Shown: piece after piece, positions 1-64,000 of the stretch
Layout of the letters: every line of letters starts with the position of its first letter
How positions within the stretch are numbered: the stretch's first letter is position 1
Assembly: GCF_003253995.1 (NCBI RefSeq)
Contig: NZ_QKZL01000002.1
Coordinates: forward strand, 1-64,000
Direction of reading: 5' to 3'
Origin: Palleronia aestuarii
GTDB taxonomy: Bacteria; Pseudomonadota; Alphaproteobacteria; Rhodobacterales; Rhodobacteraceae
Length of the DNA stretch: 64,000 nucleotides
The notes under the pieces: generated by a model
What the model saw: only the letters and a program-made list of their open reading frames with translations
Told to the model about the DNA's origin: nothing
Database searches by the model: none
Program-made: the position numbers and the translations under genes

Positions 1-287
1 AGCGTCGAGTAGTCCGGCACCGACCAGTCGAGCCCCATGAGCTTCAACAGGCTCGCCACGAAGCCCGTTGTCTGGCGAAGCGGCAGGCCGAACAGCACCT
101 TGATGGTCAGGCACGCTTGGATCGCCGCGTCCGAGAAGGTTTGCTGCCGCCCCTGCTTGCCCGAAGGCGCCGCGTGCCAAGCCATGCCCGGGTCGAACCA
201 GACCGTCAGAGACCCGCGCTCACGCAGCGACGCGTTGTAACTCGACCAGTTCAGGGTGCGGCAACGGGTGGGCGCAGGCTTGGACAT
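1..287 (-). CDS. IS5-family transposase, N-terminal part
   Basis: This frame starts at the ATG at 287 (MSKPAPTRCRTL) and is open to the window edge, giving 95 codons. It contains segments typical of the N-terminal domain of IS5/IS903-group DDE transposases: SLTVWFDPGMAWHAAP, AAIQACLTIKVLFGLPLRQT, and LKLMGLDWSVPDYSTL. The DDE catalytic core would lie further left, outside the window. It should cut and paste the surrounding IS. Whether the full gene is intact cannot be judged from here. Confidence 0.85.
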   Translation of the reverse strand, partial: MSKPAPTRCRTLNWSSYNASLRERGSLTVWFDPGMAWHAAPSGKQGRQQTFSDAAIQACLTIKVLFGLPLRQTTGFVASLLKLMGLDWSVPDYST

Positions 288-350
288 GCCGGACAGCTAT
301 GTCGCTGGACTCACGATGTGAATCCCACGCAGGCTTTCTGCAACAAGGCC
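1..350 (-). mobile_element. IS5-family insertion sequence, 5' part (cut by window edge)
   Basis: The right end carries the terminal motif GGCCTTGTTGCAGAAAG (read on the minus strand, ending near 350), typical of IS5/IS903-like ends. The transposase starts 63 bp inside it and runs off the left edge. The other inverted repeat lies outside the window, so the target duplication cannot be confirmed. The element sits inside a lower-GC gene fragment (352-651). Confidence 0.8.
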
Positions 351-351
351 C

Positions 352-651
352 CTTCAACGCACAAATGTACCGAAGCCCTGTTGCTGGTTCATTATAGGAG
401 ACTCGGCACCAGTTGGGTCGATCAGCAATCCATAAGCCATTTTGAAGAGCCATAGGTATAATCGTTAGGTGATGGTGCTCCAAATGATCGCCGTGAGTTG
501 CTAAAATATGGCGAGTTGTATCCATCGATAGGAGAATCTGACCGGTTTTTTGGCTGAGATGCCGCCTGGCCTGATTTATGACCTTGCCAACTACGACTTC
601 AGCAATCTGCCCCGATAGCAGCATCGCAACGGTTTCAAGATCAACTCGCAC
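352..651 (-). pseudogene. PBECR-like nuclease gene fragment, interrupted by the IS
   Basis: The minus-strand frame reads from a GTG at 651 (a stop lies at 684) and runs straight into the IS end near 350, where it loses its natural C-terminus. The stretch QILLSMDTTRHILATHGDH followed by ALQNGLWIADRPN and ATGLRYICALK resembles the phage Barnase-EndoU-ColicinE5/RelE-like (PBECR) nuclease domain found in mobile elements. The region is visibly richer in A+T than the rest of the window. The identification rests on motif recall alone, and the original start may also be lost. It is probably a dead toxin or phage-type gene. Confidence 0.45.
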
Positions 652-853
652 ATCATCAATATCCGCGAAAACAGATACCCTTCAATCGTGCATCGATGGC
701 AAAAGCTATGAGCCTCAGTCCCGCATCGCGGCGCCATCGAGGATAGGAACCGCGGTAAAATGGGATTAATCATCTTAGAGGAAACTTAAGCGTGTCCGAT
801 GAACAGCATGGCGAGGAGCAATCGTAGCGCCCCGCCTCCGCCAATTTCCCTAC

Positions 854-1420
854 CTAAGAGGAACGCCGCCGTGCGACCCAACCGGCCCCGGCCAAGGCTA
901 CCAGTAGGAGCGGCATCGCGCCAGGCAACGGTACCGGGGCCACGTCCGTCATCTCGGGCAGGCCATCTACCGACCAGGACAGCACGTCATACTTGATCGA
1001 ATCGAACAGGTCGCCATTACTGCCCTCTGGCAGTATTGTCGTCTGAATAAAGATCTCGCCCGTGCCATCGGCCTCCAAGTCGTAAGAGTAGGCGCTGTCG
1101 TCGTCCGGCATGATGTAAGCAAAGAGTGCGCCCGTCGAGAGATCGACTTCGTATTGCTCTCGAGCGCGGCTAAAGCCATTCTCTTCGAAGTACCCCGTAT
1201 CGCTATCTACCATGACCGGCAGAATTAAGTCCACAATTTCACCAACTACCGGACCAGTGTATTCGCTGTTCGGGTAGATCGACGGGTCCACGCCGCTGGT
1301 CGTGGCCCGATACCCCTCCGTGACCTCTGCCGTAATGTTGTAGGTCAGATTAATCGTCGCTGCGCTTGCAGTTCCGCCAAACGCCGCCGCTGCAACGGCA
1401 ATCATCGCAAAATTCCGCAT
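854..1420 (-). CDS. VPLPA-CTERM sorting-domain surface protein (copy 1)
   Basis: A 188-residue predicted exported protein. Residues 1-20 form a signal peptide with a hydrophobic alanine-rich core ending in ASA. The C-terminus is a VPLPG motif, a hydrophobic helix of about 16 residues and an arginine cluster (ARRR). This is the VPLPA-CTERM tripartite signal recognised by exosortases in Rhodobacterales. The middle is acidic, rich in Asp, Glu and Tyr, and has the segment INLTYNITAEVTEGYRA shared with its neighbour. It is expected to be processed at the C-terminus and linked to the envelope or exopolysaccharide. Role unknown. Confidence 0.85.
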   Translation of the reverse strand: MRNFAMIAVAAAAFGGTASAATINLTYNITAEVTEGYRATTSGVDPSIYPNSEYTGPVVGEIVDLILPVMVDSDTGYFEENGFSRAREQYEVDLSTGALFAYIMPDDDSAYSYDLEADGTGEIFIQTTILPEGSNGDLFDSIKYDVLSWSVDGLPEMTDVAPVPLPGAMPLLLVALAGAGWVARRRSS

Positions 1421-1510
1421 AACTTACTCCCGAGAATACGCCCGCAATCAGAACACGGATGAAGGAAAAAGCGCAGCGGGCCGCATACGCAATCTCCCAG
1501 TTCTGCTAGT

Positions 1511-2059
1511 TCAGGAAAGGCGTCGCCGTGCGACCCAACCGATGCCCGCGAGTCCGAGCGCAAGAAGCGGCATGGAAGCAGGCAAGGGGACGGGGGCCAC
1601 TTCCGCCATGTCCGGGAGGCCGTCAACCGACCAAGACAAGACGGTGTATCCGGTAAAGTCGGTTATAAAATCTCTTGGATTTGTTTGGAAAAACACGGAC
1701 CCAAAGCCGTCGGCGTTCAGGGTGTATTCCCTGAGATCCTCATAATCTTCTAGAATGTAAGCGCTCAGCGCACCCGTCATAAGGTCAACCGTGATGTATT
1801 CGCGGTCTCCCAAATCTGCGCGACTGTACCTGCCGGTTACATCGTCAACGCTGACATTTAACGGGAGATCGACGATCTCGCCGACAGGCAGACCTGGGTA
1901 AAAGCTGTTCGGGTACTCGGGGTCATCGGGATCACCGTAGGGGCTGTCCCGCTCGCCGAGCGTCACCTCCGCCGTGATGTTGTACGTCAGATCGACCATT
2001 GCGGCCTGCGCCGCCCCTGCGAGCATCACCGCACCCGCTGCCATCGTCAGTATACGCAT
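1511..2059 (-). CDS. VPLPA-CTERM sorting-domain surface protein (copy 2)
   Basis: A 182-residue paralogue of the gene 90 bp downstream, in the same orientation. It has a signal peptide (residues 1-19, MRILTMAAGAVMLAGAAQA), the shared VDLTYNITAEVTLGERD start of the mature part, and an identical architecture. Shared segments include PVGEIVDLPL, LMTGALSAYI and VLSWSVDGLPDM. It ends in VPLPASMPLLALGLAGIGWVARRRLS, a canonical VPLPA-CTERM signal. The conservation of the mature domain between copies indicates a local duplication. No exosortase gene is in the window. Confidence 0.88.
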   Translation of the reverse strand: MRILTMAAGAVMLAGAAQAAMVDLTYNITAEVTLGERDSPYGDPDDPEYPNSFYPGLPVGEIVDLPLNVSVDDVTGRYSRADLGDREYITVDLMTGALSAYILEDYEDLREYTLNADGFGSVFFQTNPRDFITDFTGYTVLSWSVDGLPDMAEVAPVPLPASMPLLALGLAGIGWVARRRLS

Positions 2060-2615
2060 ACCGTTCTCCTAGTTACCTAATGTGCCGACCGTGGCGAATG
2101 GTTAACGATTTGAAAAGAGGCGGCGCACACTCTCACGCTTCATTCACGGGTCCACCGTAGCACGGCCTTCCTTCCGTGTAGTGCGCCGACAGCACCAGGC
2201 CGCCCCGTTGGCTCTACGATGGCCCCTAGAGGCGCGGAGAGAGCGCGTATGTCGTCCTGCGGGGTGTGCAGACGGTAGGCGTCCACGGTCTGCCCGCAGG
2301 TGTCACACGTGGCGATCATGTCAGCCCTTCACCCTGTACCGTTTGCCAACGAATAATCGACCCAATTCTGTCCTGCTGACGCCCTGCGCCCTCGGTAGGG
2401 CGGTGCATGATCGACACCAGTCTTCACGTCAACGGGGCTATTTGGACCGGCATCTACGCGTCGGGAGTCGCGCTTGCCGTTCTGAGCACAATAGCTCGAT
2501 GGTGGAAGCGTCGATGAATGCGGAAGCCAAATGCATCAGGCGAAGGGCATCCGAGCGCGCGCTGCCCGATGGGCGGTGAGCTTCTGAAGCAGTTGGAGCC
2601 ATCGAAACGGAGCTT
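2060..2615. other. 556-bp stretch without a convincing gene
   Basis: It lies between the VPLPA genes and the small terminase gene. Two short frames are possible but unproven. One is on the minus strand at 2140-2319 (59 codons, starting MIATCDTCGQTVDAYRL, with one CxxC pair). The other is on the plus strand at 2407-2517 (36 codons), with one likely membrane helix followed by RWWKRR. No large-terminase or portal coding is seen here, although those would be expected next to a small terminase in a complete phage. Confidence 0.4.
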
Positions 2616-3095
2616 CTAACTCCTGACCACGTGATCATCGAGAGCGGCAAACGGATTTCGCCCCTTTGGCGCTTGGGCGCTTACCTTGGACCGGGCTGCA
2701 GGGGTCAGGCCGAACTCAGCAAGCAGCGACTGCGCATGCCGCATTGCCTCATTCCGCATCCCGACTTCCGGCCGCGCCCGGTACATCACATCACCCGCGA
2801 TGTTCGTGGTCTGATACGTTCTGCCAGCATCCTCGATGATTGCCGTCATCAGTTCGATTTCCTCCAATCGGCTGGCAAGCATCGCGAGCACATGAACGTC
2901 ATCGGTGGACGCAATCCCCATGCCTTCGAGGATGGCGGATGTTGTCGCGAAGATCTCGGCTGCTCTGTCGGATAGCCATTCCGGTGGAACGGTAACACCC
3001 GGATTCGGCGACGGAGCGTCCGCGTTCGAGCGTCGCGGTTCGAGGGTTCCGGTCAGCACCTTTAGATGATCAGGCTTTCGCTTTCGTCCTGGCAT
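2616..3095 (-). CDS. Phage terminase small subunit, P27 family
   Basis: A 159-residue DNA-packaging protein that would select the genome for the large terminase. The chosen start is the ATG at 3095 (MPGRKRKPDHLKVLTGTLEP), preceded by AGAGGTG at good spacing; an upstream in-frame start at 3134 lacks this. The basic N-terminus GRKRKPDHLKVLTGT and the segment PPEWLSDRAAEIFATTS are hallmarks of P27-type small terminases. It is the last gene of the element operon, 116 bp after the capsid gene. No large subunit follows, which suggests either reliance on a helper phage or decay. Confidence 0.88.
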   Translation of the reverse strand: MPGRKRKPDHLKVLTGTLEPRRSNADAPSPNPGVTVPPEWLSDRAAEIFATTSAILEGMGIASTDDVHVLAMLASRLEEIELMTAIIEDAGRTYQTTNIAGDVMYRARPEVGMRNEAMRHAQSLLAEFGLTPAARSKVSAQAPKGRNPFAALDDHVVRS

Positions 3096-3211
3096 GTCAC
3101 ACCTCTTGCGAGCGGTTCGCAAAACTGCCTTCATTCTGCCCGCGTATGAAATCAGCGGGCCGCTGGTCCTCTAAAACTGTCGCCTCAGAGTTTCCGGCGG
3201 CCCCCCGGTGA

Positions 3212-4390
3212 TCACGCGGCAATCCCGAACTCACCGTAAGTCAACGCAAGCGGTTGCTTCACCGCCAGGGCGATCCGTTCCTCCGCAAGAACGGTGACCA
3301 AGTTGCGGGTGAAGTCGTCGTTCACGTAACCAACTTCGACGCGCGGCTGCCATCTGTCATAGAGCGTGGCGGCGCTCGCGAACGATCCGACGAGGAACGT
3401 ATCGACGGCCATTGCCTGAGTTGCGACGACCGGCAAACCGAACAGCATTGGCGTCACCTCGGTTTGCGGATTGCCCAGGATGTACTTACCATCGGCATCC
3501 TTGAGGAGCCGCATCCGCATCCAGTCGCTCGGGTGCATCACGATCCCATCCGGGATGAAGTCAGTCAGCGCCGTTTGGAGCATGGCCGATCCGATAGTGT
3601 CGAGCGGGCTGGCGCTTGCTCCGATTGCAAGAGGATCGGCGAAGGCCGTCGCGCTCGGGATCAGGCCCAACAGGTTCGCCGCCGAACCGTCGCCCAGGAG
3701 AATTTGAGTTTCCTCCGATAGGGAAAGGCCATAGCGCAACTCCACGTCGATCAGATCGCGGAGCTGTGGCGCATCCTCGAGAATTTGCCGGGACGCCTTG
3801 ATCCAATGCGCGATGACTTCGGCCGAGGTGGTCTTCAGCTCCAGCGTCATATCGCTTTCAGGCTTCAACGCACCTTCCATCACCGTCGCAGCGGAACCCG
3901 GTCGTGTGAGTTGATTGACGTACTCGACGCTGCCGCTGGAGATGCTGATCACTCCCAGAAGGTCGCGGATCGTCAGGCGGCGTTTCGGCAGCATGGAGAT
4001 TGCGTCGCGCTGCAGAACATTGAGCGTCCCCGCCGAGGCGGGATCGGACGTGATCGCCTTGACGTTCAGTTGCACCTTTCCGCTGTTCGTGTTTGCCAAG
4101 TCGCGAAGATCGCCCTCGCGGGATTTGGTGAACTCCTGGCCCCAGGTCATTGGTTCAGGCGTGCCGCCAAAGAACCCCTTTGGTCTGGACGTCTTCGTCT
4201 CGATGGTGTCGAGCCGCGCGTCGATCCCCGCGATTTCGTCAGACGCCTTCTGCAAACGTTCCTTGGTGGCATCGGCCATGTCGCCGATCTTGCGCGCCAG
4301 GATGTCGAAGGGATCGCCCGCGTCTTTCTTGCGCAGGTGATCGCCCGCGGCCTTCAGTGCGGCCAGGCCGCGCTTATCGTGATAGGTCAT
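3212..4390 (-). CDS. Phage major capsid protein, HK97 family
   Basis: A 392-residue HK97-fold capsid subunit. The N-terminal 75 residues are charged and helical, ending at DTIETKTSRPKG; this matches the delta (scaffold) domain normally cut by the prohead protease. The HK97 core follows, with RDLLGVISISSGSVEYVNQ, WIKASRQILEDAPQLRDLI and GDGSAANLLGL. The C-terminus has the FTRNLVTVLAEERIALAV strand found in most members. The start overlaps the protease stop by 4 bp (ATGA), as expected for a translationally coupled head module. Confidence 0.93.
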   Translation of the reverse strand: MTYHDKRGLAALKAAGDHLRKKDAGDPFDILARKIGDMADATKERLQKASDEIAGIDARLDTIETKTSRPKGFFGGTPEPMTWGQEFTKSREGDLRDLANTNSGKVQLNVKAITSDPASAGTLNVLQRDAISMLPKRRLTIRDLLGVISISSGSVEYVNQLTRPGSAATVMEGALKPESDMTLELKTTSAEVIAHWIKASRQILEDAPQLRDLIDVELRYGLSLSEETQILLGDGSAANLLGLIPSATAFADPLAIGASASPLDTIGSAMLQTALTDFIPDGIVMHPSDWMRMRLLKDADGKYILGNPQTEVTPMLFGLPVVATQAMAVDTFLVGSFASAATLYDRWQPRVEVGYVNDDFTRNLVTVLAEERIALAVKQPLALTYGEFGIAA

Positions 4391-5058
4391 AACTGCCTCA
4401 TTGATTGAATGGCGCGGTCAATTGCTTGCGCCACGTGTTGAGCCTTCTCGTGGGTTTCGTCGCCCGACAGAGCGTGCCAGCCCCCGGCTGCGAAGCGGGC
4501 CGCAGCCTTCTTCGACAGTCCGCATTCTCGCAACATGTCGATTGCCTCGGCCTTGGAGCCGAGAGCCTTCACGCCGCTGATCCTTGCCAGTGGATTGGCC
4601 GGGACCGTCACGACGCTGATCTCCAGAACCTCGACTTCCTTCAGGTGGAAGACGCCTTGCCCGACGTACTCGCGCCCACCCTCGGGAACGGTGAAGCCGA
4701 TGGACAGGCCCCCGGCATCACCGGCTTTGACGTGCTCGTAGGCTTCGCGCCCGCCGTCCGTGGAGAGGTTTAGAACGCCTTCGACGTGAAGGCCCTTGCT
4801 GTCCTCCTGCATGGCCGTCCAGCGACCTATGGGGCGCTCCTGCATGTGTGCCCAAAGCATCACCGGCATGTCGCCATCTGGCGCAGTCTTAAGGCTCAGG
4901 GACTTCGTGAAGGCCCCAGGCAGCACGACATCTGAGTGCCGGTCGGGAACCCCGCCGAAAGTGGAGGCGTAGCCTTCGATCCGCCCTTGCGAGGACGCCT
5001 TCACTTCGAGCGAAGATGCCGGGGCGGTGATAAGATGATTGAGGTATTTGGAGGTCAT
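4387..5058 (-). CDS. HK97-family prohead protease
   Basis: A 223-residue serine protease of the U35 type that matures capsid proheads. Key segments are GRIEGYASTFGGVPDRHSDV at about 26-45, MLWAHMQERPIGRW (catalytic His) at about 67-80, and GGLSIGFTVPEGG (catalytic Ser). Next is VEVLEISVVTVPANPLARI, the conserved final strand. A tail of about 50 residues (REC...RFAAGGW) extends past the core. The gene overlaps the capsid gene by 4 bp. The start context is weak, but no better in-frame start is seen downstream. Confidence 0.92.
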   Translation of the reverse strand: MTSKYLNHLITAPASSLEVKASSQGRIEGYASTFGGVPDRHSDVVLPGAFTKSLSLKTAPDGDMPVMLWAHMQERPIGRWTAMQEDSKGLHVEGVLNLSTDGGREAYEHVKAGDAGGLSIGFTVPEGGREYVGQGVFHLKEVEVLEISVVTVPANPLARISGVKALGSKAEAIDMLRECGLSKKAAARFAAGGWHALSGDETHEKAQHVAQAIDRAIQSMRQL

Positions 5059-5187
5059 TGCTTCGATCCGCTGAATACGAAAACAGGAAGCCCGAGGGCC
5101 GCTGATCTGTCCGTTCGCTTCGTGCCCGGTATGGTCGCCGGTGCGGTCGAAGGTGAATCGGCGGGCCAGCCGCTCAATTCCCCAGTA

Positions 5188-5205
5188 GGGGTATCATTAT
5201 ACCCC
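5188..5205 (-). promoter_or_regulatory. Palindrome containing a TATAAT box, upstream of the head genes
   Basis: The perfect inverted repeat GGGGTAT-CATT-ATACCCC lies 130 bp upstream of the protease start. Read on the minus strand it contains TATAAT, a consensus -10 box. TTGACT is also present just upstream, but only 9 bp away, so no well-spaced -35 is seen. A repressor or activator operator overlapping a head-gene promoter is a reasonable guess. Confidence 0.4.
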
Positions 5206-5212
5206 ATTGAAG

Positions 5213-5455
5213 TCAATGACATTTGGCTGCCCGCTTCTTGTCGAGATGGGCGAACGCACCGCCTTCGATGTTGTCGGCCGTCCGTCGAAACAGCTCGGCG
5301 GTCTGCTCGGGGCCAATATCAAAGTACGCCTGGGCTGCGCTGTAGGTCAGCAGGCGATCGAGGATCATCGGGACGCTCGCGCCGCTTTCCTGCATCATGG
5401 TCGCGGCTCTGGCGACGATCGTGTCGCAGAGAGATTTGGCTTCGTGGTCAGTCAT
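5213..5455 (-). CDS. Small hypothetical protein of the element
   Basis: An 80-residue soluble protein of unknown family, beginning MTDHEAKSLCDTIVARAATM. It is predicted mostly helical, with no signal peptide or membrane segment. It sits between the helicase gene (173 bp upstream, separated by a GC-rich inverted repeat) and the palindrome at 5188-5205. Its place between replication and head genes would suit a small regulator or replication accessory protein, but nothing in the sequence shows this. Confidence 0.6.
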   Translation of the reverse strand: MTDHEAKSLCDTIVARAATMMQESGASVPMILDRLLTYSAAQAYFDIGPEQTAELFRRTADNIEGGAFAHLDKKRAAKCH

Positions 5456-5494
5456 CGGTTCGGTCCTTCAAGCTCAGTTTCTCGCTGTTCATTT

Positions 5495-5627
5495 GCGCTA
5501 CCCTCGTGCGGCCACAGGTGATGCGCGCCACCCCCACCCCCCCGTAGGGGGTGGGGGTGGTGGCGCACCTGTTTTGAGGTGGTTCGCGCTACCCTACGCT
5601 ACCCATGTTTCGGGGGTGGTGGCGCAG
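5495..5627. repeat. Long hairpin plus short repeats between helicase and head module
   Basis: The core is a near-perfect inverted repeat at 5515-5571 (arms CAGGTG..CGCGCCACCCCC and GGGGGTGGTGGCGCACCTG around GTA). GCGCTACCCT occurs at 5495-5504 and 5586-5595, with a variant ACGCTACCCA at 5596-5605. GGTGGCGCA recurs at 5559 and 5618. The position next to the RepA-like helicase gene fits an origin of replication; a transcription-controlling hairpin is the alternative. Confidence 0.5.
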
Positions 5628-5628
5628 G

Positions 5629-6897
5629 TCATTCCGTTGCCCATTCGTCCACCTCCAAGCCCTTCCGGGTGCGTCTCTGCGGGCCAGGAACTTCGACCCG
5701 CTTCAGCGCTCCACTTGCCTCCCAGGTTGCCAGAACCTTGCTGATGCGCTTGCAGTCGGCGGTCACGTTCCAGCCGAGGACATCGGCCACGATGACACCC
5801 GCCCAATCGTCTTTCGTCTGCCAGTCAGCACCGGGCGCATTGCCTTCGTCGTGCCTCTTCTGGACCGCATGTTGCACCGCTAGAAGGTCGGCAGTCGTCA
5901 CCCCGTCGAAGGTGTCGGGCCAGTTCCAGGCTTCAGCCACGCCCACGCTGTCACCGTTTCCCAGCTCAACGGATGCCATGCGTCGCCAAACCCGTTTGCC
6001 AGCGGGCGCGAGGTTTGACTTGTCGCGTGTGACTGCGAAGTAGGTCGCAGGGTCGTCCTTGACGCCTGCTTCCGCCTTCATCTCGTCCGTCATCTTGTTA
6101 AGCACCCGACCCGAACGAGCGGCGGCAAGGAGGGCCGTGGCACCCCTGCCGCTTTCGGTCGTCAGCTCTTCGCCGTTCGCCTTGCGGGTGTGGTGAACCA
6201 GCTCAATGGCGCAGTTACAGCGATCGGCAAGCCGCGCCCATTCCTTCGCAACCTTGTCGATCGCGCCGTTGTCGTTCTCGCTGACCTGATGCGAGGACAC
6301 GAACGGATCGATGATCAGCACGTCAATCTCTCGCGCTTCGATCTCCCGCCGCAGGTCGTCGAGGACTGGAGCGAGGATTTGAACGCCCTCCCGCGTCTGG
6401 ATCGCGGTACAAAGCTCGCGCTCCCGTCCGGTGTCGAGAAAAAGTCGCCCTTTGATATCCTCGGGTGCCACCTGGTGATGAAGCACCGCAGCGATGACGC
6501 GTCGTTCCAACTCGTCGCGTGGGTCTTCGAGGTTAAAAATCCAAACCTTCAGCCCTTGCGCAGTCCAGTCTCCCAAGAGGTCGCGCCCTGAGGCCATCGC
6601 CAGCGCCTCGCAGATCGTCATGGACGACTTGCCGACGCCACCGGGGGCCACAGTCACGCTGACCTGTCGGCGCAACAGGTGGCGCCCATAAAGCCACGGG
6701 CGGGGCGGGATGGTCGAAGGTTCGCGCCACATGAAAGGCGTGGGAAGCTGTTCTTGACGCTTCTCCGGCTCGCTGCCTTCGTCCCGGCATACTTCCACAG
6801 GTGGCATCGGTGGGCCATCGTCGCAGGGCACGAGATTCCGTCCCCAGAAGTCGTCGCACTCCTTCATGCGGCGATCGATCTCGGTAAAGGCGTTCAT
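5629..6897 (-). CDS. RepA-like hexameric helicase / AAA_25 ATPase
   Basis: A 422-residue RecA-fold ATPase of the RepA/AAA_25 type found in plasmid and satellite replication modules. The Walker A motif is in VAPGGVGKSSM (about residue 87-97), followed by WIFNLEDPRDELERR. Walker B is IDVLIIDPFVSSHQV, followed by CAIELVHHTRKANG and a sensor-like GRGATALLAAARSGRVL. The last 100 residues resemble a winged helix for DNA binding. It probably unwinds the element's own origin. Its start overlaps the upstream gene by 4 bp. Confidence 0.85.
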   Translation of the reverse strand: MNAFTEIDRRMKECDDFWGRNLVPCDDGPPMPPVEVCRDEGSEPEKRQEQLPTPFMWREPSTIPPRPWLYGRHLLRRQVSVTVAPGGVGKSSMTICEALAMASGRDLLGDWTAQGLKVWIFNLEDPRDELERRVIAAVLHHQVAPEDIKGRLFLDTGRERELCTAIQTREGVQILAPVLDDLRREIEAREIDVLIIDPFVSSHQVSENDNGAIDKVAKEWARLADRCNCAIELVHHTRKANGEELTTESGRGATALLAAARSGRVLNKMTDEMKAEAGVKDDPATYFAVTRDKSNLAPAGKRVWRRMASVELGNGDSVGVAEAWNWPDTFDGVTTADLLAVQHAVQKRHDEGNAPGADWQTKDDWAGVIVADVLGWNVTADCKRISKVLATWEASGALKRVEVPGPQRRTRKGLEVDEWATE

Positions 6898-7286
6898 GCC
6901 GCATCCCTCCCGCGCGTCGCGTCGAGAAAATCGGCTTGCTCCTTCGGCGAAAGGCGATTGAACGTAACCCAGGCGTAGGCCCGTAGCTCGTCATCGGTTG
7001 CCATGTTGGCCCAAAGCGCCGCCTCGTCGTGATCGTCAGTAAAGGCCACTCCGGGCGTTCCTGCGCCGCCTAGAACAGTATTCGTCACCTGCCGTATCTG
7101 CTCAGGATCAAGGGCGGTCAGCGCTGCCCAGGCAAGGCCCAGGCGACCGCGATCGGAAAGACGCGCGAGGATCAACGCCGCGAAACGCTGCCATCCGTCG
7201 AAGTCGCCCAGCGTCAGGCTGTAGCCGATCATCCGCGCCACACTTTTGTGCGCGGGGTTCATCAGTTTTGAGAGGGTCGAAGTCAT
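6894..7286 (-). CDS. Hypothetical protein upstream of the helicase
   Basis: A 130-residue soluble, helical protein with no family recognised. It begins MTSTLSKLMNPAHKSVARMI and ends RLSPKEQADFLDATRGRDAA. It overlaps both neighbours by 4 bp, so it is translated as part of the helicase operon. A helicase loader or other replication accessory role would fit this position, but that rests on context only. Confidence 0.65.
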   Translation of the reverse strand: MTSTLSKLMNPAHKSVARMIGYSLTLGDFDGWQRFAALILARLSDRGRLGLAWAALTALDPEQIRQVTNTVLGGAGTPGVAFTDDHDEAALWANMATDDELRAYAWVTFNRLSPKEQADFLDATRGRDAA

Positions 7287-7471
7287 TCGCCCGCCCTCCC
7301 AGCATGGACGGCCTTATGGTGCTTGCGGCAGAGCCACCGGACGGCCAGCGGCTTGCTGTAATCATCGTGGTGCCCGTCCGTATGGGGATGGCCGCACATC
7401 TCGCAGGGCTGACGCTCTACCAATCCACGCCGCAGCCCCGAACGAAGCGAAGCGTGCGCCCAGGTCTTCAA
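7283..7471 (-). CDS. HNH-like zinc-binding protein, start uncertain
   Basis: The visible protein has a zinc-knuckle pattern: CEMCG, then HHDDYSKPLAVRWLCRKHHKAVH. This is common in small phage and satellite proteins and related to HNH treble clefs, though the full nuclease motif is not evident. The start at 7471 is TTG. The same frame stays open to a stop near 7631 and upstream encodes plausible family sequence (FPRQAAWRDRNPLKTWAHAS), but has no ATG or GTG. The true start may be a CTG near 7552, or the gene may have lost its 5' end. Confidence 0.6.
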   Translation of the reverse strand: MKTWAHASLRSGLRRGLVERQPCEMCGHPHTDGHHDDYSKPLAVRWLCRKHHKAVHAGRAGE

Positions 7472-7676
7472 GGGATTCCGGTCGCGCCATGCGGCTTGGC
7501 GAGGAAATGCTTTCCCGACATGGCGTGAGGTGATATCTTTTGCGGGCAGCTCGCCAGCTTTGCTATTCGCCCCGGTCGCGGTTGCCGCCGCACCGGGGTT
7601 TTGCTTTGCCGAATCGGGCCCTGCTACGATCCTTTACGATCCTGCGACCCTAAGATACTGTTATTGAATGGAACCC

Positions 7677-7696
7677 GAGTCCTCTCCTGGGCACCA
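7677..7696 (+). other. tRNA 3'-end fragment, probable attachment site
   Basis: GAGTCCTCTCCTGGGCACCA matches the T-loop, T-stem, acceptor strand and CCA of a tRNA, with the CTGGGCACCA end typical of tRNA-Phe. No anticodon or D-arm precedes it. Such a partial copy marks where an element integrated into the 3' end of a tRNA gene. The element lies to the left and the native chromosome to the right. The intact tRNA should lie at the other element boundary, outside this window. Confidence 0.65.
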
Positions 7697-8101
7697 CGGG
7701 TTTCCCCAATGATTCATATCGTTTACGGACCCGTCGCGGCAAGGTGCATACCGACTCTTGGTCATCTTGGGCAAACGGCGTCTTTCTCCCGAGCGGAACG
7801 TCGTAAGCTACATGGCCAAGGGCAGACGTTGGCCGGGGCGGGCACTGCAACGAAATCCTGACCGATATCCCCTCGCGGCCGCCGCGCATCAGGCTCTCGA
7901 GCACGCGCGGCACGAGCTGTCCTTGCCCCGAACTTGCGGTTCTCATCCCCGGATCGCCATGTCCGGCACAGCGACCGGCGCCTGGCGCGAACATCTCCCC
8001 CGCGCACTTCACCACCCATCGGAGGGATTTTTCAATCGGCCGCTGGCGGCCATCGCACGCGATGGTATTGGACGGAGATGACGAAGAAGGGGACGGCATC
8101 G
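7697..8101. other. Intergenic stretch right of the attachment site
   Basis: About 400 bp with no recognisable gene or RNA. Open frames cross it in both directions, but their residue composition looks like GC-driven noise. In-frame upstream extensions of the molybdoenzyme gene (to 8078 or 7934) are possible but add no family-like sequence. Any promoter of that gene should lie here; none is clear. Confidence 0.45.
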
Positions 8102-10405
8102 ATGGCACGAGACGAGAAGGACGCCGGGCTGCCGCACAGCTCGCATTGGGGGCGCTTCGACGGGCGACTACTGGACGACGGGCGCCTCGACGTCCGGGCA
8201 CACCCCGACGATCCGGATCCATCTCCGATCCTCGGGAACTTCACGGATGCATTGCGTCACCGGGCGCGGATCGCACGCCCCGCCGTCCGGCGCGGCTGGC
8301 TAGAGGATGGCCCGGGCCCGGACGATCGGCGCGGTCGGGACGCCTATGTCGAGGTTCCCTGGGACGAGGTGCTCGACCGGGTGGCCGGAGAGCTCGAAAG
8401 GGTCCGAGACGCCCATGGCCCGCAATCCGTCTTCGGCGGCTCCTACGGCTGGGCGAGCGCGGGGCGGTTCCACCATGCGCAGAGCCAGCTTCACCGGTTC
8501 CTCAACACCGCACTCGGCGGCTATGTCCGCTCCGTCGGCAGCTACAGCGCCGGTGCCTCGACCTTCCTCCTGCCGCATCTGATGGGCTCGTACGAGGCGA
8601 TCTCGCGCCACAACGTCACCTGGGAACAGATCGCGCAGCATACCGACATGATCCTCGCCTTCGGCGGCATGGCGGTGAAGAACTCGAACATCGCGGCGGG
8701 CGGGATCTCCAAGCATATCGAGCGTGGCATGATGGCGCGTGCGGCCTCGCGCGGCGCGCGCTTCGTAAACGTGAGCCCGCTCCGGGGTGACTTCCCGGCG
8801 GAGGCACGGGCGGAATGGATCGCTCCCACGCCCGGCACCGACACCGCGATGATGCTGGCCATGATGCACGTGCTCGATGCGGAGGATCTCGCGGATAGGG
8901 CGTTTCTCGAAAGCCATTGCGTCGGCGCGGACCGACTTCTCGCCTATGTGAGGGGCGAAGCTGACGGGACGGCCAAGACGCCCGACTGGGCGGCGACGAT
9001 CACCGGTATCGACGCCGCAACGATCACGGGGCTCGCGCGCGATGCGGCGCGGGGCCGTACGCTCGTTACCGTCGCACATTCGCTGCAGCGTGCCGAGCAC
9101 GGCGAGCAGCCCGTCTGGGCCGGGCTGGCCCTTGCCGCGATGCTGGGCCAGATCGGAGCTCCGGGCGGCGGCTACAATTACGCGCTCGGATCGCTTGGCC
9201 ATACGGGCCGGGTGCCGGTGGGCCTGCCGTTGCCCACGCTCTCGCAGGGCCGGAACGGCGTCTCGGCGTTCATCCCGTGCGCGCGGATCGCCGACATGCT
9301 GCTCGATCCCGGTGCGTCGTTCGACTTCAACGGCGCGACGATGGCCTATCCCGACATCCGCCTCGTCTATTGGGCGGGGGGCAATCCGTTCCATCACCAC
9401 CAGGACCTCAGCCGGCTTGCGCGCGCCTTCGCGCGCGTGGAAACGCTGATCGTGCAGGACTTTGCCTGGACGGCGAGCGCGCGGCATGCCGATATCGTCC
9501 TGCCGGCCACGATGAGCCTCGAGCGGGAGGATATCGGCGCGGCGAGCACCGATACGCGGATCGTGGCCATGCGGGCCCTTTCCACACCCTTTGCGGAGGC
9601 GCGCGACGATTACCGGATCTTTCGCGGCCTCGCGGAGCGGATGGGGTGCGATGCCGAGTTCAGCGAAGGCCGCGATACCGAGGGCTGGCTGCGCCATCTC
9701 TACGAGACGACCCGCGCGGCGCTGGAGGCCGGGGGCCACGCGGCTCCGGATTTCGACGCCTTCCGCGCCGCGGGCGAGATCGCGCTCCCCAATCCTGTCG
9801 ATGACGGAGGATTGCTCCGGGCATTCCGGACCGACCCGGTCGCCCATCCGCTCGCCACGCCCTCCGGTCGGATCGAGCTTTTTTCCGAGACGATCGACGG
9901 GTTCGGCTATCCCGATTGCCCTGGCCATCCGGCCTGGCTCGAGCGCGAGGAAGTGCCGTCCGCGGAATATCCGCTCTGGCTCGTCTCCAATCAGCCGGCC
10001 TCGAGGCTCCACAGCCAGCTCGATTACGGCGCCGCCTCGCAGGCCGCCAAGCGGCAGGGTCGGGAGGTCGCCTCTCTCAATCCCGCCGATGCGCGAAACC
10101 GAAATATCTCCGACGGGGAACTCCTGCGGATCCGGAGCCCGCGCGGCGCCTGCCTTGCCGCGGCCAAGGTCGACGACGCGGTCGCGGCGGGCGTCGTCAA
10201 CCTTCCGACCGGCGCCTGGTACGACCCGATCGAGATCGACGGGCAACGGATCTGCCGACATGGCAATCCCAATGCGGTGACCCGCGATGCGGGCACGTCG
10301 CGCCTCGGACAGGGCTCCACCGGACAGCTCTGCTGCGTCGAGGTCGAACGCTGGGACGGACCGATCGACGATATCCGCGCCTTTGATCCGCCAGTCACGG
10401 GGTGA
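8102..10405 (+). CDS. Molybdopterin oxidoreductase, biotin sulfoxide / TMAO reductase type
   Basis: A 767-residue bis-MGD enzyme of the DMSO reductase family, closest in style to BisC/DorA. Evidence includes LPHSSHWG near residue 10, SYSAGAS at about 148-154 (the serine expected to bind Mo), GGMAVKNSNI, YWAGGNPFHHHQDL, and the C-terminal cofactor domain (RLHSQLDYG, RNRNISDGELLRI, GNPNAVTRD). There is no Tat or Sec signal and no N-terminal Fe-S cysteines, so it should be cytoplasmic and reduce S- or N-oxides. The start was chosen at 8102 (MARDEKDAGLPHS) because the homologous region begins there; 8078 has GGAG directly before it and is an alternative. Confidence 0.88.
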   Translation: MARDEKDAGLPHSSHWGRFDGRLLDDGRLDVRAHPDDPDPSPILGNFTDALRHRARIARPAVRRGWLEDGPGPDDRRGRDAYVEVPWDEVLDRVAGELERVRDAHGPQSVFGGSYGWASAGRFHHAQSQLHRFLNTALGGYVRSVGSYSAGASTFLLPHLMGSYEAISRHNVTWEQIAQHTDMILAFGGMAVKNSNIAAGGISKHIERGMMARAASRGARFVNVSPLRGDFPAEARAEWIAPTPGTDTAMMLAMMHVLDAEDLADRAFLESHCVGADRLLAYVRGEADGTAKTPDWAATITGIDAATITGLARDAARGRTLVTVAHSLQRAEHGEQPVWAGLALAAMLGQIGAPGGGYNYALGSLGHTGRVPVGLPLPTLSQGRNGVSAFIPCARIADMLLDPGASFDFNGATMAYPDIRLVYWAGGNPFHHHQDLSRLARAFARVETLIVQDFAWTASARHADIVLPATMSLEREDIGAASTDTRIVAMRALSTPFAEARDDYRIFRGLAERMGCDAEFSEGRDTEGWLRHLYETTRAALEAGGHAAPDFDAFRAAGEIALPNPVDDGGLLRAFRTDPVAHPLATPSGRIELFSETIDGFGYPDCPGHPAWLEREEVPSAEYPLWLVSNQPASRLHSQLDYGAASQAAKRQGREVASLNPADARNRNISDGELLRIRSPRGACLAAAKVDDAVAAGVVNLPTGAWYDPIEIDGQRICRHGNPNAVTRDAGTSRLGQGSTGQLCCVEVERWDGPIDDIRAFDPPVTG

Positions 10406-10742
10406 TCGGGACGCGACAGGTTTCGGGAGAGCGGCATCGACGGGGCTCGGCGCAAGAGCGCGGCTGCCTCTCTCTGGAACCCGTCGCAGCATCTGTCTGC
10501 CAAGCCTAGTCGGTACAAGGACGACCTGGACCAATCCTAGGCGGATAGGGCGTCGAACATTCATTTTTTAGGCCCGGAACCTTTGGGCGTGATACGTCTC
10601 AAAGCCCGCTACCAAGATCGATTAGTTTCGCGGCATCTCTGATCATTCGCTGCGCGGGCGCCCACACGAGAAGACGACGAATCGATTGGGCCTGCGACGA
10701 TCCAGGTTTCCCTAGGGAAAGTTGTATTTGACAATCATCGAT
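10406..10742. other. Intergenic stretch with a 14-bp palindrome
   Basis: No gene is seen. The perfect palindrome TTTCCCTAGGGAAA occupies 10707-10720, and TTGACA, a consensus -35 box, lies at 10728-10733. Together they suggest the promoter and control region of the MarR gene that starts at 10765. A clear -10 box is not seen. Confidence 0.5.
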
Positions 10743-10771
10743 CGTTCATCACAGGCTCGTTAGGATGAACG
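10743..10771. promoter_or_regulatory. Inverted repeat over the marR start, candidate autoregulatory operator
   Basis: Arms CGTTCATC (10743-10750) and GATGAACG (10764-10771) are perfect complements separated by 13 bp. The right arm covers the ATG of the MarR gene. MarR proteins usually bind such repeats in their own promoters, so autoregulation of this gene, and perhaps of the following operon, is inferred. Confidence 0.45.
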
Positions 10772-11271
10772 AGGTCGCGAAATCTTCACCGAGTAGTGAG
10801 ACGAGCCTGAGGCGATTGGCCCCGGACGATCTCGACGTGCTCGAGAACCTTCTCAGCTTCTACATGCGCGCAGTGACCCATACCCTCTCGCGGGATCTCG
10901 ATGCGCGTCTGGCGGGGCTCGAGGTCGCGAAGGGAACCGGCAAGATCACCGCGCTCCTCCTCATCGACTCCCACCCCGGGATCCGCGCATCGGCCATCTC
11001 CGAGGCGACGTTGCGCGACCGTCCGTCCATGAGCAGGCTTCTGACCCATCTCGAGGCGGTCGGGCTGATCGAACAGCGTGTCGAGCCCGGCGAGCGTCGC
11101 GCCCGCGGCCTCTACATCACCGCGCGCGGCCATGCGGTCTCGCAGGAGGTCCGCAAGATCACCAGGGCGCAATCTACGGAGTTCTTCGCGGTACTAGACG
11201 AAGACGACCAGTCTCATCTCATGCGAATCACCCGCAAGCTCTATCACCATATCCGGGAGGGGCTCGCATGA
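10765..11271 (+). CDS. MarR-family transcriptional regulator
   Basis: A 168-residue winged-helix regulator. The pattern is typical of MarR: an N-terminal dimerisation helix (VLENLLSFYMRAVTHTLSRD), a recognition helix region (SEATLRDRPSMSRLLTHLEA), and the wing (LIEQRVEPGERRARGLYITA). C-terminal helices follow. It lies 85 bp upstream of a FAD oxidase and a complete peptide-type ABC importer, all on the same strand, and probably controls them in response to a transported compound. The start is the ATG in the right arm of the inverted repeat; the ribosome-binding site is weak. Confidence 0.85.
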   Translation: MNEVAKSSPSSETSLRRLAPDDLDVLENLLSFYMRAVTHTLSRDLDARLAGLEVAKGTGKITALLLIDSHPGIRASAISEATLRDRPSMSRLLTHLEAVGLIEQRVEPGERRARGLYITARGHAVSQEVRKITRAQSTEFFAVLDEDDQSHLMRITRKLYHHIREGLA

Positions 11272-11356
11272 TCGCGGCGCTGCGCCTGCCCGCTTGCGCG
11301 AATGGCTGCGCGATCCTCCGCCTCGCCTCACGTCCTGTCCCCAAGGAGAATTCCTG

Positions 11357-12688
11357 ATGCCCGGTCCCGAACCCGTCCCGGTCCACGGAGATGACACCCT
11401 GCCCTCCCGCGTCGACGTGGTCGTCATCGGCGGCGGCATCATCGGCTGTTCGACCGCACTCGAACTCTGCGAGGCGGGAAAGTCGGTGGCGATCTGCGAG
11501 AAGGGCGGCATTGGCCACGAACAATCGACCCGCAACTGGGGCTGGGTCCGCCTCTCGCGCCGCGATCCGAGGGAAGTCCCCCTGATGGTCGACGCATTGC
11601 GTCAATGGGACGGCCTCGCGGCGCGGGTGGGCACGGATCTGGGCTATCGCCGGACGGGCATCTCCTTCGTGTGCCGAACCGACGAGGATGTCGAGAATCA
11701 CCGTCGCTGGCAGCGGCATCTGGAGCCCTTCCAGATCCCCTCGCGAATCCTCTCCCGGTCCGAGCTCGAGGAAATGGCGCCCGGCGGGGAGATCGACGGC
11801 AAGGGCGCGCTCTACACGCCACAGGACGGCCGCGCGGAACCGCAGAAGGCGGCGCCCGCCATCGCGGAAGCCGCCCGCGCGAAGGGGGCCGCGATCCTCA
11901 CGAACTGCGCCGTGCGGGGAGTGGAGACGAAGGGCGGGGCCGTTTCGGGCGTGATCACCGAACGCGGCAGCATCGCCTGCGACGCGGTCGTGGTCGCGGG
12001 CGGTGCGTGGTCGAACCTCTTTTGCGGCAACATCGACATCGACCTGCCGCAACTTGGCGTGGTGAGCCATGTGCTCAGGACCGATCCGGTGAACGGCGGC
12101 CCCGAAGGCGCGATGTGGACGAACCGCTTCGCGATCCGCAAACGCCAGGACGGCGGCTACACCCTCTCGCGTGGATCGGGCAACACGGTCGACATCGTTC
12201 CGAATTCCTTCCGCTACGCGCGGAAGTTCTTCTCCGCCCTGAGGATGCAGCACCGCGACCTGCACCTGCGCTTCGGCCGGCGGTTCTTTCACGAAGCGCG
12301 ACGCAAGCGGCGCTGGCGGATGGATGAGACGAGCCCGTTCGAACAGGAACGCGTCCTCGACCCGACCCCGTCGCCGCGGATGCTGAACGACCTGATGGGG
12401 GAGGCCTCCAAGGTCTTCCCCGCGCTGAAGGGCGCGCGCGTCGCCCAGAGCTGGGCCGGGTGCATCGACGTGACGCCCGACGCGGTTCCCGTGATCTCCG
12501 CCGTCGACGGGCGGCCGGGGCTGCATATCGCAACCGGGTTCTCCGGCCACGGCTTCGGCATCGGGCCGGGAGCGGGCGGGCTGATGGCGGATCTGGTCCT
12601 CGGACGGACGCCACGGGTCGATCCGCACGCGTTCCGCTTCTCCCGCTTCACCGACGGGAGCCGCGTTGCTCCCGACGAAGGTTTCTGA
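11357..12688 (+). CDS. FAD-dependent oxidoreductase, DAO family
   Basis: A 443-residue soluble flavoenzyme. The dinucleotide-binding fold begins RVDVVVIGGGIIGCSTALEL (GGGIIG at 25-30) with a terminal ICEKGGIG. The C-terminal segment GLHIATGFSGHGFGIGPGAG is the usual FAD-closing motif of D-amino-acid dehydrogenase and sarcosine/glycine oxidase relatives. The start at 11357 has AAGGAG seven bases upstream. It probably oxidises a secondary amine or amino acid brought in by the ABC importer encoded next, using the respiratory chain or oxygen. The exact substrate is not evident. Confidence 0.85.
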   Translation: MPGPEPVPVHGDDTLPSRVDVVVIGGGIIGCSTALELCEAGKSVAICEKGGIGHEQSTRNWGWVRLSRRDPREVPLMVDALRQWDGLAARVGTDLGYRRTGISFVCRTDEDVENHRRWQRHLEPFQIPSRILSRSELEEMAPGGEIDGKGALYTPQDGRAEPQKAAPAIAEAARAKGAAILTNCAVRGVETKGGAVSGVITERGSIACDAVVVAGGAWSNLFCGNIDIDLPQLGVVSHVLRTDPVNGGPEGAMWTNRFAIRKRQDGGYTLSRGSGNTVDIVPNSFRYARKFFSALRMQHRDLHLRFGRRFFHEARRKRRWRMDETSPFEQERVLDPTPSPRMLNDLMGEASKVFPALKGARVAQSWAGCIDVTPDAVPVISAVDGRPGLHIATGFSGHGFGIGPGAGGLMADLVLGRTPRVDPHAFRFSRFTDGSRVAPDEGF

Positions 12689-12737
12689 ACGGCCCGGCAA
12701 GAGGCCGCCCTCCCAAGTTCAACAGATGGAGACGATG

Positions 12738-14369
12738 ATGATAGGCAATCTGACCCGACGCGGAATGTTGAAGACCGGCGCCGCGGGACTGACGATGATG
12801 ATCTCCTCGGGCGCCGCGCAGAGGCTTTCCGCGCAGGACGGCGGGGGGCAGGTGACCATCGGCTTCTCGCAGGAACCCACGGTGATGAACCCGCACCTGC
12901 CGCATATCGAGGTCGACGAGGGCATCCACTTCAACCTCTTCGACCCGCTCTTCACCATCCGCACCGACGGCTCCTTCCAGCCCGCGCTCGCCCGGGAGGT
13001 CCCGACGGTCGAGAATGGCGGCATTTCGGAGGATGGCCTGTCGTGGCGGGTGCTCCTGCGGGAGGGCGTTACCTGGCATGACGGGACGCCCTTCACCGCC
13101 GAGGACGTGAAGTTCACGCTGGAGCTGCAGGCCGATCCCGCCTTCAACGCGATGCGCCGGACCGGGCACGAGCTTGTCCGCAACGTCCAGGTGGTGAACG
13201 ATCACGAGATCACATGGGAGATGGAAAGCCCCTTCGCGCCCTATCCCTCGATCCTCGCCTGGACCTTTATCGTTCCCGCCCACATTCTGGGCGAGGCCGA
13301 CGACCCGAACACCGCGCCCTTCAACAATTCCCCCGTGGGCACCGGCGCGTTCCAGTTCGGCGAGCGTGTGGCGGGCAATTACGTGATGCTCGAGGCCTAT
13401 CCCGATTACTGGGGCGAAGGTCCGCATCTCGACCGCGCGATCTGGCGCTACATCCCCGACATGACGGTCCTCTACACGCAGTTCCGCACCGGCGACATCG
13501 ACGTGATCGGGCTGCAGGGCATTCCCTTCGACCGCCTCGACCAGGCCGAAGGGCTCGACGACCGCGAAATCGTCATCGCCCCCGCGGCCACGGTGGAGAG
13601 CTTCACCTTCAACATGGAACGGCCGCAATTCAAGGATCCGGCGGTGCGCCAGGCGCTCTACCACGCGCTCGACAAGCAGACGATCATCGACGCGATCTAC
13701 TACGGCATCCCGAAGCCGACCGAGACCTTCCTTCCGCTGCAATCGCCCTACGCCAAGACCGATCTCGAGACGGTCGAGTACTCCCTCGACAGGGCCCGCG
13801 AGATCCTCGACGAGGCCGGCTGGGTGCCGGGCGACGACGGGATCCGCGTCAAGGACGGCGTGCGTCTCGCCTTCACGAACTCCACCACCGCCGGCAATTC
13901 CGTGCGCGAGCAGACGCAGCAATTCGTCCAGCAGGACTTCGCCGATATCGGCGTGGAGATGACGATCTCGAACCTGCCGCCCGCGGTGATGTGGGGCGAG
14001 TACTGGATGCAGTCGCAATTCGACTCCGTGATCGTCGGCATCAACTTTCCCACCGGGGCCGATCCCGACGTATCGAACTACCTCCATTCCTCCTCGATTT
14101 CGGCACAGGGCGGCGCCGGCCAGAATACCTGGCAATACAGCAACCCCCGTGTCGACGAGCTCCTGGAGGAGGGCGGACGGCTCTTCGTTACCGACGAGCG
14201 CAAGGCGATCTACGACGAGGTGCAGCAGATCGTCCACGACGACCTGCCGTTCCTGCCGATGTTCCAGTACATGAACCTGCGCGGCCACAAGACCGGGCTC
14301 GAGGGGTTCGACCCGAACGTCAACGTGCGGATCGAGACCTGGAACGTCGCGGAATGGCGCTGGGCCTGA
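12738..14369 (+). CDS. ABC transporter substrate-binding protein, peptide/nickel (SBP_bac_5) family
   Basis: A 543-residue periplasmic binding protein of the DppA/OppA class. The N-terminus has NLTRRGMLKTGAAGLTMMIS, a twin-arginine-like signal, with a likely cleavage near SAQD. Family segments include NPHLPHIEVDEGIHFNLFDP, SWRVLLREGVTWHDGTPFTA and PVGTGAFQFGE. GGAG stands six bases before 12738, so this start is preferred; in-frame ATGs at 12726 and 12735 are alternatives. It should deliver a peptide, opine or similar amine-bearing ligand to the permeases encoded downstream. Confidence 0.9.
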   Translation: MIGNLTRRGMLKTGAAGLTMMISSGAAQRLSAQDGGGQVTIGFSQEPTVMNPHLPHIEVDEGIHFNLFDPLFTIRTDGSFQPALAREVPTVENGGISEDGLSWRVLLREGVTWHDGTPFTAEDVKFTLELQADPAFNAMRRTGHELVRNVQVVNDHEITWEMESPFAPYPSILAWTFIVPAHILGEADDPNTAPFNNSPVGTGAFQFGERVAGNYVMLEAYPDYWGEGPHLDRAIWRYIPDMTVLYTQFRTGDIDVIGLQGIPFDRLDQAEGLDDREIVIAPAATVESFTFNMERPQFKDPAVRQALYHALDKQTIIDAIYYGIPKPTETFLPLQSPYAKTDLETVEYSLDRAREILDEAGWVPGDDGIRVKDGVRLAFTNSTTAGNSVREQTQQFVQQDFADIGVEMTISNLPPAVMWGEYWMQSQFDSVIVGINFPTGADPDVSNYLHSSSISAQGGAGQNTWQYSNPRVDELLEEGGRLFVTDERKAIYDEVQQIVHDDLPFLPMFQYMNLRGHKTGLEGFDPNVNVRIETWNVAEWRWA

Positions 14370-14395
14370 CCGCTTCCTGAGCCTTGTATCCGACA

Positions 14396-14420
14396 GGGTC
14401 CGGCGCGTTCCGCCGGACCC
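14396..14420 (+). promoter_or_regulatory. Intercistronic hairpin after the binding-protein gene
   Basis: A perfect 10-bp stem GGGTCCGGCG/CGCCGGACCC with a 5-base loop and no T-run. Hairpins of this kind after a binding-protein gene usually protect the upstream mRNA and reduce expression of the permease genes. Confidence 0.6.
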
Positions 14421-14438
14421 GAGACCGGGGGATCCTCC

Positions 14439-15389
14439 ATGGCGACTTTCCTGCTGCGGCGATTGGGGCATAGCCTCCTGCTGCTCGTTCTCGTCTCGAT
14501 CATCGGCTTCGCGCTCCTGAATCTCGCTCCAGGAGGGCCGCTGTCGCAATTCGCGCTCTCGCCCGGCATGACGCAGGCCGATCTCGACCGCATCGCGGAG
14601 CAGATGGGGCTGAACCGTCCGCTTCCGGTGCAGTACCTCGACTGGGCCGGGGGGCTCTTCTTCGGCGATTGGGGGGCAAGCTTCCGCGACGGACGGTCTG
14701 TCCTGTCGGTGATCTCGGGCCATCTCTTCGCGACGCTCCTCCTGATGGCCGCCTCCACGATCATCTCCGTGGGTCTCGGCACCCTCGTGGGGGTGTTGGG
14801 CGCAACGCGGCGCTACTCGCTCTTCGACCAGCTCGCGACCGTGGGGGCGATGGTGGCGCTGTCGATCCCGACCTTCTGGTTCGGCCTCGTGGCGATCTAC
14901 GTCTTCGCGCTCGAACTCGGCTGGCTGCCCGCGGGCAACATGTACACGATCGGCGACCAGAGCCTCGGCGATTACGCCATCCACCTGATCCTGCCCTCCG
15001 TCGTCCTCGCGCTCGTCAACGTGGCGATCTGGTCGCGCTACATGCGCTCCGCCATGCTCGACGTGATCGGGCAGGATTTCGTGCGCACCGCGCGGGCCAA
15101 GGGGCTGCGCTCGCAACGGGTGCTCTGGCGCCACATCATCCGCAACGCGCTCATCCCGATGATCACGCTCGCGGGGCTGCAACTCCCGACCCTCCTGTCG
15201 GGCGCGCTCGTCACCGAGACGGTGTTCACCTGGCCCGGCATGGGGCGGCTCTTCCTCGATAGCCTGAATTACAACGACTACCCGGTGGTGATGGGGATCC
15301 TCATGTTCACCGCGATCCTCGTCCTCCTGGGCAATCTCGCGGCCGACATCCTCGTCGCCGCCGTCGATCCGCGCGTGCGGCTGGAGTGA
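14439..15389 (+). CDS. ABC transporter permease, DppB type
   Basis: A 316-residue inner-membrane permease with six predicted membrane segments. It begins MATFLLRRLGHSLLLLVLVS, the standard DppB/OppB start. The cytoplasmic coupling loop RTARAKGLRSQRVLWRHIIR and the final LSGALVTETVFTWPGMGRLF region are diagnostic of the peptide/nickel class. It pairs with the next gene to form the channel. It is separated from the binding-protein gene by a strong hairpin. Confidence 0.93.
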   Translation: MATFLLRRLGHSLLLLVLVSIIGFALLNLAPGGPLSQFALSPGMTQADLDRIAEQMGLNRPLPVQYLDWAGGLFFGDWGASFRDGRSVLSVISGHLFATLLLMAASTIISVGLGTLVGVLGATRRYSLFDQLATVGAMVALSIPTFWFGLVAIYVFALELGWLPAGNMYTIGDQSLGDYAIHLILPSVVLALVNVAIWSRYMRSAMLDVIGQDFVRTARAKGLRSQRVLWRHIIRNALIPMITLAGLQLPTLLSGALVTETVFTWPGMGRLFLDSLNYNDYPVVMGILMFTAILVLLGNLAADILVAAVDPRVRLE

Positions 15390-15393
15390 TCCG

Positions 15394-16281
15394 ATGACAG
15401 CCATTCCCGATACCAGACCGAAGATGCGGGGCGCGCGTTTCCTGCAATCGCGCGGAATGCGCCGGTTCTTCCGCCACAAGCTGGCGGTGCTCGGCCTCGC
15501 CATGATCACGCTGATCGCCGTCGCCTGCATCGTCGGGCCGTGGCTTCTGCCCCACGACATGCTGGACATCGACATCCGCGGCCGCTTCTCCCCGCCGCTG
15601 ACCGACACGTACCTCTTCGGCACCGACGAGATGGGCCGCGACCTTGCCGCGCGGCTCTTCATGGCGGGGCGCGTCTCGCTGATGGTGGGTGTGGCGGCGA
15701 TGGTCCTCTCCACCGTCGTGGGAACGGTGATCGGGCTTCTCGCCGGGCATTTCGGCGGCGCGCTCTCGACCGCCCTTATGCGTTTCACCGATGCCTTCCT
15801 GTGCTTTCCGCAGATCTTCCTGCTGCTCGCGCTCGCGGCCTTCCTCGAGCCCGACGCCATGATGATCACGATCATCATCGCGCTCACGAGCTGGATGGAG
15901 ATCGCCCGCATCGTCGCGGCCGAGATCCGCTCGCTCAGGGAACGCGACTTCGTCACCGCGGCGCGGGTGAGCGGGGCGAGCCATGCCTGGATCATGTTCC
16001 GCGAGCTCCTGCCCAACGCCGCGGGGCCGATCATCGTCGCGGCCACGCTCACCGTCGCCCGTGCCATCCTGATCGAGGCATATGTGAGCTTCCTCGGCTA
16101 CGGCATCCAGCCACCGCTTCCGTCATGGGGCAACATGCTCAACAACGCACAGCAATACCTAGACAGCGCGCCGTGGCTCGCGATTGTCCCGGGGGTCGCC
16201 ATCACCCTCGCCGTCACCTCTTTCAACTTCATCGGCGACGGCCTCAGGGACGCGCTCGACGCCCGGAGCGACATGCCATGA
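15394..16281 (+). CDS. ABC transporter permease, DppC type
   Basis: A 295-residue inner-membrane partner of the preceding permease, starting 4 bp after it. Typical features are FRHKLAVLGLAMITLIAVAC in the first helix, LFGTDEMGRDLAARLFMAGR after the periplasmic loop, and the EAA-like coupling loop FVTAARVSGASHAWIMFREL. The last part, LGYGIQPPLPSWGNMLNNAQ, is the family's C-terminal signature. Its stop overlaps the ATPase start (ATGA), so translation is coupled. Confidence 0.93.
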   Translation: MTAIPDTRPKMRGARFLQSRGMRRFFRHKLAVLGLAMITLIAVACIVGPWLLPHDMLDIDIRGRFSPPLTDTYLFGTDEMGRDLAARLFMAGRVSLMVGVAAMVLSTVVGTVIGLLAGHFGGALSTALMRFTDAFLCFPQIFLLLALAAFLEPDAMMITIIIALTSWMEIARIVAAEIRSLRERDFVTAARVSGASHAWIMFRELLPNAAGPIIVAATLTVARAILIEAYVSFLGYGIQPPLPSWGNMLNNAQQYLDSAPWLAIVPGVAITLAVTSFNFIGDGLRDALDARSDMP

Positions 16282-17285
16282 CGGAGCGTCTTCGCGTCCA
16301 AGACCTTTCGGTCCACTTCCGCTCCGAGCGGCGGGAGGTGCAGGTGGTCCACGACCTCTCCTTCACGCTCGAGGCGGGCCGCACGCTGGCGCTCGTGGGC
16401 GAGAGTGGGTCCGGAAAATCGGTGACGAGCCTCGCGCTCATGGGCCTTCTGCCGCCGCCGCCGCAATCGCGCACCACCGGCAGCGCCCTGCTCGAGGGTC
16501 GCGACGGGGCCGATCTCCTAGGCATCCCGGAATCGCGCCGCCGCAGGCTTCGCGGCGATCGCATCGCCATGATCTTCCAAGAGCCGCTGACCTCGCTCAA
16601 CCCCGTTCACAGCGTCGGCGCGCAACTCGTCGAGGCGATCCGCAGCCATAGGAGCGTCTCTCGCCGCGCCGCATGGGACCGGGCGGAGGAATTGCTCGAC
16701 GAGGTGGGGATCCCCGAACCTGCCGCGCGGCTCGCGAGTTTCCCCCACGAGCTCTCGGGCGGCATGCGGCAGCGGGTGATGATCGCCATCGCCCTCGCGC
16801 TGGAGCCCGACGTGCTGATCGCCGACGAGCCCACCACCGCGCTCGACGTGACGGTGCAGGCGCAGATCCTCGACCTGCTGCGCCGGGTGCAGGAGCGGAC
16901 CGGCATGGCGATGCTCTTCATCACCCACGATTTCGGGGTCGTCGCCGACATCGCCCACCGCACCGTCGTCATGTATGCGGGCCGGATGGTGGAGGCGGGG
17001 CCGACGGAGGACATCCTTCGCCGCCCTCTCATGCCCTACACGTCGGGCCTCATGGCCTCCGTCCCGCTTCTCGAGACGGCCGGGACGGGGCGGAGCGAGC
17101 TCGCCACGATCGACGGGTTCGTCCCCGACCCCGCCGCGCCGCCCGCGGGATGCGCCTTCCATCCGCGCTGCGCCCACAACCGACCCGGCCGATGCGACGT
17201 GCCACCGATCGCGGTGGAGGCGCCCGCGCCCGACCGCAGCATCAGGTGCGCGCGCTGGCGCGAGCTTGCGGAGGAGGTCCGATGA
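16278..17285 (+). CDS. ABC transporter ATP-binding protein, DppD type
   Basis: A 335-residue cytoplasmic ATPase. Walker A GESGSGKS is at 41-48, the signature is LSGGMRQRVMIA, and Walker B is VLIADEPTTALD with ITHDFGVVA as the switch histidine. The C-terminal oligopeptide-transporter domain contains GCAFHPRCAH, whose cysteines are commonly linked to an Fe-S cluster in this class. The start overlaps the permease stop by 4 bp. It energises import together with the DppF-type ATPase. Confidence 0.93.
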   Translation: MTERLRVQDLSVHFRSERREVQVVHDLSFTLEAGRTLALVGESGSGKSVTSLALMGLLPPPPQSRTTGSALLEGRDGADLLGIPESRRRRLRGDRIAMIFQEPLTSLNPVHSVGAQLVEAIRSHRSVSRRAAWDRAEELLDEVGIPEPAARLASFPHELSGGMRQRVMIAIALALEPDVLIADEPTTALDVTVQAQILDLLRRVQERTGMAMLFITHDFGVVADIAHRTVVMYAGRMVEAGPTEDILRRPLMPYTSGLMASVPLLETAGTGRSELATIDGFVPDPAAPPAGCAFHPRCAHNRPGRCDVPPIAVEAPAPDRSIRCARWRELAEEVR

Positions 17286-18316
17286 GCGAGACGCCGATGA
17301 TCCGCACCGTCGATCTGGCCCAGCACTTTCCCATCCGGAAGGGGCTCCCCGGCCGTCCCGGTGCGGTGGTGCGTGCCATAGACGGCGTCTCCATCGACAT
17401 CCCGCGCCGGCAGGTCGTGGGCCTCGTGGGCGAGAGCGGGTCAGGCAAATCCACCTTCGGCCGCGCCGTCATGGCGCTCGATCCGCCGACATCCGGCCGG
17501 GTGGAGTTCGACGGCACGGATCTTTCGCAGCTTTCCCGCGCGGCGCTCGCCCCCTACCGGCGGCGGATGCAGATGGTGTTCCAGGACCCTTTCTCGAGCC
17601 TCAATCCCCGCATGAGCGTCGCGGAGACCCTGGGGATGCCGCTCAGGTTTCGCGAAGGCGGCGCCGGACGGTCGGAGCGGCGGGATCGCGCGGCAGAGAT
17701 GCTGGAGATGGTAGGCCTTCCCCGGTCCTATCTCGACCGCTTTCCGCACGAATTCTCCGGCGGGCAGCGCCAGCGCATCGGCATCGCCCGCGCGCTGATG
17801 ACCTCGCCCGATTTCCTGATGGCCGACGAGGTCGTCTCCGCGCTCGACGTCTCGGTGCAGGCGCAGGTCCTCAATCTCTTCGCCCGGCTGCAGCGGGAGA
17901 TGGAGCTGACCATGCTCTTCATCACCCACGACCTTGCCGTGGTGGGCCATGTCTCCGACATCGTCGCGGTGATGTATCTCGGCCGGATCGTGGAAATCGC
18001 GCCGACGCGCGCCCTCTTCTCCGGCCCGCGGCATCCCTATACCGAGGCGCTCCTCTCCGCGGCACCCTCTCCGGTACCGGGCGGCGCGCGCAAGCGCATC
18101 ATCCTCGAAGGCGACGTGCCGAGCCCGGTAAACCCGCCCTCGGGCTGTCCGTTCCGGACGCGCTGCCCCTACGCGATCGCGGCCTGTGCGGAGGACCGCC
18201 CGGCACTCGCGGCGGTCGGGCCGGATCACCGCAGCGCCTGCATCCGCACCGATCTCGACCTGATGCCCGCGACGGGCCGCCGGACGGAAGCGGCGCTCGA
18301 AGGGAGCCCCGGATGA
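17282..18316 (+). CDS. ABC transporter ATP-binding protein, DppF type
   Basis: A 344-residue second ATPase of the importer. It has Walker A GESGSGKST, signature FSGGQRQRIGIARAL, and the C-terminal GCPFRTRCPYAI segment of the peptide class. Walker B reads DFLMADEVVSALDVS: the catalytic Glu is kept, but the usual DEP is DEV here. It overlaps both neighbours by 4 bp (ATGA). The pair of ATPases completes a five-component system with one binding protein and two permeases. Confidence 0.92.
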   Translation: MSETPMIRTVDLAQHFPIRKGLPGRPGAVVRAIDGVSIDIPRRQVVGLVGESGSGKSTFGRAVMALDPPTSGRVEFDGTDLSQLSRAALAPYRRRMQMVFQDPFSSLNPRMSVAETLGMPLRFREGGAGRSERRDRAAEMLEMVGLPRSYLDRFPHEFSGGQRQRIGIARALMTSPDFLMADEVVSALDVSVQAQVLNLFARLQREMELTMLFITHDLAVVGHVSDIVAVMYLGRIVEIAPTRALFSGPRHPYTEALLSAAPSPVPGGARKRIILEGDVPSPVNPPSGCPFRTRCPYAIAACAEDRPALAAVGPDHRSACIRTDLDLMPATGRRTEAALEGSPG

Positions 18317-19623
18317 GCCCGCGCTTCTCCCCGTTCGAGGACACGCTCTGGTCGCGCACGGCGCGTCCCGCCACGCCGCGGCCGACGCTGACGGGCGAGA
18401 CGGAGGCCGAGATCTGCATCGTCGGCGGCGGATATTGCGGCCTCAGCGCGGCGCTCTTTCTCGCAGGGGCCGGGCGCGAGGTGGTCCTCCTGGAGGCTCA
18501 GGAGATCGGCTTCGGCGGGTCAGGCCGCAACGCGGGCCATTGCACACCGACCTTTCACCATCACAGTCTCGACGGCATCCGCCGCCTTCTCGGGGCGCGG
18601 CGCGGCGAGCGTCTGATCGCGCTGCAGACCGGGGCCGCCGACCGTATCGCGGGGATCGTCGCCGACCACGGGATCGACTGCGAATGGGTGCAGGATGGCT
18701 ACGTCATGGCTGCGCCCACGCAAGCGGCGCTGCCCGCGCTCCGCGCCAAGAAGGAAAGCTACAACGCCGCCGGTCAGCGGACGGAGATGATTGCTCCCGA
18801 GGAGGTCGAGGCGCGGATCGGCATGCGCCACCAATCGGGCGGCTGGCTGCATCCCGGCGGGGCGCATCTCAACCCGCTGGGCTATTCCCGGGGCCTCGCC
18901 GATGCGGCGGCCTCGAAAGGCGCACGGATCCATGTCCGGTCCCCGGTGACCGAGGCGGTTCGTGAGGACGGGCGGTGGCGCATCCGTACGCCCGGCGGCC
19001 ACGTGACCGCGAGAAAGCTCATCCTCGCCACCGGTGCCTATACGGAGGGCGGCTGGCCCGGCCTCGACCGGTCGTTCCGCATCCTGCGCGTGATGGTCGC
19101 GGCGACCCGGCCCGATCCGGACCTCGCAAAGGCGGCGATCCCGCAGAACATGACGGTGCATGACGGGCGCGGCAACATCCTCGTCTACAAGCGCGACGCG
19201 GCCGGCCGGATCGTCGCCTCCATGTTCCCACGCGCCTTCGGGGGAATGGAGCGGATGCGCCGGCTTCTCACCGCGCGGCTGCGGTTCCATCATCCCGTCC
19301 TGCCCGCCGATCTCGATTGGCCCGTGACCTGGACCGGGGAGCTCGACATGCAGCCGCGCACCATTCCGCGGCTCTGGCGCCTCGGAGCGGACGCCGTCGC
19401 GGTGACCGGGCTTTCGGGGCGCGGCGTACCGACGGGCGCGGTCGTGGGACAGGTTCTCACCGACTGGGTTCAGGAGGTGGCGGAGGACGATCTCGCCCTG
19501 CCCCTCGAGCCATTGGCGGCCGCGCCGCGCCACATGTCGCTCTCGCCACGCCTCGCGCTCGCCGGCTGGGAGATCCGCGACCGCCTCCGGGAGCGTCGCG
19601 CGGGCGTCGCCCGCCGCCCCTAG
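18313..19623 (+). CDS. FAD-dependent oxidoreductase, DAO family (PuuB/OoxB-like)
   Basis: A 436-residue flavoenzyme with the N-terminal segment FSPFEDTLWSRTARPA, seen in gamma-glutamylputrescine oxidase-like proteins. AEICIVGGGYCGLSAALFLA (FAD fold) and GFGGSGRNAGHCTP follow. VAVTGLSGRGVPTGAVVGQV closes the FAD domain. It overlaps the DppF gene by 4 bp, so it is co-expressed with the importer. It is unlike the oxidase at 11357 in detail, so the two may act on successive or alternative amine substrates. Confidence 0.87.
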   Translation: MSPRFSPFEDTLWSRTARPATPRPTLTGETEAEICIVGGGYCGLSAALFLAGAGREVVLLEAQEIGFGGSGRNAGHCTPTFHHHSLDGIRRLLGARRGERLIALQTGAADRIAGIVADHGIDCEWVQDGYVMAAPTQAALPALRAKKESYNAAGQRTEMIAPEEVEARIGMRHQSGGWLHPGGAHLNPLGYSRGLADAAASKGARIHVRSPVTEAVREDGRWRIRTPGGHVTARKLILATGAYTEGGWPGLDRSFRILRVMVAATRPDPDLAKAAIPQNMTVHDGRGNILVYKRDAAGRIVASMFPRAFGGMERMRRLLTARLRFHHPVLPADLDWPVTWTGELDMQPRTIPRLWRLGADAVAVTGLSGRGVPTGAVVGQVLTDWVQEVAEDDLALPLEPLAAAPRHMSLSPRLALAGWEIRDRLRERRAGVARRP

Positions 19624-19738
19624 CGCGGAGACGGTACGCAGGCTGCGCGCCTTCGTGGTTGAGCCCGCGGAAGTCCGCTCGATGGCTCTAGCCCACGCAC
19701 TCGGTCATATCGTCGTTCGGAAAGATCCCGATCACTCG

Positions 19739-19755
19739 CCCGTTGTCTGAACGGG
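19739..19755. terminator. Weak hairpin between convergent genes
   Basis: CCCGTT-GTCTG-AACGGG forms a 6-bp stem with a 5-base loop in the 199-bp gap between the oxidase and the choline-sulfatase genes. There is no T-run on either side, so it is at best a weak or factor-dependent terminator. Confidence 0.3.
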
Positions 19756-19822
19756 GAGAGTCACGGAAAAGGATCACGGTGCCCGGGATCGCCGTCAGTC
19801 AGGCCCGCGAAGCGCCGGCGGC

Positions 19823-21337
19823 TCACTCTCCGCGCGGGAAGCGCTGGGATTCCTCGACCACGTTCAGATCCATGTGGTTGCGCATGTAGCGCTCGCTGGC
19901 CTTCTGCAGCGGCTGGAAGTCCCACGGGAACCGGCCGCCTTGCGACAGCGCCTCGTAGACGATCCAGCGCTTGGCCTGGCTCTCGCGGACATCCGCGTCG
20001 AAGGCATCGAGATTCCAGCGGTGCGTTGCCTCCTCCGCGAAGGCCGCCTGCGTCTCGGCATGATCGGGATCGTCCGCGAGGTTCTGCAACTCGTCTGGAT
20101 CGGCCTCCAGATCGAAGAGCTGGTCGGGATCGAGCGCGCAGCGGGTGAACTTCCAGCGCCCGCGCCGGAGCGCGACCATCGGCGCCTCGCTCGCCTCCGC
20201 CGCGTATTCCATCCGCACGGGTTCGCTCCGGCGCCCGCCCGCGGCAAGCGGCAGCAGGCTCTCGCCCTGCGTCCACGGCGCGATCTCCGCCATCGAGATG
20301 CCGGCGAGATCGCAGAGCGTCGGGCAGACGTCGATCGTCGAGACCGGATCGGCCACATGCCCGGGCGCGAGACCGGGCGCGGAGATCATCAGCGGGACCC
20401 GGCTCGACCCTTCGAGGAAGCTCATCTTGAACCACAGGCCACGCTCGCCCAGCATGTCCCCGTGATCGGAGACGAAGAGGATGATCGCCTCCTGCCGCGT
20501 GCGCTCAAGCACGTCCAGGAGTTCGCCCACCTTCGTGTCGAGATAGGTGATGTTGGCGAAATAGGCGCGCCGGGAGCGGCGCACGTCCTCCTCCGAGATG
20601 TCAAAGTCCCCACAGTTCGCGGCATCGAGGATCCGGCGCGAATGCGGGTCGTGATCGGCGTAGGCCATCGGCCCCACGCGCGGGGAAAGATGCGCGCAAT
20701 CGTCGTAGAGGTCCCAGAACTTCCTTCGCGCGACATAGGGGTCGTGCGGATGCGTGAAGCTCGCGGTCAGCATCCAGGGCCTGTCGTCGTGCCCGCGCGA
20801 CAGGTCGTAGAGCCGGGCGCCGGCATGGAACGCGACCTCGTCGTCGTATTCCATCTGGTTGGTGATCTCGGCGACGCCGGCGCCGGTGACCGATCCCATG
20901 TTGTGGTACCACCAGTCGATCCGTTCGCCCGGCTTGCGGTAATCGGGCGTCCAGCCGAAATCCGCGGGATAGATATCGGTCGTCAGGCGGCTCTCGAAGC
21001 CGTGGAGCTGGTCGGGGCCGACGAAATGCATCTTGCCCGACAGGAAGGTCTGGTAGCCCGCGCGCCGAAGGTGATGGGCGTAGGTGGGAATCGAGGACGG
21101 GAATTCCGCGGCGTTGTCGTAGATGCCGGTGACGGATGGAAGCTGGCCCGACATGAAGGCGCCGCGCGCGGGCGCGCAGAGCGGGCTTGCCGTGTAGGCG
21201 TTCTCGAACCGCACGGAGCGTTCGGCTAGGCGCTTGAGGTTCGGAGCATGGAGCCAGTCGGCCGGGCCATCGGGAAAGAGCGTTCCGTTGAGCTGGTCGA
21301 CCATGATGATCAGGATGTTCGGTCGTCTTTCAGCCAC
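19823..21337 (-). CDS. betC: Choline-sulfatase
   Basis: A 504-residue type I sulfatase that would release choline and sulfate from choline-O-sulfate in the cytoplasm. It begins AERRPNILIIMVDQLNGTLF and carries SPLCAPARG, the C-x-[AP]-x-R motif whose Cys (residue 54) becomes formylglycine. SDHGDMLGERGLWFK and the C-terminal WNLDAFDADVRESQ match the choline-sulfatase subfamily. A GTG start at 21337 has AAGGAG six bases upstream; the longer frame to 21427 lacks such a site. The usual partner genes betA, betB and betI are not in the window. Confidence 0.9.
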   Translation of the reverse strand: MAERRPNILIIMVDQLNGTLFPDGPADWLHAPNLKRLAERSVRFENAYTASPLCAPARGAFMSGQLPSVTGIYDNAAEFPSSIPTYAHHLRRAGYQTFLSGKMHFVGPDQLHGFESRLTTDIYPADFGWTPDYRKPGERIDWWYHNMGSVTGAGVAEITNQMEYDDEVAFHAGARLYDLSRGHDDRPWMLTASFTHPHDPYVARRKFWDLYDDCAHLSPRVGPMAYADHDPHSRRILDAANCGDFDISEEDVRRSRRAYFANITYLDTKVGELLDVLERTRQEAIILFVSDHGDMLGERGLWFKMSFLEGSSRVPLMISAPGLAPGHVADPVSTIDVCPTLCDLAGISMAEIAPWTQGESLLPLAAGGRRSEPVRMEYAAEASEAPMVALRRGRWKFTRCALDPDQLFDLEADPDELQNLADDPDHAETQAAFAEEATHRWNLDAFDADVRESQAKRWIVYEALSQGGRFPWDFQPLQKASERYMRNHMDLNVVEESQRFPRGE

Positions 21338-21491
21338 CGCGATCTCCTTCTTTCCCGCGAACGGCACTCTGGGTGGCGGGACCTCCGCCGTCAATCGCCC
21401 TGCGCGACGCGGCATTCGCGGTTTCACCCAGCACGACGATCGGCGTAGGATCGCAACGCGGCCGGGCGGGCCGTGGCTGGGGAGGTCCGCG

Positions 21492-22658
21492 ATGAGATTG
21501 AAGGATTGTCACAACTTCCGGGATTTTCGGCGCCTCGCGGAGCGGCGCCTGCCAGGGCCGATCTTCAACTACATCGACGGCGCCGCGGATGACGAGCGGA
21601 CCTATGCCCGCAACGCGGCCTCCTTCGACGAGGTCGATCTGATCCCGAACGTCCTGCGGGGCGTGGACGAGGTCGACCTGTCCGTCGATGTCCTGGGCCA
21701 GCATATCGACCTGCCGGTCTATTGCTCGCCCACCGCGCTGCAGCGGCTCTTCCACCACGAGGGCGAGCGCGCGACGGCCGCGGCGGCGGAGGCGTTCGGC
21801 ACGATGTTCGGGGTCTCCTCCCTCGGGACCGTGTCGATGGAGGAGCTTGCGCGCAAGCATTCCAACCCGCAGGTCTACCAGTTCTATTTCCACCGCGACC
21901 GTGGCCTCAATCGCGCGATGATGCAGCGGGCCAAGGAATGCGGGATCAAGGTGATGATGCTGACGGTCGACAGCATCACCGGCGGCAACCGGGAGCGCGA
22001 CAAGCGCACCGGCTTCTCCATTCCGTTCCGCCTGACACCCGCCGGGATGGCGCAATTCGCCATGAAGCCCGCCTGGGGGATCAATTACCTCCGCCACGAG
22101 AAGTTCTCGCTGCCGCAGCTCGACCAGCACGTGGACATGGGCTCGGGCACCGCCTCGATCGGGGATTACTTCACCAAGATGCTCGACCCGTCGATGACGT
22201 GGGACGACGTGGCGAAGATGGTGGAGGAATGGGACGGCATCTTCTGCCTCAAGGGCGTGATGGCCGCCGAGGACGCGGTCAGGGCGGCGGAGATCGGCTG
22301 CCGGGGCGTCGTCATCTCCAACCACGGCGGACGGCAGCTCGACGGTTCGCGCGCGGCCTTCGATCAGCTCGAGGAGATCGTCCAGGCGGCGGGCGACCGG
22401 CTCGACGTGATCCTCGATGGCGGCGTGACGCGGGGCACGCATGTCCTAAAGGCTCTGTCGCTCGGCGCGAAGGCCGTGGGGCTGGGACGCTACTACCTCT
22501 TCCCGCTCGCCGCGGCGGGACAGCCCGGCGTGGAGCGCGCGCTGGGTCTCATGCGCGAGGAACTCGTCCGCGGCATGCGGCTGATGGGGCGCACGCGGAT
22601 CGACCAGCTCACGACCGATAACCTCAGGTTCCGCGCACCGCGGTTCCGGCCGAACTGA
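21492..22658 (+). CDS. FMN-dependent alpha-hydroxy-acid dehydrogenase (LldD-like)
   Basis: A 388-residue TIM-barrel flavoenzyme that oxidises an L-2-hydroxy acid such as L-lactate to the keto acid. The FMN/active-site block is present: GVVISNHGGRQLDGSRAAFD (catalytic His-Gly-Gly-Arg-Gln), DVILDGGVTRGTHVLKAL and AVGLGRYYLFPLAAAG. A strong GGAGGT site precedes the ATG at 21492. It is transcribed divergently from betC with a shared 154-bp control region. Its 3' end stops 3 bp from the convergent LOG gene. Confidence 0.88.
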   Translation: MRLKDCHNFRDFRRLAERRLPGPIFNYIDGAADDERTYARNAASFDEVDLIPNVLRGVDEVDLSVDVLGQHIDLPVYCSPTALQRLFHHEGERATAAAAEAFGTMFGVSSLGTVSMEELARKHSNPQVYQFYFHRDRGLNRAMMQRAKECGIKVMMLTVDSITGGNRERDKRTGFSIPFRLTPAGMAQFAMKPAWGINYLRHEKFSLPQLDQHVDMGSGTASIGDYFTKMLDPSMTWDDVAKMVEEWDGIFCLKGVMAAEDAVRAAEIGCRGVVISNHGGRQLDGSRAAFDQLEEIVQAAGDRLDVILDGGVTRGTHVLKALSLGAKAVGLGRYYLFPLAAAGQPGVERALGLMREELVRGMRLMGRTRIDQLTTDNLRFRAPRFRPN

Positions 22659-22661
22659 GCC

Positions 22662-23525
22662 TCACTCCCCGTCGGCCGCGTTCCGGCCCGGCACGTGCTC
22701 ACGCTTCGTGCCGGCCCGTGGCCAGGTTTCGATCGCCTCCACCGCCTCCGCGGCATTCTCCACGAAACGGAAGAGCCCGAGATCGGCCTCCGCGATCGTG
22801 CCGGCCTCGGCGAGCGCACCGAAATCGATGATCGTGTCCCAAAACCTGCGTCCGAAGAGCAGGATCGGGATACGTTCCATCCGACCGGTCTGGATCAGCG
22901 TCAGAGCCTCGAACAGCTCGTCGAGCGTGCCGAAGCCGCCGGGAAAGACGCAGACCGCATTGGCCCGCATGAGAAAATGCATCTTGCGGATCGCGAAGTA
23001 GTGGAAGTTGAAGCAGAGCTCGGGCGTCACGTATTCGTTCGGCGCCTGCTCGTGCGGCAGCACGACGTTGAGGCCGATGGATTGTCCCCCGGCATCACGC
23101 GCCCCGCGATTGCCAGCTTCCATCACGCCCGGCCCGCCGCCCGTCACGATGACGTTCTCCCCGCCACCGCTCTCGAGACTCCGGAGCGTCATCAGGCGGG
23201 AGAACTCGCGCGCCTCCTCGTAGTACTGCGAAAGATCGGCGAGCGTGCGAGTGCGCGCCGCATCCTTCGCGGCCGGCTCTGGGATCCGGGCGCCGCCGAA
23301 GAGGACGATTGTCGAAACGATACCATGCTCGGCCATCACCATCTCGGGCTTCAGAAGCTCGAGCTGGAGACGCAGCGGACGCAATTCCTCGCGGCAGAGA
23401 AAATCGTCGTCGGCGAAAGCGAGCCGGTAGGCGGGCGCCCGCGTCTGCGGCGTGTCGGGAACCGTCCGGGTGCTCTCGACATCCTCCTGCGCATCGCGAA
23501 ACGGCGAATTGCGGTCGTCCTGCAT
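22662..23525 (-). CDS. LOG family protein (nucleoside 5'-monophosphate phosphoribohydrolase)
   Basis: A 287-residue Rossmann-like enzyme of the Lonely Guy class, which removes the base from AMP or cytokinin-type nucleotides. Diagnostic motifs are [20 protein letters not shown] and [20 protein letters not shown] (the PGGxGTxxE site). The N-terminal extension of about 85 residues resembles long-form LOG/PpnN-like bacterial proteins. It is divergent from dapD with an 83-bp gap. Confidence 0.88.
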
Positions 23526-23608
23526 CGAAGCCTCGTCGATTGCGCCTTGGAGTGGCCCGCCTTATAGCCTCGGACTGCCTGAGACCAGACACAACTTGGA
23601 GTCGCTTC

Positions 23609-24433
<825 letters not shown>

Positions 24434-24530
24434 TTGCAGCAGGGGCACGGAACCGGGAAAGGGGACGTACGTTTTAACGGTGATTAACACCGCCAATACG
24501 GCCGGTGCAGCGTTATACAAGGAGTCTTCC

Positions 24531-24785
24531 ATGGGCTGGTTAGCCGCTATCATCGTAGGAGGCATCGCCGGTTGGCTTGCCGAGCAGTTCATGAAGTCCA
24601 ACATGGGCCTCCTGATGAACATCGTGCTCGGCATCATCGGTGCGATCGTCTTCAACTTCATCTTCGGTACGCTTCTGGGCCTCTACGCCGCGGGTGCGAG
24701 CTTCAGCTTCGGCTATCTGATCGCGGGCTTCATCGGAGCCTGTATCCTGATCGCCATCGCGCGGGCCGTGCGCGGACGCGCCTGA
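24531..24785 (+). CDS. GlsB/YeaQ/YmgE family small membrane protein
   Basis: An 84-residue inner-membrane protein with three hydrophobic helices: GWLAAIIVGGIAGWLAEQFM, then NIVLGIIGAIVFNFIFG, then FGYLIAGFIGACILIAIARA. The GGIAGWLAEQ start is the family signature (transglycosylase-associated protein). AAGGAG stands upstream of the ATG at 24531. Family members are often stress induced; the biochemical role is unknown. A strong hairpin follows it. Confidence 0.88.
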   Translation: MGWLAAIIVGGIAGWLAEQFMKSNMGLLMNIVLGIIGAIVFNFIFGTLLGLYAAGASFSFGYLIAGFIGACILIAIARAVRGRA

Positions 24786-24802
24786 CGAAACCTGAGACAC
24801 GC

Positions 24803-24840
24803 CAAGAGGGCCGCCGGGATTTACCCGCGCGGCCCTCTTG
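24803..24840 (+). terminator. Strong hairpin after the GlsB-like gene
   Basis: Perfect 12-bp arms CAAGAGGGCCGC and GCGGCCCTCTTG enclose a short inner CGGG/CCCG pair. There is no T-run, and the hairpin ends 3 bp before the next ATG. It probably ends or attenuates transcription of the GlsB-like gene, and it would also sequester the region just upstream of the next start. Confidence 0.6.
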
Positions 24841-24843
24841 CGT

Positions 24844-25182
24844 ATGGGCATCCCCGTGAACACGCGACATTCCATCTATACGCTGCTCGTCGAAGTCGGA
24901 CGCGCGCCTAGAGACGGCCTTCCCGACGGTGCCACGGGGGCCGCGCTCATGTGCTACGCCTCCGGTATCGACGAGGCTGAGGCAGTTCGGGAAACGGTCG
25001 CGATCCTCAAGCAGGCCGACCTCTCGCCGCTCGACGTGACGGGATACGGCACGCTCGAGGAACGGCTTGCCGATGGACACGACATCGATACGGAGGAACG
25101 GGCGCTGATGGATCGCGCACTCGCGGAGAATTCCGTGATCGTGGCTCAGTTGACGCCCTTCTTCGAGCCGCCCGGCACATGA
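24844..25182 (+). CDS. Conserved hypothetical protein in the dap locus
   Basis: A 112-residue soluble protein of unknown function. Its core reads HSIYTLLVEVGRAPRDGLPD, then GAALMCYASGIDEAEAVRET and a final ENSVIVAQLTPFF, which suggests a small ferredoxin-like fold. I recall similar proteins next to dap genes in Rhodobacterales, but cannot name a family. A GTG at 24856 (VNTRHSIYTLL) is an equally plausible start, because the ATG at 24844 directly follows the hairpin. Confidence 0.65.
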   Translation: MGIPVNTRHSIYTLLVEVGRAPRDGLPDGATGAALMCYASGIDEAEAVRETVAILKQADLSPLDVTGYGTLEERLADGHDIDTEERALMDRALAENSVIVAQLTPFFEPPGT

Positions 25183-25210
25183 CCATCCCCCCGGCAAGCG
25201 AAAGGCATCC

Positions 25211-26344
25211 ATGACCGTCGATCCCGTCGAACTGACCCGCGCGCTCGTCCGCTGTCCGTCCGTGACGCCGGAGGAAGGGGGCGCCATCGGGCTTCTTGCC
25301 GACTTGCTCGCCTCCGCCGGTTTTCGTTGCGAGCGCGCCGATCGTGGCGGGATCGCGAACCTCTATGCCCGTCTTGGAGACACCGGCCCGGTGCTCGGGT
25401 TCAACGGCCATACGGATGTCGTCCCGACCGGTGATCGTGCCGCGTGGACCCATGACCCGTTCGGCGCGGAGATCGTCGGTGGCACCCTCTTCGGTCGTGG
25501 CGCCTGCGACATGAAATCGGGCGTCGCGGCCTTCGTTTCAGCGGCAATCTCCCACGCGGAAAGCGGGAAGGACGGCTCCATCGCCATCCTGATCACCGGC
25601 GACGAGGAGGGTGACGGCGTCGACGGCACAACGGCGATCCTCGATCACATGACGCAGACCGGCGAGCGGATGGACGTCTGCCTCGTGGGCGAGCCCACCT
25701 GTCCCGAGCGGATGGGCGAGATGATCAAGATCGGCCGCCGCGGCTCGATGAACGTCTGGATCACGGCGCACGGGGTGCAGGGCCATTCGGCCTATCCCCA
25801 CCGCGCCGCGAACCCGATCCACGGCCTGATCGACCTCCTCGCGCGCCTCGTGGAATTTCCGATCGAGGACGCTTCGGAACATTTCGATCCGACCACGCTG
25901 CAGGTCACGGGGGTCGATACCGGAAACGCCGCGAGCAACGTGATCCCCGCCACGAGCCGGGCGATGATCAACATCCGGTTCAACGACGCCCATACCTCGT
26001 CCTCTCTCATGGAGTGGATCGAGACGGAGATGACGCACGCGACCGAACGAACCGGTATCCGCTTCACGGCGGAGACCAAGGTTTCGGGCGAAAGTTTCAT
26101 CACACCGCCGGGCGAACTCTCCGACCTCATTGTGCGGGCCGTGGAGGCAGAAACCGGGGCAAGACCGGTTCTGTCGACCTCCGGCGGGACGTCGGACGCG
26201 CGGTTCATCCGGTCGCATTGCCCCGTCGTGGAGGTTGGTCTCGTCGGGCGGAGCATGCACCAGATCGACGAATCGGTCGAGGTCGAGCATATCCGACAGC
26301 TCGAGCGCATCTACGCGCGGATCCTGCGGGAATATTTCGCATGA
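25211..26344 (+). CDS. dapE: Succinyl-diaminopimelate desuccinylase
   Basis: A 377-residue M20 metallopeptidase-type amidase that frees LL-diaminopimelate from its succinyl form. Zinc and catalytic residues are visible: FNGHTDVVPTGD (His 67, Asp 69), GRGACDMKSGVA, ITGDEEGDGVDG (catalytic Glu pair), and the final histidine in GRSMHQIDESV. RRGSMNVWITAHGVQGHSAYPH marks the dimerisation domain. Its 3' end overlaps a GNAT gene by 4 bp. Confidence 0.95.
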   Translation: MTVDPVELTRALVRCPSVTPEEGGAIGLLADLLASAGFRCERADRGGIANLYARLGDTGPVLGFNGHTDVVPTGDRAAWTHDPFGAEIVGGTLFGRGACDMKSGVAAFVSAAISHAESGKDGSIAILITGDEEGDGVDGTTAILDHMTQTGERMDVCLVGEPTCPERMGEMIKIGRRGSMNVWITAHGVQGHSAYPHRAANPIHGLIDLLARLVEFPIEDASEHFDPTTLQVTGVDTGNAASNVIPATSRAMINIRFNDAHTSSSLMEWIETEMTHATERTGIRFTAETKVSGESFITPPGELSDLIVRAVEAETGARPVLSTSGGTSDARFIRSHCPVVEVGLVGRSMHQIDESVEVEHIRQLERIYARILREYFA

Positions 26345-26763
26345 GTGTCCTCGTCGGCGTGACCGACGATCTCGAGACGTGCCTGGAGTTGCGCCGCGCC
26401 GTCTTCATCGACGAGCAGGGCGTGTCGGAGGCAGACGAGCGCGACGGGCGCGACGCGGACGCCGTCCACCTTCTCGCCCGGCGGGACGGGATCGCGGTAG
26501 GCTGCGCCCGGATCCTCGTGGGCGGGGGTACCGGGAAGATCGGCAGGGTGTGCGTCCTGCCGTCGGAGCGTGGCACCGGGCTCGGACGGGCGCTGATCCT
26601 CGGCTGTCTCGACGTCCTTGCCGCCCGCGGCGACGTGACCCGGGCGAAGCTCGGCGCGCAGATCCACGCGCTCGGGTTCTACGAACGGCTGGGTTTCGTG
26701 CCCGAGGGGGAGGAATACGATGACGCGGGCATCCTTCACCGCGACATGGTGCGCGCTGTCTGA
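26341..26763 (+). CDS. GNAT-family N-acetyltransferase
   Basis: A 140-residue acetyl-CoA-dependent acetyltransferase of the ElaA-like small type. LRRAVFIDEQGVSEADERDG is the typical N-terminal motif, and IGRVCVLPSERGTGLGRAL is the pyrophosphate-binding loop (R-x-x-G-x-G/A). FYERLGFVPEGEEYDDAGIL gives the last strand. It is translationally coupled to dapE by an ATGA overlap. The substrate is unknown. Confidence 0.85.
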   Translation: MSVLVGVTDDLETCLELRRAVFIDEQGVSEADERDGRDADAVHLLARRDGIAVGCARILVGGGTGKIGRVCVLPSERGTGLGRALILGCLDVLAARGDVTRAKLGAQIHALGFYERLGFVPEGEEYDDAGILHRDMVRAV

Positions 26764-26799
26764 TCTGTCGCCCGGCCGTCGGGCGTGATAACGGGCGGC

Positions 26800-29055
26800 A
26801 TGGCACAGATCCCCACAAAGCCCGAAATCCTGCGCTGGATCTCCGACAACCCGACGAAGACGGCGAAGCGGGACATCGCCCGCGCCTTCGGCATCAAGGG
26901 GGCCGCGCGGATCGACCTCAAGCGGCTCCTGAAGGAACTGGAGGACGATGGCCATCTGGAGAAGCGGCGCAAGACGTACCGCGACCCGGAAACGCTGCCG
27001 CCGGTTTCCGTCTGCGAAGTGGCGGGGCCAGATGCGGACGGCGATCTCCATGCCCGCCCCCTCGAATGGCATGGCGAAGGTCCGGAGCCGCGTATCCTCC
27101 TTGTCCTGCGCGACGCCGATCCGGCCCTCGGCAAGGGTGACCGCGTTCTGCTGCGGCTCTCTGCCGTGGAGGGCGAGGCGCATCATTACGAGGGCCGTCT
27201 CATCCGCCGGATCGGCGGCGGGGCGCGGCGCATCGTCGGCATCTTCCGCGCCCATGCCGAGGGCGGGCGGATCGTGCCCATCGACAAGGGCGAGGATCGC
27301 GAATGGATGGTCCGACCGCGGGAGACCGCCGGCGCAGAGGACGGCGAACTCGTCGAGGCGGAACAATCGGGGCCCCGTGACCGGCTCGGGCTGAAACGGG
27401 CGCGGATTCTCGAGCGGCTGGGCGATCCGTCGGCGCCTAGGGCCGTCTCGCTTATCGCGATCCACCAGCACGGCATCCCCGACCGTTTCCCGGACGAGGT
27501 GACCGCCGCGGCCGAGGCGGCCGAACCCGCGGGCCTCGACGGACGCAGGGACCTGCGCGACCTGCCGCTCGTGACGATCGACCCGTCGGACGCGCGCGAC
27601 CACGACGACGCCTGCTTCGCCGCGCCCGACGACGATCCGAAGAACCCGGGCGGGCATGTCCTCTGGGTCGCGATCGCCGATGTCGCCCATTACGTCCGGC
27701 CCGGATCGCCCCTCGACCGGGAGGCACGTCTTCGCGGCAATTCCACCTACTTTCCCGATCGGGTCGTCCCGATGCTGCCCGATGCGCTTTCGGGCGAGCT
27801 CTGCTCCCTTCACGAAGGGGAGGACCGCGCCTGCATCGCCGTGCGCATGGTGCTCGACGCGTCGGGAGAGAAGATCGCGCACGACTTCCACCGCGGTCTC
27901 ATGCGGTCGGCTGCCTCGCTTGCCTACGAGGAGGTGCAGGCGGCCCGTGACGGAACGCCGTCGGACCGCACGGCGCCGCTGATGGACAAGGTGATCGCGC
28001 CCCTCTACGCGGCCTACGAGGCGCTCAGATCGGCGCGGGAGCGCCGCCAGCCGCTGGAACTCGACCTGCCGGAGCGGCGAATCGTCCTCTCGCCCGAGGG
28101 CCGCGTGGCATCGGTGGATTTCCGTGACAGGCTCGACGCGCACCGGCTGATCGAGGAATTCATGGTGCTCGCGAACGTCGCCGCCGCCGAGGAACTCGGC
28201 CGCCGTAAGCAGCCCCTCCTCTACCGCGTGCACGAAGAGCCTTCTCCCGAGAAGCTCGAGGCACTGCGCGAGGTGGCGGTTGCTTCGGGCTTCGTGCTCG
28301 CCAAGGGGCAGGTGCTCCGGACGGCGCACCTGAACCGGCTCCTCGCGCAGGCCGAGGGCTCCGAGTTCGACGAACTCATGAACATGTCGACGCTGCGCGC
28401 GATGACACAGGCCTATTACGCGCCGGAAAATTTCGGGCATTTCGGGCTGGCACTGAAGCGCTATGCGCATTTCACCTCGCCCATCCGACGTTACGCCGAC
28501 CTCATCGTCCACCGCGCGCTCGTCACCGCGCATGGCTGGGGCGATGACGGCCTCTCCTCCGCCGATGTCGAGGCGTTGGAGGCCACGGGCAAGGCCATCA
28601 GCGACACCGAACGGCGCTCGATGGTGGCCGAGCGCGACACGACCGACCGCTACCTCGCGGCGTTTCTCTCAGAGCGCGTGGGCGACGAGATGACGGGGCG
28701 GATCTCCGGCGTGCAGAAGTTCGGCCTCTTCGTGAAGCTCGACGGGACGGGAGCGGACGGCCTCGTCCCGGTCCGCAGCCTCGGACGCGAGTTCTTCGTC
28801 TTCGACGCCGATGCACAGACCCTTATGGGTGCCGATAGCGGGCGGACCATCGGCCTCGGTCAGCGGGTCACGGTACGGCTGGCCGAGGCGGTTCCCGTCA
28901 CGGGCGGTGTGGTGCTGGATCTCCTCGAAGTCGAGGGAGACGCCCTGCCGAAGGGGCCCGGACCCATGGGGCGCCGGTCGCCGAAGCGGAAGGCGGGCAA
29001 GGCGAAGGCCAAGGCCGGTGCCGTCAAGCGGAAGGTCAAGCGGACCCGCCGCTAG
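26800..29055 (+). CDS. rnr: Ribonuclease R
   Basis: A 751-residue 3'-5' exoribonuclease. It has an N-terminal winged helix (PTKPEILRWISDNPTKTAKR), cold-shock domains, and the RNB catalytic domain with VTIDPSDARDHDDACFA (metal-binding aspartates) and FTSPIRRYADLIVHRAL. An S1 domain (ERVGDEMTGRISGVQKFGLF) follows. The C-terminal tail is a Lys/Arg-rich stretch of about 30 residues typical of RNase R. The start at 26800 (MAQIPTKPE) is preferred to the GTG at 26785. The 3' end overlaps the convergent trhO gene by 20 bp. Confidence 0.95.
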   Translation: MAQIPTKPEILRWISDNPTKTAKRDIARAFGIKGAARIDLKRLLKELEDDGHLEKRRKTYRDPETLPPVSVCEVAGPDADGDLHARPLEWHGEGPEPRILLVLRDADPALGKGDRVLLRLSAVEGEAHHYEGRLIRRIGGGARRIVGIFRAHAEGGRIVPIDKGEDREWMVRPRETAGAEDGELVEAEQSGPRDRLGLKRARILERLGDPSAPRAVSLIAIHQHGIPDRFPDEVTAAAEAAEPAGLDGRRDLRDLPLVTIDPSDARDHDDACFAAPDDDPKNPGGHVLWVAIADVAHYVRPGSPLDREARLRGNSTYFPDRVVPMLPDALSGELCSLHEGEDRACIAVRMVLDASGEKIAHDFHRGLMRSAASLAYEEVQAARDGTPSDRTAPLMDKVIAPLYAAYEALRSARERRQPLELDLPERRIVLSPEGRVASVDFRDRLDAHRLIEEFMVLANVAAAEELGRRKQPLLYRVHEEPSPEKLEALREVAVASGFVLAKGQVLRTAHLNRLLAQAEGSEFDELMNMSTLRAMTQAYYAPENFGHFGLALKRYAHFTSPIRRYADLIVHRALVTAHGWGDDGLSSADVEALEATGKAISDTERRSMVAERDTTDRYLAAFLSERVGDEMTGRISGVQKFGLFVKLDGTGADGLVPVRSLGREFFVFDADAQTLMGADSGRTIGLGQRVTVRLAEAVPVTGGVVLDLLEVEGDALPKGPGPMGRRSPKRKAGKAKAKAGAVKRKVKRTRR

Positions 29056-29959
29056 GCTCCCGCGGCCCGAGATGGCGCGCGCCCCGTGCCCGGGCCAGGC
29101 GCATCTGCCGCTCCCGTTCCCGGAACCGCGCCCGCTCCTCCGGGGCCCTCGCTCCGGCGCAGAGATGGCACTGCACCCCCTCTTCGTATTCGGGCCGCAT
29201 ACGGTCCTCCGGGGCGATCGGATGGCGACAGGCCCGGCAAAGAACCGCGCGCCCGGGCCGGAGCCCCGCCCCGACCGTGACGCGCTCGTCGAAAACGAAG
29301 CATTCCCCGTTCCAGAGGCTCTCCGCCTCGGGCACCGCGGCGAGATAGCCGAGGATACCGCCTTCAAGATGGAAGACCTCGGAAACGCCGCGTGCCTTCA
29401 GGTACGCCGTCGACTTCTCGCACCGGATGCCGCCCGTGCAGTACATCGCGATCCGCTTGCCCGCGAAACGCTCCCTGTTCGCCTCCCACCAGGCAGGAAA
29501 CTCTCCGAAGGCGGTCGTGCCGGGATCGATCGCGCCCTGAAACCGGCCCGCGCGGATCTCGAAGGCGTTGCGCGTATCGATCACCGCGACGTCGGGGGCG
29601 CTGACAAGCGCGTTCCACTCGGCGGGCGGGACATAGGTTCCGGCGTCCTCGACGGGACGCACCGGGACGCCCAGGGTGACGATCTCTTGCTTCACGCGCA
29701 CCTTCATCCGACCGAAAGGCGGCGATTGCGCGACGCTTTCCCGCCAGGCGAGTTCTTCGAAGCCGGGCCAGCCGCGCAGATGGTCGATCACCGCCCCCAC
29801 CGCACCTGGGGCGCCCGCGATGGTACCGTTCACGCCCTCGCCGGCCAGCAGGATCGACCCCGTGACCCCGCCCTCGCGACAAAGCTTAAGGAGCGGGCCG
29901 CGCACGGCCTCCGGGCTGTCGAGCGGGGCGAAGCGGTAGAACGCAGCGACGATATACAT
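29036..29959 (-). CDS. trhO: tRNA uridine(34) hydroxylase, rhodanese family
   Basis: A 307-residue protein of the YceA/TrhO family that forms 5-hydroxyuridine at the tRNA wobble position. The N-terminal acylphosphatase-like part includes GSILLAGEGVNGTIAG. The rhodanese domain contains VIDTRNAFEIRAG and the active loop YCTGGIRCEKSTAYLK with the essential Cys. VFHLEGGILGYL follows, then a C-terminal zinc-ribbon-like part with paired cysteines (CRACRHPI, CHLCAGA). It ends antisense to the last 20 bp of rnr. Confidence 0.93.
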   Translation of the reverse strand: MYIVAAFYRFAPLDSPEAVRGPLLKLCREGGVTGSILLAGEGVNGTIAGAPGAVGAVIDHLRGWPGFEELAWRESVAQSPPFGRMKVRVKQEIVTLGVPVRPVEDAGTYVPPAEWNALVSAPDVAVIDTRNAFEIRAGRFQGAIDPGTTAFGEFPAWWEANRERFAGKRIAMYCTGGIRCEKSTAYLKARGVSEVFHLEGGILGYLAAVPEAESLWNGECFVFDERVTVGAGLRPGRAVLCRACRHPIAPEDRMRPEYEEGVQCHLCAGARAPEERARFRERERQMRLARARGARHLGPREPSGGSA

Positions 29960-30061
29960 GGCGCCTCGCTCCTAAGGCCGGGCGGCGTGCCGTGCAAGCG
30001 CAGCGCTGGTTGACGCCGTGGCGCGCCGGGCATAACGGAGGCTGGCCGCGAGGAGGATTCC

Positions 30062-30664
30062 ATGCGCGAGAAGACAGAAGCCCTGATCGTCATCGACATG
30101 CAGAACGATTTCTGCGCGGGAGGCGCCCTTGCGGTCGCCGGCGGGGACGGGATCGTCCCCGGCATCAATGCTCTCATGGACGAATTCCCGGCAGTGATCC
30201 TGACCCAGGACTGGCATCCTGCGGGACATTCCTCCTTCGCCTCCTCCCATCCGGGGAAGAGGCCGATGGACATGATCGAGATGTCCTACGGGCAGCAGAT
30301 CCTTTGGCCAGATCATTGCGTCCAGGGCTCTCGGGGGGCGGCCTTTCACCCCGATCTCCGGACCGATGGCGATCTCGTCATCCGCAAGGGGTTCGATCCG
30401 GCCATAGATAGCTATTCCGCCTTCTTCGAGAACGATCACCAGACGCCCACGGGGCTCGAAGGGTATCTCAGGACGCGCGGAATCGAATGGCTGACGATGG
30501 TCGGCCTCGCCCTCGATTTCTGCGTAAACTTCTCCGCCGTCGATGCCGCGAAACTGGGCTTCGATGTCACCGTCAGGACCGATCTCAGCGCGGGGATCGA
30601 CGCCGACGGTTCGCTCCGCGCGGCCATGAACGGGATGGCGGCCGCCGGGGTCGCGATCGTCTGA
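30062..30664 (+). CDS. pncA: Nicotinamidase
   Basis: A 200-residue isochorismatase-fold amidase that turns nicotinamide into nicotinate for NAD salvage. The catalytic triad is visible as Asp 12 (VIDMQNDF), Lys 109 (VIRKGFD) and Cys 154 (LDFCVNFSA). The metal site is Asp 50, His 52 and His 85 (TQDWHPAGH, WPDHCVQG). The downstream exporter begins 2 bp after its stop, so the two are probably co-transcribed. Confidence 0.93.
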   Translation: MREKTEALIVIDMQNDFCAGGALAVAGGDGIVPGINALMDEFPAVILTQDWHPAGHSSFASSHPGKRPMDMIEMSYGQQILWPDHCVQGSRGAAFHPDLRTDGDLVIRKGFDPAIDSYSAFFENDHQTPTGLEGYLRTRGIEWLTMVGLALDFCVNFSAVDAAKLGFDVTVRTDLSAGIDADGSLRAAMNGMAAAGVAIV

Positions 30665-30666
30665 GC

Positions 30667-31572
30667 GTGGATCTGCGCGCGCTTCTCCTCGGGCTCGCCT
30701 TTGCGGTGATGTGGTCCTCGGCCTTCACCTCCGCAAAGATGATCGTCGCCGATGCCCCGCCCCTCACCGCGCTCGCCCTCCGTTTCGCGCTCGCGGGCAT
30801 CATCGGCGTCGGAGTCGCCCGCGCGCTCGGCCAGAGCTGGCACCTGACGCGAGCGCAATGGCGCGCGACGTTCCTCTTCGGTCTGTGCCAGAACGCCCTC
30901 TATCTCGGGCTGAACTTCATCGCGATGCGGACGATCGACGCCGGCCTCGCCTCCATCATCGCGAGCACCATGCCGCTCCTCGTGGCGTTCGCGGGATGGT
31001 TCGTCCTGGGCGAACGTCTCCGCGCCGCGGGCTTGGCCGGGCTTTTCGTGGGCTTCGTGGGCGTGGCCTTGATCATGGGGAGCCGCATTTCCGGCGGCGT
31101 CGACCTGCAGGGATTGTCGCTTTGCATCGGCGGCGTTCTCGCGCTCACGCTCGCGACGCTCGCGGTGCGCGGCGCGTCCTCGGGCGGCAACCTGCTGATG
31201 GTCGTGGGGCTGCAGATGCTGGTGGGATCGGCGATCCTCGCCGTCGTCGCGCTCGTCTGGGAAAGCTGGGACGTGCGCTGGAGCCTGCGGCTCGTTCTGG
31301 CGTTTCTCTACACGACGCTGATCCCGGGCCTCGCGGCGACCTTCGCATGGTTCGTCCTCGTCGGACGGATCGGGCCGACGAAGGCCGCGACGTTCCACTT
31401 TCTCAACCCGTTCCTGGGCGTGCTGATCGCCGCCGCCATCCTGGGCGAGCGGATCGGGCCGCTCGACATCCTCGGCGTCGCGATCATCGCGGCCGGCATC
31501 TTCGCGGTCCAGACGTCGAAGCCGCCGCCGGCGCCCGAGATCAACGGATCAGGATCGCGCGAAAATCGTTGA
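30667..31572 (+). CDS. EamA/DMT-family transporter
   Basis: A 301-residue inner-membrane protein with ten predicted helices in two EamA repeats: FAVMWSSAFTSAKMIVADAP at the first and FLYTTLIPGLAATFAWFVLV in the second. The start is a GTG at 30667, 2 bp after the pncA stop. Family members export amino acids or metabolites; the substrate here is unknown. The last 32 bp overlap the end of the convergent glycerate kinase gene. Confidence 0.87.
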   Translation: MDLRALLLGLAFAVMWSSAFTSAKMIVADAPPLTALALRFALAGIIGVGVARALGQSWHLTRAQWRATFLFGLCQNALYLGLNFIAMRTIDAGLASIIASTMPLLVAFAGWFVLGERLRAAGLAGLFVGFVGVALIMGSRISGGVDLQGLSLCIGGVLALTLATLAVRGASSGGNLLMVVGLQMLVGSAILAVVALVWESWDVRWSLRLVLAFLYTTLIPGLAATFAWFVLVGRIGPTKAATFHFLNPFLGVLIAAAILGERIGPLDILGVAIIAAGIFAVQTSKPPPAPEINGSGSRENR

Positions 31573-32800
31573 CGTTCGTTCCAGTCGGGCCGGGAACGAA
31601 GAGGTCGCCCGAAGCCTCGAACGCGCCCCAGGCATCGTTTCGTCCAAGTGCGGCGGCGGGATCGACGCCCGCCTCCCGCATCCGCGCGGCGCTGCTCCCG
31701 TCGGCGAAGGCGCCGGCATTGTCCTCAGAGCCGTCGATTCCGTCAGTATCCGCGGCGAGAGCCACGATCCCGTCCAGACCCTCGACGGCCAGGGCGAAGG
31801 ACAGCAGGAATTCGGTGTTGCGCCCGCCGCGCCCCTCTTCGCCCGCGAGCGTCACCGTCGTCTCGCCACCCGACAAGAGAACGCAAGGCCGGGAGAACGG
31901 GCGGTCCCGGGACACGATCTCCCGTGCGATCGCGGCATGGACGAGGCCCACATCCCGGGCCTCTCCCTCGATCGCGTCCGACAGGATGAAGACCTGCGTA
32001 CCCGCCTCCTCCGCCACCCGCGCGGCCGCTTCGAGCGACAGGCGGGCGGAGGCGATGACCCGCACCTCGTGATCCGCGAAGACCGGATCGTCCGGCATCG
32101 GTGGGGCGCCCGCATCGGAGCGGATGTGGCGCAGCACGCGCTCGGGCACGGCGATCGCCCGCGCCTCGATCATCGCGAGCGCCTCCGCGGGGCCGATGGG
32201 ATCGGGCACGGTCGGGCCCGAGGCCACCTGCGCCGGATCATCGCCCGGCACGTCGGACACGACGAGGCTCACCACCTTCGCCGGCGCGGCGGCGGCGGCG
32301 AGGCGGCCGCCCTTGATCCGGCTCGCCTGCTTGCGGATCGCGTTCATCACCGAGATCGGCGCACCGGAGGCGAGAAGGGCGCGATTGAGTTCCTGCTCGT
32401 CTTCGAGCGTCAGCGCTTCGGGCGGTGCCGGCAGGAGCGAGGATCCGCCCCCGCAGATCAACGCGAGAACCAGATCCTCCCGGTCGAGCCCGCTTACCGC
32501 GTCGAGCAGCGCCTCTGACGCCTCGAGTCCGGCTTCATCCGGGACGGGATGTGCCGCCTCCATGACACGGATGCTCCTGCAGGGGACGGCATGGCCGTAG
32601 CGGGTGACGATCACGCCCTCAAGAGGTCCGTCCCACGCCGCTTCCAACGCCGCGGCCATCTGCGCCGCACCCTTTCCAGCACCGATCACGACGATGCGGC
32701 CAGACGGTCGGGCCGGTAGATGCTCCGGCAAGGCATGTGCCGGATCGGCCGCGGCGACCGCCGCCTCGAACATCCTTGTGAGCAGCGCGCGATCTTCCAT
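31541..32800 (-). CDS. Glycerate 2-kinase, MOFRL family (TtuD/GckA-like)
   Basis: A 419-residue protein of the DUF4147/MOFRL type, which phosphorylates D-glycerate (older name: hydroxypyruvate reductase TtuD). Seen are RIVVIGAGKGAAQMAAALEA, LVLALICGGGSSLLPAPPEA, VSLVVSDVPGDDPAQVASGP and the MOFRL block VLLSGGETTVTLAGEEGRGG. The ATG at 32800 overlaps the stop of the upstream Dabb gene; the GTG at 32803 is less likely. It fits C2/C3 acid use through glycerate. Confidence 0.92.
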   Translation of the reverse strand: MEDRALLTRMFEAAVAAADPAHALPEHLPARPSGRIVVIGAGKGAAQMAAALEAAWDGPLEGVIVTRYGHAVPCRSIRVMEAAHPVPDEAGLEASEALLDAVSGLDREDLVLALICGGGSSLLPAPPEALTLEDEQELNRALLASGAPISVMNAIRKQASRIKGGRLAAAAAPAKVVSLVVSDVPGDDPAQVASGPTVPDPIGPAEALAMIEARAIAVPERVLRHIRSDAGAPPMPDDPVFADHEVRVIASARLSLEAAARVAEEAGTQVFILSDAIEGEARDVGLVHAAIAREIVSRDRPFSRPCVLLSGGETTVTLAGEEGRGGRNTEFLLSFALAVEGLDGIVALAADTDGIDGSEDNAGAFADGSSAARMREAGVDPAAALGRNDAWGAFEASGDLFVPGPTGTNVNDFRAILIR

Positions 32801-33108
32801 CACATCTCCATGTCGCAGACGAATATCCCCTCCGGTCCACCCACCGCGTCGAGAAGCTGGGCCGCGATCGCCAAATGGTGCGGATCGGCGAGATACGTGT
32901 CGCGCGCGGAGGCGTCACGGAAATCGAGCCAGAAGACGTGATCGAATCCCCTGACCAGATCGCGCTCCGGACTGACATTCGTTCGATCCTGCATGTCGAG
33001 AATACCGTCGATATGATCGGCAAGCCCCGCCAGGGCCGTGAAAAGCTCCCGCCGATGCATCTCCGGAACCGCCTCGTCGAAGCGCAGATGGACGAAATGT
33101 CTGATCAC
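32800..33108 (-). CDS. Dabb (stress-responsive alpha/beta-barrel) family protein
   Basis: A 102-residue protein starting MIRHFVHLRFDEAVPE, the standard opening of the dimeric ferredoxin-like Dabb fold. It ends with the fold's usual FDHVFWLDFRDASARDTYLA and PHHLAI segments. Small members act as cyclases, decarboxylases or chaperone-like proteins, so the role is open. The stop overlaps the glycerate kinase start, implying co-translation. Confidence 0.82.
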   Translation of the reverse strand: MIRHFVHLRFDEAVPEMHRRELFTALAGLADHIDGILDMQDRTNVSPERDLVRGFDHVFWLDFRDASARDTYLADPHHLAIAAQLLDAVGGPEGIFVCDMEM

Positions 33109-33188
33109 GCCCCGCTCCTCCCTCGGCCCTGCGTTTTCAGGGTAAGCCTACAACTCCTCCGCGCGGGCGCCAACCGCCGAAGCCGGCG

Positions 33189-33575
33189 TCACTGCCGGGT
33201 GAAGACCACGACATAGGCAAGCGTGAAATTGACCGCGAAGGCGACCCCGATCCCTGCGATCTTCGCGGCGATGAGGGGCACGCCCATCCCGGACGCGGCG
33301 ATCGTCGTCACCGCAACGTTGACACAGAGACCGATTCCCGCGGCGGCAAGAAAAAGCGGATAGGTCCGCCAAGACGGTCGGGATGCGAAGGCGAAGCGCG
33401 CGCTCAACAGATAATTCGCCACGTTCGCGATCAGGAACGACAACACGGCAGCGATAGGGACGGCGGCACCCCAAGCGGCGAGCACAGCGAACGCACCGAG
33501 ATCGACCACCGCCGCCAGCCCCCCGGTCACGGCATAGCGGCGTAGTTTCGCGGCCCAGGCCGGAGCCCGCCTCAC
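33189..33575 (-). CDS. GtrA-like membrane protein
   Basis: A 128-residue inner-membrane protein with four helices. RRYAVTGGLAAVVDLGAFAV and FLIANVANYLLSARFAF are the GtrA signature. GtrA-type proteins are proposed to flip or present polyprenyl-phosphate sugars (bactoprenol glucosyl flippase; Rv3789 in arabinan synthesis). It is the last gene of a four-gene operon and overlaps the HAD gene by 4 bp. Membership in a polyprenyl-phosphate-pentose pathway is inferred from the neighbours. Confidence 0.85.
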   Translation of the reverse strand: MRRAPAWAAKLRRYAVTGGLAAVVDLGAFAVLAAWGAAVPIAAVLSFLIANVANYLLSARFAFASRPSWRTYPLFLAAAGIGLCVNVAVTTIAASGMGVPLIAAKIAGIGVAFAVNFTLAYVVVFTRQ

Positions 33576-34258
33576 GCCCCTTCCATCTGCGGCAGGAGCG
33601 CATGGAAATCAGGAACGTGCGGTATTCCAGATGGGGCGCGGCGCCCGAGGAGGAGGAACGGCACGCCCGCCGATGCGGCGGCGGCCCCGTCGCGGCTCAT
33701 CCGATCACCGATCATCAACGTTTCATCGGGGCGCGTTCCGGCAGCCCGCATCACTTCGCGCAATCCGGCCGGATCGGGTTTCAGCGCGCCGATCAAGGGA
33801 TCGAGAGCGGAGGCGATGAAATCCGCCGTGAGACCAAGGGCTGCGAGTTTCTTCACGACGGGGTAATCGGACCAGACGCCCACCGCGATCCCGCGTCGCC
33901 GCAAGGCCTCGAAAAGCTCCGAGGCACCCGCAACGCGCGCGCAGCGCAGGTGCCGCAGCGGCCTGCGTTCCATCCAGTCGACGACGAGCGCGCGCAACTT
34001 TTCCTCGTCTCGTCCCGTCTCCTGCGCGAGGCGTGCGAAAAGACGGTCGTCGAAATCCCCTTGATGCTCGAACGCCATGCCCTCGCGCAGCTCACGGAAC
34101 CGCCGCAGGATCGCGAGCCGGGCCAAGCGCCCGGGGTGCCCGCGATCGAGGAGCAACTCCCGCAACATCGCGCGACGTACGGGCCCCTGCCGGTAGAGCG
34201 TGCCGTCGAGATCGAAGACGACCAGCCGACAATCGGGCGGAATCGCCGCCCCGCTCAT
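33572..34258 (-). CDS. HAD-family hydrolase
   Basis: A 228-residue phosphatase. HAD motif I is VVFDLDGTLYRQGPV, motif II lies around VGVWSDYPVV, motif III is the Lys of GALKPDPAGL, and motif IV is ETLMIGDRMSRDGAAAASAG. All catalytic residues are present. It overlaps both the UbiA gene upstream and the GtrA gene downstream by 4 bp. The context suggests dephosphorylation of a polyprenyl-phosphoribose 5-phosphate, the step after the UbiA-type transferase, but this is unproven. Confidence 0.87.
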   Translation of the reverse strand: MSGAAIPPDCRLVVFDLDGTLYRQGPVRRAMLRELLLDRGHPGRLARLAILRRFRELREGMAFEHQGDFDDRLFARLAQETGRDEEKLRALVVDWMERRPLRHLRCARVAGASELFEALRRRGIAVGVWSDYPVVKKLAALGLTADFIASALDPLIGALKPDPAGLREVMRAAGTRPDETLMIGDRMSRDGAAAASAGVPFLLLGRRAPSGIPHVPDFHALLPQMEGA

Positions 34259-35283
34259 CGCTCCGCGAGGCCCCTGATCTCGATGAAGCGCTGGCTCGTG
34301 AGTGCCTCGAGGGCCGGGAAATCGAGGAAGGTGGTGAGAAGGAAGACGATTGCCGTAATCCCGGCCGACGCGATGACGGGCACGGCGCGGTAAAGCTTCT
34401 CCGGACGCCGCGCGACCGATTCCGGCGTCAGGGCGAGCGCGTAGTAAACCGCGAAGAGCAGCACCACGCTCGGGAAGATCAGGATGTACTCGATCCGGTA
34501 CTTGATGAGGAAGATCGCGACGAAGAAGGCGCAGAACAGGGCGTAGACGAGGTTGGCGACCGACAGGCTGCTTTCCGTGTAGTACCGGAACGAACGGCGG
34601 TAGCGGTGCAGGGTCTCGACGCCGTCGGACACGACGATGTCACGGTATTCTGCCAGCCGCTTCGAGTTCATAAGGAACGCCCCGCCGAACCAGAAGGCCA
34701 GCATGAGGGAGGCGGGCGGAATGCTCGTCGCGTCGACCATCGCCCAGCCCATGAGAAGGCGAATCGGGTTGTTGAGCGATTCCGTGAGCACGTCGGCATA
34801 GACGCGATCCTTCGTACGGATCGGCGAGACGTTGTAGGTCACGCCGGAGATCGCGAGAAGGATCGCGGCGACCAGAAAGTCGAAATTCACGAAGGAGGCC
34901 AATCCCAGTCCCAGGATCAGGAAGACCGCGTATTCGGCGAGAACGAGTGCTCCCGAGAGTTCGGTCTGGACAGCGGCGCGTTGCGACTTCTCTGGATGGA
35001 AACGGTCGAAATCACGGTCGAGCCATTCGTTGATGACGTAGTTCGCCGATGCCACGGCGATCGCGGCGGCGAATCCGACGACGATGTTGAAGGCGATCTC
35101 CCCGGTGAGCTCGCTTCGCTCGGGCCCGCGCAGAAGGAAGGCCAGGATTATCCCGGGAACGATGAAGACGTGCTTCGTCATGTGGTCGAGGCGCGCGATC
35201 CGCAGGTAATCCCCGACGCCGGCGACCCGGCGTTCACCCTGCCGCTCGATCGGCGCGCCGATATTTTCGCTGGAATAGGTCAT
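34255..35283 (-). CDS. UbiA-family prenyltransferase (decaprenyl-phosphate phosphoribosyltransferase-like)
   Basis: A 342-residue polytopic enzyme with about nine membrane segments. The first conserved aspartate motif is NYVINEWLDRDFDRFHPEKS (N-x3-D-x2-D-x-D-R-x-H), and the second region is YADVLTESLNNPIRLLMGW. The N-terminal LRIARLDHMTKHVFIVPGII, with H-x-x-K-x-x-F, is typical of the DPPR synthase branch rather than quinone or heme branches. The start chosen is the ATG at 35283, one base after the upstream stop; 35304 is possible. It should attach phosphoribose to a polyprenyl phosphate. Confidence 0.83.
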   Translation of the reverse strand: MTYSSENIGAPIERQGERRVAGVGDYLRIARLDHMTKHVFIVPGIILAFLLRGPERSELTGEIAFNIVVGFAAAIAVASANYVINEWLDRDFDRFHPEKSQRAAVQTELSGALVLAEYAVFLILGLGLASFVNFDFLVAAILLAISGVTYNVSPIRTKDRVYADVLTESLNNPIRLLMGWAMVDATSIPPASLMLAFWFGGAFLMNSKRLAEYRDIVVSDGVETLHRYRRSFRYYTESSLSVANLVYALFCAFFVAIFLIKYRIEYILIFPSVVLLFAVYYALALTPESVARRPEKLYRAVPVIASAGITAIVFLLTTFLDFPALEALTSQRFIEIRGLAER

Positions 35284-35284
35284 G

Positions 35285-36817
35285 TCAGGTGGGTCTCGCT
35301 TCATATCGGTGGGATGGGGCAAAGACGCGGATCGTTGAGAGAAGCGCGAGGAACGGAACGATCCAGGCGATCCGGGCCTGAAACCGGCCATAGGGAGAGG
35401 CGAGGATGCCGCAAACGGCCGCGTTCAGGATGACGCCGAGCAGACAGATGCCGACGATGAGGAGTAGAATGACGATCCGGGGATCGGCTGGCCGGTCACC
35501 TGCGCCGGCAGGAATCGCGACGAGCGACACCAGCAGGAGAAGCGCCGCCGCTGCCGTCCCGATCTGGGTGACATCCGTCGCGGTACGAAGCAGGTCTCCC
35601 TTGCCGTAGAGGAAGGAGGTTCGCGTCGCATCCCGCAGATCCGCGGGAAGGCCGGTGGCGAGGAGCCCCCCCGGCACGTCTCCTCCGGCAACGAGGACGG
35701 CGTCGTCGAGCGAAAGCTCCCTGATCTGGACGAGCCCGTCCCGCGCGAGGCCGATCGCGGTCACCCAAGGCGCATGGAGGAAGGTCTGCACCGCGAAGGT
35801 CATGTCTTCCTCGGCCATGCGGCGCTTCTCCGCATCGCTCATGATCGCGAAAACACCGGCTTCGGGATCGTCGAGGAAGAGAAAACGCGTCCAAGCGAGC
35901 GGCAGCCGGTCGACATAGGGGCAGATCGCGAGCGCGTCGGATCGTTCAGGACCCGCGCAGGCCGTTTCCGCGTAATCCTGCCCGGGACCGAGATCCACGA
36001 GATGCGCGGTCAGGTGCGGCCGGGAAATCGGCGCAGCGCCGTACACCCGTTCGACGACCTTCGAGAACATGACCTGACCGCCTATCCCGGCCAGGATGAT
36101 CCCGCAAAGACCTACCGACCACCCGATCCCGACCGTTTTTCGGAACCAGGGCACACATAACTGCGCGAGGAGGAACAACGCGAGGATGCCCGTGACCAGC
36201 ACGAGGTGACTGAGATGGAAAAGTACGGCGAGGATGCAGACGAAAAAGAGGATCGCCTTGAACGCCGGACCGCCCGCTTCCGCACCGACGGCGAGGGCCG
36301 CCACGGAAAGGACCATCGCGCCAACCCAGATATCGGGCATGATCATTCCGACGAAGAGGCCCAACGGGGTCGCGAAGGCCAGCAATGCCAAACTCAGGAG
36401 AGAAGCAACGGGCCAGCTTGCGCACAGCACCGCGCGGAAGAGCGAGACGGCCGGAACGGAAACGGCAAGCCCCTGCAGAAAAACAAGGGCCCAACTCGCG
36501 GTAAGCCCCTGCGAGAGGTATGCGAGAACACCGTAATAGATCGAACGGCCGCCGACGACGAGCGGCGCGGAAGGTGTCGATCCCGGAGCGCTCTCGGCGA
36601 GCTGCCCGGCGATCTCTTCTCCCTGCGGCAGGGTCGCGATGCCCATATCATGCCCGGGAAAGACGACCGAGACGGCAGCCTGCCCCTGAGCGATATAGGT
36701 CGCGGAATCGATGTAGAGGAATGGCGCGCCGTTCAGGATCGCCGGAAGCGACAGGACGAGCCCGCCGATCGCGGCAATTACCCAGAAGCGGCGTGCTTCA
36801 CTCAACCCACTCGACAC
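35285..36817 (-). CDS. Large polytopic membrane protein, possible GT-C type glycosyltransferase
   Basis: A protein of about 510 residues with roughly ten membrane helices. No family is certain. After helix 1 it has APFLYIDSATYIAQGQAAVS, an acidic first-loop motif in the place where GT-C glycosyltransferases keep their catalytic Asp. A soluble stretch of about 120 residues sits in the second half (TRFLFLDDPEAGVFAIMSDA). The GTG at 36817 has GGAG nine bases upstream; a GTG at 36895 is an alternative. It leads the UbiA-HAD-GtrA operon, so it may use the polyprenyl-linked pentose those genes make. Confidence 0.6.
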   Translation of the reverse strand: MSSGLSEARRFWVIAAIGGLVLSLPAILNGAPFLYIDSATYIAQGQAAVSVVFPGHDMGIATLPQGEEIAGQLAESAPGSTPSAPLVVGGRSIYYGVLAYLSQGLTASWALVFLQGLAVSVPAVSLFRAVLCASWPVASLLSLALLAFATPLGLFVGMIMPDIWVGAMVLSVAALAVGAEAGGPAFKAILFFVCILAVLFHLSHLVLVTGILALFLLAQLCVPWFRKTVGIGWSVGLCGIILAGIGGQVMFSKVVERVYGAAPISRPHLTAHLVDLGPGQDYAETACAGPERSDALAICPYVDRLPLAWTRFLFLDDPEAGVFAIMSDAEKRRMAEEDMTFAVQTFLHAPWVTAIGLARDGLVQIRELSLDDAVLVAGGDVPGGLLATGLPADLRDATRTSFLYGKGDLLRTATDVTQIGTAAAALLLLVSLVAIPAGAGDRPADPRIVILLLIVGICLLGVILNAAVCGILASPYGRFQARIAWIVPFLALLSTIRVFAPSHRYEARPT

Positions 36818-36998
36818 GAACAAAATCTCCGCAAAAGCGGCGCCTGCACCTGCAGACTTCCGACCTCGGCCGTAGTACCACAACGGCCCCCGCACGGCCT
36901 AGGGTTGAGAACAATTCATACTTAACAATTCAACGTGTGAACGGCGCGGCTTCGAGCAATTGGGCAAGTGGCCCCGAGGAACCCCGGGGCCATACGCG

Positions 36999-38792
36999 TC
37001 AGCGCGAGTAGACGAGAGCGGTATAGGGGCCAATCGCGAGCGTCGCGTTGAACGGTCTATTATCAAAAGGTTCTTCCACAGGCTCGAAATCCTGAGCCTG
37101 ATGATTGCCGAAATCGCCGCTGTAGCCCGACCAGTCGCTGTTGAGCTGCAACCGCCAGGCGCCGCCCATCGGACAACCGATCGTCAGATCGTCCCTGGCC
37201 TCACCGCTGAAGTTGAGAACCACGAGGACACCGTCCTCCTCTCCATTCCAGCGGCGGAAGGCGAGTGTCTTGCGCGTGTCGTCGAGATGGATGACCTCGA
37301 AGCCGCTGCCGGACAATCCACGGCATTCCCCTTCCGCATCGAGCCTTAGCGCGATGAGATCGCGGTAGAGCCGGACGATGCCGCCGAAATCCTCGCTCTG
37401 CGCCCAGTCGAGCGGCACGGTGTCGTCGAACCAGTCACCGGCGAGAAATTCCTGGCCCTGGAACAGCATCGGGATGCCCGGCGCGGTGAAGACGAGCGCG
37501 GCCCCGAGGGTGGAACGCTTCTGCGCGGCCCAATGATCCTGCTCGTCGCCGCCGATCTCGTGCGGCACACGGGCCTTGCCGTTCGCGACCTCGTCGTGGC
37601 TTTCGGTATAGACCACGCGTTGGAACGGGTCGCCGTTATACGAATGGCCGAGAGCGGCGGCCACCGTTTCCATGCTGCGCTCCTCGTCGCTCTCCGCAAT
37701 AAGGGTCTCCCGGATCGGGTGGACGAAAGCCGCGTCCCATTGCGCGCCGAAGCCCGCGCCGTCATTTCCCGTATCGTCCGTCAGCGCATCCTTCTCGCGC
37801 AGATCCTCGGCGATCGTGATCCGCCCCGGGAAGCGCTCGGCCATCTCCGCGTTGATCATTTGCAGAAGCGACCATCCGTCGGGCAGGGAATCCTCCTCCG
37901 TCTCGTGGCCTTCTATGTTGCGGATATAGAGGGTCATGTCGAAGCGGAGCCCGTCGACGTGATATTCCTCGAGCCAGTGCATCGCGTTGTCGCGGATGAA
38001 CTGGCGTACCTGAGGCCGACCGTAATCGGGCCGCGTCTCGCCCCAGGGCGTATTGGCGCGGTGATCCTGGTAGAAGTAGACGCCGCCCTTGTCGTCCTCG
38101 CTCCAGCCGTCGAACTGCCAGAGGTCGAGGTCGGACGGTCCGAAATGGTTGTAGACGACGTCGAGGATGACGGCGAAGCCCTCGGCATGGGCCGCCTTCA
38201 CGAAATCGCGGAAGGCACGCGGGCCGCCATAGGCGGTCTCGATCGCGAATACATGGGCGGGATTGTAGCCCCAACTCACGTCACCGGCGAACTCCGCCGC
38301 TGGCATGATCTGGATCGCGTTGATGCCGAGCGAGCGAAGATGGCCGAACCGCTCCTGCGCCGCCGCGAATGTCCCGACCTCGCCCTCCTCGCTGTTGAAC
38401 GTTCCGATATGGAGTTCGTAGATGACGAGCCGGTTCCAGGCCGGCATCTCGAAGGCGTCGCCCTCCCAATCGTAATCCGGATCCGGGATGACCGCGTTGC
38501 CGACCGAGTTAGTGACCTCGCGGGCATAGGGGTCGATCCGTGAAATCTTGCCATTCGGCCCGTCGATCAGGAAGCGGTATTCCTGGCCGACCGAGGCGCC
38601 AGCCACGTCGGCGTACCAGTAGCCGTCCTCCTCGGCATGCATCGGCGCCGCATCTTCCGACCACTCGTTGAAATCTCCGGCGACGTGGACCGCGCCTGCA
38701 TTGGGTGCCCAGACGCGAAAGGCGACGCCGCCATCATGGACGATGGCGCCCATTCCCGGATGCGCCGTTTCGGCATTCGATATCATGTTCAT
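36999..38792 (-). CDS. GH13 alpha-glucan branching enzyme-like protein
   Basis: A 597-residue cytoplasmic glucan-active enzyme. There is an N-terminal CBM48 (residues about 12-95, VHVAGDFNEWSEDAAPM) and a GH13 barrel from about 120. Catalytic residues are Asp 285 (GLRFDMTLYI), Glu 329 (ITIAEDLREK) and Asp 400 (YTESHDEVANG). WGYNPAHVFAIETAYGG and IPMLFQGQEFLAGDW follow the GlgB / trehalohydrolase pattern. It is somewhat short for classical GlgB, and no other glycogen or trehalose genes are nearby. It may branch glucan or cut maltooligosyl-trehalose. Confidence 0.83.
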   Translation of the reverse strand: MNMISNAETAHPGMGAIVHDGGVAFRVWAPNAGAVHVAGDFNEWSEDAAPMHAEEDGYWYADVAGASVGQEYRFLIDGPNGKISRIDPYAREVTNSVGNAVIPDPDYDWEGDAFEMPAWNRLVIYELHIGTFNSEEGEVGTFAAAQERFGHLRSLGINAIQIMPAAEFAGDVSWGYNPAHVFAIETAYGGPRAFRDFVKAAHAEGFAVILDVVYNHFGPSDLDLWQFDGWSEDDKGGVYFYQDHRANTPWGETRPDYGRPQVRQFIRDNAMHWLEEYHVDGLRFDMTLYIRNIEGHETEEDSLPDGWSLLQMINAEMAERFPGRITIAEDLREKDALTDDTGNDGAGFGAQWDAAFVHPIRETLIAESDEERSMETVAAALGHSYNGDPFQRVVYTESHDEVANGKARVPHEIGGDEQDHWAAQKRSTLGAALVFTAPGIPMLFQGQEFLAGDWFDDTVPLDWAQSEDFGGIVRLYRDLIALRLDAEGECRGLSGSGFEVIHLDDTRKTLAFRRWNGEEDGVLVVLNFSGEARDDLTIGCPMGGAWRLQLNSDWSGYSGDFGNHQAQDFEPVEEPFDNRPFNATLAIGPYTALVYSR

Positions 38793-38981
38793 CGCAGAGC
38801 TTCCCGTGCGGACCTGCCCGCATGCGATCGGGCCGCTCCCGATCTGCGAGGACGCAAGGTCGATCAGGGCAGCAAAGTTCCGCGAGGAGCCGTCACAAAG
38901 CGCGCGTGTCGCATGGCTCCCCGTCCCGCGCCTGCGGAACGGGCATTCGCCTCATTCGGCGACCGCTTCGCACGTGGCGGA

Positions 38982-40070
38982 TCAGGCGTTCGAGAGCGCC
39001 AACGGCGCGAGGTCGTTGCGCCGCGCGAAGTCCGCCATGGCCTCTACCGCCGTCGGATCGAGGGTGATCCCCTTCGTGCGTCGCCGTTCGGCCTCCGCCC
39101 ATTCGCGATCTCCCGCGGCGAGTACCGTTCCGCCCGGGCGGGTCGCACTCGAGCGGATCGACTCGAGGTAACGGCGGACGATCCCGAAGAACACTTCGGC
39201 GCCCGCGAAAGCCGCGGGGTCAAGTGCGAGAACGAATGCGCCAAGGCCGCGCGGCGTCGACATGTCGTCGCTGATCATCGGGGCGATCTCGGTGCTGAGC
39301 GGCGCGTCCGACAATGCGGTCGACAGCAGCTCGGAAATGCCGGCGAGGCCCGCGCCCTTGTACCCGAACGCACCGCCGAGGGGCGCCAGCATCTCCGCCG
39401 CCATCGGATCGGTGACGTTGCGACCCTCCGCGTCCGAGGCAGTCTCCGCGGCGAGCGGGATGCCGAGGGATTGGCTGAGCTGGACCTTGTTGAACGGAAT
39501 GGCGCTCGTCGCCATGTCGAGGAGCCAGGGATCGCCTTCCCCCGTCGGAGCGGCGACGGCGATGGGGTTGGTCCCGTGGAACCGCGACGCGCCGTCGTGG
39601 AGGCGGACGAACGGATCGGAGTTGCAGAAGGCGAAGCCCATCATTCCGTTCTGCGCGATATCGATCGCATAGGCACCCGCCGCGCCGAAATGGGAGGAAT
39701 TCCGGATCGCCACGGCGCCGACGCCGTGCTCGCGCGCTCTCCGGACCGCCTCTTCGGTTGCCATGTAGGTCGCCCGCGACCCGTGCGCGTCGTCCCCATC
39801 GAGCACCGCCGCGCCACCTTTCTGGTGGACGAGACGGGGCGTTGGACGAGGGTTCAGCCGCCCTCCCGCGAACCCGGCGAGGTAATGCGGCAGCAGGCGG
39901 TAGCCGTGCGTGTCCACACCGTGGATCGAAGCATGGCTCAGGGCCCGGACGAGCGCCTCGGATGTTTCCGCGTCCGCATGGACGGCATCGAGGGCCTCGA
40001 AGGCGAACCGCTCCATCTCTTCGAGGGGAACGCGGGGCGGAGCGACGTGGTCGGAGGCGGGATCGGACAT
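38982..40070 (-). CDS. Ldh-family NAD(P)-dependent oxidoreductase (malate/L-lactate/ureidoglycolate type)
   Basis: A 362-residue reductase of the YlbC/MdH (LDH_2) fold, distinct from Rossmann LDHs. VRALSHASIHGVDTHGYRLL, VGAVAIRNSSHFGAAGAYAI (active His region), FHGTNPIAVAAPTGEGDPWL and GGAFGYKGAGLAGISELLST are signature segments. The start is the ATG at 40070 with AAGGAG ten bases before it. A GGTATACC operator lies 25 bp upstream, tying it to the sugar-acid regulon. The substrate could be a keto-sugar acid (2,3-diketo-gulonate reductase is in this family). Confidence 0.88.
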   Translation of the reverse strand: MSDPASDHVAPPRVPLEEMERFAFEALDAVHADAETSEALVRALSHASIHGVDTHGYRLLPHYLAGFAGGRLNPRPTPRLVHQKGGAAVLDGDDAHGSRATYMATEEAVRRAREHGVGAVAIRNSSHFGAAGAYAIDIAQNGMMGFAFCNSDPFVRLHDGASRFHGTNPIAVAAPTGEGDPWLLDMATSAIPFNKVQLSQSLGIPLAAETASDAEGRNVTDPMAAEMLAPLGGAFGYKGAGLAGISELLSTALSDAPLSTEIAPMISDDMSTPRGLGAFVLALDPAAFAGAEVFFGIVRRYLESIRSSATRPGGTVLAAGDREWAEAERRRTKGITLDPTAVEAMADFARRNDLAPLALSNA

Positions 40071-40094
40071 GTGGCAATATCTCCTTCGCGGTGA

Positions 40095-40104
40095 CGGTAT
40101 ACCA
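40095..40104. promoter_or_regulatory. GntR-type operator upstream of the Ldh-family gene
   Basis: CGGTATACCA matches nine of ten bases of the palindrome TGGTATACCA found at 41873 and 52266. It lies 25 bp upstream of the reductase start. Confidence 0.6.
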
Positions 40105-40280
40105 GATTGCCCGAGGTTCAAGCAGGTTGGCTTAGCGATGGATTCGGCCCCGCCACGAAGCGGAGAGGCGATTCGAGAAGGGAGGCGCGTGGCGCGGCAG
40201 ACCTCCGGACGGAGGCGGTCTCAAAGCGATGAGCCGCGGGATCACCGGCGCCGCAACCGCAGGCGCCGGTCTCGTTCGCA

Positions 40281-41126
40281 TCAGCTCTCGGCGACGACTT
40301 CCTGCCGCTGGCCGCCCAGGCCTTCGACCTCGACCTCCATCACGTCGCCGGGCTTGAGGAAGCGCTGCGGCTTCATCCCCATGCCAACGCCTTCCGGCGT
40401 TCCGGTGGCGATGACGTCGCCGGGCATGAGCACCATGAATTGCGAAAGGTACGAGACGATTTCCGCCGCTCCGAAGATCATGTCGGAGGTTTCGCTCGAC
40501 TGAACGGTCTCGCCGTTGAGCTTCAGCCAGAGCTTGAGCTTTTGCGGATCCGGCACCTCGTCCGCCGTCACGAGCCAGGGGCCGATCGGGCCGAAGGTAC
40601 GGGCCGACTTTCCCTTCATCCACTGCCCGCCGCGCTCGATCTGGAAGGCGCGCTCGGAGACATCGTTGATCGTGCAGTAGCCCGCGACGTGATCGAGTGC
40701 GTCGGCCTCGCTGACGTAGCTCGTCCGCGCCCCGATGACGATGCCGAGTTCGACCTCCCAGTCGGACTTCTCCGATCCGCGCGGGATGGCGACGTCGTCG
40801 TTCGGCCCGGAGAGCGCGGAGGTGGCCTTCGAGAAGATGATCGGCTCCTCCGGCTCCTTGGCGTTCGTCTCCGCCGCATGCTTGGCGTAGTTCAGGCCGA
40901 TGCAGAAGAAGTTCGGCACCCGTGCGAGGCACGAGCCGATCCGACCCGGATCCGGTACGAGTGGCAGCGCCTCGGGATCGAGCGCCCGAAGCTTCTCGAG
41001 CCCTACCCGGGTGATCGTCTCGCCGGTGATGTCGGAAATCTCTCCGCTGAGATCGCGCACCGCTCCGGCGGCGTCGAGCATTCCGGGCTTTTCCTGCCCC
41101 GCATCTCCGAATCTCAAAAGTTTCAT
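40281..41126 (-). CDS. Fumarylacetoacetate hydrolase family protein (2,4-diketo-3-deoxy-L-fuconate hydrolase-like)
   Basis: A 281-residue FAH-fold hydrolase. PNFFCIGLNYAKHAAETNAK and EEPIIFSKATSALSGPNDDV open the domain. The metal ligands are in KSDWEVELGIVIGARTSYVS, and the active site ends at MPGDVIATGTPEGVGMGMKP. Residues 1-60 (MKLLRFGDAGQEKPGMLDAA) match the LRA6-type family that cleaves 2,4-diketo-3-deoxy-L-fuconate or rhamnonate to pyruvate and lactate. It overlaps the GntR regulator by 4 bp. With the SDR at 48033 it gives the last two steps of that route. Confidence 0.85.
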   Translation of the reverse strand: MKLLRFGDAGQEKPGMLDAAGAVRDLSGEISDITGETITRVGLEKLRALDPEALPLVPDPGRIGSCLARVPNFFCIGLNYAKHAAETNAKEPEEPIIFSKATSALSGPNDDVAIPRGSEKSDWEVELGIVIGARTSYVSEADALDHVAGYCTINDVSERAFQIERGGQWMKGKSARTFGPIGPWLVTADEVPDPQKLKLWLKLNGETVQSSETSDMIFGAAEIVSYLSQFMVLMPGDVIATGTPEGVGMGMKPQRFLKPGDVMEVEVEGLGGQRQEVVAES

Positions 41127-41812
41127 GCAGTGTCCCTTGTTCTGGTCTCGGTTTCGTTCGCGGAATTATCCTCGCCGGCCATGACGGCGGTGATGTTCGT
41201 GACGAGATCGCGCAGATGCGCTCCCGTCGCGATTGCGGCCCGGTCCGGATCGCGCGCGACGAGCGCGTCGACGATGGCCCCGTGCTGCGTCAGCACCCGG
41301 TCGCGACTGCGCCGCTCGCGGGCGGAAAGGTATCGGGCCCGCCAGAGGCGCGCCAGATATGCCCCATGCGTGCGCTCCAGTGCCGCGTTGCCCGATGCCG
41401 CGGCAATGGCACGGTGGAAGGCCATGTCCATCTCGAAGAGGTCGAGCATGTCGCGATGCGCGTATTCGAGCCCGAACTGCTCGTTCAGCGACTTGATGCG
41501 TTCCACCGCATCGTCGGGAGCATGGAGACAGGCGAGCCGCACCGAAAGCACCTCGAGCTCACACATGACGACCAGTTCGTCGGTGACTTCCTTGATCGAC
41601 GGATCGGCGACGATCGGGCTTCGGGCGGGACGCAGGACGACGAGCCCTTCTCGCGCCAGGATCCGAATCGCCTCGCGCATCGGCGTGCGGCTCACCCCTT
41701 CATGGGCGGCCTTGTCGCGCTCCTTGATGGCCGCGCCCGGCGCAAGATCGCCGCGCAGGATGTCCCGACGCAGACGGTCGGCGATCTGTTCCGGCAGACT
41801 GGATAGGGACAT
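41123..41812 (-). CDS. GntR-family transcriptional regulator with FCD domain
   Basis: A 229-residue repressor. It has an N-terminal winged helix (ADRLRRDILRGDLAPGAAIK, VSRTPMREAIRILAREGLVV) and an all-helical FCD ligand domain with the metal-binding pattern D..H..H (FEMDMAFHRAIAAASGNAAL, LTQHGAIVDALVARDPDRAA). FCD proteins bind hydroxy- or sugar acids. It is divergent from the TRAP operon. The palindrome TGGTATACCA, typical for this family, lies 61 bp upstream of its start and recurs before two other units, so it is the likely controller of the whole island. Confidence 0.9.
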   Translation of the reverse strand: MSLSSLPEQIADRLRRDILRGDLAPGAAIKERDKAAHEGVSRTPMREAIRILAREGLVVLRPARSPIVADPSIKEVTDELVVMCELEVLSVRLACLHAPDDAVERIKSLNEQFGLEYAHRDMLDLFEMDMAFHRAIAAASGNAALERTHGAYLARLWRARYLSARERRSRDRVLTQHGAIVDALVARDPDRAAIATGAHLRDLVTNITAVMAGEDNSANETETRTRDTA

Positions 41813-41872
41813 CGGCCTGTCGTTCCTCCCCCGAGCATCGGCCTCAACTGAATGCTCGCATTATTGTCGATC

Positions 41873-41882
41873 TGGTATACCA
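41873..41882. promoter_or_regulatory. GntR operator between gntR and the TRAP operon
   Basis: The perfect palindrome TGGTATACCA lies in the 170-bp divergent gap. It should act on both the regulator and the TRAP/dehydratase operon. Confidence 0.7.
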
Positions 41883-41982
41883 AAATTGTTTGCGTGTCGA
41901 GCGACCTTTGGCTAGCCTGACCGACATCATAAAGCTGCCGGCCCGGAAGCGCGGCAGCGAGATTGATCGGGAGGATCAGAAT

Positions 41983-43002
41983 ATGACGATGAAGACCCTG
42001 CTTTCGGGTGTCGCGCTCGCGACGCTCGTCGCGGTCCCCGCCACCGCGCAGAGCGTGACCCTGCGCATCCAGAACCACTATGCGCCCGACCAGACGTCGG
42101 GCAAGCTGATCCAGCAATTCGTCGAGGATGTCGAGACGATGTCGGGCGGCGACATCGACATCGAGATGTTCTTCTCCTCCTCCGTCGTCAAGACCGTGGA
42201 GACGTTCGACGCCGCGGCGTCCGGGATCCTCGATTGCGACATGACGGGCGGCGCCTATCAGACCGGCAAGAACCCCGCGTTCCAGTTCGTGGGCGACATC
42301 ATGGGCGGCTACGACACGCCGTGGCAGCAATATGCCTGGCTCTACTCGGGCGGCCTCGAGCAGGCGCAGGAGCTCTACAACGAATACGGGATGCAGCTCG
42401 TCGGCTGGAACCTCTACGGCCAGGAGAGCATGGTCTCCTCGACGCCGATCGCCGGGCCAGACGACCTCAAGAACTGGAAGTTCCGCTCGCCGCCGGGAAT
42501 GGAGACGGAGATCTTCGCCAATCTCGGCGCCTCGCCCATCGTCATGGACTTCACCGAGGTCTTCACCGCGCTCGAGACCGGGATCATCGAAGGCTCGGAC
42601 TATTCCGGCCTCGCCAACGACGAGTCGATCGGCCTCTTCGATCTGGTCAAGCACGCGACCTATCCGGGCTTCCATTCGATGCCGGCAGACCACCTCGCCT
42701 GCAACAAGTCGGTCTGGGACGGGCTGACGGAGCAGCAGCAGCGGATCATCGAGGTCGCGCTGCAGAAGATGTCGTTCCGCATCGCGCTCACGTTCGAGGT
42801 CGAGAACACGCAAGCGGCCGAACGCCTGACCGAGGCCGGCGTCACATTGCACGACTGGTCGGCCGAGGACCGCGCGACCTTCCGCGAGGCGGCGCAGAGC
42901 GCGTGGCAGGACTGGGCCGGCAGGACGCCGGAGGCCAAGGCGCTGGTGGACAGCCACATCGCGTTTCTCACGCAGCTCGGCCTGATCTCCGAGACGAACT
43001 GA
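41983..43002 (+). CDS. TRAP transporter substrate-binding protein, DctP type
   Basis: A 339-residue periplasmic binding protein. The signal peptide is MTMKTLLSGVALATLVAVPA with cleavage after TAQ. The body has VTLRIQNHYAPDQTSGKLIQ, a ligand-arginine region (LKNWKFRSPPGMETEIFANL), and VFTALETGIIEGSDYSGLAN, all as in DctP/TakP proteins. GGGAGGAT precedes the ATG. It is the first gene of the operon under the TGGTATACCA site. It should bind an organic or sugar acid for uptake by the next two proteins. Confidence 0.93.
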   Translation: MTMKTLLSGVALATLVAVPATAQSVTLRIQNHYAPDQTSGKLIQQFVEDVETMSGGDIDIEMFFSSSVVKTVETFDAAASGILDCDMTGGAYQTGKNPAFQFVGDIMGGYDTPWQQYAWLYSGGLEQAQELYNEYGMQLVGWNLYGQESMVSSTPIAGPDDLKNWKFRSPPGMETEIFANLGASPIVMDFTEVFTALETGIIEGSDYSGLANDESIGLFDLVKHATYPGFHSMPADHLACNKSVWDGLTEQQQRIIEVALQKMSFRIALTFEVENTQAAERLTEAGVTLHDWSAEDRATFREAAQSAWQDWAGRTPEAKALVDSHIAFLTQLGLISETN

Positions 43003-43019
43003 TCTTCGGGTGAAGCGAC

Positions 43020-43045
43020 GGACAGCCGCTCGGACGCGGCTGTCC
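43020..43045 (+). promoter_or_regulatory. Intercistronic hairpin after the TRAP binding-protein gene
   Basis: A perfect 10-bp stem GGACAGCCGC/GCGGCTGTCC with a 6-base loop and no T-run. It resembles the hairpin at 14396 after the ABC binding protein, and probably sets a higher level for the binding protein than for the membrane subunits. Confidence 0.6.
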
Positions 43046-43068
43046 GGTACCATAACGGGGGGGCTGGA

Positions 43069-43872
43069 ATGGGCGACAACACACGTGCCTTGAAGGGGAT
43101 CGGCTGGCCGATCCTGTTTGTCGCCTGCATGGCCTGGATCGTGTGGTACTTCCCACGCTTCATCCTGCTCGCGGGCTACGGGAACGACAACCTGAACTCG
43201 TCCTACCAATCGGCGGGCATCGTCGACCTCGCGATCGCGGTCCTCGCGATCGCCGCCTTCTTCATCGGCGCAAGCAAAACCTCGACAACAGCCGGAGAAG
43301 GCGAGGTCGAATCGTATTTCGATCGGGTCTCCCTCTTTCTCGCGCGCGTCTGCATGCTCCTCATCGTGATCCTCGTCTCGGTGATGTTCTTCGAGGTGGT
43401 CATGCGCTACGTCTTCGAGGCGCCGACGCTCTGGGCCAACGAGCTCAGCCTCTGGATGGCTGGCTTCATCTTTCTGCTCTCGGGGCTCTATGCCATGCAG
43501 CAGCGAAGCCATATCCGCATCTACCTGCTCTACGACATGTTCCCGCGCTGGCTGCAGCATATCGCGGACGTGATCTCCACGCTCCTCATCGCCGTCTTCG
43601 CGGGCGCGCTCGTCTGGGGCGCCTCGAAGGAGGCTTCCGACAAGTTCTTCCGATGGGAGACGTTTGGCACTGCCTTCGACCCGCCGATCCCGGCCACGCT
43701 GAAACCGATGATCCTGATCGTCATCGTCTTCATCACCATCCAGGCGATCGTCAATCTGATCGTCGACTGGAACAAGGAGGCGGAAACCCACGGGATCGTC
43801 GACGAGAGCGAATTCGAGGACATGCTCGCGCAGAGCGGTCAGCATCAACACGAAGCGGGAAGGCACGATTGA
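43069..43872 (+). CDS. TRAP transporter small permease, DctQ type, with N-terminal extension
   Basis: A 267-residue inner-membrane protein. The DctQ core (about 95-250) has four helices, with FFEVVMRYVFEAPTLWANEL and FIFLLSGLYAMQQRSHIRIY as signature. Two additional helices precede it (WPILFVACMAWIVWYFPRFI and IVDLAIAVLAIAAFFIGAS), so it is longer than the usual 160-190 residues. The C-terminal tail is soluble and acidic, ending in a histidine-rich segment. It overlaps the DctM start by one base. Confidence 0.88.
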   Translation: MGDNTRALKGIGWPILFVACMAWIVWYFPRFILLAGYGNDNLNSSYQSAGIVDLAIAVLAIAAFFIGASKTSTTAGEGEVESYFDRVSLFLARVCMLLIVILVSVMFFEVVMRYVFEAPTLWANELSLWMAGFIFLLSGLYAMQQRSHIRIYLLYDMFPRWLQHIADVISTLLIAVFAGALVWGASKEASDKFFRWETFGTAFDPPIPATLKPMILIVIVFITIQAIVNLIVDWNKEAETHGIVDESEFEDMLAQSGQHQHEAGRHD

Positions 43873-45464
43873 TGGATATCGGCACGATCTCCTGGGTATT
43901 GCTTCTCGGCATGCTCGTCCTGCTGGCCATCGGCATGCCGCTTGGCTTCGCCTCCGCCGTGCTGTCCGTCCTCGTGCTCGGCATGCGCTTCGGGACCGAA
44001 TTCCTGTTCGGCAACTTCGGTGCCGGCCCCTTGGGCATCCTCAGCCAGCGGATCTACGGTCTTCTGACGGATTACGTCCTGATCTCGATTCCGCTCTTCA
44101 TCTTCATGGCGAACCTCCTAGAACGATCTGGGATCGCGGCGGAGATGTACAATTCGCTCAACGTCTGGCTCAGCCGGGCGCGCGGCGGGATCGCGATCGT
44201 CACCTCGATCATGGCCGTCATCATGGCCGCCATGTCGGGCATCATCGGCGGCGAGGTCGTTCTTCTCGGCCTCATCGCCCTGCCGCAGATGCTCCGGCTC
44301 GGCTACGATCAGAACCTTGCCATCGGGACGATCTGCGCCTCCGGCTCATTGGGAACGATGATCCCGCCCTCGATCGTGCTCATCATCTACGGCCTCATCA
44401 CCGAGACCTCGATCAAGGCGCTCTTCACCGCGTCGTTCCTGCCGGGCTTCATCCTCGCATCCTTCTTCATCATCTACATCGTGGTCCGCACCCAGCTCAA
44501 TCCGAAGCTCGCCCCCCTGCCCCCGCGCGAGGAGGGAGAGCCAGAGGGCCGGGAAAAGTGGATGCTCTTCTTCGCCTTCCTCGCCGTCTTGATCGGCGGG
44601 GCGTCCACCCTGCTCTTCGTGCGCGCGCTGTTCTTCACCGTCACCGGGCAGAATGCCGTGGTGGAAGGGGTCGACGCGATCGCGTTCGGCACGCCGACCT
44701 ATGCCGTGATCTTCGCCGTAGTCGCCGTCGTGGCGGCCCTCCTGGCCTTCTTTGTCTTCGGCCGCGAGCGTACGGCACGGGGCTGGGGCATGGGCAAGGG
44801 TCTCGTCGGACCGATCGTCGTGATCGGCGTGGTCCTCGGCTCCATCTACGGCGGCATCACGGGCATCACGGAAGCCGCAGGGATGGGCGTGATCGCCGTC
44901 GCCGTCATCGCGACCTTCCGGGGCGAGATGAGCGTCCACCTCCTGTGGGAGGCATTGAAGCGCACGATCAAGGCCACTGGCACGATCATCTGGGTCACGA
45001 TCGGCGCCACGGCCCTTGCAGGCGCCTACACGATCGCCGGCGGCCCGACCTTCATCGCCTCCTCGATCGTGGGGTCGGAACTGCCGACGATGGGCATCAT
45101 CCTCATCATGATGGTGATCTTCCTCGTCCTCGGGGCCTTCATGGACTGGGTCGGGATCGTGCTTCTCGTCATCCCGGTCTTCCTGCCGATCATCGTGCAG
45201 CTTCCGATCGAGGAGATCGGCATATTCGGCGCGCTCGATCCCAGCCATGTCGCGATCTGGTTCGGCGTGGTCTTCTGCATGAACATGCAGGTCAGCTTCC
45301 TGTCGCCCCCGTTCGGGCCGGCCGCGTTCTACCTCAAGTCGGTGGCGCCGCCGCACATCGCGCTGACCGACATCTTCAAGGGTTTCCTTCCGTTCATCGC
45401 GATCCAGCTTCTCGCGCTGTCGCTCCTGTTGATCTATCCACCCCTCGTCTCGGTGTTCCTGTGA
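43872..45464 (+). CDS. TRAP transporter large permease, DctM type
   Basis: A 530-residue secondary transporter with about 14 membrane segments. LVLLAIGMPLGFASAVLSVL, MSGIIGGEVVLLGLIALPQM and CASGSLGTMIPPSIVLIIYG match DctM. It is longer than the classical 430 residues because of an insertion of two helices and a loop around 216-300 (EEGEPEGREKWMLFFAFLAV), seen in the marine long form. It drives sodium-coupled uptake with DctP and DctQ. Confidence 0.93.
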   Translation: MDIGTISWVLLLGMLVLLAIGMPLGFASAVLSVLVLGMRFGTEFLFGNFGAGPLGILSQRIYGLLTDYVLISIPLFIFMANLLERSGIAAEMYNSLNVWLSRARGGIAIVTSIMAVIMAAMSGIIGGEVVLLGLIALPQMLRLGYDQNLAIGTICASGSLGTMIPPSIVLIIYGLITETSIKALFTASFLPGFILASFFIIYIVVRTQLNPKLAPLPPREEGEPEGREKWMLFFAFLAVLIGGASTLLFVRALFFTVTGQNAVVEGVDAIAFGTPTYAVIFAVVAVVAALLAFFVFGRERTARGWGMGKGLVGPIVVIGVVLGSIYGGITGITEAAGMGVIAVAVIATFRGEMSVHLLWEALKRTIKATGTIIWVTIGATALAGAYTIAGGPTFIASSIVGSELPTMGIILIMMVIFLVLGAFMDWVGIVLLVIPVFLPIIVQLPIEEIGIFGALDPSHVAIWFGVVFCMNMQVSFLSPPFGPAAFYLKSVAPPHIALTDIFKGFLPFIAIQLLALSLLLIYPPLVSVFL

Positions 45465-45597
45465 CGGCGGCGCTTGTATACGGGGCGGAAACCAGACCGG
45501 GCGTTCCGCCCGAGGCGGCTCCGCACCGGCGGACCGTCCGCCCAGACTGACCGACCAGGGGCCGCCGTCCGGTGCCCGGCCCGCAAACGAGGTTAAG

Positions 45598-47088
45598 ATG
45601 AAGACCGTCCGGCTTTCCGACGACGACAATGTCGTCACAGCAATCACGCCTCTTGCCGTGGGCGACGAGGGCGCGACGACCCTCGTGCCGCGCGGCCACA
45701 AGATGGCCACGACCGACATCCCCGCGGGCGAGCCCGTGGTGAAGTACGGACAGATCATCGGGTGGGCATCCGAGGACATCGCCAAAGGTGCCCACGTCCA
45801 TACCCAGAACCTCGAGTTCCGGAACCTCGACCACGAGCACGAATTCGGAAGCAACCTGAAGCCCACGGAGAACCCCGAGCGCGTCGACACATTCATGGGC
45901 TACCGCCGGGAGTCCGGCCGGGTCGGAACCCGCAACTTCATCGCCATCATCACGTCGGTGAATTGCTCGGCCACCGCGGCGCGGATGATCGCCGATCACT
46001 TCACCCCGGAGCGTCTCGCCGAGTATCCCAACGTCGATGGGGTCGCCGCCTTCGTGCATGGAACGGGCTGCGGCATGGGAGGCGACGGCGAGGGTTTCGA
46101 GGCCCTCCAGCGTGTCATGTGGGGCTTTGCCCGCAACCCCAATGTCGGCGGCGTGCTGATGGCCGGGCTCGGCTGCGAGGTGAACCAGATCGACTGGATC
46201 GTCGAGGCCTACGGTCTCAAGGTCGGACCGCTCTTCCAGCAGATGAACATCCAGGACGTGGGCGGCATCCGCAAGACGGTCGAGCTCGGCATCAAGAAGA
46301 TCGAGAGGATGCTTCCCCTCGTCAACGAGACCGAGCGCGAGGAATGCCCCGCGTCCGAACTCATGCTGGCCTTGCAATGCGGTGGATCGGACGCCTGGTC
46401 GGGGATCACGGCGAACCCGGCGCTCGGATATGCCTGCGACCTGCTCGTGGCCCAGGGCGGTACCGGTGTCCTGGCCGAAACGCCCGAGATCTACGGCGCC
46501 GAACATCTCCTCATGCGCCGCGCGGTCGACGCGGAGGTCGGCGAGAAACTCGCGGGCCTCATCGACTGGTGGCAGGACTACACCGCCCGCAACAAGGGTT
46601 CGATGGACAACAACCCCTCGCCGGGAAACAAGCGGGGCGGCCTCACCACCATCCTCGAGAAGTCGCTCGGCGCGGCGGCCAAGGGGGGCACCACGCCTCT
46701 GACGGGGGTCTACAAGTACGCGGAGCCGATCACGAAACCGGGTTTCGCCTTCATGGACAGCCCCGGATACGATCCGGCAAGCGTCACGGGGCAGATCGCC
46801 TCGGGCTGCAATCTCGTCTGCTTCACGACGGGTCGCGGATCGGCTGCCGGTTACAAGCCCGCGCCATCGCTCAAGGTATCCAGCAATTCGGAGACCTTCC
46901 GCAGGATGCCGGAGGACATGGATATCGATGCCGGCCGCATCGTGTCCGGCGAGGCAAGCGTCGAGGAGGTCGGACGCGAGATCTACGAGGCCCTCCTGCG
47001 CATGGCGTCCGGGGAGAAGAGCAAATCCGAATTGCTCGGCCTCGGCGACTACGAATTCGTCCCCTGGCAGATCGGGGCGGTGATGTAG
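45598..47088 (+). CDS. UxaA-family dehydratase (altronate dehydratase type)
   Basis: A 496-residue fusion of an N-terminal SAF domain (1-90, LVPRGHKMATTDIPAGEPVV) and the C-terminal altronase domain. Typical segments are GYRRESGRVGTRNFIAIITS, HGTGCGMGGDGEGFEALQRV, LGCEVNQIDWIVEAYGLKVG, ALQCGGSDAWSGITANPALG and the final CFTTGRGSAAGYKPAPSLKV. The conserved cysteines suit an iron enzyme. It removes water from a sugar acid to give a 2-keto-3-deoxy acid. Relatives in fucose loci are thought to act on fuconate, which would fit the FAH and SDR partners here. Confidence 0.9.
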   Translation: MKTVRLSDDDNVVTAITPLAVGDEGATTLVPRGHKMATTDIPAGEPVVKYGQIIGWASEDIAKGAHVHTQNLEFRNLDHEHEFGSNLKPTENPERVDTFMGYRRESGRVGTRNFIAIITSVNCSATAARMIADHFTPERLAEYPNVDGVAAFVHGTGCGMGGDGEGFEALQRVMWGFARNPNVGGVLMAGLGCEVNQIDWIVEAYGLKVGPLFQQMNIQDVGGIRKTVELGIKKIERMLPLVNETEREECPASELMLALQCGGSDAWSGITANPALGYACDLLVAQGGTGVLAETPEIYGAEHLLMRRAVDAEVGEKLAGLIDWWQDYTARNKGSMDNNPSPGNKRGGLTTILEKSLGAAAKGGTTPLTGVYKYAEPITKPGFAFMDSPGYDPASVTGQIASGCNLVCFTTGRGSAAGYKPAPSLKVSSNSETFRRMPEDMDIDAGRIVSGEASVEEVGREIYEALLRMASGEKSKSELLGLGDYEFVPWQIGAVM

Positions 47089-47154
47089 GGGCGGAACGGT
47101 CCCTCGATCCGCGCGCCGACCCGGCCGAACGACAAAAGCCTGAAAGGATATTTG

Positions 47155-48036
47155 ATGGCGGAGAAAATCGGTTTCATCGGTCTGGGCCTCATGGGCTCCG
47201 CCATGGTGGGACGGCTGCAGGACAAGGGGCATGCGCTCACCGTCGTGGCGAACCGCAGCCGAAAGGGCGTCGATGCCGCCGTGGAGCGCGGCGCGACGGA
47301 GGTCGACAGCGCCCGGAAGGTGGCGGAGGCGAGCGACATCGTCATGCTCTGCATGGACACGTCCGACAATGTCGAGGCGCGAATGTTCGGCGACGATGGC
47401 GTGATCGCCGGGGCGAAGGAAGGTCTCGTGGTCGTCGATTTCGGCACCTCGCTGCCCACGTCGACGAAGAAGATCGGCGAGGCGCTGACCGAGAAGGGCG
47501 CGACCTATCTCGACGCGCCGCTTGGCCGAACGCCGGCTCACGCCAAGGACGGGGCGCTCAACATCATGTGCTCGGGCGACGAGGCGGCCTACGATCGCGT
47601 GAAGCCCGTCCTTGAGGAATTGGGGGAGAACGTCTTCCACCTAGGCCCGCTCGGAACCGGGCACACGATCAAGCTCATCAACAATTTCTTCGCCATGACG
47701 ACCGCCATGGCCATGTCGGAAGCTTTTGCCATGGCGGACGCGACCGGCGTGCCGCGGCAGAAACTCTACGACGTCATGTCGGCGGGGCCTCTCAAATCCG
47801 GCATGATGGATTTCATCAAGAACTTCGCCACCGATGGGCAGATCGACCTTGCCTTCTCGATGGCGAACGGATCGAAGGATGTGGGCTACTATCGCCAGAT
47901 GGCGGAGAATTTCGGGGCCAATTCGCGCATGTCCGCCTGCGCCGACGCCACGCTCAACGAGGCGAAGGAAAATGGCTGGGGCGACCGGATGATCCCGGAA
48001 ATGGTCGATTACCTAAGCGAAAGGCTGAAGAAATGA
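47155..48036 (+). CDS. NAD(P)-dependent beta-hydroxyacid dehydrogenase (3-HIBADH/GarR family)
   Basis: A 293-residue Rossmann enzyme. AEKIGFIGLGLMGSAMVGRL is the cofactor fold. DAPLGRTPAHAKDGALNIMC is the substrate loop (variant of DAPVSGG). GTGHTIKLINNFFAMTTAMA carries the catalytic Lys of the family. FSMANGSKDVGYYRQMAE is the helical domain. The ATG at 47155 follows AAAGGAT. It overlaps the following SDR by 4 bp. It may reduce tartronate semialdehyde or a related product. Confidence 0.9.
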   Translation: MAEKIGFIGLGLMGSAMVGRLQDKGHALTVVANRSRKGVDAAVERGATEVDSARKVAEASDIVMLCMDTSDNVEARMFGDDGVIAGAKEGLVVVDFGTSLPTSTKKIGEALTEKGATYLDAPLGRTPAHAKDGALNIMCSGDEAAYDRVKPVLEELGENVFHLGPLGTGHTIKLINNFFAMTTAMAMSEAFAMADATGVPRQKLYDVMSAGPLKSGMMDFIKNFATDGQIDLAFSMANGSKDVGYYRQMAENFGANSRMSACADATLNEAKENGWGDRMIPEMVDYLSERLKK

Positions 48037-48755
48037 GACTGTCTGGCAAGAAGGCGTTCATCACCGCGGCGGGACAGGGCATCGGCCGCGCGATCGCGGA
48101 GGCCTTCGTCACGGAAGGCGCGATCGTCACCGCCACCGATCTGAACGCGGATCTGATGGATGGGCTGAAGGCCACCACCTCCGCACTCGACGTGCTCGAC
48201 AAGGCGGCTCTGCAGGATGCGGTCCGTTCCGCAGAGCCCGACATCCTCGTCAATTGCGCGGGCATCGTTCACAACGGCACGATCCTCGATGCGACGGACG
48301 ACGAATTCGACTTCGCGGTCAATCTGAACGTGAAGTCGCAGTTCCACGCGATGCAGGCCGCCATTCCCGGCATGATCGATCGCGGGACCGGGTCGATCGT
48401 CAACATCTCCTCCGTTGCCTCGTCGCTCATCGGCGCGCCCAACCGTCTGGTCTATTCGATGTCGAAGGCCGGCGTGATCGCGATGACGAAATGTACCGCG
48501 ATCGACTTCGTCAAGACCGGGCTCAGGGTGAACTGCATTTGCCCCGGCACCGTGGACAGCCCGTCGCTGCACGAGCGCCTGAAGGCGACCGGAGATTACG
48601 AGGCGGCGTACAAGGCCTTCACCGAGCGCCAGCCGATGGGCCGGATCGGGCGGGCGGAGGAGATCGCGGCGCTCGCCGTCTATCTCGGCTCCGACGAATC
48701 TTCCTTCACCACCGGCCAGGCGCATGTGATCGACGGCGGTTGGTCGGTCGCGTGA
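48033..48755 (+). CDS. SDR-family dehydrogenase (2-keto-3-deoxy-L-fuconate dehydrogenase-like)
   Basis: A 240-residue short-chain dehydrogenase. The cofactor loop reads FITAAGQGIGRAIAEAF, with AAGQGIG in place of TGxxxGIG; this variant is usual in the DHRS6/KDF dehydrogenase branch. Active residues are Ser of NISSVASSLIG and YSMSK. The expected reaction is oxidation of 2-keto-3-deoxy-L-fuconate at C4 to the diketo acid used by the hydrolase at 40281. It is translationally coupled to the preceding dehydrogenase. Confidence 0.85.
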   Translation: MRLSGKKAFITAAGQGIGRAIAEAFVTEGAIVTATDLNADLMDGLKATTSALDVLDKAALQDAVRSAEPDILVNCAGIVHNGTILDATDDEFDFAVNLNVKSQFHAMQAAIPGMIDRGTGSIVNISSVASSLIGAPNRLVYSMSKAGVIAMTKCTAIDFVKTGLRVNCICPGTVDSPSLHERLKATGDYEAAYKAFTERQPMGRIGRAEEIAALAVYLGSDESSFTTGQAHVIDGGWSVA

Positions 48756-48771
48756 TCCGCGACGCCAAACG

Positions 48772-49668
48772 ATGAGCCAGTCCCTTCCCCGCGAGGATCG
48801 AAGCCTCGTGGGGCTTCTCATCATGTGCGCCGCGGTCACCTTGTTCACCGCGATCGACACATCGGCGAAATGGCTCATCCTGGCGGGATTGCCGCCGCTG
48901 CAGGTCGTGTTCCTGCGCTATGCGGGCCATTTCGTCTTCTCCCTGGTCGTCTTCGTCCCCCGCGAGGGGGCCGAAGCGTTCCTCTCGGTCGATCCGCTGA
49001 AACAGGCGCTGCGCTCGAGCATGCTGCTCGGCAGCACCATTCTCAACTTCTCCGCGCTGATGTTCCTGCCGATCACGGTCACGACCGCGATCATGTTCGC
49101 GGGTCCGATCGCCGTGACGCTCCTGTCGATCCCCATCCTGGGCGAGCAGGTCGGCATCCGACGCCTGACGGCCGTTCTCGTCGGGTTCGCCGGCGTGCTC
49201 ATCGTGGTGCAGCCCTGGAGCGCCTCGTTCCACCCGGCCATGTTTTTCTCGCTCGGCGCGATGCTGTGCGCGTCGCTCTACTTCGTCCTGACCCGCTTCC
49301 TCGCGGGGCGTGAAACCAACGCGACCTCTCAGATCTGGTCGAGCGGCCTTGCGACGATCCTGATGGTACCGGTCGTCTTCTTCGAATGGGCCTGGCCAAA
49401 AACGCCGAGCGAGGTCGCGATCTGTATCCTCATCGGGCTCTTCGGCGCACTTGGCCATACGTCCGCCACGGCGGCGCACCGCTTCGCCGATGCCTCGCTC
49501 CTGGCCCCGGTCGTCTATCTGCAGCTGATCTTCGCCACGATCGCCGGTATCGCGGTCTTTTCCCAGTGGCCGACGATCTGGACCCTGGTGGGCGCGCTCG
49601 TGATCATCGGCTCCGGCATCTATATCTGGCACCGGGAGACGCGCGGCGCCCCCCCGGTGCGCCGTTGA
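48772..49668 (+). CDS. EamA/DMT-family transporter in the sugar-acid operon
   Basis: A 298-residue inner-membrane protein with ten predicted helices in two EamA domains: LIMCAAVTLFTAIDTSAKWL, VFLRYAGHFVFSLVVFVPRE and LGHTSATAAHRFADASLLAP. It begins 16 bp after the SDR and ends 3 bp before the convergent SDR. It may export an end product such as lactate or pyruvate, or take up a metabolite; nothing in the sequence decides this. Confidence 0.87.
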   Translation: MSQSLPREDRSLVGLLIMCAAVTLFTAIDTSAKWLILAGLPPLQVVFLRYAGHFVFSLVVFVPREGAEAFLSVDPLKQALRSSMLLGSTILNFSALMFLPITVTTAIMFAGPIAVTLLSIPILGEQVGIRRLTAVLVGFAGVLIVVQPWSASFHPAMFFSLGAMLCASLYFVLTRFLAGRETNATSQIWSSGLATILMVPVVFFEWAWPKTPSEVAICILIGLFGALGHTSATAAHRFADASLLAPVVYLQLIFATIAGIAVFSQWPTIWTLVGALVIIGSGIYIWHRETRGAPPVRR

Positions 49669-49671
49669 GGC

Positions 49672-50409
49672 TCAGCCCCGCCCGATGAAGGGCATCGCGC
49701 TCGCCATCACCGTGAGGAACTGCACGTTCGCTTCCAGCGGCAACTCGGCCATGTGGAGGACGGACGAGGCGACATGGGCGGCGTCCATGACCGGCTCCAC
49801 CTTCTCCGATCCGTCGGCCTGCGGGACGCCGCGGGTCATCCGTTCCGCCATCTCGGTCAGCGCGTTGCCCACGTCGACCTGTCCGCAGGCGATGTTGAAG
49901 GGCCGACCGTCGAGACTGAGCGTGCGCGTGAGACCCGTTACCGCGTGCTTCGACATCGTGTAGGGCGCGGAGCCCGGCCGCGGCACATGCGCGGAGATGG
50001 AGCCGTTGTTGATGATCCTCCCGCCCATTGGATCCTGACGCCGCATCAGGCCGAAGGCCGCCCGCGCGCAGAGGAACATGCCGGTGATGTTGGTGTCGCT
50101 GAGCGCCTGCCAGTCGGCCACGGCGATCTCGTCGATCAGCCCGCCACTGACGTTCATCCCGGCGTTGTTGAAAAGCGCGTCGAGACGCCCCCATTCCTCC
50201 GCGATGGTGACGACGCTTTGCGTCACCTGCCCCTCGTCGGTGACGTCCATCGGCAGGACGAGCGCGTTCTCGTTGCCGTCGGCTGTCTCCTCGAGTGGGT
50301 CGCGGCGACGGCCCGAAAGCGCCACGCGCCATCCCTTCTCGAGAAACAGTCGGGCGGTCACCTTGCCGATGCCGCTGCCCGCTCCCGTGATCCAAATCGT
50401 CCGTGACAT
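49672..50409 (-). CDS. SDR-family oxidoreductase
   Basis: A 245-residue short-chain dehydrogenase. The cofactor motif is WITGAGSGIGKVTARLF, NNAG is present (ALFNNAGMNVSG), and the active site is NNGSISAHVPRPG with YTMSK. The C-terminal region lacks the usual GG-x-x-x-G end but has FLTVMASAMPFIGRG. The start at 50409 has GGAGGG before it. It is 28 bp downstream of the IlvD-type dehydratase on the same strand, so it is probably in the same regulon as a sugar or aldonate dehydrogenase. Confidence 0.85.
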   Translation of the reverse strand: MSRTIWITGAGSGIGKVTARLFLEKGWRVALSGRRRDPLEETADGNENALVLPMDVTDEGQVTQSVVTIAEEWGRLDALFNNAGMNVSGGLIDEIAVADWQALSDTNITGMFLCARAAFGLMRRQDPMGGRIINNGSISAHVPRPGSAPYTMSKHAVTGLTRTLSLDGRPFNIACGQVDVGNALTEMAERMTRGVPQADGSEKVEPVMDAAHVASSVLHMAELPLEANVQFLTVMASAMPFIGRG

Positions 50410-50437
50410 CCGGCCCTCCCCCTCTGCCGCGTGGCGG

Positions 50438-52219
50438 CTAGTGATTGTCTCTCGGCAATTGTTCGCGGATACGCTGATACGCCGTTGCAAGCTCCAGGCA
50501 ACCGCCTTGGGCGAGTTGACCAACAGTGCTGCGGTAGATCTCCTCCCAGGGCGTCTGGTTCACGATGTCGGGCGGCGTCCAGGCAGCCTTCCGGCTTTCC
50601 CACTCCTCCTCGGAAACGAGCGCGTTGAGCGTGCATTCGTTGAGGTCGAGCCGCACCATGTCCCCGGTTTGGAGATAGGCGAGGCCGCCCCCAACGACCG
50701 ATTCCGGCGAGGCGTTCAGGATCGACGGACTTTCCGACGTTCCCGATTGCCGACCGTCGCCGACCGTCGGCAGGTGGTCGATCCCCTTCTTGATGATCCG
50801 GTCGGGCGGCTGCATGTTGACCACCTCCGCGGAACCGGGATAGCCGACGCATCCCACGCCGCGGATGAAGAGGATGGTGCGCTCGTCTACCTCGAGCGCG
50901 ACCTCGTTGATCCGGTCGTGGTAATCCTCCGGCCCGTCGAAAACGACCGCGCGGGCTTCGAACGTGCCCTCCTTGCCCTTCTCCGACAGGAAGCGGCTGC
51001 GGAAATCGTCCGAGACCACGCTCGTCTTCATCAGGGCGGAATCGAAGAGATTTCCGGACATGACGAGGAACCCCGCCTTGGTTCGGAGCGGCGCATCATA
51101 GGTCGTGATGACGTCGTGGTCGTGGCTCTCCCGTCCCTCGAGGTTCTCGCCGATCGTGCGGCCGGTCACCGTCATGCAGCCCTCGTGGATCCGCCCCGCC
51201 TTGCGGAGTTCCGCCATGACCGCCGCGACCCCGCCCGCGCGATGGAAGGATTCCCCGAGATAGATTCCCGCCGGCTGCATGTTGACCATGAGCGGCACGT
51301 CGAAGCCGATCTTCTGCCAGTCGAACACGTCGAGTTCCACGCCCGCATGGCGCGCGACCGCCTGCAGGTGCGGCGGCGCGTTGGTCGAGCCGCCGATTGC
51401 GGAGTTGACCACGATCGCGTTCTCGAACGCCTCCCGCGTCAGGATGTCCGAGGGCTTCAGATCCTCGTAGGCCATCTCGACGATCCGCTTGCCCGTGAGA
51501 TACGCCATCTCCATCCGCTCGCGGAAGGGCGCGGGGATCGCTGCACATCCCGGAAGCGACATGCCGAGCGCCTCGGCCATCGCGTTCATCGTCGAGGCCG
51601 TGCCCATCGTGTTGCAATGTCCGAGCGACGGCGCGGAGGCACAGGTCCGCTCCATGAACTCCTCGTAGTCGATCTTGCCTTCCGCGAGGAGGCGGCGCCC
51701 CTCCCAGATGATCGTGCCGGAGCCCGCGCGCTTGCCCTTCCACCAGCCGTCGAGCATCGGCCCGCCCGAAAGCACGAGCGAGGGAATGTCCATCGTCGCC
51801 GCCCCCATCAGCATGGCGGGCGTGGTCTTGTCGCATCCCGTGGTCAGCACCACCGCATCGATCGGATAGCCGTGAAGCACCTCCACGAGGCCCAGATACG
51901 TCAGGTTGCGGTCGAGCGCGGCGGTCGGCCGCTTGCCGGTCTCCTGGATCGGGTGGACGGGAAACTCCATCGGGATGCCGCCGGCATCGCGGATCCCGGC
52001 CTTCACCCTGTCCATGAGGAAGACATGGATCTTGTTGCACGGCGCGAGGTCGCTGCCCGTCTGGGCAATCCCGATCACGGGCTTTTCGCTCTGCAGCTCC
52101 TCGCGGGAGAAGGCTTGGTTCTGATAGCGCTCGAGATAGAGCGCGGTCATGCCCGGATTGTTGGGGTTGTCGAACCATTCCTGGGACCGGAACCGCCGGT
52201 TCGCCCTCGTATCGGCCAT
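50438..52219 (-). CDS. IlvD/Edd-family dehydratase, sugar-acid type
   Basis: A 593-residue Fe-S dehydratase. Cluster and metal ligands are visible in GIAQTGSDLAPCNKIHVFLM, VVLTTGCDKTTPAMLMGAAT and APSLGHCNTMGTASTMNAMA. NSAIGGSTNAPPHLQAVARH carries the active region, and GDGRQSGTSESPSILNASPE is near the C-terminus. The pattern matches the aldonate branch (L-arabonate, D-xylonate, D-galactonate) rather than IlvD itself. The start at 52219 has GGAGGAGG upstream. A perfect TTTGGTATACCAAA operator lies 45 bp before the start. Confidence 0.9.
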   Translation of the reverse strand: MADTRANRRFRSQEWFDNPNNPGMTALYLERYQNQAFSREELQSEKPVIGIAQTGSDLAPCNKIHVFLMDRVKAGIRDAGGIPMEFPVHPIQETGKRPTAALDRNLTYLGLVEVLHGYPIDAVVLTTGCDKTTPAMLMGAATMDIPSLVLSGGPMLDGWWKGKRAGSGTIIWEGRRLLAEGKIDYEEFMERTCASAPSLGHCNTMGTASTMNAMAEALGMSLPGCAAIPAPFRERMEMAYLTGKRIVEMAYEDLKPSDILTREAFENAIVVNSAIGGSTNAPPHLQAVARHAGVELDVFDWQKIGFDVPLMVNMQPAGIYLGESFHRAGGVAAVMAELRKAGRIHEGCMTVTGRTIGENLEGRESHDHDVITTYDAPLRTKAGFLVMSGNLFDSALMKTSVVSDDFRSRFLSEKGKEGTFEARAVVFDGPEDYHDRINEVALEVDERTILFIRGVGCVGYPGSAEVVNMQPPDRIIKKGIDHLPTVGDGRQSGTSESPSILNASPESVVGGGLAYLQTGDMVRLDLNECTLNALVSEEEWESRKAAWTPPDIVNQTPWEEIYRSTVGQLAQGGCLELATAYQRIREQLPRDNH

Positions 52220-52263
52220 GGTTTCCTCCTCCAAATCACTGAACTCGGCGGCAGGAAACCCGA

Positions 52264-52277
52264 TTTGGTATACCAAA
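52264..52277. promoter_or_regulatory. GntR operator upstream of the IlvD/Edd-type dehydratase
   Basis: The perfect 14-bp palindrome TTTGGTATACCAAA shares its core with the sites at 41873 and 40095. It is the longest and best copy of the three. Confidence 0.72.
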
Positions 52278-52493
52278 GGCAAGGGTATTCTCCGGCAAGC
52301 CGTTCAACAGGGGGTCGCATCGCCCGTCATCCCCGCGATCGCCGCTTGGGGCCGATGGTCCGTGAATGCGCCGATAGAGCGCGATCGGGTCGGCTCTTCA
52401 CCGCCTATACGCAGGATATGCGCCACGATCCGCTTGAGTTGTCCGCAGGCTGGCGCCACCCCCGCCCCGGGGACACGCAGTGAGGAATGAAAC

Positions 52494-53270
52494 ATGGCGA
52501 CGGCAAGCGACCTCGAGACCTACATGCTGGAGCTCGTGAACGAGACGCGATCGGAGAACGGGCTCGATCCGCTCTCGATCGACCCGACGTTGAACGATGC
52601 GGCGGAGTACCACGCGGAATGGATGCTCGAAACCGACACCTTCGCCCACGAAGGCGCCGACGGTTCGACATCCACGGATCGCATTCGCGATGCCGGCTAC
52701 GCGCTCGAGGGAGACTGGTCGACCGGCGAGAACGTGGCCTGGCAGAGCGAGCGCGGCGAACCGGGCCTCGTCGACGATGTCGAAGCCCTGCATGCTGCAT
52801 TGATGAAAAGCCCCGGTCATCGCGCCAATATCCTCTCCGACACTTTCGACGAGATCGGCATCGGGATCGAGACCGGCGATTTCACAGCGGAGACCGGGAC
52901 CTACGACAGCGTGATGGTCGCGCAGAGCTTTGCGCGGAGCGATGCCTCGGATGGCGAGGAACCTGTCTCGAACGGTGCAACCGAGGCACCGAATGCGGAG
53001 GCGGATGCCGGGGCGGACGAAACGTCGACGGACCTCTCGATTCCGGATGCGCTCTCGATTGCCGACTGGATCGCCGATGTCCGGGATTACTTCGTATTTG
53101 CTTCCGAACCTGCATCGCCGTCCGACAAGGAGATAGCACCTCCCGCCAGCGCCGATCCGGAACTCGTAGATAATGTCCCCGGGGAGTCCGAGAACTCCGC
53201 GACGGAGAGTCCCGTCGCGGATCTTTCCCTGACCGACATGATCGGCGGCGATATCTTCGATTTCATCTGA
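52494..53270 (+). CDS. CAP-domain (SCP-like) protein without signal peptide
   Basis: A 258-residue acidic protein. Residues 1-145 form a CAP domain: LVNETRSENGLDPLSIDPTL, AAEYHAEWMLETDTFAHEGA (His/Glu site), WSTGENVAWQ and MKSPGHRANILSDTFDEIGI. The rest is a low-complexity acidic linker and a short final segment, DLSLTDMIGGDIFDFI. There is no N-terminal signal. The acidic make-up and the hydrophobic, aspartate-bearing extreme C-terminus resemble substrates of type I secretion. Secreted role is inferred only. Confidence 0.8.
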   Translation: MATASDLETYMLELVNETRSENGLDPLSIDPTLNDAAEYHAEWMLETDTFAHEGADGSTSTDRIRDAGYALEGDWSTGENVAWQSERGEPGLVDDVEALHAALMKSPGHRANILSDTFDEIGIGIETGDFTAETGTYDSVMVAQSFARSDASDGEEPVSNGATEAPNAEADAGADETSTDLSIPDALSIADWIADVRDYFVFASEPASPSDKEIAPPASADPELVDNVPGESENSATESPVADLSLTDMIGGDIFDFI

Positions 53271-53311
53271 GCCGCGACCCCGGCCGGTAACCCGTCCGGG
53301 CCTCCTCAGAT
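53265..53311. terminator. Bidirectional hairpin between convergent genes
   Basis: Outer arms ATCTGAG (53265-53271) and CTCAGAT (53305-53311) include the stop codons of both convergent genes. Inner arms CCCGG/CCGGG (53279-53283 and 53296-53300) extend the pairing. No T-run is present. Confidence 0.45.
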
Positions 53312-54355
53312 AATGGCGAGCTCGTGAGGGCCGAGCGCTCCCTTGCCGTAGCATTCCTGCATCCGGACCTTGTGTTCGAGATCCTCGAGGATCGCGCCGG
53401 AGAAATCGACCTCCGTCAGGTCCTCGATCATGCAGAGCCCGCCGGGCGTGTCGACGTTGATCTCCATCATCTTGTCGCCGACGATGTCGAGGCCGCACAT
53501 GTACATGCCGTCGCGGATCATCTTGGGCCCCGCCATCTCCGCCACGCGCAGCGCATCGGCATCGGGCTCGACGACCTCGACCTTGCCGCCCGCGGAGATG
53601 TTCGAGCGGGCGTCGTCGGTCTCGTTGTATCGGCGGATGCAGGCATAGGTATTATCGACCTTGAGCGCCCGTCCGTTCAGCGTGATGAGACGCAGGTCGC
53701 CCTCCGCTGCCTTGGGCAGGTATTCCTGCGCGATCGCGTAGCCGTCGCGAAGCGTCGCCTCGATCATCTGATTGACGTTCGACCCGAGACCTTCGGTGAT
53801 GACGAAGACCCCGTGCCCGCCGGACCCCTGCAACGGCTTGATCACAGCCTTGCCGCCCTCATCCTCGATGAACTTGGTAATCACCTTTTCGTCGCGGGAG
53901 ATGATGGTGCGTGGTCGGATGGCGGCCGGGTAATGTTGGAAATACGTCTTGTTCGACGCGTCGGTGAGGCGGAACGGGTCGTTGAGGACGATCACCCCCT
54001 GCTTTGCGGCGAGCTGCGCGAAAAGAAGCGAGGAGGAATGCGCCCAGGGTCGCGCCAGCATCTCGTCGGCCGGATCGGCGCGCAGCATCAGGACATCGGC
54101 CTCGCTGATGCAGACCCGATCCCGTTTGGCGTCCTCCCGCTGCAGGTCCGCGAGCATCTCCGTATCGTCCTTGCAATCGCTCCGCGACGGCATGACCCCG
54201 TCCGCCGTGATCGACCCGTCCGCCTCGTAGCTGAGATCGGCGAGCGAGACGAGCGAGACGTCATGCCCCATGGCCGCCGCCCTTCGGGTCAGGCGGATCG
54301 TGGTGTAGTTGTCTTTCTCGGTGGCGATGTCGTTGATGACGAATGTGAGCTTCAT
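53306..54355 (-). CDS. ATP-grasp ligase, glutathione-synthetase-like
   Basis: A 349-residue soluble ligase. The N-terminal part (MKLTFVINDIATEKDNYTTI) is the glutathione-synthetase-type substrate domain. The ATP-grasp core has KAVIKPLQGSGGHGVFVITE, AQEYLPKAAEGDLRLITLNG and LDIVGDKMMEINVDTPGGLC (metal ligands E/N). It differs from GshB at the substrate end. It is the last gene of a coupled trio with a QEGLA metallopeptidase and an N-formylglutamate amidohydrolase, suggesting that it joins and the others cut a gamma- or isopeptide-type product. Confidence 0.82.
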   Translation of the reverse strand: MKLTFVINDIATEKDNYTTIRLTRRAAAMGHDVSLVSLADLSYEADGSITADGVMPSRSDCKDDTEMLADLQREDAKRDRVCISEADVLMLRADPADEMLARPWAHSSSLLFAQLAAKQGVIVLNDPFRLTDASNKTYFQHYPAAIRPRTIISRDEKVITKFIEDEGGKAVIKPLQGSGGHGVFVITEGLGSNVNQMIEATLRDGYAIAQEYLPKAAEGDLRLITLNGRALKVDNTYACIRRYNETDDARSNISAGGKVEVVEPDADALRVAEMAGPKMIRDGMYMCGLDIVGDKMMEINVDTPGGLCMIEDLTEVDFSGAILEDLEHKVRMQECYGKGALGPHELAII

Positions 54356-55524
54356 GTCAGGTCCTTCGAATAGAATTCGGTGATCGGTGTCGTGCGTGCG
54401 GCGTCGAGGCGGGCGGCGCATCCCTCCCCCGTGAGATGCGTGGGGAGGAGGGCCGGGGGCAGCAGGAATCCCTCCTCGGTCAGCTTGGAGATCGTAGGAA
54501 GCTGCGACAGGGCGAACTTTCCGGCATAGAGCGGTGCGATGTCGTGACCCTCGCCGAGCCAGGCGAGAAGGTCGACGAGACCTTCGAGATAGACGGCGTC
54601 CTTTGTGAGCCCGCCGCCCCGAAGCGCCCGGACGGCGGTGTCGAAGGCCGCGTGGCGGGTGATCGAATGGGTCTCGTGGAGGCAGGTGAAAACCTCTTCG
54701 AGGCTCCTGCCGGCGATCGCCATGTCGGCGGCCACGACCCGCGCGGCGAGGACGCGGAGCCGTTGTGGGGGCAGGCATCCCGCCAGCCACTCGGCAAGCG
54801 TCGCGAGGCCCTCCTGCAGCGGATCGTAGTCGGGAAGTCCCGTTTCCATCTGTTTCAGCGGCTGCCGCCGGCCATTTTGTCGCGTCACCACATGGGTTCC
54901 GACCTCATGCGCGATCAGCGCGCCCACGCGGTCGCGCGGGACTTTCGTGTCCGCATCGATCCAGAGCGTGCCGTGATTGACCATCAACGCCGAATTGATG
55001 TCGGCTTCGACGAACACCCCGAAATCGAAATCGGGATCGGCCTTTTTGTAGACGTCCCGCGCCGCGAGCGCCGCCACCGCGATCTCGCCCGCCCCGACCG
55101 GGTCGGACGGATCGGCCACCACCGGCACGTTCTCCAGGATCTCACGGGCCTGGCGAAGAAGGACGGCATCGGGCGCGCCGAAAAGCGCGACGCTCGCCTG
55201 TATGAAGCCGTCCTTTCCGCGCAGCGCGACGAGGTCGATCTGCCGCTGCAACTCGCTACGCTTCTCGCGCAGGAGAAGCTCGATCAGGGGATGTTCGATG
55301 TCATCGAGGGGCAGTTCCGTCAGGCGCCCGCGCAGCGCATCGAAATCGGTCGCATGGGGGGCGTAGGTGAGGGCCGGTGCGGCACGGTATTCCGAGCCGA
55401 CGAAGGCCGTCCACCGATCATGGTTGCCGGTGGGCGAGACGGCGCTCAGCCAGTCGATCTCCGTCTCGATCGCGAAGAGCGCCGCATCGGCCTCCTGCGC
55501 GGCGGGGTCGAGAGCATGGCTCAC
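54352..55524 (-). CDS. QEGLA-motif (DUF1704/TIGR02421) putative metallopeptidase
   Basis: A 390-residue protein of the family labelled flavohemoglobin expression-modulating QEGLA motif protein; the same domain occurs in animal tubulin tyrosine carboxypeptidase MATCAP. HEVGTH at 206-211 is a gluzincin zinc site, and LQEGLATLAEWL at 236-247 supplies the third ligand Glu. A GTG at 55524 overlaps the upstream stop (GTGA) and sets the start. Its stop overlaps the ATP-grasp start by 4 bp. It is expected to remove a C-terminal residue from a protein or peptide. Confidence 0.83.
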   Translation of the reverse strand: MSHALDPAAQEADAALFAIETEIDWLSAVSPTGNHDRWTAFVGSEYRAAPALTYAPHATDFDALRGRLTELPLDDIEHPLIELLLREKRSELQRQIDLVALRGKDGFIQASVALFGAPDAVLLRQAREILENVPVVADPSDPVGAGEIAVAALAARDVYKKADPDFDFGVFVEADINSALMVNHGTLWIDADTKVPRDRVGALIAHEVGTHVVTRQNGRRQPLKQMETGLPDYDPLQEGLATLAEWLAGCLPPQRLRVLAARVVAADMAIAGRSLEEVFTCLHETHSITRHAAFDTAVRALRGGGLTKDAVYLEGLVDLLAWLGEGHDIAPLYAGKFALSQLPTISKLTEEGFLLPPALLPTHLTGEGCAARLDAARTTPITEFYSKDLT

Positions 55525-56288
55525 AGGGCGCGCCTTGCGGCCTGGGTGGCCCGGACGAGGCCCGCGCGCAGATCCTCGACCATCGCGATATCCGCTTGGC
55601 CCGTCCATTCGTCCATGAAGAACTTCTTGTACTCGACCGTGACGGTGCAGACGTTCGCGCCGTATTCGGCGAAGACCCATTCGGGCCAGTTTCCGCCATC
55701 CACGAACCGCACGTTGCGCCTGACGTCGAGCTTGCGGCCCGCCGCTTCCCCCTGCAATCCCTCCTCGAACGCGTCGAGGACAGAGCCGAATTTCTGCCGG
55801 TCCGCAGTCGTGACGCCGAGGTCGAGATCGGGATTGCCCTCCGGATCGGACGGCGCGGCGTCGGCCCCGTCGCGGCGGTGGTTGAAGGAATGGATGTCGA
55901 GGACGAGAAGGCTGCCGTGCCGGGCGATACCCTCCTCGATCCAGCCCCGCATCATCGCGTAGTACTCCTCGCGGGCGGCGAGGGAGCGGCGGACCATGTC
56001 CTCGGTCGGCTTCTCGTTCCAGATCGTGAGACCCCAAGCGTCCGACGGCTCCATGTAGACCGCTTCGTCCTCCGGACGGTTGAGATCGATCTCGAACCGC
56101 GACGTGCGGGCGCGGAAGGTCTGGTCCCCTGCCCCGACGAACATGTCGGTAAGCGGATCCTCTTCCCGAAGCCGCGCGGGTCCGTCGAGTGCGATGCGCT
56201 CGAGAAGCTCCGGGCGGATCGCGTGACCCGAATGAACCGCGGTTGCGATGACGGGGCCGTCGCCTCTCGATATTTCCCAATCGGGCAT
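55521..56288 (-). CDS. N-formylglutamate amidohydrolase family protein
   Basis: A 255-residue zinc amidohydrolase. Opening segments are VIATAVHSGHAIRPELLERI and REEDPLTDMFVGAGDQTFRA. LVLDIHSFNHRRDGADAAPS is the metal site, and CTVTVEYKKFFMDEW ends the core. HutG-type enzymes of this fold release glutamate from N-formylglutamate, but no hut genes are present. The neighbours suggest action on a glutamyl product made by the ATP-grasp ligase. The ATG at 56288 follows a GGAGACATC site. Confidence 0.85.
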   Translation of the reverse strand: MPDWEISRGDGPVIATAVHSGHAIRPELLERIALDGPARLREEDPLTDMFVGAGDQTFRARTSRFEIDLNRPEDEAVYMEPSDAWGLTIWNEKPTEDMVRRSLAAREEYYAMMRGWIEEGIARHGSLLVLDIHSFNHRRDGADAAPSDPEGNPDLDLGVTTADRQKFGSVLDAFEEGLQGEAAGRKLDVRRNVRFVDGGNWPEWVFAEYGANVCTVTVEYKKFFMDEWTGQADIAMVEDLRAGLVRATQAARRAL

Positions 56289-56464
56289 GTGATGTCTCCT
56301 GTTCCGGGGGCAAACGGCTTTCTGCGCGACAAGTTGCACGATCCGCGTCCCGATCCGTCCCCCAACGCTCTCTCATGCGCCTTTCCCGGGCGGATTAGGG
56401 GGCCATCCACTGGCCCTCGCGGCGTCGCGGGGCTAGCTTTCCACCGAAACGAATGGGGATTGGC

Positions 56465-57223
56465 ATGACGGACATGAACGGAAAGGTGGCGCTCGTCACC
56501 GGGGCGAGCCGTGGCATCGGCGCGGCGACCGCACGCGCCTTCGCGGAGGCGGGCGCGAAGGTGGCGCTCGTCGCACGCAGCGGCGACGCCATCGCGGAGA
56601 TCGCCGGGGAAATCGGGCCCGACGCCGCCATCGCGATCCCCTGCGACATCAGCCGCTATTGGGAAGTGCGGGCCGCCATCGATGCCTGCGTCAAGACATT
56701 CGGCGGGCTTGACGTGCTGGTGAACAACGCGGGCGTGATCGAGCCGATCTCGCATCTCGCCACCTCCGATCCGGACGGCTGGGGGCAGGCGATCGACATC
56801 AACCTCAAGGGCGTGTTCCACGGCATGCGCGCCGCGATCCCGGTGATGCGGGAGACGGGCGGCGGAACGATCCTCACGATCTCGTCCGGGGCCGCGCATC
56901 GGCCGATCGAGGCCTGGTCGCATTACTGCGCGTCGAAGGCCGGGGTGGCGATGCTGACCCGCTGCGCGGACGAAGAGGAGCGGGGCAACGGCCTGCGCGT
57001 CATGGGGCTTTCGCCCGGCACCGTCGCCACGGAGATGCAGCGCGAGATCAAGGCCTCCGGCGTCAATCCGGTCAGCGAACTCGACTGGTCCGACCACATT
57101 CCCCCGGAATGGCCAGCCCGCGCGCTTCTCTGGCTCTGCGGTCCCGACGGGGACGCCTATCTGGGCGAGGAGATCTCGCTTCGCGACGAGGAGATCCGCC
57201 GCCGCATAGGCCTTTCTCAGTAA
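56465..57223 (+). CDS. SDR-family oxidoreductase
   Basis: A 252-residue short-chain dehydrogenase. The cofactor loop is VALVTGASRGIGAATARAFA, with NNAG in VLVNNAGVIEP. The active Ser is in TISSGAAHRPIEAW, and Tyr/Lys in YCASKAG. The C-terminal WLCGPDGDAYLGEEISLRDE resembles 3-oxoacyl-ACP reductase-like and YciK-like members. It stands alone, divergent from the amidohydrolase and convergent with the cytochrome gene. The substrate is unknown. Confidence 0.85.
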   Translation: MTDMNGKVALVTGASRGIGAATARAFAEAGAKVALVARSGDAIAEIAGEIGPDAAIAIPCDISRYWEVRAAIDACVKTFGGLDVLVNNAGVIEPISHLATSDPDGWGQAIDINLKGVFHGMRAAIPVMRETGGGTILTISSGAAHRPIEAWSHYCASKAGVAMLTRCADEEERGNGLRVMGLSPGTVATEMQREIKASGVNPVSELDWSDHIPPEWPARALLWLCGPDGDAYLGEEISLRDEEIRRRIGLSQ

Positions 57224-57235
57224 GGGGCGTCGGGA

Positions 57236-58312
57236 TCAGGGGGCGTCGGGCGGATTGAGCTTGGCGGGTGCGAGGGCCGCGTAATAGGCCGCCAGCGCAT
57301 CGATCTCCGCATCGTCGAGATCGCGCGCGGCCTGGTACATAAGCTCGGCCACCTCGCCGCCACCACGACGCCCCGCGCGCCAGAGCCTCAATTGCGCCGC
57401 GAGATACGGGGCGTACTGGCCCGACAGCGACGGGAATGCCTCGCTCAACGGCTCCGACCAGGGACCGTGGCACGCCACGCAGGCCGGCACGTCACTGCCC
57501 GAGCCCATCGTCGCAAGCTGCGCTCCCGCACTCTCGATCCGGTCGGTGAGCGCCGCCTCCCCTTCCGGGCGCGCCTCAGCGAAGCGGCGGGCGAACTCCG
57601 ACAACTTCTCCGGCGCGACCTCGGAGGACGCGTGCTGCATGATGCCGCTGTCGCGGTCGCTTTCGCGGTAGGATGCGAGCGAGCGGGTCATGTACTCCTC
57701 GGACAGGATGTCGAGACGCGGGATCTGCTGGTTTCCGGACACGCCGTTCGCACCGTGGCAGCTTGCGCAGTACTCGAACGTCTCCGGATCGGCACCGATA
57801 CCGCCCGTCAGCTCGTCGTAGCGCTCGGGCGCCATGCTCCCGACCTCCTCCAGGAAGGCCACGACGGCCCAGACGTCGTCCTCCCGTTCGGCGGGCCAGG
57901 CCGGCATTCCGGACATCTTGACGCCTTCGTGGACGATCCAGTGCAGCTCCGGCGCCGTCCAGTGACCGACGGCATCGGTAATATGGGGCGGCTGCGGCAA
58001 CATCGAGAGCATTGTCGCGGTACGGCCATGGCCGGGCGCGGAATGACAGACGCGGCAGGCCGCGTTGAAATGCTTGGCGCCGAGGCCGATGAGGTCGGGA
58101 TCGGAGAGGTTCGGGGCCTCCGAGACGGGTGGCGCGCGCAGATCGACGGAATTGCGGAACGTCGTATGGAGGACCCAGCTCACCCCCGGCAGGTGCCCCT
58201 TCTTCGCCGAGACGTTGAAGAGACCGAGAAACACCACCGCCGCCGCACCGATCAGGCCGAGAACGGCAAGGGCTGCGAGGGTCGCTGCGACGCTGCGCGG
58301 ATCGATCTTCAT
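57236..58312 (-). CDS. Membrane-anchored cytochrome c with three heme-binding motifs
   Basis: A 358-residue protein with an N-terminal membrane anchor (VAATLAALAVLGLIGAAAVV). Three CxxCH sites follow: CRVCHSAPGHG, CASCHGANGVSG and CVACHGPW. The last two fit the class of diheme c4-type proteins, and the first adds another cytochrome domain. It is the last gene of the caa3 oxidase operon, overlapping the CtaG gene by 4 bp. It probably feeds electrons to the oxidase. The start at 58312 (MKIDPRSVA) was chosen for that overlap. Confidence 0.87.
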   Translation of the reverse strand: MKIDPRSVAATLAALAVLGLIGAAAVVFLGLFNVSAKKGHLPGVSWVLHTTFRNSVDLRAPPVSEAPNLSDPDLIGLGAKHFNAACRVCHSAPGHGRTATMLSMLPQPPHITDAVGHWTAPELHWIVHEGVKMSGMPAWPAEREDDVWAVVAFLEEVGSMAPERYDELTGGIGADPETFEYCASCHGANGVSGNQQIPRLDILSEEYMTRSLASYRESDRDSGIMQHASSEVAPEKLSEFARRFAEARPEGEAALTDRIESAGAQLATMGSGSDVPACVACHGPWSEPLSEAFPSLSGQYAPYLAAQLRLWRAGRRGGGEVAELMYQAARDLDDAEIDALAAYYAALAPAKLNPPDAP

Positions 58313-58878
58313 GGGCGGGCTCCCTGCGGCATACCGAGCGCGCGTCCGGCCAGCCACAGGCCGCCGGCAAGATAGATGGGCGTGCCGATCGCCAGCATCA
58401 GGATGCCGCCCAATTGCTGGCTTTCGAGCGTCGGCGTGCAGAAGGCGTAGAGCGGCCGCGGCGCGAGGACGAGGAGCGCCCCCAGAAGCGTCATGTGCAT
58501 CGCGGTGAGCAGCAATCCCCCCGCGCCCGCCAGTGGCTCCCGTGCGGCAAGCGATCCGCTCCAGACGAGGATCCCGGCGGCGAGGAAACTTCCCTGCTCG
58601 AGAACGAGGCCGACGCCGTCGCTCCGGGCATAGATCAGCGCGCCGGGAAGATGCCAGCCCCAGACGAGCGCGAATTCGACGGCGGCCGCGACGAGGACGA
58701 GGCCCGTCGGCAGTTCCGGCCAGACGGGCCAGGCCAGAACGATGAGCGGCGGCACGACCGCGACGAGTGCCATGTGCCGGATCATGCCCGCCGGAAAGAG
58801 ATCGCCGAGGAGCGGGCTCCAGACGAACGCGAGGATCGCCAGCGCCGCCAGCGCGGGCACGGGGCGAAGCCGCGTCAT
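58309..58878 (-). CDS. ctaG: caa3-type cytochrome c oxidase assembly factor, CtaG_BaciI-like
   Basis: A 189-residue polytopic membrane protein with about six helices. HMALVAVVPPLIVLAWPVWP, VWGWHLPGALIYARSD and AMHMTLLGALLVLAPRPLYA are family signatures, with histidines suited to copper delivery. Members support CuA/CuB assembly of caa3 oxidases. The ATG at 58878 overlaps the upstream stop by 4 bp, which decides against the longer frame to 59142. It lies in the operon with the oxidase subunits. Confidence 0.85.
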   Translation of the reverse strand: MTRLRPVPALAALAILAFVWSPLLGDLFPAGMIRHMALVAVVPPLIVLAWPVWPELPTGLVLVAAAVEFALVWGWHLPGALIYARSDGVGLVLEQGSFLAAGILVWSGSLAAREPLAGAGGLLLTAMHMTLLGALLVLAPRPLYAFCTPTLESQQLGGILMLAIGTPIYLAGGLWLAGRALGMPQGARP

Positions 58879-59258
58879 ATGCAGCTCCCGATGATCAGGA
58901 ACGGCATCGCGACGTAGAGCACCGCCACGAAGCTTAGGCAGGCGAGCATGAAGCCGGTATGGCCCAGGAACTCCCGCCGGTCCTCGTCCGTCTCCCCGCC
59001 GTGGATGTAGTCGCGATCGTGAAAATAGTCCCATCGCTGCCAGGCGCGGAACCCGAAGAAGGAGATGATCGCGAGCGCCACGATCGTGATCGCGACGAGC
59101 ACGACCCTGAGCGTCGCGATGTCGCCGCCGATCTTGGCGCACCAGATCGCCTGAACTGCATAGCAGACCGCGAAATGTACCGCCCAGACCGTCGGTGCGA
59201 AGATCATGTGCCAGAGGCTGCGATCCTCCGGTCCGTCTTCGACGCCGGGCCGTGCCAT
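58875..59258 (-). CDS. Small membrane protein of the caa3 oxidase operon
   Basis: A 127-residue protein with three hydrophobic helices: WHMIFAPTVWAVHFAVCYAV, LVAITIVALAIISFFGFRAW and MLACLSFVAVLYVAMPFLII. No named family is recognised. Similar small proteins sit beside fused subunit I+III genes and may take the place of subunit IV or an extra assembly factor. Its ATG shares a base with the stop of the subunit I gene (TGATG), so translation is coupled. Confidence 0.7.
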   Translation of the reverse strand: MARPGVEDGPEDRSLWHMIFAPTVWAVHFAVCYAVQAIWCAKIGGDIATLRVVLVAITIVALAIISFFGFRAWQRWDYFHDRDYIHGGETDEDRREFLGHTGFMLACLSFVAVLYVAMPFLIIGSCI

Positions 59259-61867
59259 CAGAGAAGCCCCGGCAGGAGACCCATCACCGCGCAGGTGACG
59301 AGCCCGGTGATGAGCAGGAAATGCCAGAAGAGCGTAGTGTTCCACAGATCCGCGTCGTATCGGGGCGTGAGCTTGCCGAACATGCTGCCCGCGAGACAGT
59401 AGAGCTGCATGATCACCCCCACGCCCATATGCGCCCCCGTCCAGATGGCGAGACCCCAGAGGATTGCCGGATAGACGTGGCTCGCCGGCGCGAGCCCCGG
59501 CATCCAGACCGACATGAAGAGCACGCCCACGCCGACGATCGCGAGGATTGCCGCCGACCCGAGGCACAGGCGGGCCGTCACCACGTCGTGACGGCGGTTC
59601 TGCGTCCGCGCGAAGAGCGTCGCGCCCCAGGCGGCGAGAAAGCAGAGCGCCGCCAGACCGACGAAGAGCGGAACTGCATGCGGCGATCCGGGCGGCGGAA
59701 AGTCGGGCCGGGACGTCCAGTAGAAGAAGACACCGAAGACGAGGCTCGCGAAGGCCGTCATGTCGCCCAGCATGGTGATGAAGACCCCCCACCACCCGGG
59801 CGCCGACGGCCCCGAGACATAGGTCGGCAGCCTGAGGCCCAGCCCCGCATCCTTCATCGGTTTCTCGGGTACGAGCGCAGTGGACGTCCAGAGCCAGTAG
59901 ATCACGGCGCCGACCGCCGCCGCACCCGACAGGCCCGCGAGGAGGTAGAACTTGAAGACCGGCAGGATGAACGCGCCCCCGGTGAAGATGGCGGCCCAGA
60001 TCGTGCACCAGGCCGGCCCGGTGATCCGCGCGATGTGCTGCGGACGGGCGTCGATGGCGGAGGTCACGATGGTCTCGCGAAGCCCCTCCTCCGCGTCGGG
60101 GATGTAGTAGCGCCCGGCATCGATCCGCTCTAGCAGCTTCGGCTGGTCCCAGAGCGGATAGCGGGAAGTGATGTAGGGCACCGAGCGGATGCCCCAGCCG
60201 GGATCGGGGATGTCGTGCGACCAAAGTAGCGAACCCGCGCCCCAGGGGTTGCGCTCCGTATAGCCCTGCTTCGGCTTCGGACGGACCAGGTCCCAGGCGA
60301 AGACGAGGATGCCTGCTGCGATGACGAAGCTGCCCACCGTGGAGATCATGTTGGGCCAGTCCCAGCCGATATCGCCCGGATAGGTGTAGACGCGGCGCGG
60401 CATCCCCAGGAGCCCCGTAAGGTGCATCGGCAGGAAGCAGATGTTGAACCCCACGAAGGTGAGCCAGAAGCTGACCCGCCCGAGACGGTCGGACATCTTC
60501 TTCTTGGTGATGAACGGATAGAAGAAGTAGATGCCGCCGATGATCGGGAAGATCATGCCGCCGAAGAGCGTGTAATGCAGATGTGCCACGATGAAATAGG
60601 TGTCGTGGACCTGCCAATCGAAGGGTGCGAGCGCGATCATCACGCCGGTGAGCCCGCCCGCCGTGAAGATCGCGAGCGCCCCCGCGATCCAGAGCATCGG
60701 CAGGATCATCCGCACCTTGCCCGCCATCAGGGTCGCGACGAAGGCGAAGAGCTGCACCCCCGTGGGGATCACCACCGCTTCCGACGCCGCGGAAAAGAAG
60801 CCGAGAGACATCGCCGGCAGGCCCGTCGTGAACATGTGGTGGACCCAGAGCCCGAAGGACAGGAACCCGGTTCCGACAGCGGAGAGGACGATCCAGTGAT
60901 AGCCCAGCATCGGCCGCCGCGCGGCGGCGGGCACGATCATCGCCGCGACCGCGATCGAGGGCAGGAAGATGATGTAGACCTCCGGATGGCCGAAGATCCA
61001 GAACAGGTGCTGCCAGAGGACCGGATCGCCGCCGCGTTCGGGGTCGAAGAATGGCCAGTCGAAGCTGCGCTGCAATTCGAAGAGGAAATCGCCCGCGATG
61101 AGCGGTGGGAAGGCGAAGAGGATCATCGCGCCCACGACCAGCACGTACCACGCGTAGAGCGGCATGAGGTTGATCCGCATCCCCGGCGGGCGGCACTTGA
61201 TCGTGCCCACGATGAGCTCGACCGCCGCCGCGATGGAGGCCACCTCGATGAAGCTGAGACCCAGGAGCCAGATATCGCTGCCCACGCCCTCGTCGATGAT
61301 GGCGAGCGGCGGATACATGAACCAGCCCGAACTCGGCGCCGCGTCGAAGAGGAGCGAGCCCATGACGAAGATTCCGCCGATGAGAAACGCCCAGTAGCCA
61401 TAGGCCGAAAGCCGCGGGAACGGCATGTCCCGCGCGCCCAGGAAGGCCGGCAGCAGGAGGATCGAGATCGCCTCGAACATCGGCACGGCGAAGAGGAACA
61501 TCATCGCCGAGCCGTGCATCGTGAAGAACTGGTTGAAGCGGTCGGCGCTCAGGAACTCGTTGTCGGGCACGGCGAGCTGCACCCGCATGAGGAGCGCGAG
61601 CACCCCCGCGATCAGCATGAAGCCGAAAGCGGTCAGGGAGTACCAGACGCCGACCTCCGAATTGTTCACGGCCGACCAGTAGCGCCAGCCGGGCGGTTCG
61701 TCCCAGACGGCCTTCAACCGCTCCTCCTGGGCCTTCCTGAGCTCCGGATCCACGGGTTCGGCGAGCATCTCCTCGGTGGGGGGATAGATGCCCTGCGGGG
61801 TCAGCACGTCCTCGGCGCTCTGGTCGCGCCGCCGCCGCGCGCCGCCGATGCGGGAGATGTCGGTCAT
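59258..61867 (-). CDS. Cytochrome c oxidase subunit I fused to subunit III (caa3 type)
   Basis: An 869-residue protein. Residues 1-about 640 are subunit I: FNQFFTMHGSAMMFLFAVPM (low-spin heme His), WIFGHPEVYIIFLPSIAVAA (CuB His and crosslinked Tyr), LSFGLWVHHMFTTGLPAMSL, and VAHLHYTLFGGMIFPIIGGI. From about 690 a subunit III-like domain of five to six helices begins (PGWWGVFITMLGDMTAFASL, WTGAHMGVGVIMQLYCLAGS). Such fusions are known in caa3 oxidases. It reduces O2 and pumps protons across the inner membrane. Confidence 0.93.
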   Translation of the reverse strand: MTDISRIGGARRRRDQSAEDVLTPQGIYPPTEEMLAEPVDPELRKAQEERLKAVWDEPPGWRYWSAVNNSEVGVWYSLTAFGFMLIAGVLALLMRVQLAVPDNEFLSADRFNQFFTMHGSAMMFLFAVPMFEAISILLLPAFLGARDMPFPRLSAYGYWAFLIGGIFVMGSLLFDAAPSSGWFMYPPLAIIDEGVGSDIWLLGLSFIEVASIAAAVELIVGTIKCRPPGMRINLMPLYAWYVLVVGAMILFAFPPLIAGDFLFELQRSFDWPFFDPERGGDPVLWQHLFWIFGHPEVYIIFLPSIAVAAMIVPAAARRPMLGYHWIVLSAVGTGFLSFGLWVHHMFTTGLPAMSLGFFSAASEAVVIPTGVQLFAFVATLMAGKVRMILPMLWIAGALAIFTAGGLTGVMIALAPFDWQVHDTYFIVAHLHYTLFGGMIFPIIGGIYFFYPFITKKKMSDRLGRVSFWLTFVGFNICFLPMHLTGLLGMPRRVYTYPGDIGWDWPNMISTVGSFVIAAGILVFAWDLVRPKPKQGYTERNPWGAGSLLWSHDIPDPGWGIRSVPYITSRYPLWDQPKLLERIDAGRYYIPDAEEGLRETIVTSAIDARPQHIARITGPAWCTIWAAIFTGGAFILPVFKFYLLAGLSGAAAVGAVIYWLWTSTALVPEKPMKDAGLGLRLPTYVSGPSAPGWWGVFITMLGDMTAFASLVFGVFFYWTSRPDFPPPGSPHAVPLFVGLAALCFLAAWGATLFARTQNRRHDVVTARLCLGSAAILAIVGVGVLFMSVWMPGLAPASHVYPAILWGLAIWTGAHMGVGVIMQLYCLAGSMFGKLTPRYDADLWNTTLFWHFLLITGLVTCAVMGLLPGLL

Positions 61868-62862
61868 TCGAGACCCTCCAGATAGGCGGCCATCGCGGCG
61901 ATCCGTTCGGGCGGCAGATGGTCATAGCCCGGCATCAGCGCCCCGGGCTTCACGCTTTCGGGCGCCGTGATCCAGCGTGCGAGCGCCTCGCCCGTCATCG
62001 GCAGCGTGCCGGCCGCGAGCGTCGCGCGGCTCGCGAGATGGGTGAGGTCGGGGCCCACCCGGCCGTGAGCGGGCGTGCCGCGGATCGCGTGACAGGCGCC
62101 GCAACCCTCGGCGAAAAAGGCCGCGCGCCCCTCCCGGGCAAGCGCCGTGTCGGGCGGGACAGCGGGACCCGCTTCCGCGTCGAGCCAGGCCGCGAAATCC
62201 TCCGGCGTGAGGACCTCCGCCGTGAAGGCCATCTTGGCATGGCTCTCCCCGCAATATTCGGCGCATTGCCCGCGGTAGAGGCCCGGCACGGTCGGGGCGA
62301 GGGACATGCGGTTGGTCCGGCCCGGGATCATGTCGCTCTTGCCACCGAGAGACGGCACCCAGAAGGAGTGGATGACCTTGTCGGCTTCGAGCGTGATCTC
62401 GCTCCGCGATCCAGCCGGCAGCCGGACCTCGTTGGCGGAGATGATCGGCTCGTCCGCTCCCTCGGGCCAGTAGGCCACGCGCCACCACCATTGCTCCCCG
62501 GTCACCTCGACGCGAAGCCCGCCATCGCCCTCCGCCCGCTGCTCCGGCATGATCGAGAGCGCATAGAAAAGAAGCCCGGCGAGAACCACGGTGGGAAACG
62601 CGATCCCGCCCCAGAGGATCAGCGCCTGCGCGCCGCGTTCGGAAAGTTCGCGGGGATTGATCCGGGTGACGTAGAACATCAGCCCGTTCATCGCGCACCA
62701 GAGCACGACCGCGCCGGCGAGCAGGAACCAGAAGAGGTTCGCCAGGACGAAGGCATCTTCGCCGCCCGGTGCGAGAACGGATTGGGGGCCGTCGCAGCCC
62801 GCGAGGACGAGGATCGCGCAGATCAGGACCGGGCCGCCCGGCCACATGCGAGGCGACCTCAT
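61864..62862 (-). CDS. Cytochrome c oxidase subunit II with C-terminal cytochrome c
   Basis: A 332-residue lipoprotein. The signal ends LAGC at Cys 23, two helices follow, then the CuA domain (VTGEQWWWRVAYWPEG, VIHSFWVPSLGGKSDMIPGR, GQCAEYCGESHAKMAF with the C-x3-C-x3-H-x2-M site). The last 100 residues are a cytochrome c domain (FAEGCGACHAIRGT, heme Met in GALMPGYDHLP). This makes the enzyme caa3. It overlaps the subunit I gene and the kinase gene upstream by 4 bp each. Confidence 0.93.
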   Translation of the reverse strand: MRSPRMWPGGPVLICAILVLAGCDGPQSVLAPGGEDAFVLANLFWFLLAGAVVLWCAMNGLMFYVTRINPRELSERGAQALILWGGIAFPTVVLAGLLFYALSIMPEQRAEGDGGLRVEVTGEQWWWRVAYWPEGADEPIISANEVRLPAGSRSEITLEADKVIHSFWVPSLGGKSDMIPGRTNRMSLAPTVPGLYRGQCAEYCGESHAKMAFTAEVLTPEDFAAWLDAEAGPAVPPDTALAREGRAAFFAEGCGACHAIRGTPAHGRVGPDLTHLASRATLAAGTLPMTGEALARWITAPESVKPGALMPGYDHLPPERIAAMAAYLEGLE

Positions 62863-63761
62863 GCGAGATCGACCATCGCACCCCGCCGCGCGATCACCCG
62901 CGCGGCCAGTTCCGCGCCGCGTGCGACGGCCGCGCCCAAATCCGCCCCCGTGAGATGCGCTGCGAGGAACCCGGCGTTGAAGCTGTCCCCGGCGGCCGTC
63001 GTATCCACGATCTTCTCCGCCGGAACGGACGGATATCGGGTCACGGCGTCCCCCTCCCTCACGACGATTTCGGCCTCCCCGTTCTTCACCACCACGAGGG
63101 ACGCGCCCGCATCGGCGTAGCGGCCGGCCGTGGCCTCGGGGTCCGCGTCACCGAAGAACCGCGCCTCGTCGTCGAAGGACGGCAGGACGATGTCGGAATG
63201 TCCCGCCGCCGCGCTCACCGCAGCGCACATCGCTTCCGCATCCGGCCAGAGCGCGGGACGCAGGTTGGAATCGAAGACGATGCGGGCGCCGTTCGAACGG
63301 GCCTCGTCGGCACAGTCGAGGAGCGTCGCGCGCGAGGACGCATCCAGGATGCCGAGCGTGATGCCGGAGAAATAGACGATATCGGCGCCCGCGAGCGCAT
63401 CCATCAGCGCCTGTCGATCCTCGGCGAGAGTCCGGGCGGCGGAACTGGAGCGCCAGTAGGCGAAGCTCCGTTCTCCGTCCTGAAGCTCGATGAGGTAGAG
63501 GCCGAGCGTCCGGTCGTCGCGCCGCATGATCGAGGAGGTGCCGATCCCGCAGCCGTCGAGGAAATCGCGCAGACCGTTCGAGAGCCGGTCGCATCCGATC
63601 GCCGTGACGTAGTCGACGTCCCAGTCGTTCGGCAGAAGCTGGCGGAGATAGAAGGCGGTGTTGCAGGTATCCCCGGCGAACCCCATCCGAAAAGTCCCGT
63701 CCATCTCCGCAGGGGCCATCTCCACCATGCACTCGCCGATCGAGACAAACCGCGCCGCCAT
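62859..63761 (-). CDS. PfkB-family sugar kinase, 2-keto-3-deoxygluconate kinase-like
   Basis: A 300-residue cytoplasmic kinase. RFVSIGECMVEMAPAEMDGT and GFAGDTCNTAFYLRQLLP open the domain. SFAYWRSSSAARTLAED is the KdgK-type substrate loop. VDTTAAGDSFNAGFLAAHLT is the catalytic PfkB motif with the base Asp. It should phosphorylate KDG to KDPG for the Entner-Doudoroff or uronate route. It is the first gene before the oxidase operon, an odd pairing. The start is placed at the ATG at 63761 rather than 63773. Confidence 0.88.
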   Translation of the reverse strand: MAARFVSIGECMVEMAPAEMDGTFRMGFAGDTCNTAFYLRQLLPNDWDVDYVTAIGCDRLSNGLRDFLDGCGIGTSSIMRRDDRTLGLYLIELQDGERSFAYWRSSSAARTLAEDRQALMDALAGADIVYFSGITLGILDASSRATLLDCADEARSNGARIVFDSNLRPALWPDAEAMCAAVSAAAGHSDIVLPSFDDEARFFGDADPEATAGRYADAGASLVVVKNGEAEIVVREGDAVTRYPSVPAEKIVDTTAAGDSFNAGFLAAHLTGADLGAAVARGAELAARVIARRGAMVDLA

Positions 63762-64000
63762 CCGGACCCTCACACCTTCATCACACCCTTGTTAAGGCGA
63801 AGATCGCGCAGGCAAAAGCCCCATAAACCTGCGACAAGTCGACAGAGCGTTTCCTAGCACCCGTCGAAGCAGGACCGGCCGAGAATCGCCGCCCGTCTCG
63901 TTCTGACCTGCGACCAGCATCCCGGCGCTCGGCATCGTCGTTGAATCAGCCACGATCGCGGAAGCACTCGAACGTCCACCGATCTCCCTCCAATCCGACT
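63762..64000. other. Right-edge stretch without a recognised gene
   Basis: About 240 bp up to the window edge. The promoter of the kinase/oxidase operon should lie in the first 100 bp. No complete frame with family-like sequence is seen; a gene cut by the window edge cannot be excluded. Confidence 0.35.

Follow-up and report, generated by a model that had tools for sequence, protein, structure and literature searches.

Does a short run of phage head genes beside a copy of a tRNA 3' end belong to a phage satellite, or is it the rest of a deleted prophage? The question was raised by the start of contig NZ_QKZL01000002.1 (called C2 here) of Palleronia aestuarii (Rhodobacteraceae), of which positions 1 to 64,000 were analyzed (64 kb, "the window"); genome-wide searches covered 4.54 Mb. 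An earlier note had proposed a capsid-forming satellite at 2616-7696, next to a tRNA-Phe attachment site. Gene families were assigned by Pfam and PHROG searches, and the following features were found:

1-350, minus strand: end of an IS5-family insertion sequence, transposase N-terminus at 3-287 (ORF; IS5 matches in plasmids)
351-359, no strand: 9-bp target duplication CCTTCAACG; the same 9 bp flank the IS on its other side, where contig C28 ends (L076 11665-11673)
854-1420, minus strand: PEP-CTERM-like paralogue of the next gene, with which it clusters; possible cargo (no Pfam match of its own)
1511-2059, minus strand: PEP-CTERM protein, possible cargo (PF07589 1.2e-4, over its cut-off)
2616-3134, minus strand: small terminase (TerS), P27 family (PF05119 6.8e-19; phrog_83 1.7e-32)
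3157-3206, minus strand: candidate cos in the capsid-TerS gap, weak and not significant (satellite-retrained model, 0.8 bits, E 13)
3212-4390, minus strand: HK97-type major capsid protein (PF05065 3.6e-47; satellite capsid clade)
4387-5058, minus strand: prohead maturation protease, S78 (PF04586 1.8e-29)
5213-5455, minus strand: orf80, small three-helix protein directly upstream of the protease (profile matches)
5495-5625, no strand: six GGTRGCGY words in both orientations, candidate replication origin
5629-6897, minus strand: AAA_25 (RepA-like) replicative helicase (PF13481 5.6e-43; phrog_25693 1.3e-54)
6894-7286, minus strand: orf130 (no Pfam or PHROG match at E 0.01)
7283-7471, minus strand: short HNH-like protein, 62 aa (phrog_2340 endonuclease 8.8e-15; no Pfam match)
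7676-7696, plus strand: att repeat at the right end of the element, 21-bp copy of the tRNA-Leu(CAG) 3' end (21-mer match)

Borders and accessory genes of the element

The 21-mer at 7676-7696 had a single other copy in the genome (up to 2 mismatches allowed), which is the 3' end of tRNA-Leu(CAG). The intact tRNA-Leu(CAG) is located on contig C28 and adjoins a tyrosine integrase gene (PF00589 1.2e-12). Thus, the integrase and the intact tRNA that the earlier note had expected to the left were both found, and the target is tRNA-Leu(CAG), not tRNA-Phe. Also the duplicated tRNA end was real, but it lies at the right, where the minus-strand gene run begins, and not at the end of this run as had been supposed. 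The 21-bp att repeats and the integrase beside tRNA-Leu indicate site-specific integration with an integrase of its own. In two of 14 genomes of the genus (G403 and G404) the tRNA-Leu continues into DNA that resembles the right flank of the window, as at a putative empty integration site.

C28 and C2 are, judged from their ends, opposite sides of one IS5 insertion, because the 9-bp target duplication matches and one IS of known layout is involved. The remaining flanks examined, five right-end and four left-end ones, were all different at the position of the duplication. The IS5 family has many copies in this genome, several of them at contig ends, and the present copy interrupted the assembly within the element. 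It hides about 373 bp, an estimate taken from a related IS. The element consists of window 1-7696 and about 3.6 kb of C28, and is thus larger than first proposed, i.e., about 11.7 kb in all and 10.6 kb once the IS is discounted. The G+C contents of its two parts are 60.2% and 57.7%, and the flanks have 66.5-66.7%.

The element has its own replication gene, the AAA_25 helicase, and AlpA/HTH-type regulators, which were found on C28 (HTH_17 7.7e-6, just under its cut-off; HTH_3 6.1e-8). On C28, the integrase and another protein of 179 aa group with their counterparts in satellites L031 and L049; the HTH proteins of this contig group with one from L031. Six of the 18 GGTRGCGY copies of the window fall within the 131 bp at 5495-5625. 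The HNH-like protein aligns with positions 104-161 of the 171 of phrog_2340 only, i.e., the C-terminal third. Judged from the IS and the PEP-CTERM pair, the focal copy may be decaying.

Head genes and the origin of the capsid

As had been described before, the helicase, protease, capsid and small terminase genes lie in one direction and are tightly coupled: all are on the minus strand, and 4-bp overlaps were found for capsid/protease, helicase/orf130 and orf130/HNH-like gene. The capsid-TerS gap is 77 bp, and TerS is located downstream of the capsid gene, not ahead of a TerL gene. This predicted TerS (PF05119) could redirect packaging to the element. Profiles for TerL, portal and connectors had no match in window 1-9000 and the C28 piece, with about 373 bp of the IS gap unseen, in agreement with the earlier note. 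The connector search was made with one profile built from prophage loci, whose members match phrog_442 (head-tail adaptor). In this genome the portal family PF04860 had matches on C1 and C4 alone and none on C2. PF20441 (TerL) had no match anywhere in the genome, which cannot prove the absence of TerL, because another profile detects TerL on C1. A tape-measure protein had no match in the focal element.

The best explanation, with a probability of about 0.76, is that the locus is a PICI-like phage satellite integrated in tRNA-Leu(CAG), which would use its own capsid, protease and TerS together with the TerL, portal, connectors and tail of a helper phage. That a satellite with a small head module of its own resides in a tRNA gene of this alphaproteobacterium, the core of the earlier proposal, is very likely.

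A variant of this explanation, which we regard as rather unlikely, is that the capsid protein forms no separate shell, but co-assembles with that of the helper and shrinks the helper's capsid, as reported for Ccm of SaPIbov5. The capsid homologue of SaPIbov5 was reported to block the phage via small capsids, PmCI172 likewise forms small capsids and encodes a capsid homologue (PMC6092414), and the authors who described the plasmid satellite PISP TG93 propose a disruption of head assembly (PMC13230959). In addition, the focal capsid is related to prophage capsids of the family, with 33-49% identity in the stronger matches. However, the capsid gene of the satellites is full-length and mostly accompanied by a protease of their own, and the lineage residues R294 and F317 (12 of 14 satellite capsids) differ from the prophage residues E294 (28/29) and W317 (29/29). 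The capsid comparison of L049 and L099 yielded a dN of about 0.12 and a saturated dS of about 3.8; this fits selection on the protein and does not discriminate between the two mechanisms.

Database records matching the capsid (1032 phage and 34 plasmid) all had less than 60% identity, and the top values among the 20 matches listed for each were 43.5% for phages and 45.2% for plasmids. The AlphaFold2 model of the capsid protein was too poor for use (mean pLDDT 51.6). For orf80 the mean pLDDT was 87, and its fold had no BFVD match at E <=0.001 among 35 matches listed. In a profile search, relatives of orf80 were found in satellite loci only and none among prophage loci.

Relatives, cos sites and possible helpers

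The focal capsid fell into a supported clade (100/99; 98/97 in an enlarged tree) without any prophage row, comprising loci from Rhodobacterales, Rhizobiales and Sphingomonadales. Ten clade members had both flanks, and eight of them are bounded by tRNA 3'-end repeats and have sizes of 9.5-11.8 kb. All eight have an integrase match inside and no match to the TerL and portal profiles. The eight bounded elements and the separate capsid clade therefore represent a lineage and not a single deleted prophage. At least five relatives encode their own tape-measure protein.

Portal and TerL genes within the elements of relatives, named in the earlier note as the sign of a deleted prophage, were found neither in the eight bounded members nor in the irregular member L029. 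The repeat of L029 spans the 5' part of tRNA-Cys rather than the 3' end, and it has a weak integrase match inside without a Pfam match and a clear integrase just outside. An exception is the clade member L030, a lone capsid without protease match and without tRNA repeat; at a distance of 7.5 kb from it, a TerL is encoded on the opposite strand (PHROG 1.1e-22). A protein of L052 had a weak, partial TerL-like PHROG match (7.6e-4) and no Pfam match. In the family search, capsid matches were detected in 21 of 394 genomes and were mostly prophages; 14 of 15 longer stretches from capsid-positive genomes contained TerL and/or portal, and one (L098) contained neither.

These results bear on the possibility that portal, TerL and tail were deleted from an HK97-type prophage, of which the locus would be the remnant. 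Its genes are homologous to those of such prophages, an IS lies inside the element, the HNH-like gene is short, and lone or degraded capsids do occur (L030 in the clade; L046, not placed). Nevertheless, the identical absence in eight separate tRNA-bounded elements, a capsid clade separate from all prophage rows tested, a TerS gene that follows the capsid gene instead of preceding TerL, and the lack of any prophage locus with an orf80 match make a remnant very improbable. The deleted-prophage reading is thus disfavoured by the capsid clade and the bounded relatives.

Rhodobacterales carry gene transfer agents (GTAs) with an HK97-fold capsid, which are head-tail clusters without integrase or att. 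That the locus is a GTA or an encapsulin-type shell is hardly credible, since apart from a weak match of the satellite capsid profile to the RcGTA capsid (6.7e-7) it has an integrase, att repeats, a helicase and TerS, portal and connector were not found in it, and a distinct portal-protease-capsid locus on C4, which may be the GTA of this genome, is present.

A cos model trained on 47 prophage sites, without satellite sites, had matches with E values of at most 0.005 in 10 of the 14 lineage elements, copies of the cos site known from HK97-type phages; in a control with 137 kb of flanks it had zero matches at E 10. It revealed no significant cos in the focal element, L034, L049 or L050. Three satellites share non-coding DNA with a prophage of the same genome (L029 4e-18, L031 1.5e-8, L032 2.6e-7), and this DNA sits at the HNH-TerS junction. 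By eye, cos matches seemed stronger in satellites without TerS, a trend that is not claimed here.

For the focal element, the satellite-retrained model gave the candidate in the capsid-TerS gap, where also the cos matches of L033 and L099 fall; it also scored E 9.9 in the focal helicase gene, and the flank control had five matches at E 7-16. BLAST against 116 prophage loci did not find a focal cos, and the sole match of a motif search in the element (3 mismatches) lies in the helicase gene. Because the focal cos is not significant, the packaging signal is inferred from position. The genome carries an HK97-type prophage (L188) with HNH, TerS, TerL, portal and capsid genes, a possible helper; it had no DNA similarity to the element at E 0.05. 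The genomes of L030, L033 and L036 had no PF04860 portal match, and therefore a helper does not reside in every satellite-bearing genome.

Proposed life cycle and comparison with known systems

According to the satellite explanation, a helper phage would trigger excision, and the AAA_25 helicase would replicate the element, with the repeats at 5495-5625 as a possible origin. Capsid protein and protease would form satellite-sized heads around the helper's portal, from the satellite's capsid protein alone or mixed with that of the helper. Via TerS, the cos of the element itself would reach the TerL of the helper, and connectors and tails of the helper would complete the particle. The earlier note had assumed borrowing of tails alone; since no match to portal, TerL or connectors was detected in the element, these must come from the helper as well. 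EcCICFT073, a PICI with a capsid gene, was reported to package phage-sized DNA only (PMC6092414), and thus a capsid gene is not proof of small heads.

By its predicted genes, the lineage supplies the shell protein and the protease itself, often also a packaging adaptor; the portal and the packaging motor, along with the greater part of the tail or all of it, appear to be borrowed from a helper. More tentatively, and with a chance of clearly less than even, it might be a separate alphaproteobacterial satellite family that controls mainly measuring and sorting: head size by the shell, tail length by the tape measure of the relatives that encode one, and genome choice by TerS or a copy of the helper cos, with nearly all of the common parts, such as portal, motor, connectors and tail tip, from the helper.

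The satellite explanation would add a tRNA-borne satellite lineage to the Alphaproteobacteria, one that falls between PICIs reshaping the capsids of their helpers and cf-PICIs providing the whole head and motor. Heads without their own portal raise the question whether a satellite shell can close around a foreign portal, and satellite tape measures would be a second candidate control point, on tail length. In three genomes the cos regions of a satellite and a prophage match, so that helper pairs can be named and directly tested; Rhizobium oryziradicis N19 and Paracoccus onubensis carry such pairs.

VEIMEs and tycheposons are encapsidated integrative satellite elements of marine bacteria. HK97-type alphaproteobacterial prophages have homologous or similar capsid, protease, TerS and cos regions, but they differ by the order TerL-portal-protease-capsid, by connectors and tails, and by lacking an orf80 match. 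A search of titles, abstract starts and passages found no description of the lineage in alphaproteobacteria; its absence from print is not claimed.

Cf-PICIs are described with their own capsid, protease and TerS and without tails, and they also carry portal, head-tail connectors, TerL and HNH (PMC10690885). The focal element shares capsid and protease (PF05065, PF04586) and small terminase (PF05119), but large terminase, portal and head-tail connectors (one connector profile) were not found. It is thus not a cf-PICI, contrary to the family membership proposed earlier. The mean size given for cf-PICIs is about 14 kb (PMC10803314), versus 9.5-11.8 kb in this lineage.

The Vibrio crassostreae plasmid satellite PISP TG93 (11.1 kb) is described as having, like the focal element, a capsid, a head maturation protease, a small terminase and a MerR-like regulator on about 11 kb; it has no tail genes, and its capsid groups with satellites, not with phages (PMC13230959). 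In contrast, its capsid is protein E (PF03864) instead of PF05065, and it is a plasmid without detected integrase, reported for Vibrio only, whereas the focal lineage is integrative; the description does not mention a cos match, portal or TerL (PMC13230959). SaPIbov5 (Ccm), which is transferred by cos phages, and PmCI172 are likewise integrative islands with a capsid homologue; small capsids were reported there (PMC6092414). Compared by description, they differ in host (Staphylococcus and Pasteurella), and no protease of their own is named (PMC6092414). Taken together, the gene set is comparable to those of the Vibrio PISP and of SaPIbov5/PmCI172-type PICIs, and hence the element is a variant of such satellites.

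Architecture of the element on two contigs

The putative satellite is split between the end of contig C28 (piece L076) and the start of the window, which comprises the initial 64 kb of contig C2 in an assembly of 77 contigs. Its features are listed here.

C28, 34694-34714: 3' end of an intact tRNA-Leu(CAG), the sole other copy in the genome of the 21 bp at window 7676-7696
C28, immediately adjoining this tRNA: tyrosine integrase (PF00589, 1.2e-12), then small genes including HTH_17-like and HTH_3 proteins
L076 11665-11673 and window 351-359: identical 9 bp, CCTTCAACG, outside the insertion sequence (IS)
Window 854-2059: pair of paralogous PEP-CTERM-type genes within the element
Window 7471 to 2616, minus strand: HNH-like gene, orf130, AAA_25 helicase, orf80, S78 protease, HK97-type capsid and P27 small terminase (TerS), in this order
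Window 5495-5625, between helicase and orf80: 6 of the 18 GGTRGCGY words of the 64 kb, a candidate replication origin judged by this clustering

Pieces of one IS5-family transposon terminate C28 and open C2; it has many copies in the focal genome, several of them at contig ends. The other IS flanks read in the same comparison with the 9 bp (5 right-end and 4 left-end) were all different, and a Limimaricola plasmid carries both pieces in a single IS, identically ordered and 373 bp apart. Based on the 9-bp identity and this layout, the element was reconstructed as 3608 + ~373 + 7696 bp, a total of about 11.7 kb, of which about 10.6 kb remain when the IS is left out. Its two parts have a G+C content of 60.2% and 57.7%, versus 66.5-66.7% in the flanks. 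Two of 14 genus genomes (G403, G404) contain tRNA-Leu followed by DNA resembling the right flank of the window (84-87% over 44-45 bp, including the 21 bp of att), and G404 also resembles the integrase side for 8 bp beyond att. These junctions look as expected for an unoccupied site.

Relatives, capsid phylogeny and boundaries

Capsid searches yielded 20 loci from GTDB contigs and 27 from IMG/VR. We searched these 47 loci, 15 family stretches, window 1-9000 and the C28 end with profiles from our own gene clusters, among them large terminase (TerL), portal, protease and capsid. Most loci fell into two groups. In the prophages, TerL and portal precede the protease and capsid genes; the other group has a protease and a capsid gene and lacks both TerL and portal. 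Some contigs were too short for sorting between the two. IMG/VR was then scanned again with the satellite capsid alignment; of at least 595 matches the best 80 were retained, and 77 of these were new. Together with a scan of 385 genomes of the class, this added L099, L102 and L178. The spread is modest, with 2 of the 385 genomes, the window's own included, matching at E 1e-90 or better. TerL or portal was present in 67 of the 79 second-round loci. In eight of the remaining 12, the locus starts at a contig end, in or just before the protease or capsid gene, and has a connector match, and thus these eight are probably cut prophages; the other four are L177 and L178 (the same place), L099 and L103. 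L102, a viral contig of 54.8 kb, carries a satellite-type capsid as well as a portal-protease-capsid block. Its satellite-type protease-capsid-tape-measure block is separated by about 2 kb from a block of integrase-like, partial portal, protease and capsid genes (the two at L102 1368-6983 and 8982-12559).

Before the first capsid tree (51 rows) was built, nine near-duplicate loci were removed, as were capsids not exceeding 250 aa. Twelve satellite rows and L030 formed one group (support 100/99) with no prophage row inside. Three portal-less loci (L047, L048, L098) were placed far from it and are outside the claim. For the second tree, of 46 rows, these three and seven more were dropped and five second-round capsids added; here the group comprised 16 rows with support of 98/97, namely 14 satellites plus L030 and L103, which were counted apart and not classed as satellites. 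Among the hosts are Rhizobium, Paracoccus, Haematobacter, Methylobacterium, Sphingomonas and Tsuneonella, genera of the orders Rhodobacterales, Rhizobiales and Sphingomonadales. Between the capsids of L049 and L099, dN was about 0.12 and dS about 3.8 (saturated). L047, L048 and L098, which come from Comamonas, Nitrosospira and a member of the family, have distant HK97-type capsids with no TerL or portal match nearby, and are possibly further satellite lineages. A capsid fragment in Rhodobacteraceae LNNU 3342 (L046, 10001-10968; 74% identity to the window capsid over about 104 residues), whose genome has a P27 TerS match seemingly just downstream of it, is perhaps a decayed relative.

Ten members of the capsid clade had sequence on both sides. 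Eight of them (L031, L032, L033, L035, L036, L051, L052 and L178) are flanked by an exact direct repeat of a tRNA 3' end, the tRNAs being Glu, Lys, Arg, Thr, Val, Met, Gln and Ser. The repeats are 17 to 55 bp long, and their two copies lie 9497 to 11801 bp apart; that of L178 is the weakest (17 bp), and this locus has another 17-bp repeat elsewhere. All eight contain an integrase-profile match, and no match to our TerL and portal profiles was found inside any of them. L029 (Rhizobium oryziradicis) is irregular: its 84-bp repeat covers the 5' part of tRNA-Cys, with copies 9663 bp apart, and an inner protein matches the integrase profile (4.1e-10) without a Pfam match. A clear integrase lies directly outside the repeat, and TerS and portal of an HK97-type prophage (G406:C26:757762-761025) lie about 12-14 kb away from the satellite on the same contig, which together suggest tandem integration; this contig holds three HK97-type prophage heads. 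For L029 and L051, portal and TerL occur elsewhere on the same contig, beyond the repeats. The other exception, L030 (Mesorhizobium tianshanense, 9977-20017), has a satellite-clade capsid with an integrase 3.4 kb away, neither a protease match nor a tRNA repeat at the locus, and a TerL (phrog_2, 1.1e-22) 7.5 kb off on the opposite strand; the PF04860 portal was not found in this genome.

Packaging sites and accessory genes

Satellite and HK97-type prophage of the same genome were compared by BLAST in four genomes. In three, a match lay at the prophage HNH-TerS junction (L029, 86 bp, 88%; L031, 38 bp, 95%; L032, 36 bp, 94%). For L031 and L032 this is where the predicted TerS frame begins, the start codon of which is unsure; the fourth genome, L035, had a 16-bp match only. 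Among the matches listed, the others were mostly in capsid and protease genes. A further, longer match joins the L031 regulatory region (12484-12950) to that of a prophage in its genome (L183 14502-14965; 82-89% identity), possibly a shared switch.

The motif GGGGGNGGGTCRAAAGT, derived from the junction matches and searched with 3 mismatches allowed, occurred between HNH and TerL in 52 of 74 prophage loci (loci with both genes found, 150/50 bp slack, near-copies counted), and 10 times elsewhere in 1.41 Mb. Near-copies were removed from the prophage sites, and a cos model trained on the 47 left matched 10 of 14 elements, i.e., L031 (8.7e-15), L032, L029, L178, L099, L051, L035, L036, L033 and L052 (0.005); 137 kb of flanking sequence gave 0 matches up to E 10. 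L029, L031 and L032 had suggested the motif and are not independent; the other seven are. Prophage-trained and retrained models gave nothing significant in the window, L034, L049 and L050. The window, L033, L036, L049, L050, L051 and L099 carry TerS, which profile searches did not find in L029, L031 and L032.

Proteins similar to orf80 are encoded immediately upstream of the protease. When a profile was built from nine such proteins, it gave 13 matches, in satellite loci only (the nine members, a duplicate, a near-copy, L099 and L052), and none in prophage loci, L033 or L178. The predicted orf80 fold (AlphaFold2) has three helices (pLDDT 87), and a BFVD structure search with it gave no match at E 0.001 or better among the 35 listed. 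Tape-measure proteins were detected by PHROG in L049 (586 aa), L099 (671), L052 (669) and L178 (831) and by Pfam in L102 (906 aa); a profile search of window 1-9000 and the C28 piece gave no such match. Further matches in L052 were to tail tube (1e-36) and, weakly and over part of the profile, to TerL (7.6e-4; no Pfam match), and L034 encodes a 683-aa protein with weak tail-protein matches. PADLOC matched 6 of 10 scanned cargo-like proteins of relatives, including an Mrr-type restriction enzyme (L036) and PD-T7-4-like proteins (L029, L052).

Proposed life cycle and known satellites

Sequence comparison established the anatomy of the element, its lineage, the tRNA integration sites, the absence of TerL and portal matches and the cos copies in relatives. 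A helper phage would induce the satellite, the satellite head would assemble around the helper portal, TerS or cos would redirect packaging to the satellite, and the particle would use borrowed tails. The HK97-type prophage of the focal genome (L188, G000:C1:246000-265900) is a possible helper. A separate portal-protease-capsid locus (L187, G000 C4:238000-257900) may be a gene transfer agent. The capsid protein may form a shell alone or, as the chief alternative, redirect helper capsid assembly. EcCICFT073 packaged DNA of phage size despite its putative capsid gene (PMC6092414), which is a caution for inferring small heads from a capsid gene.

Judged by the cf-PICI description in PMC10690885, the focal element falls outside the cf-PICIs. 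Among the published gene sets found, that of the Vibrio PISP (capsid, protease, TerS and MerR; PMC13230959) comes closest; it differs in having a capsid of another family and in being a plasmid. SaPIbov5 and PmCI172 are satellites with capsid homologues able to give small heads (PMC6092414). By these comparisons the alphaproteobacterial lineage, which marine satellite surveys may or may not already include, is a new form of an already known satellite type.
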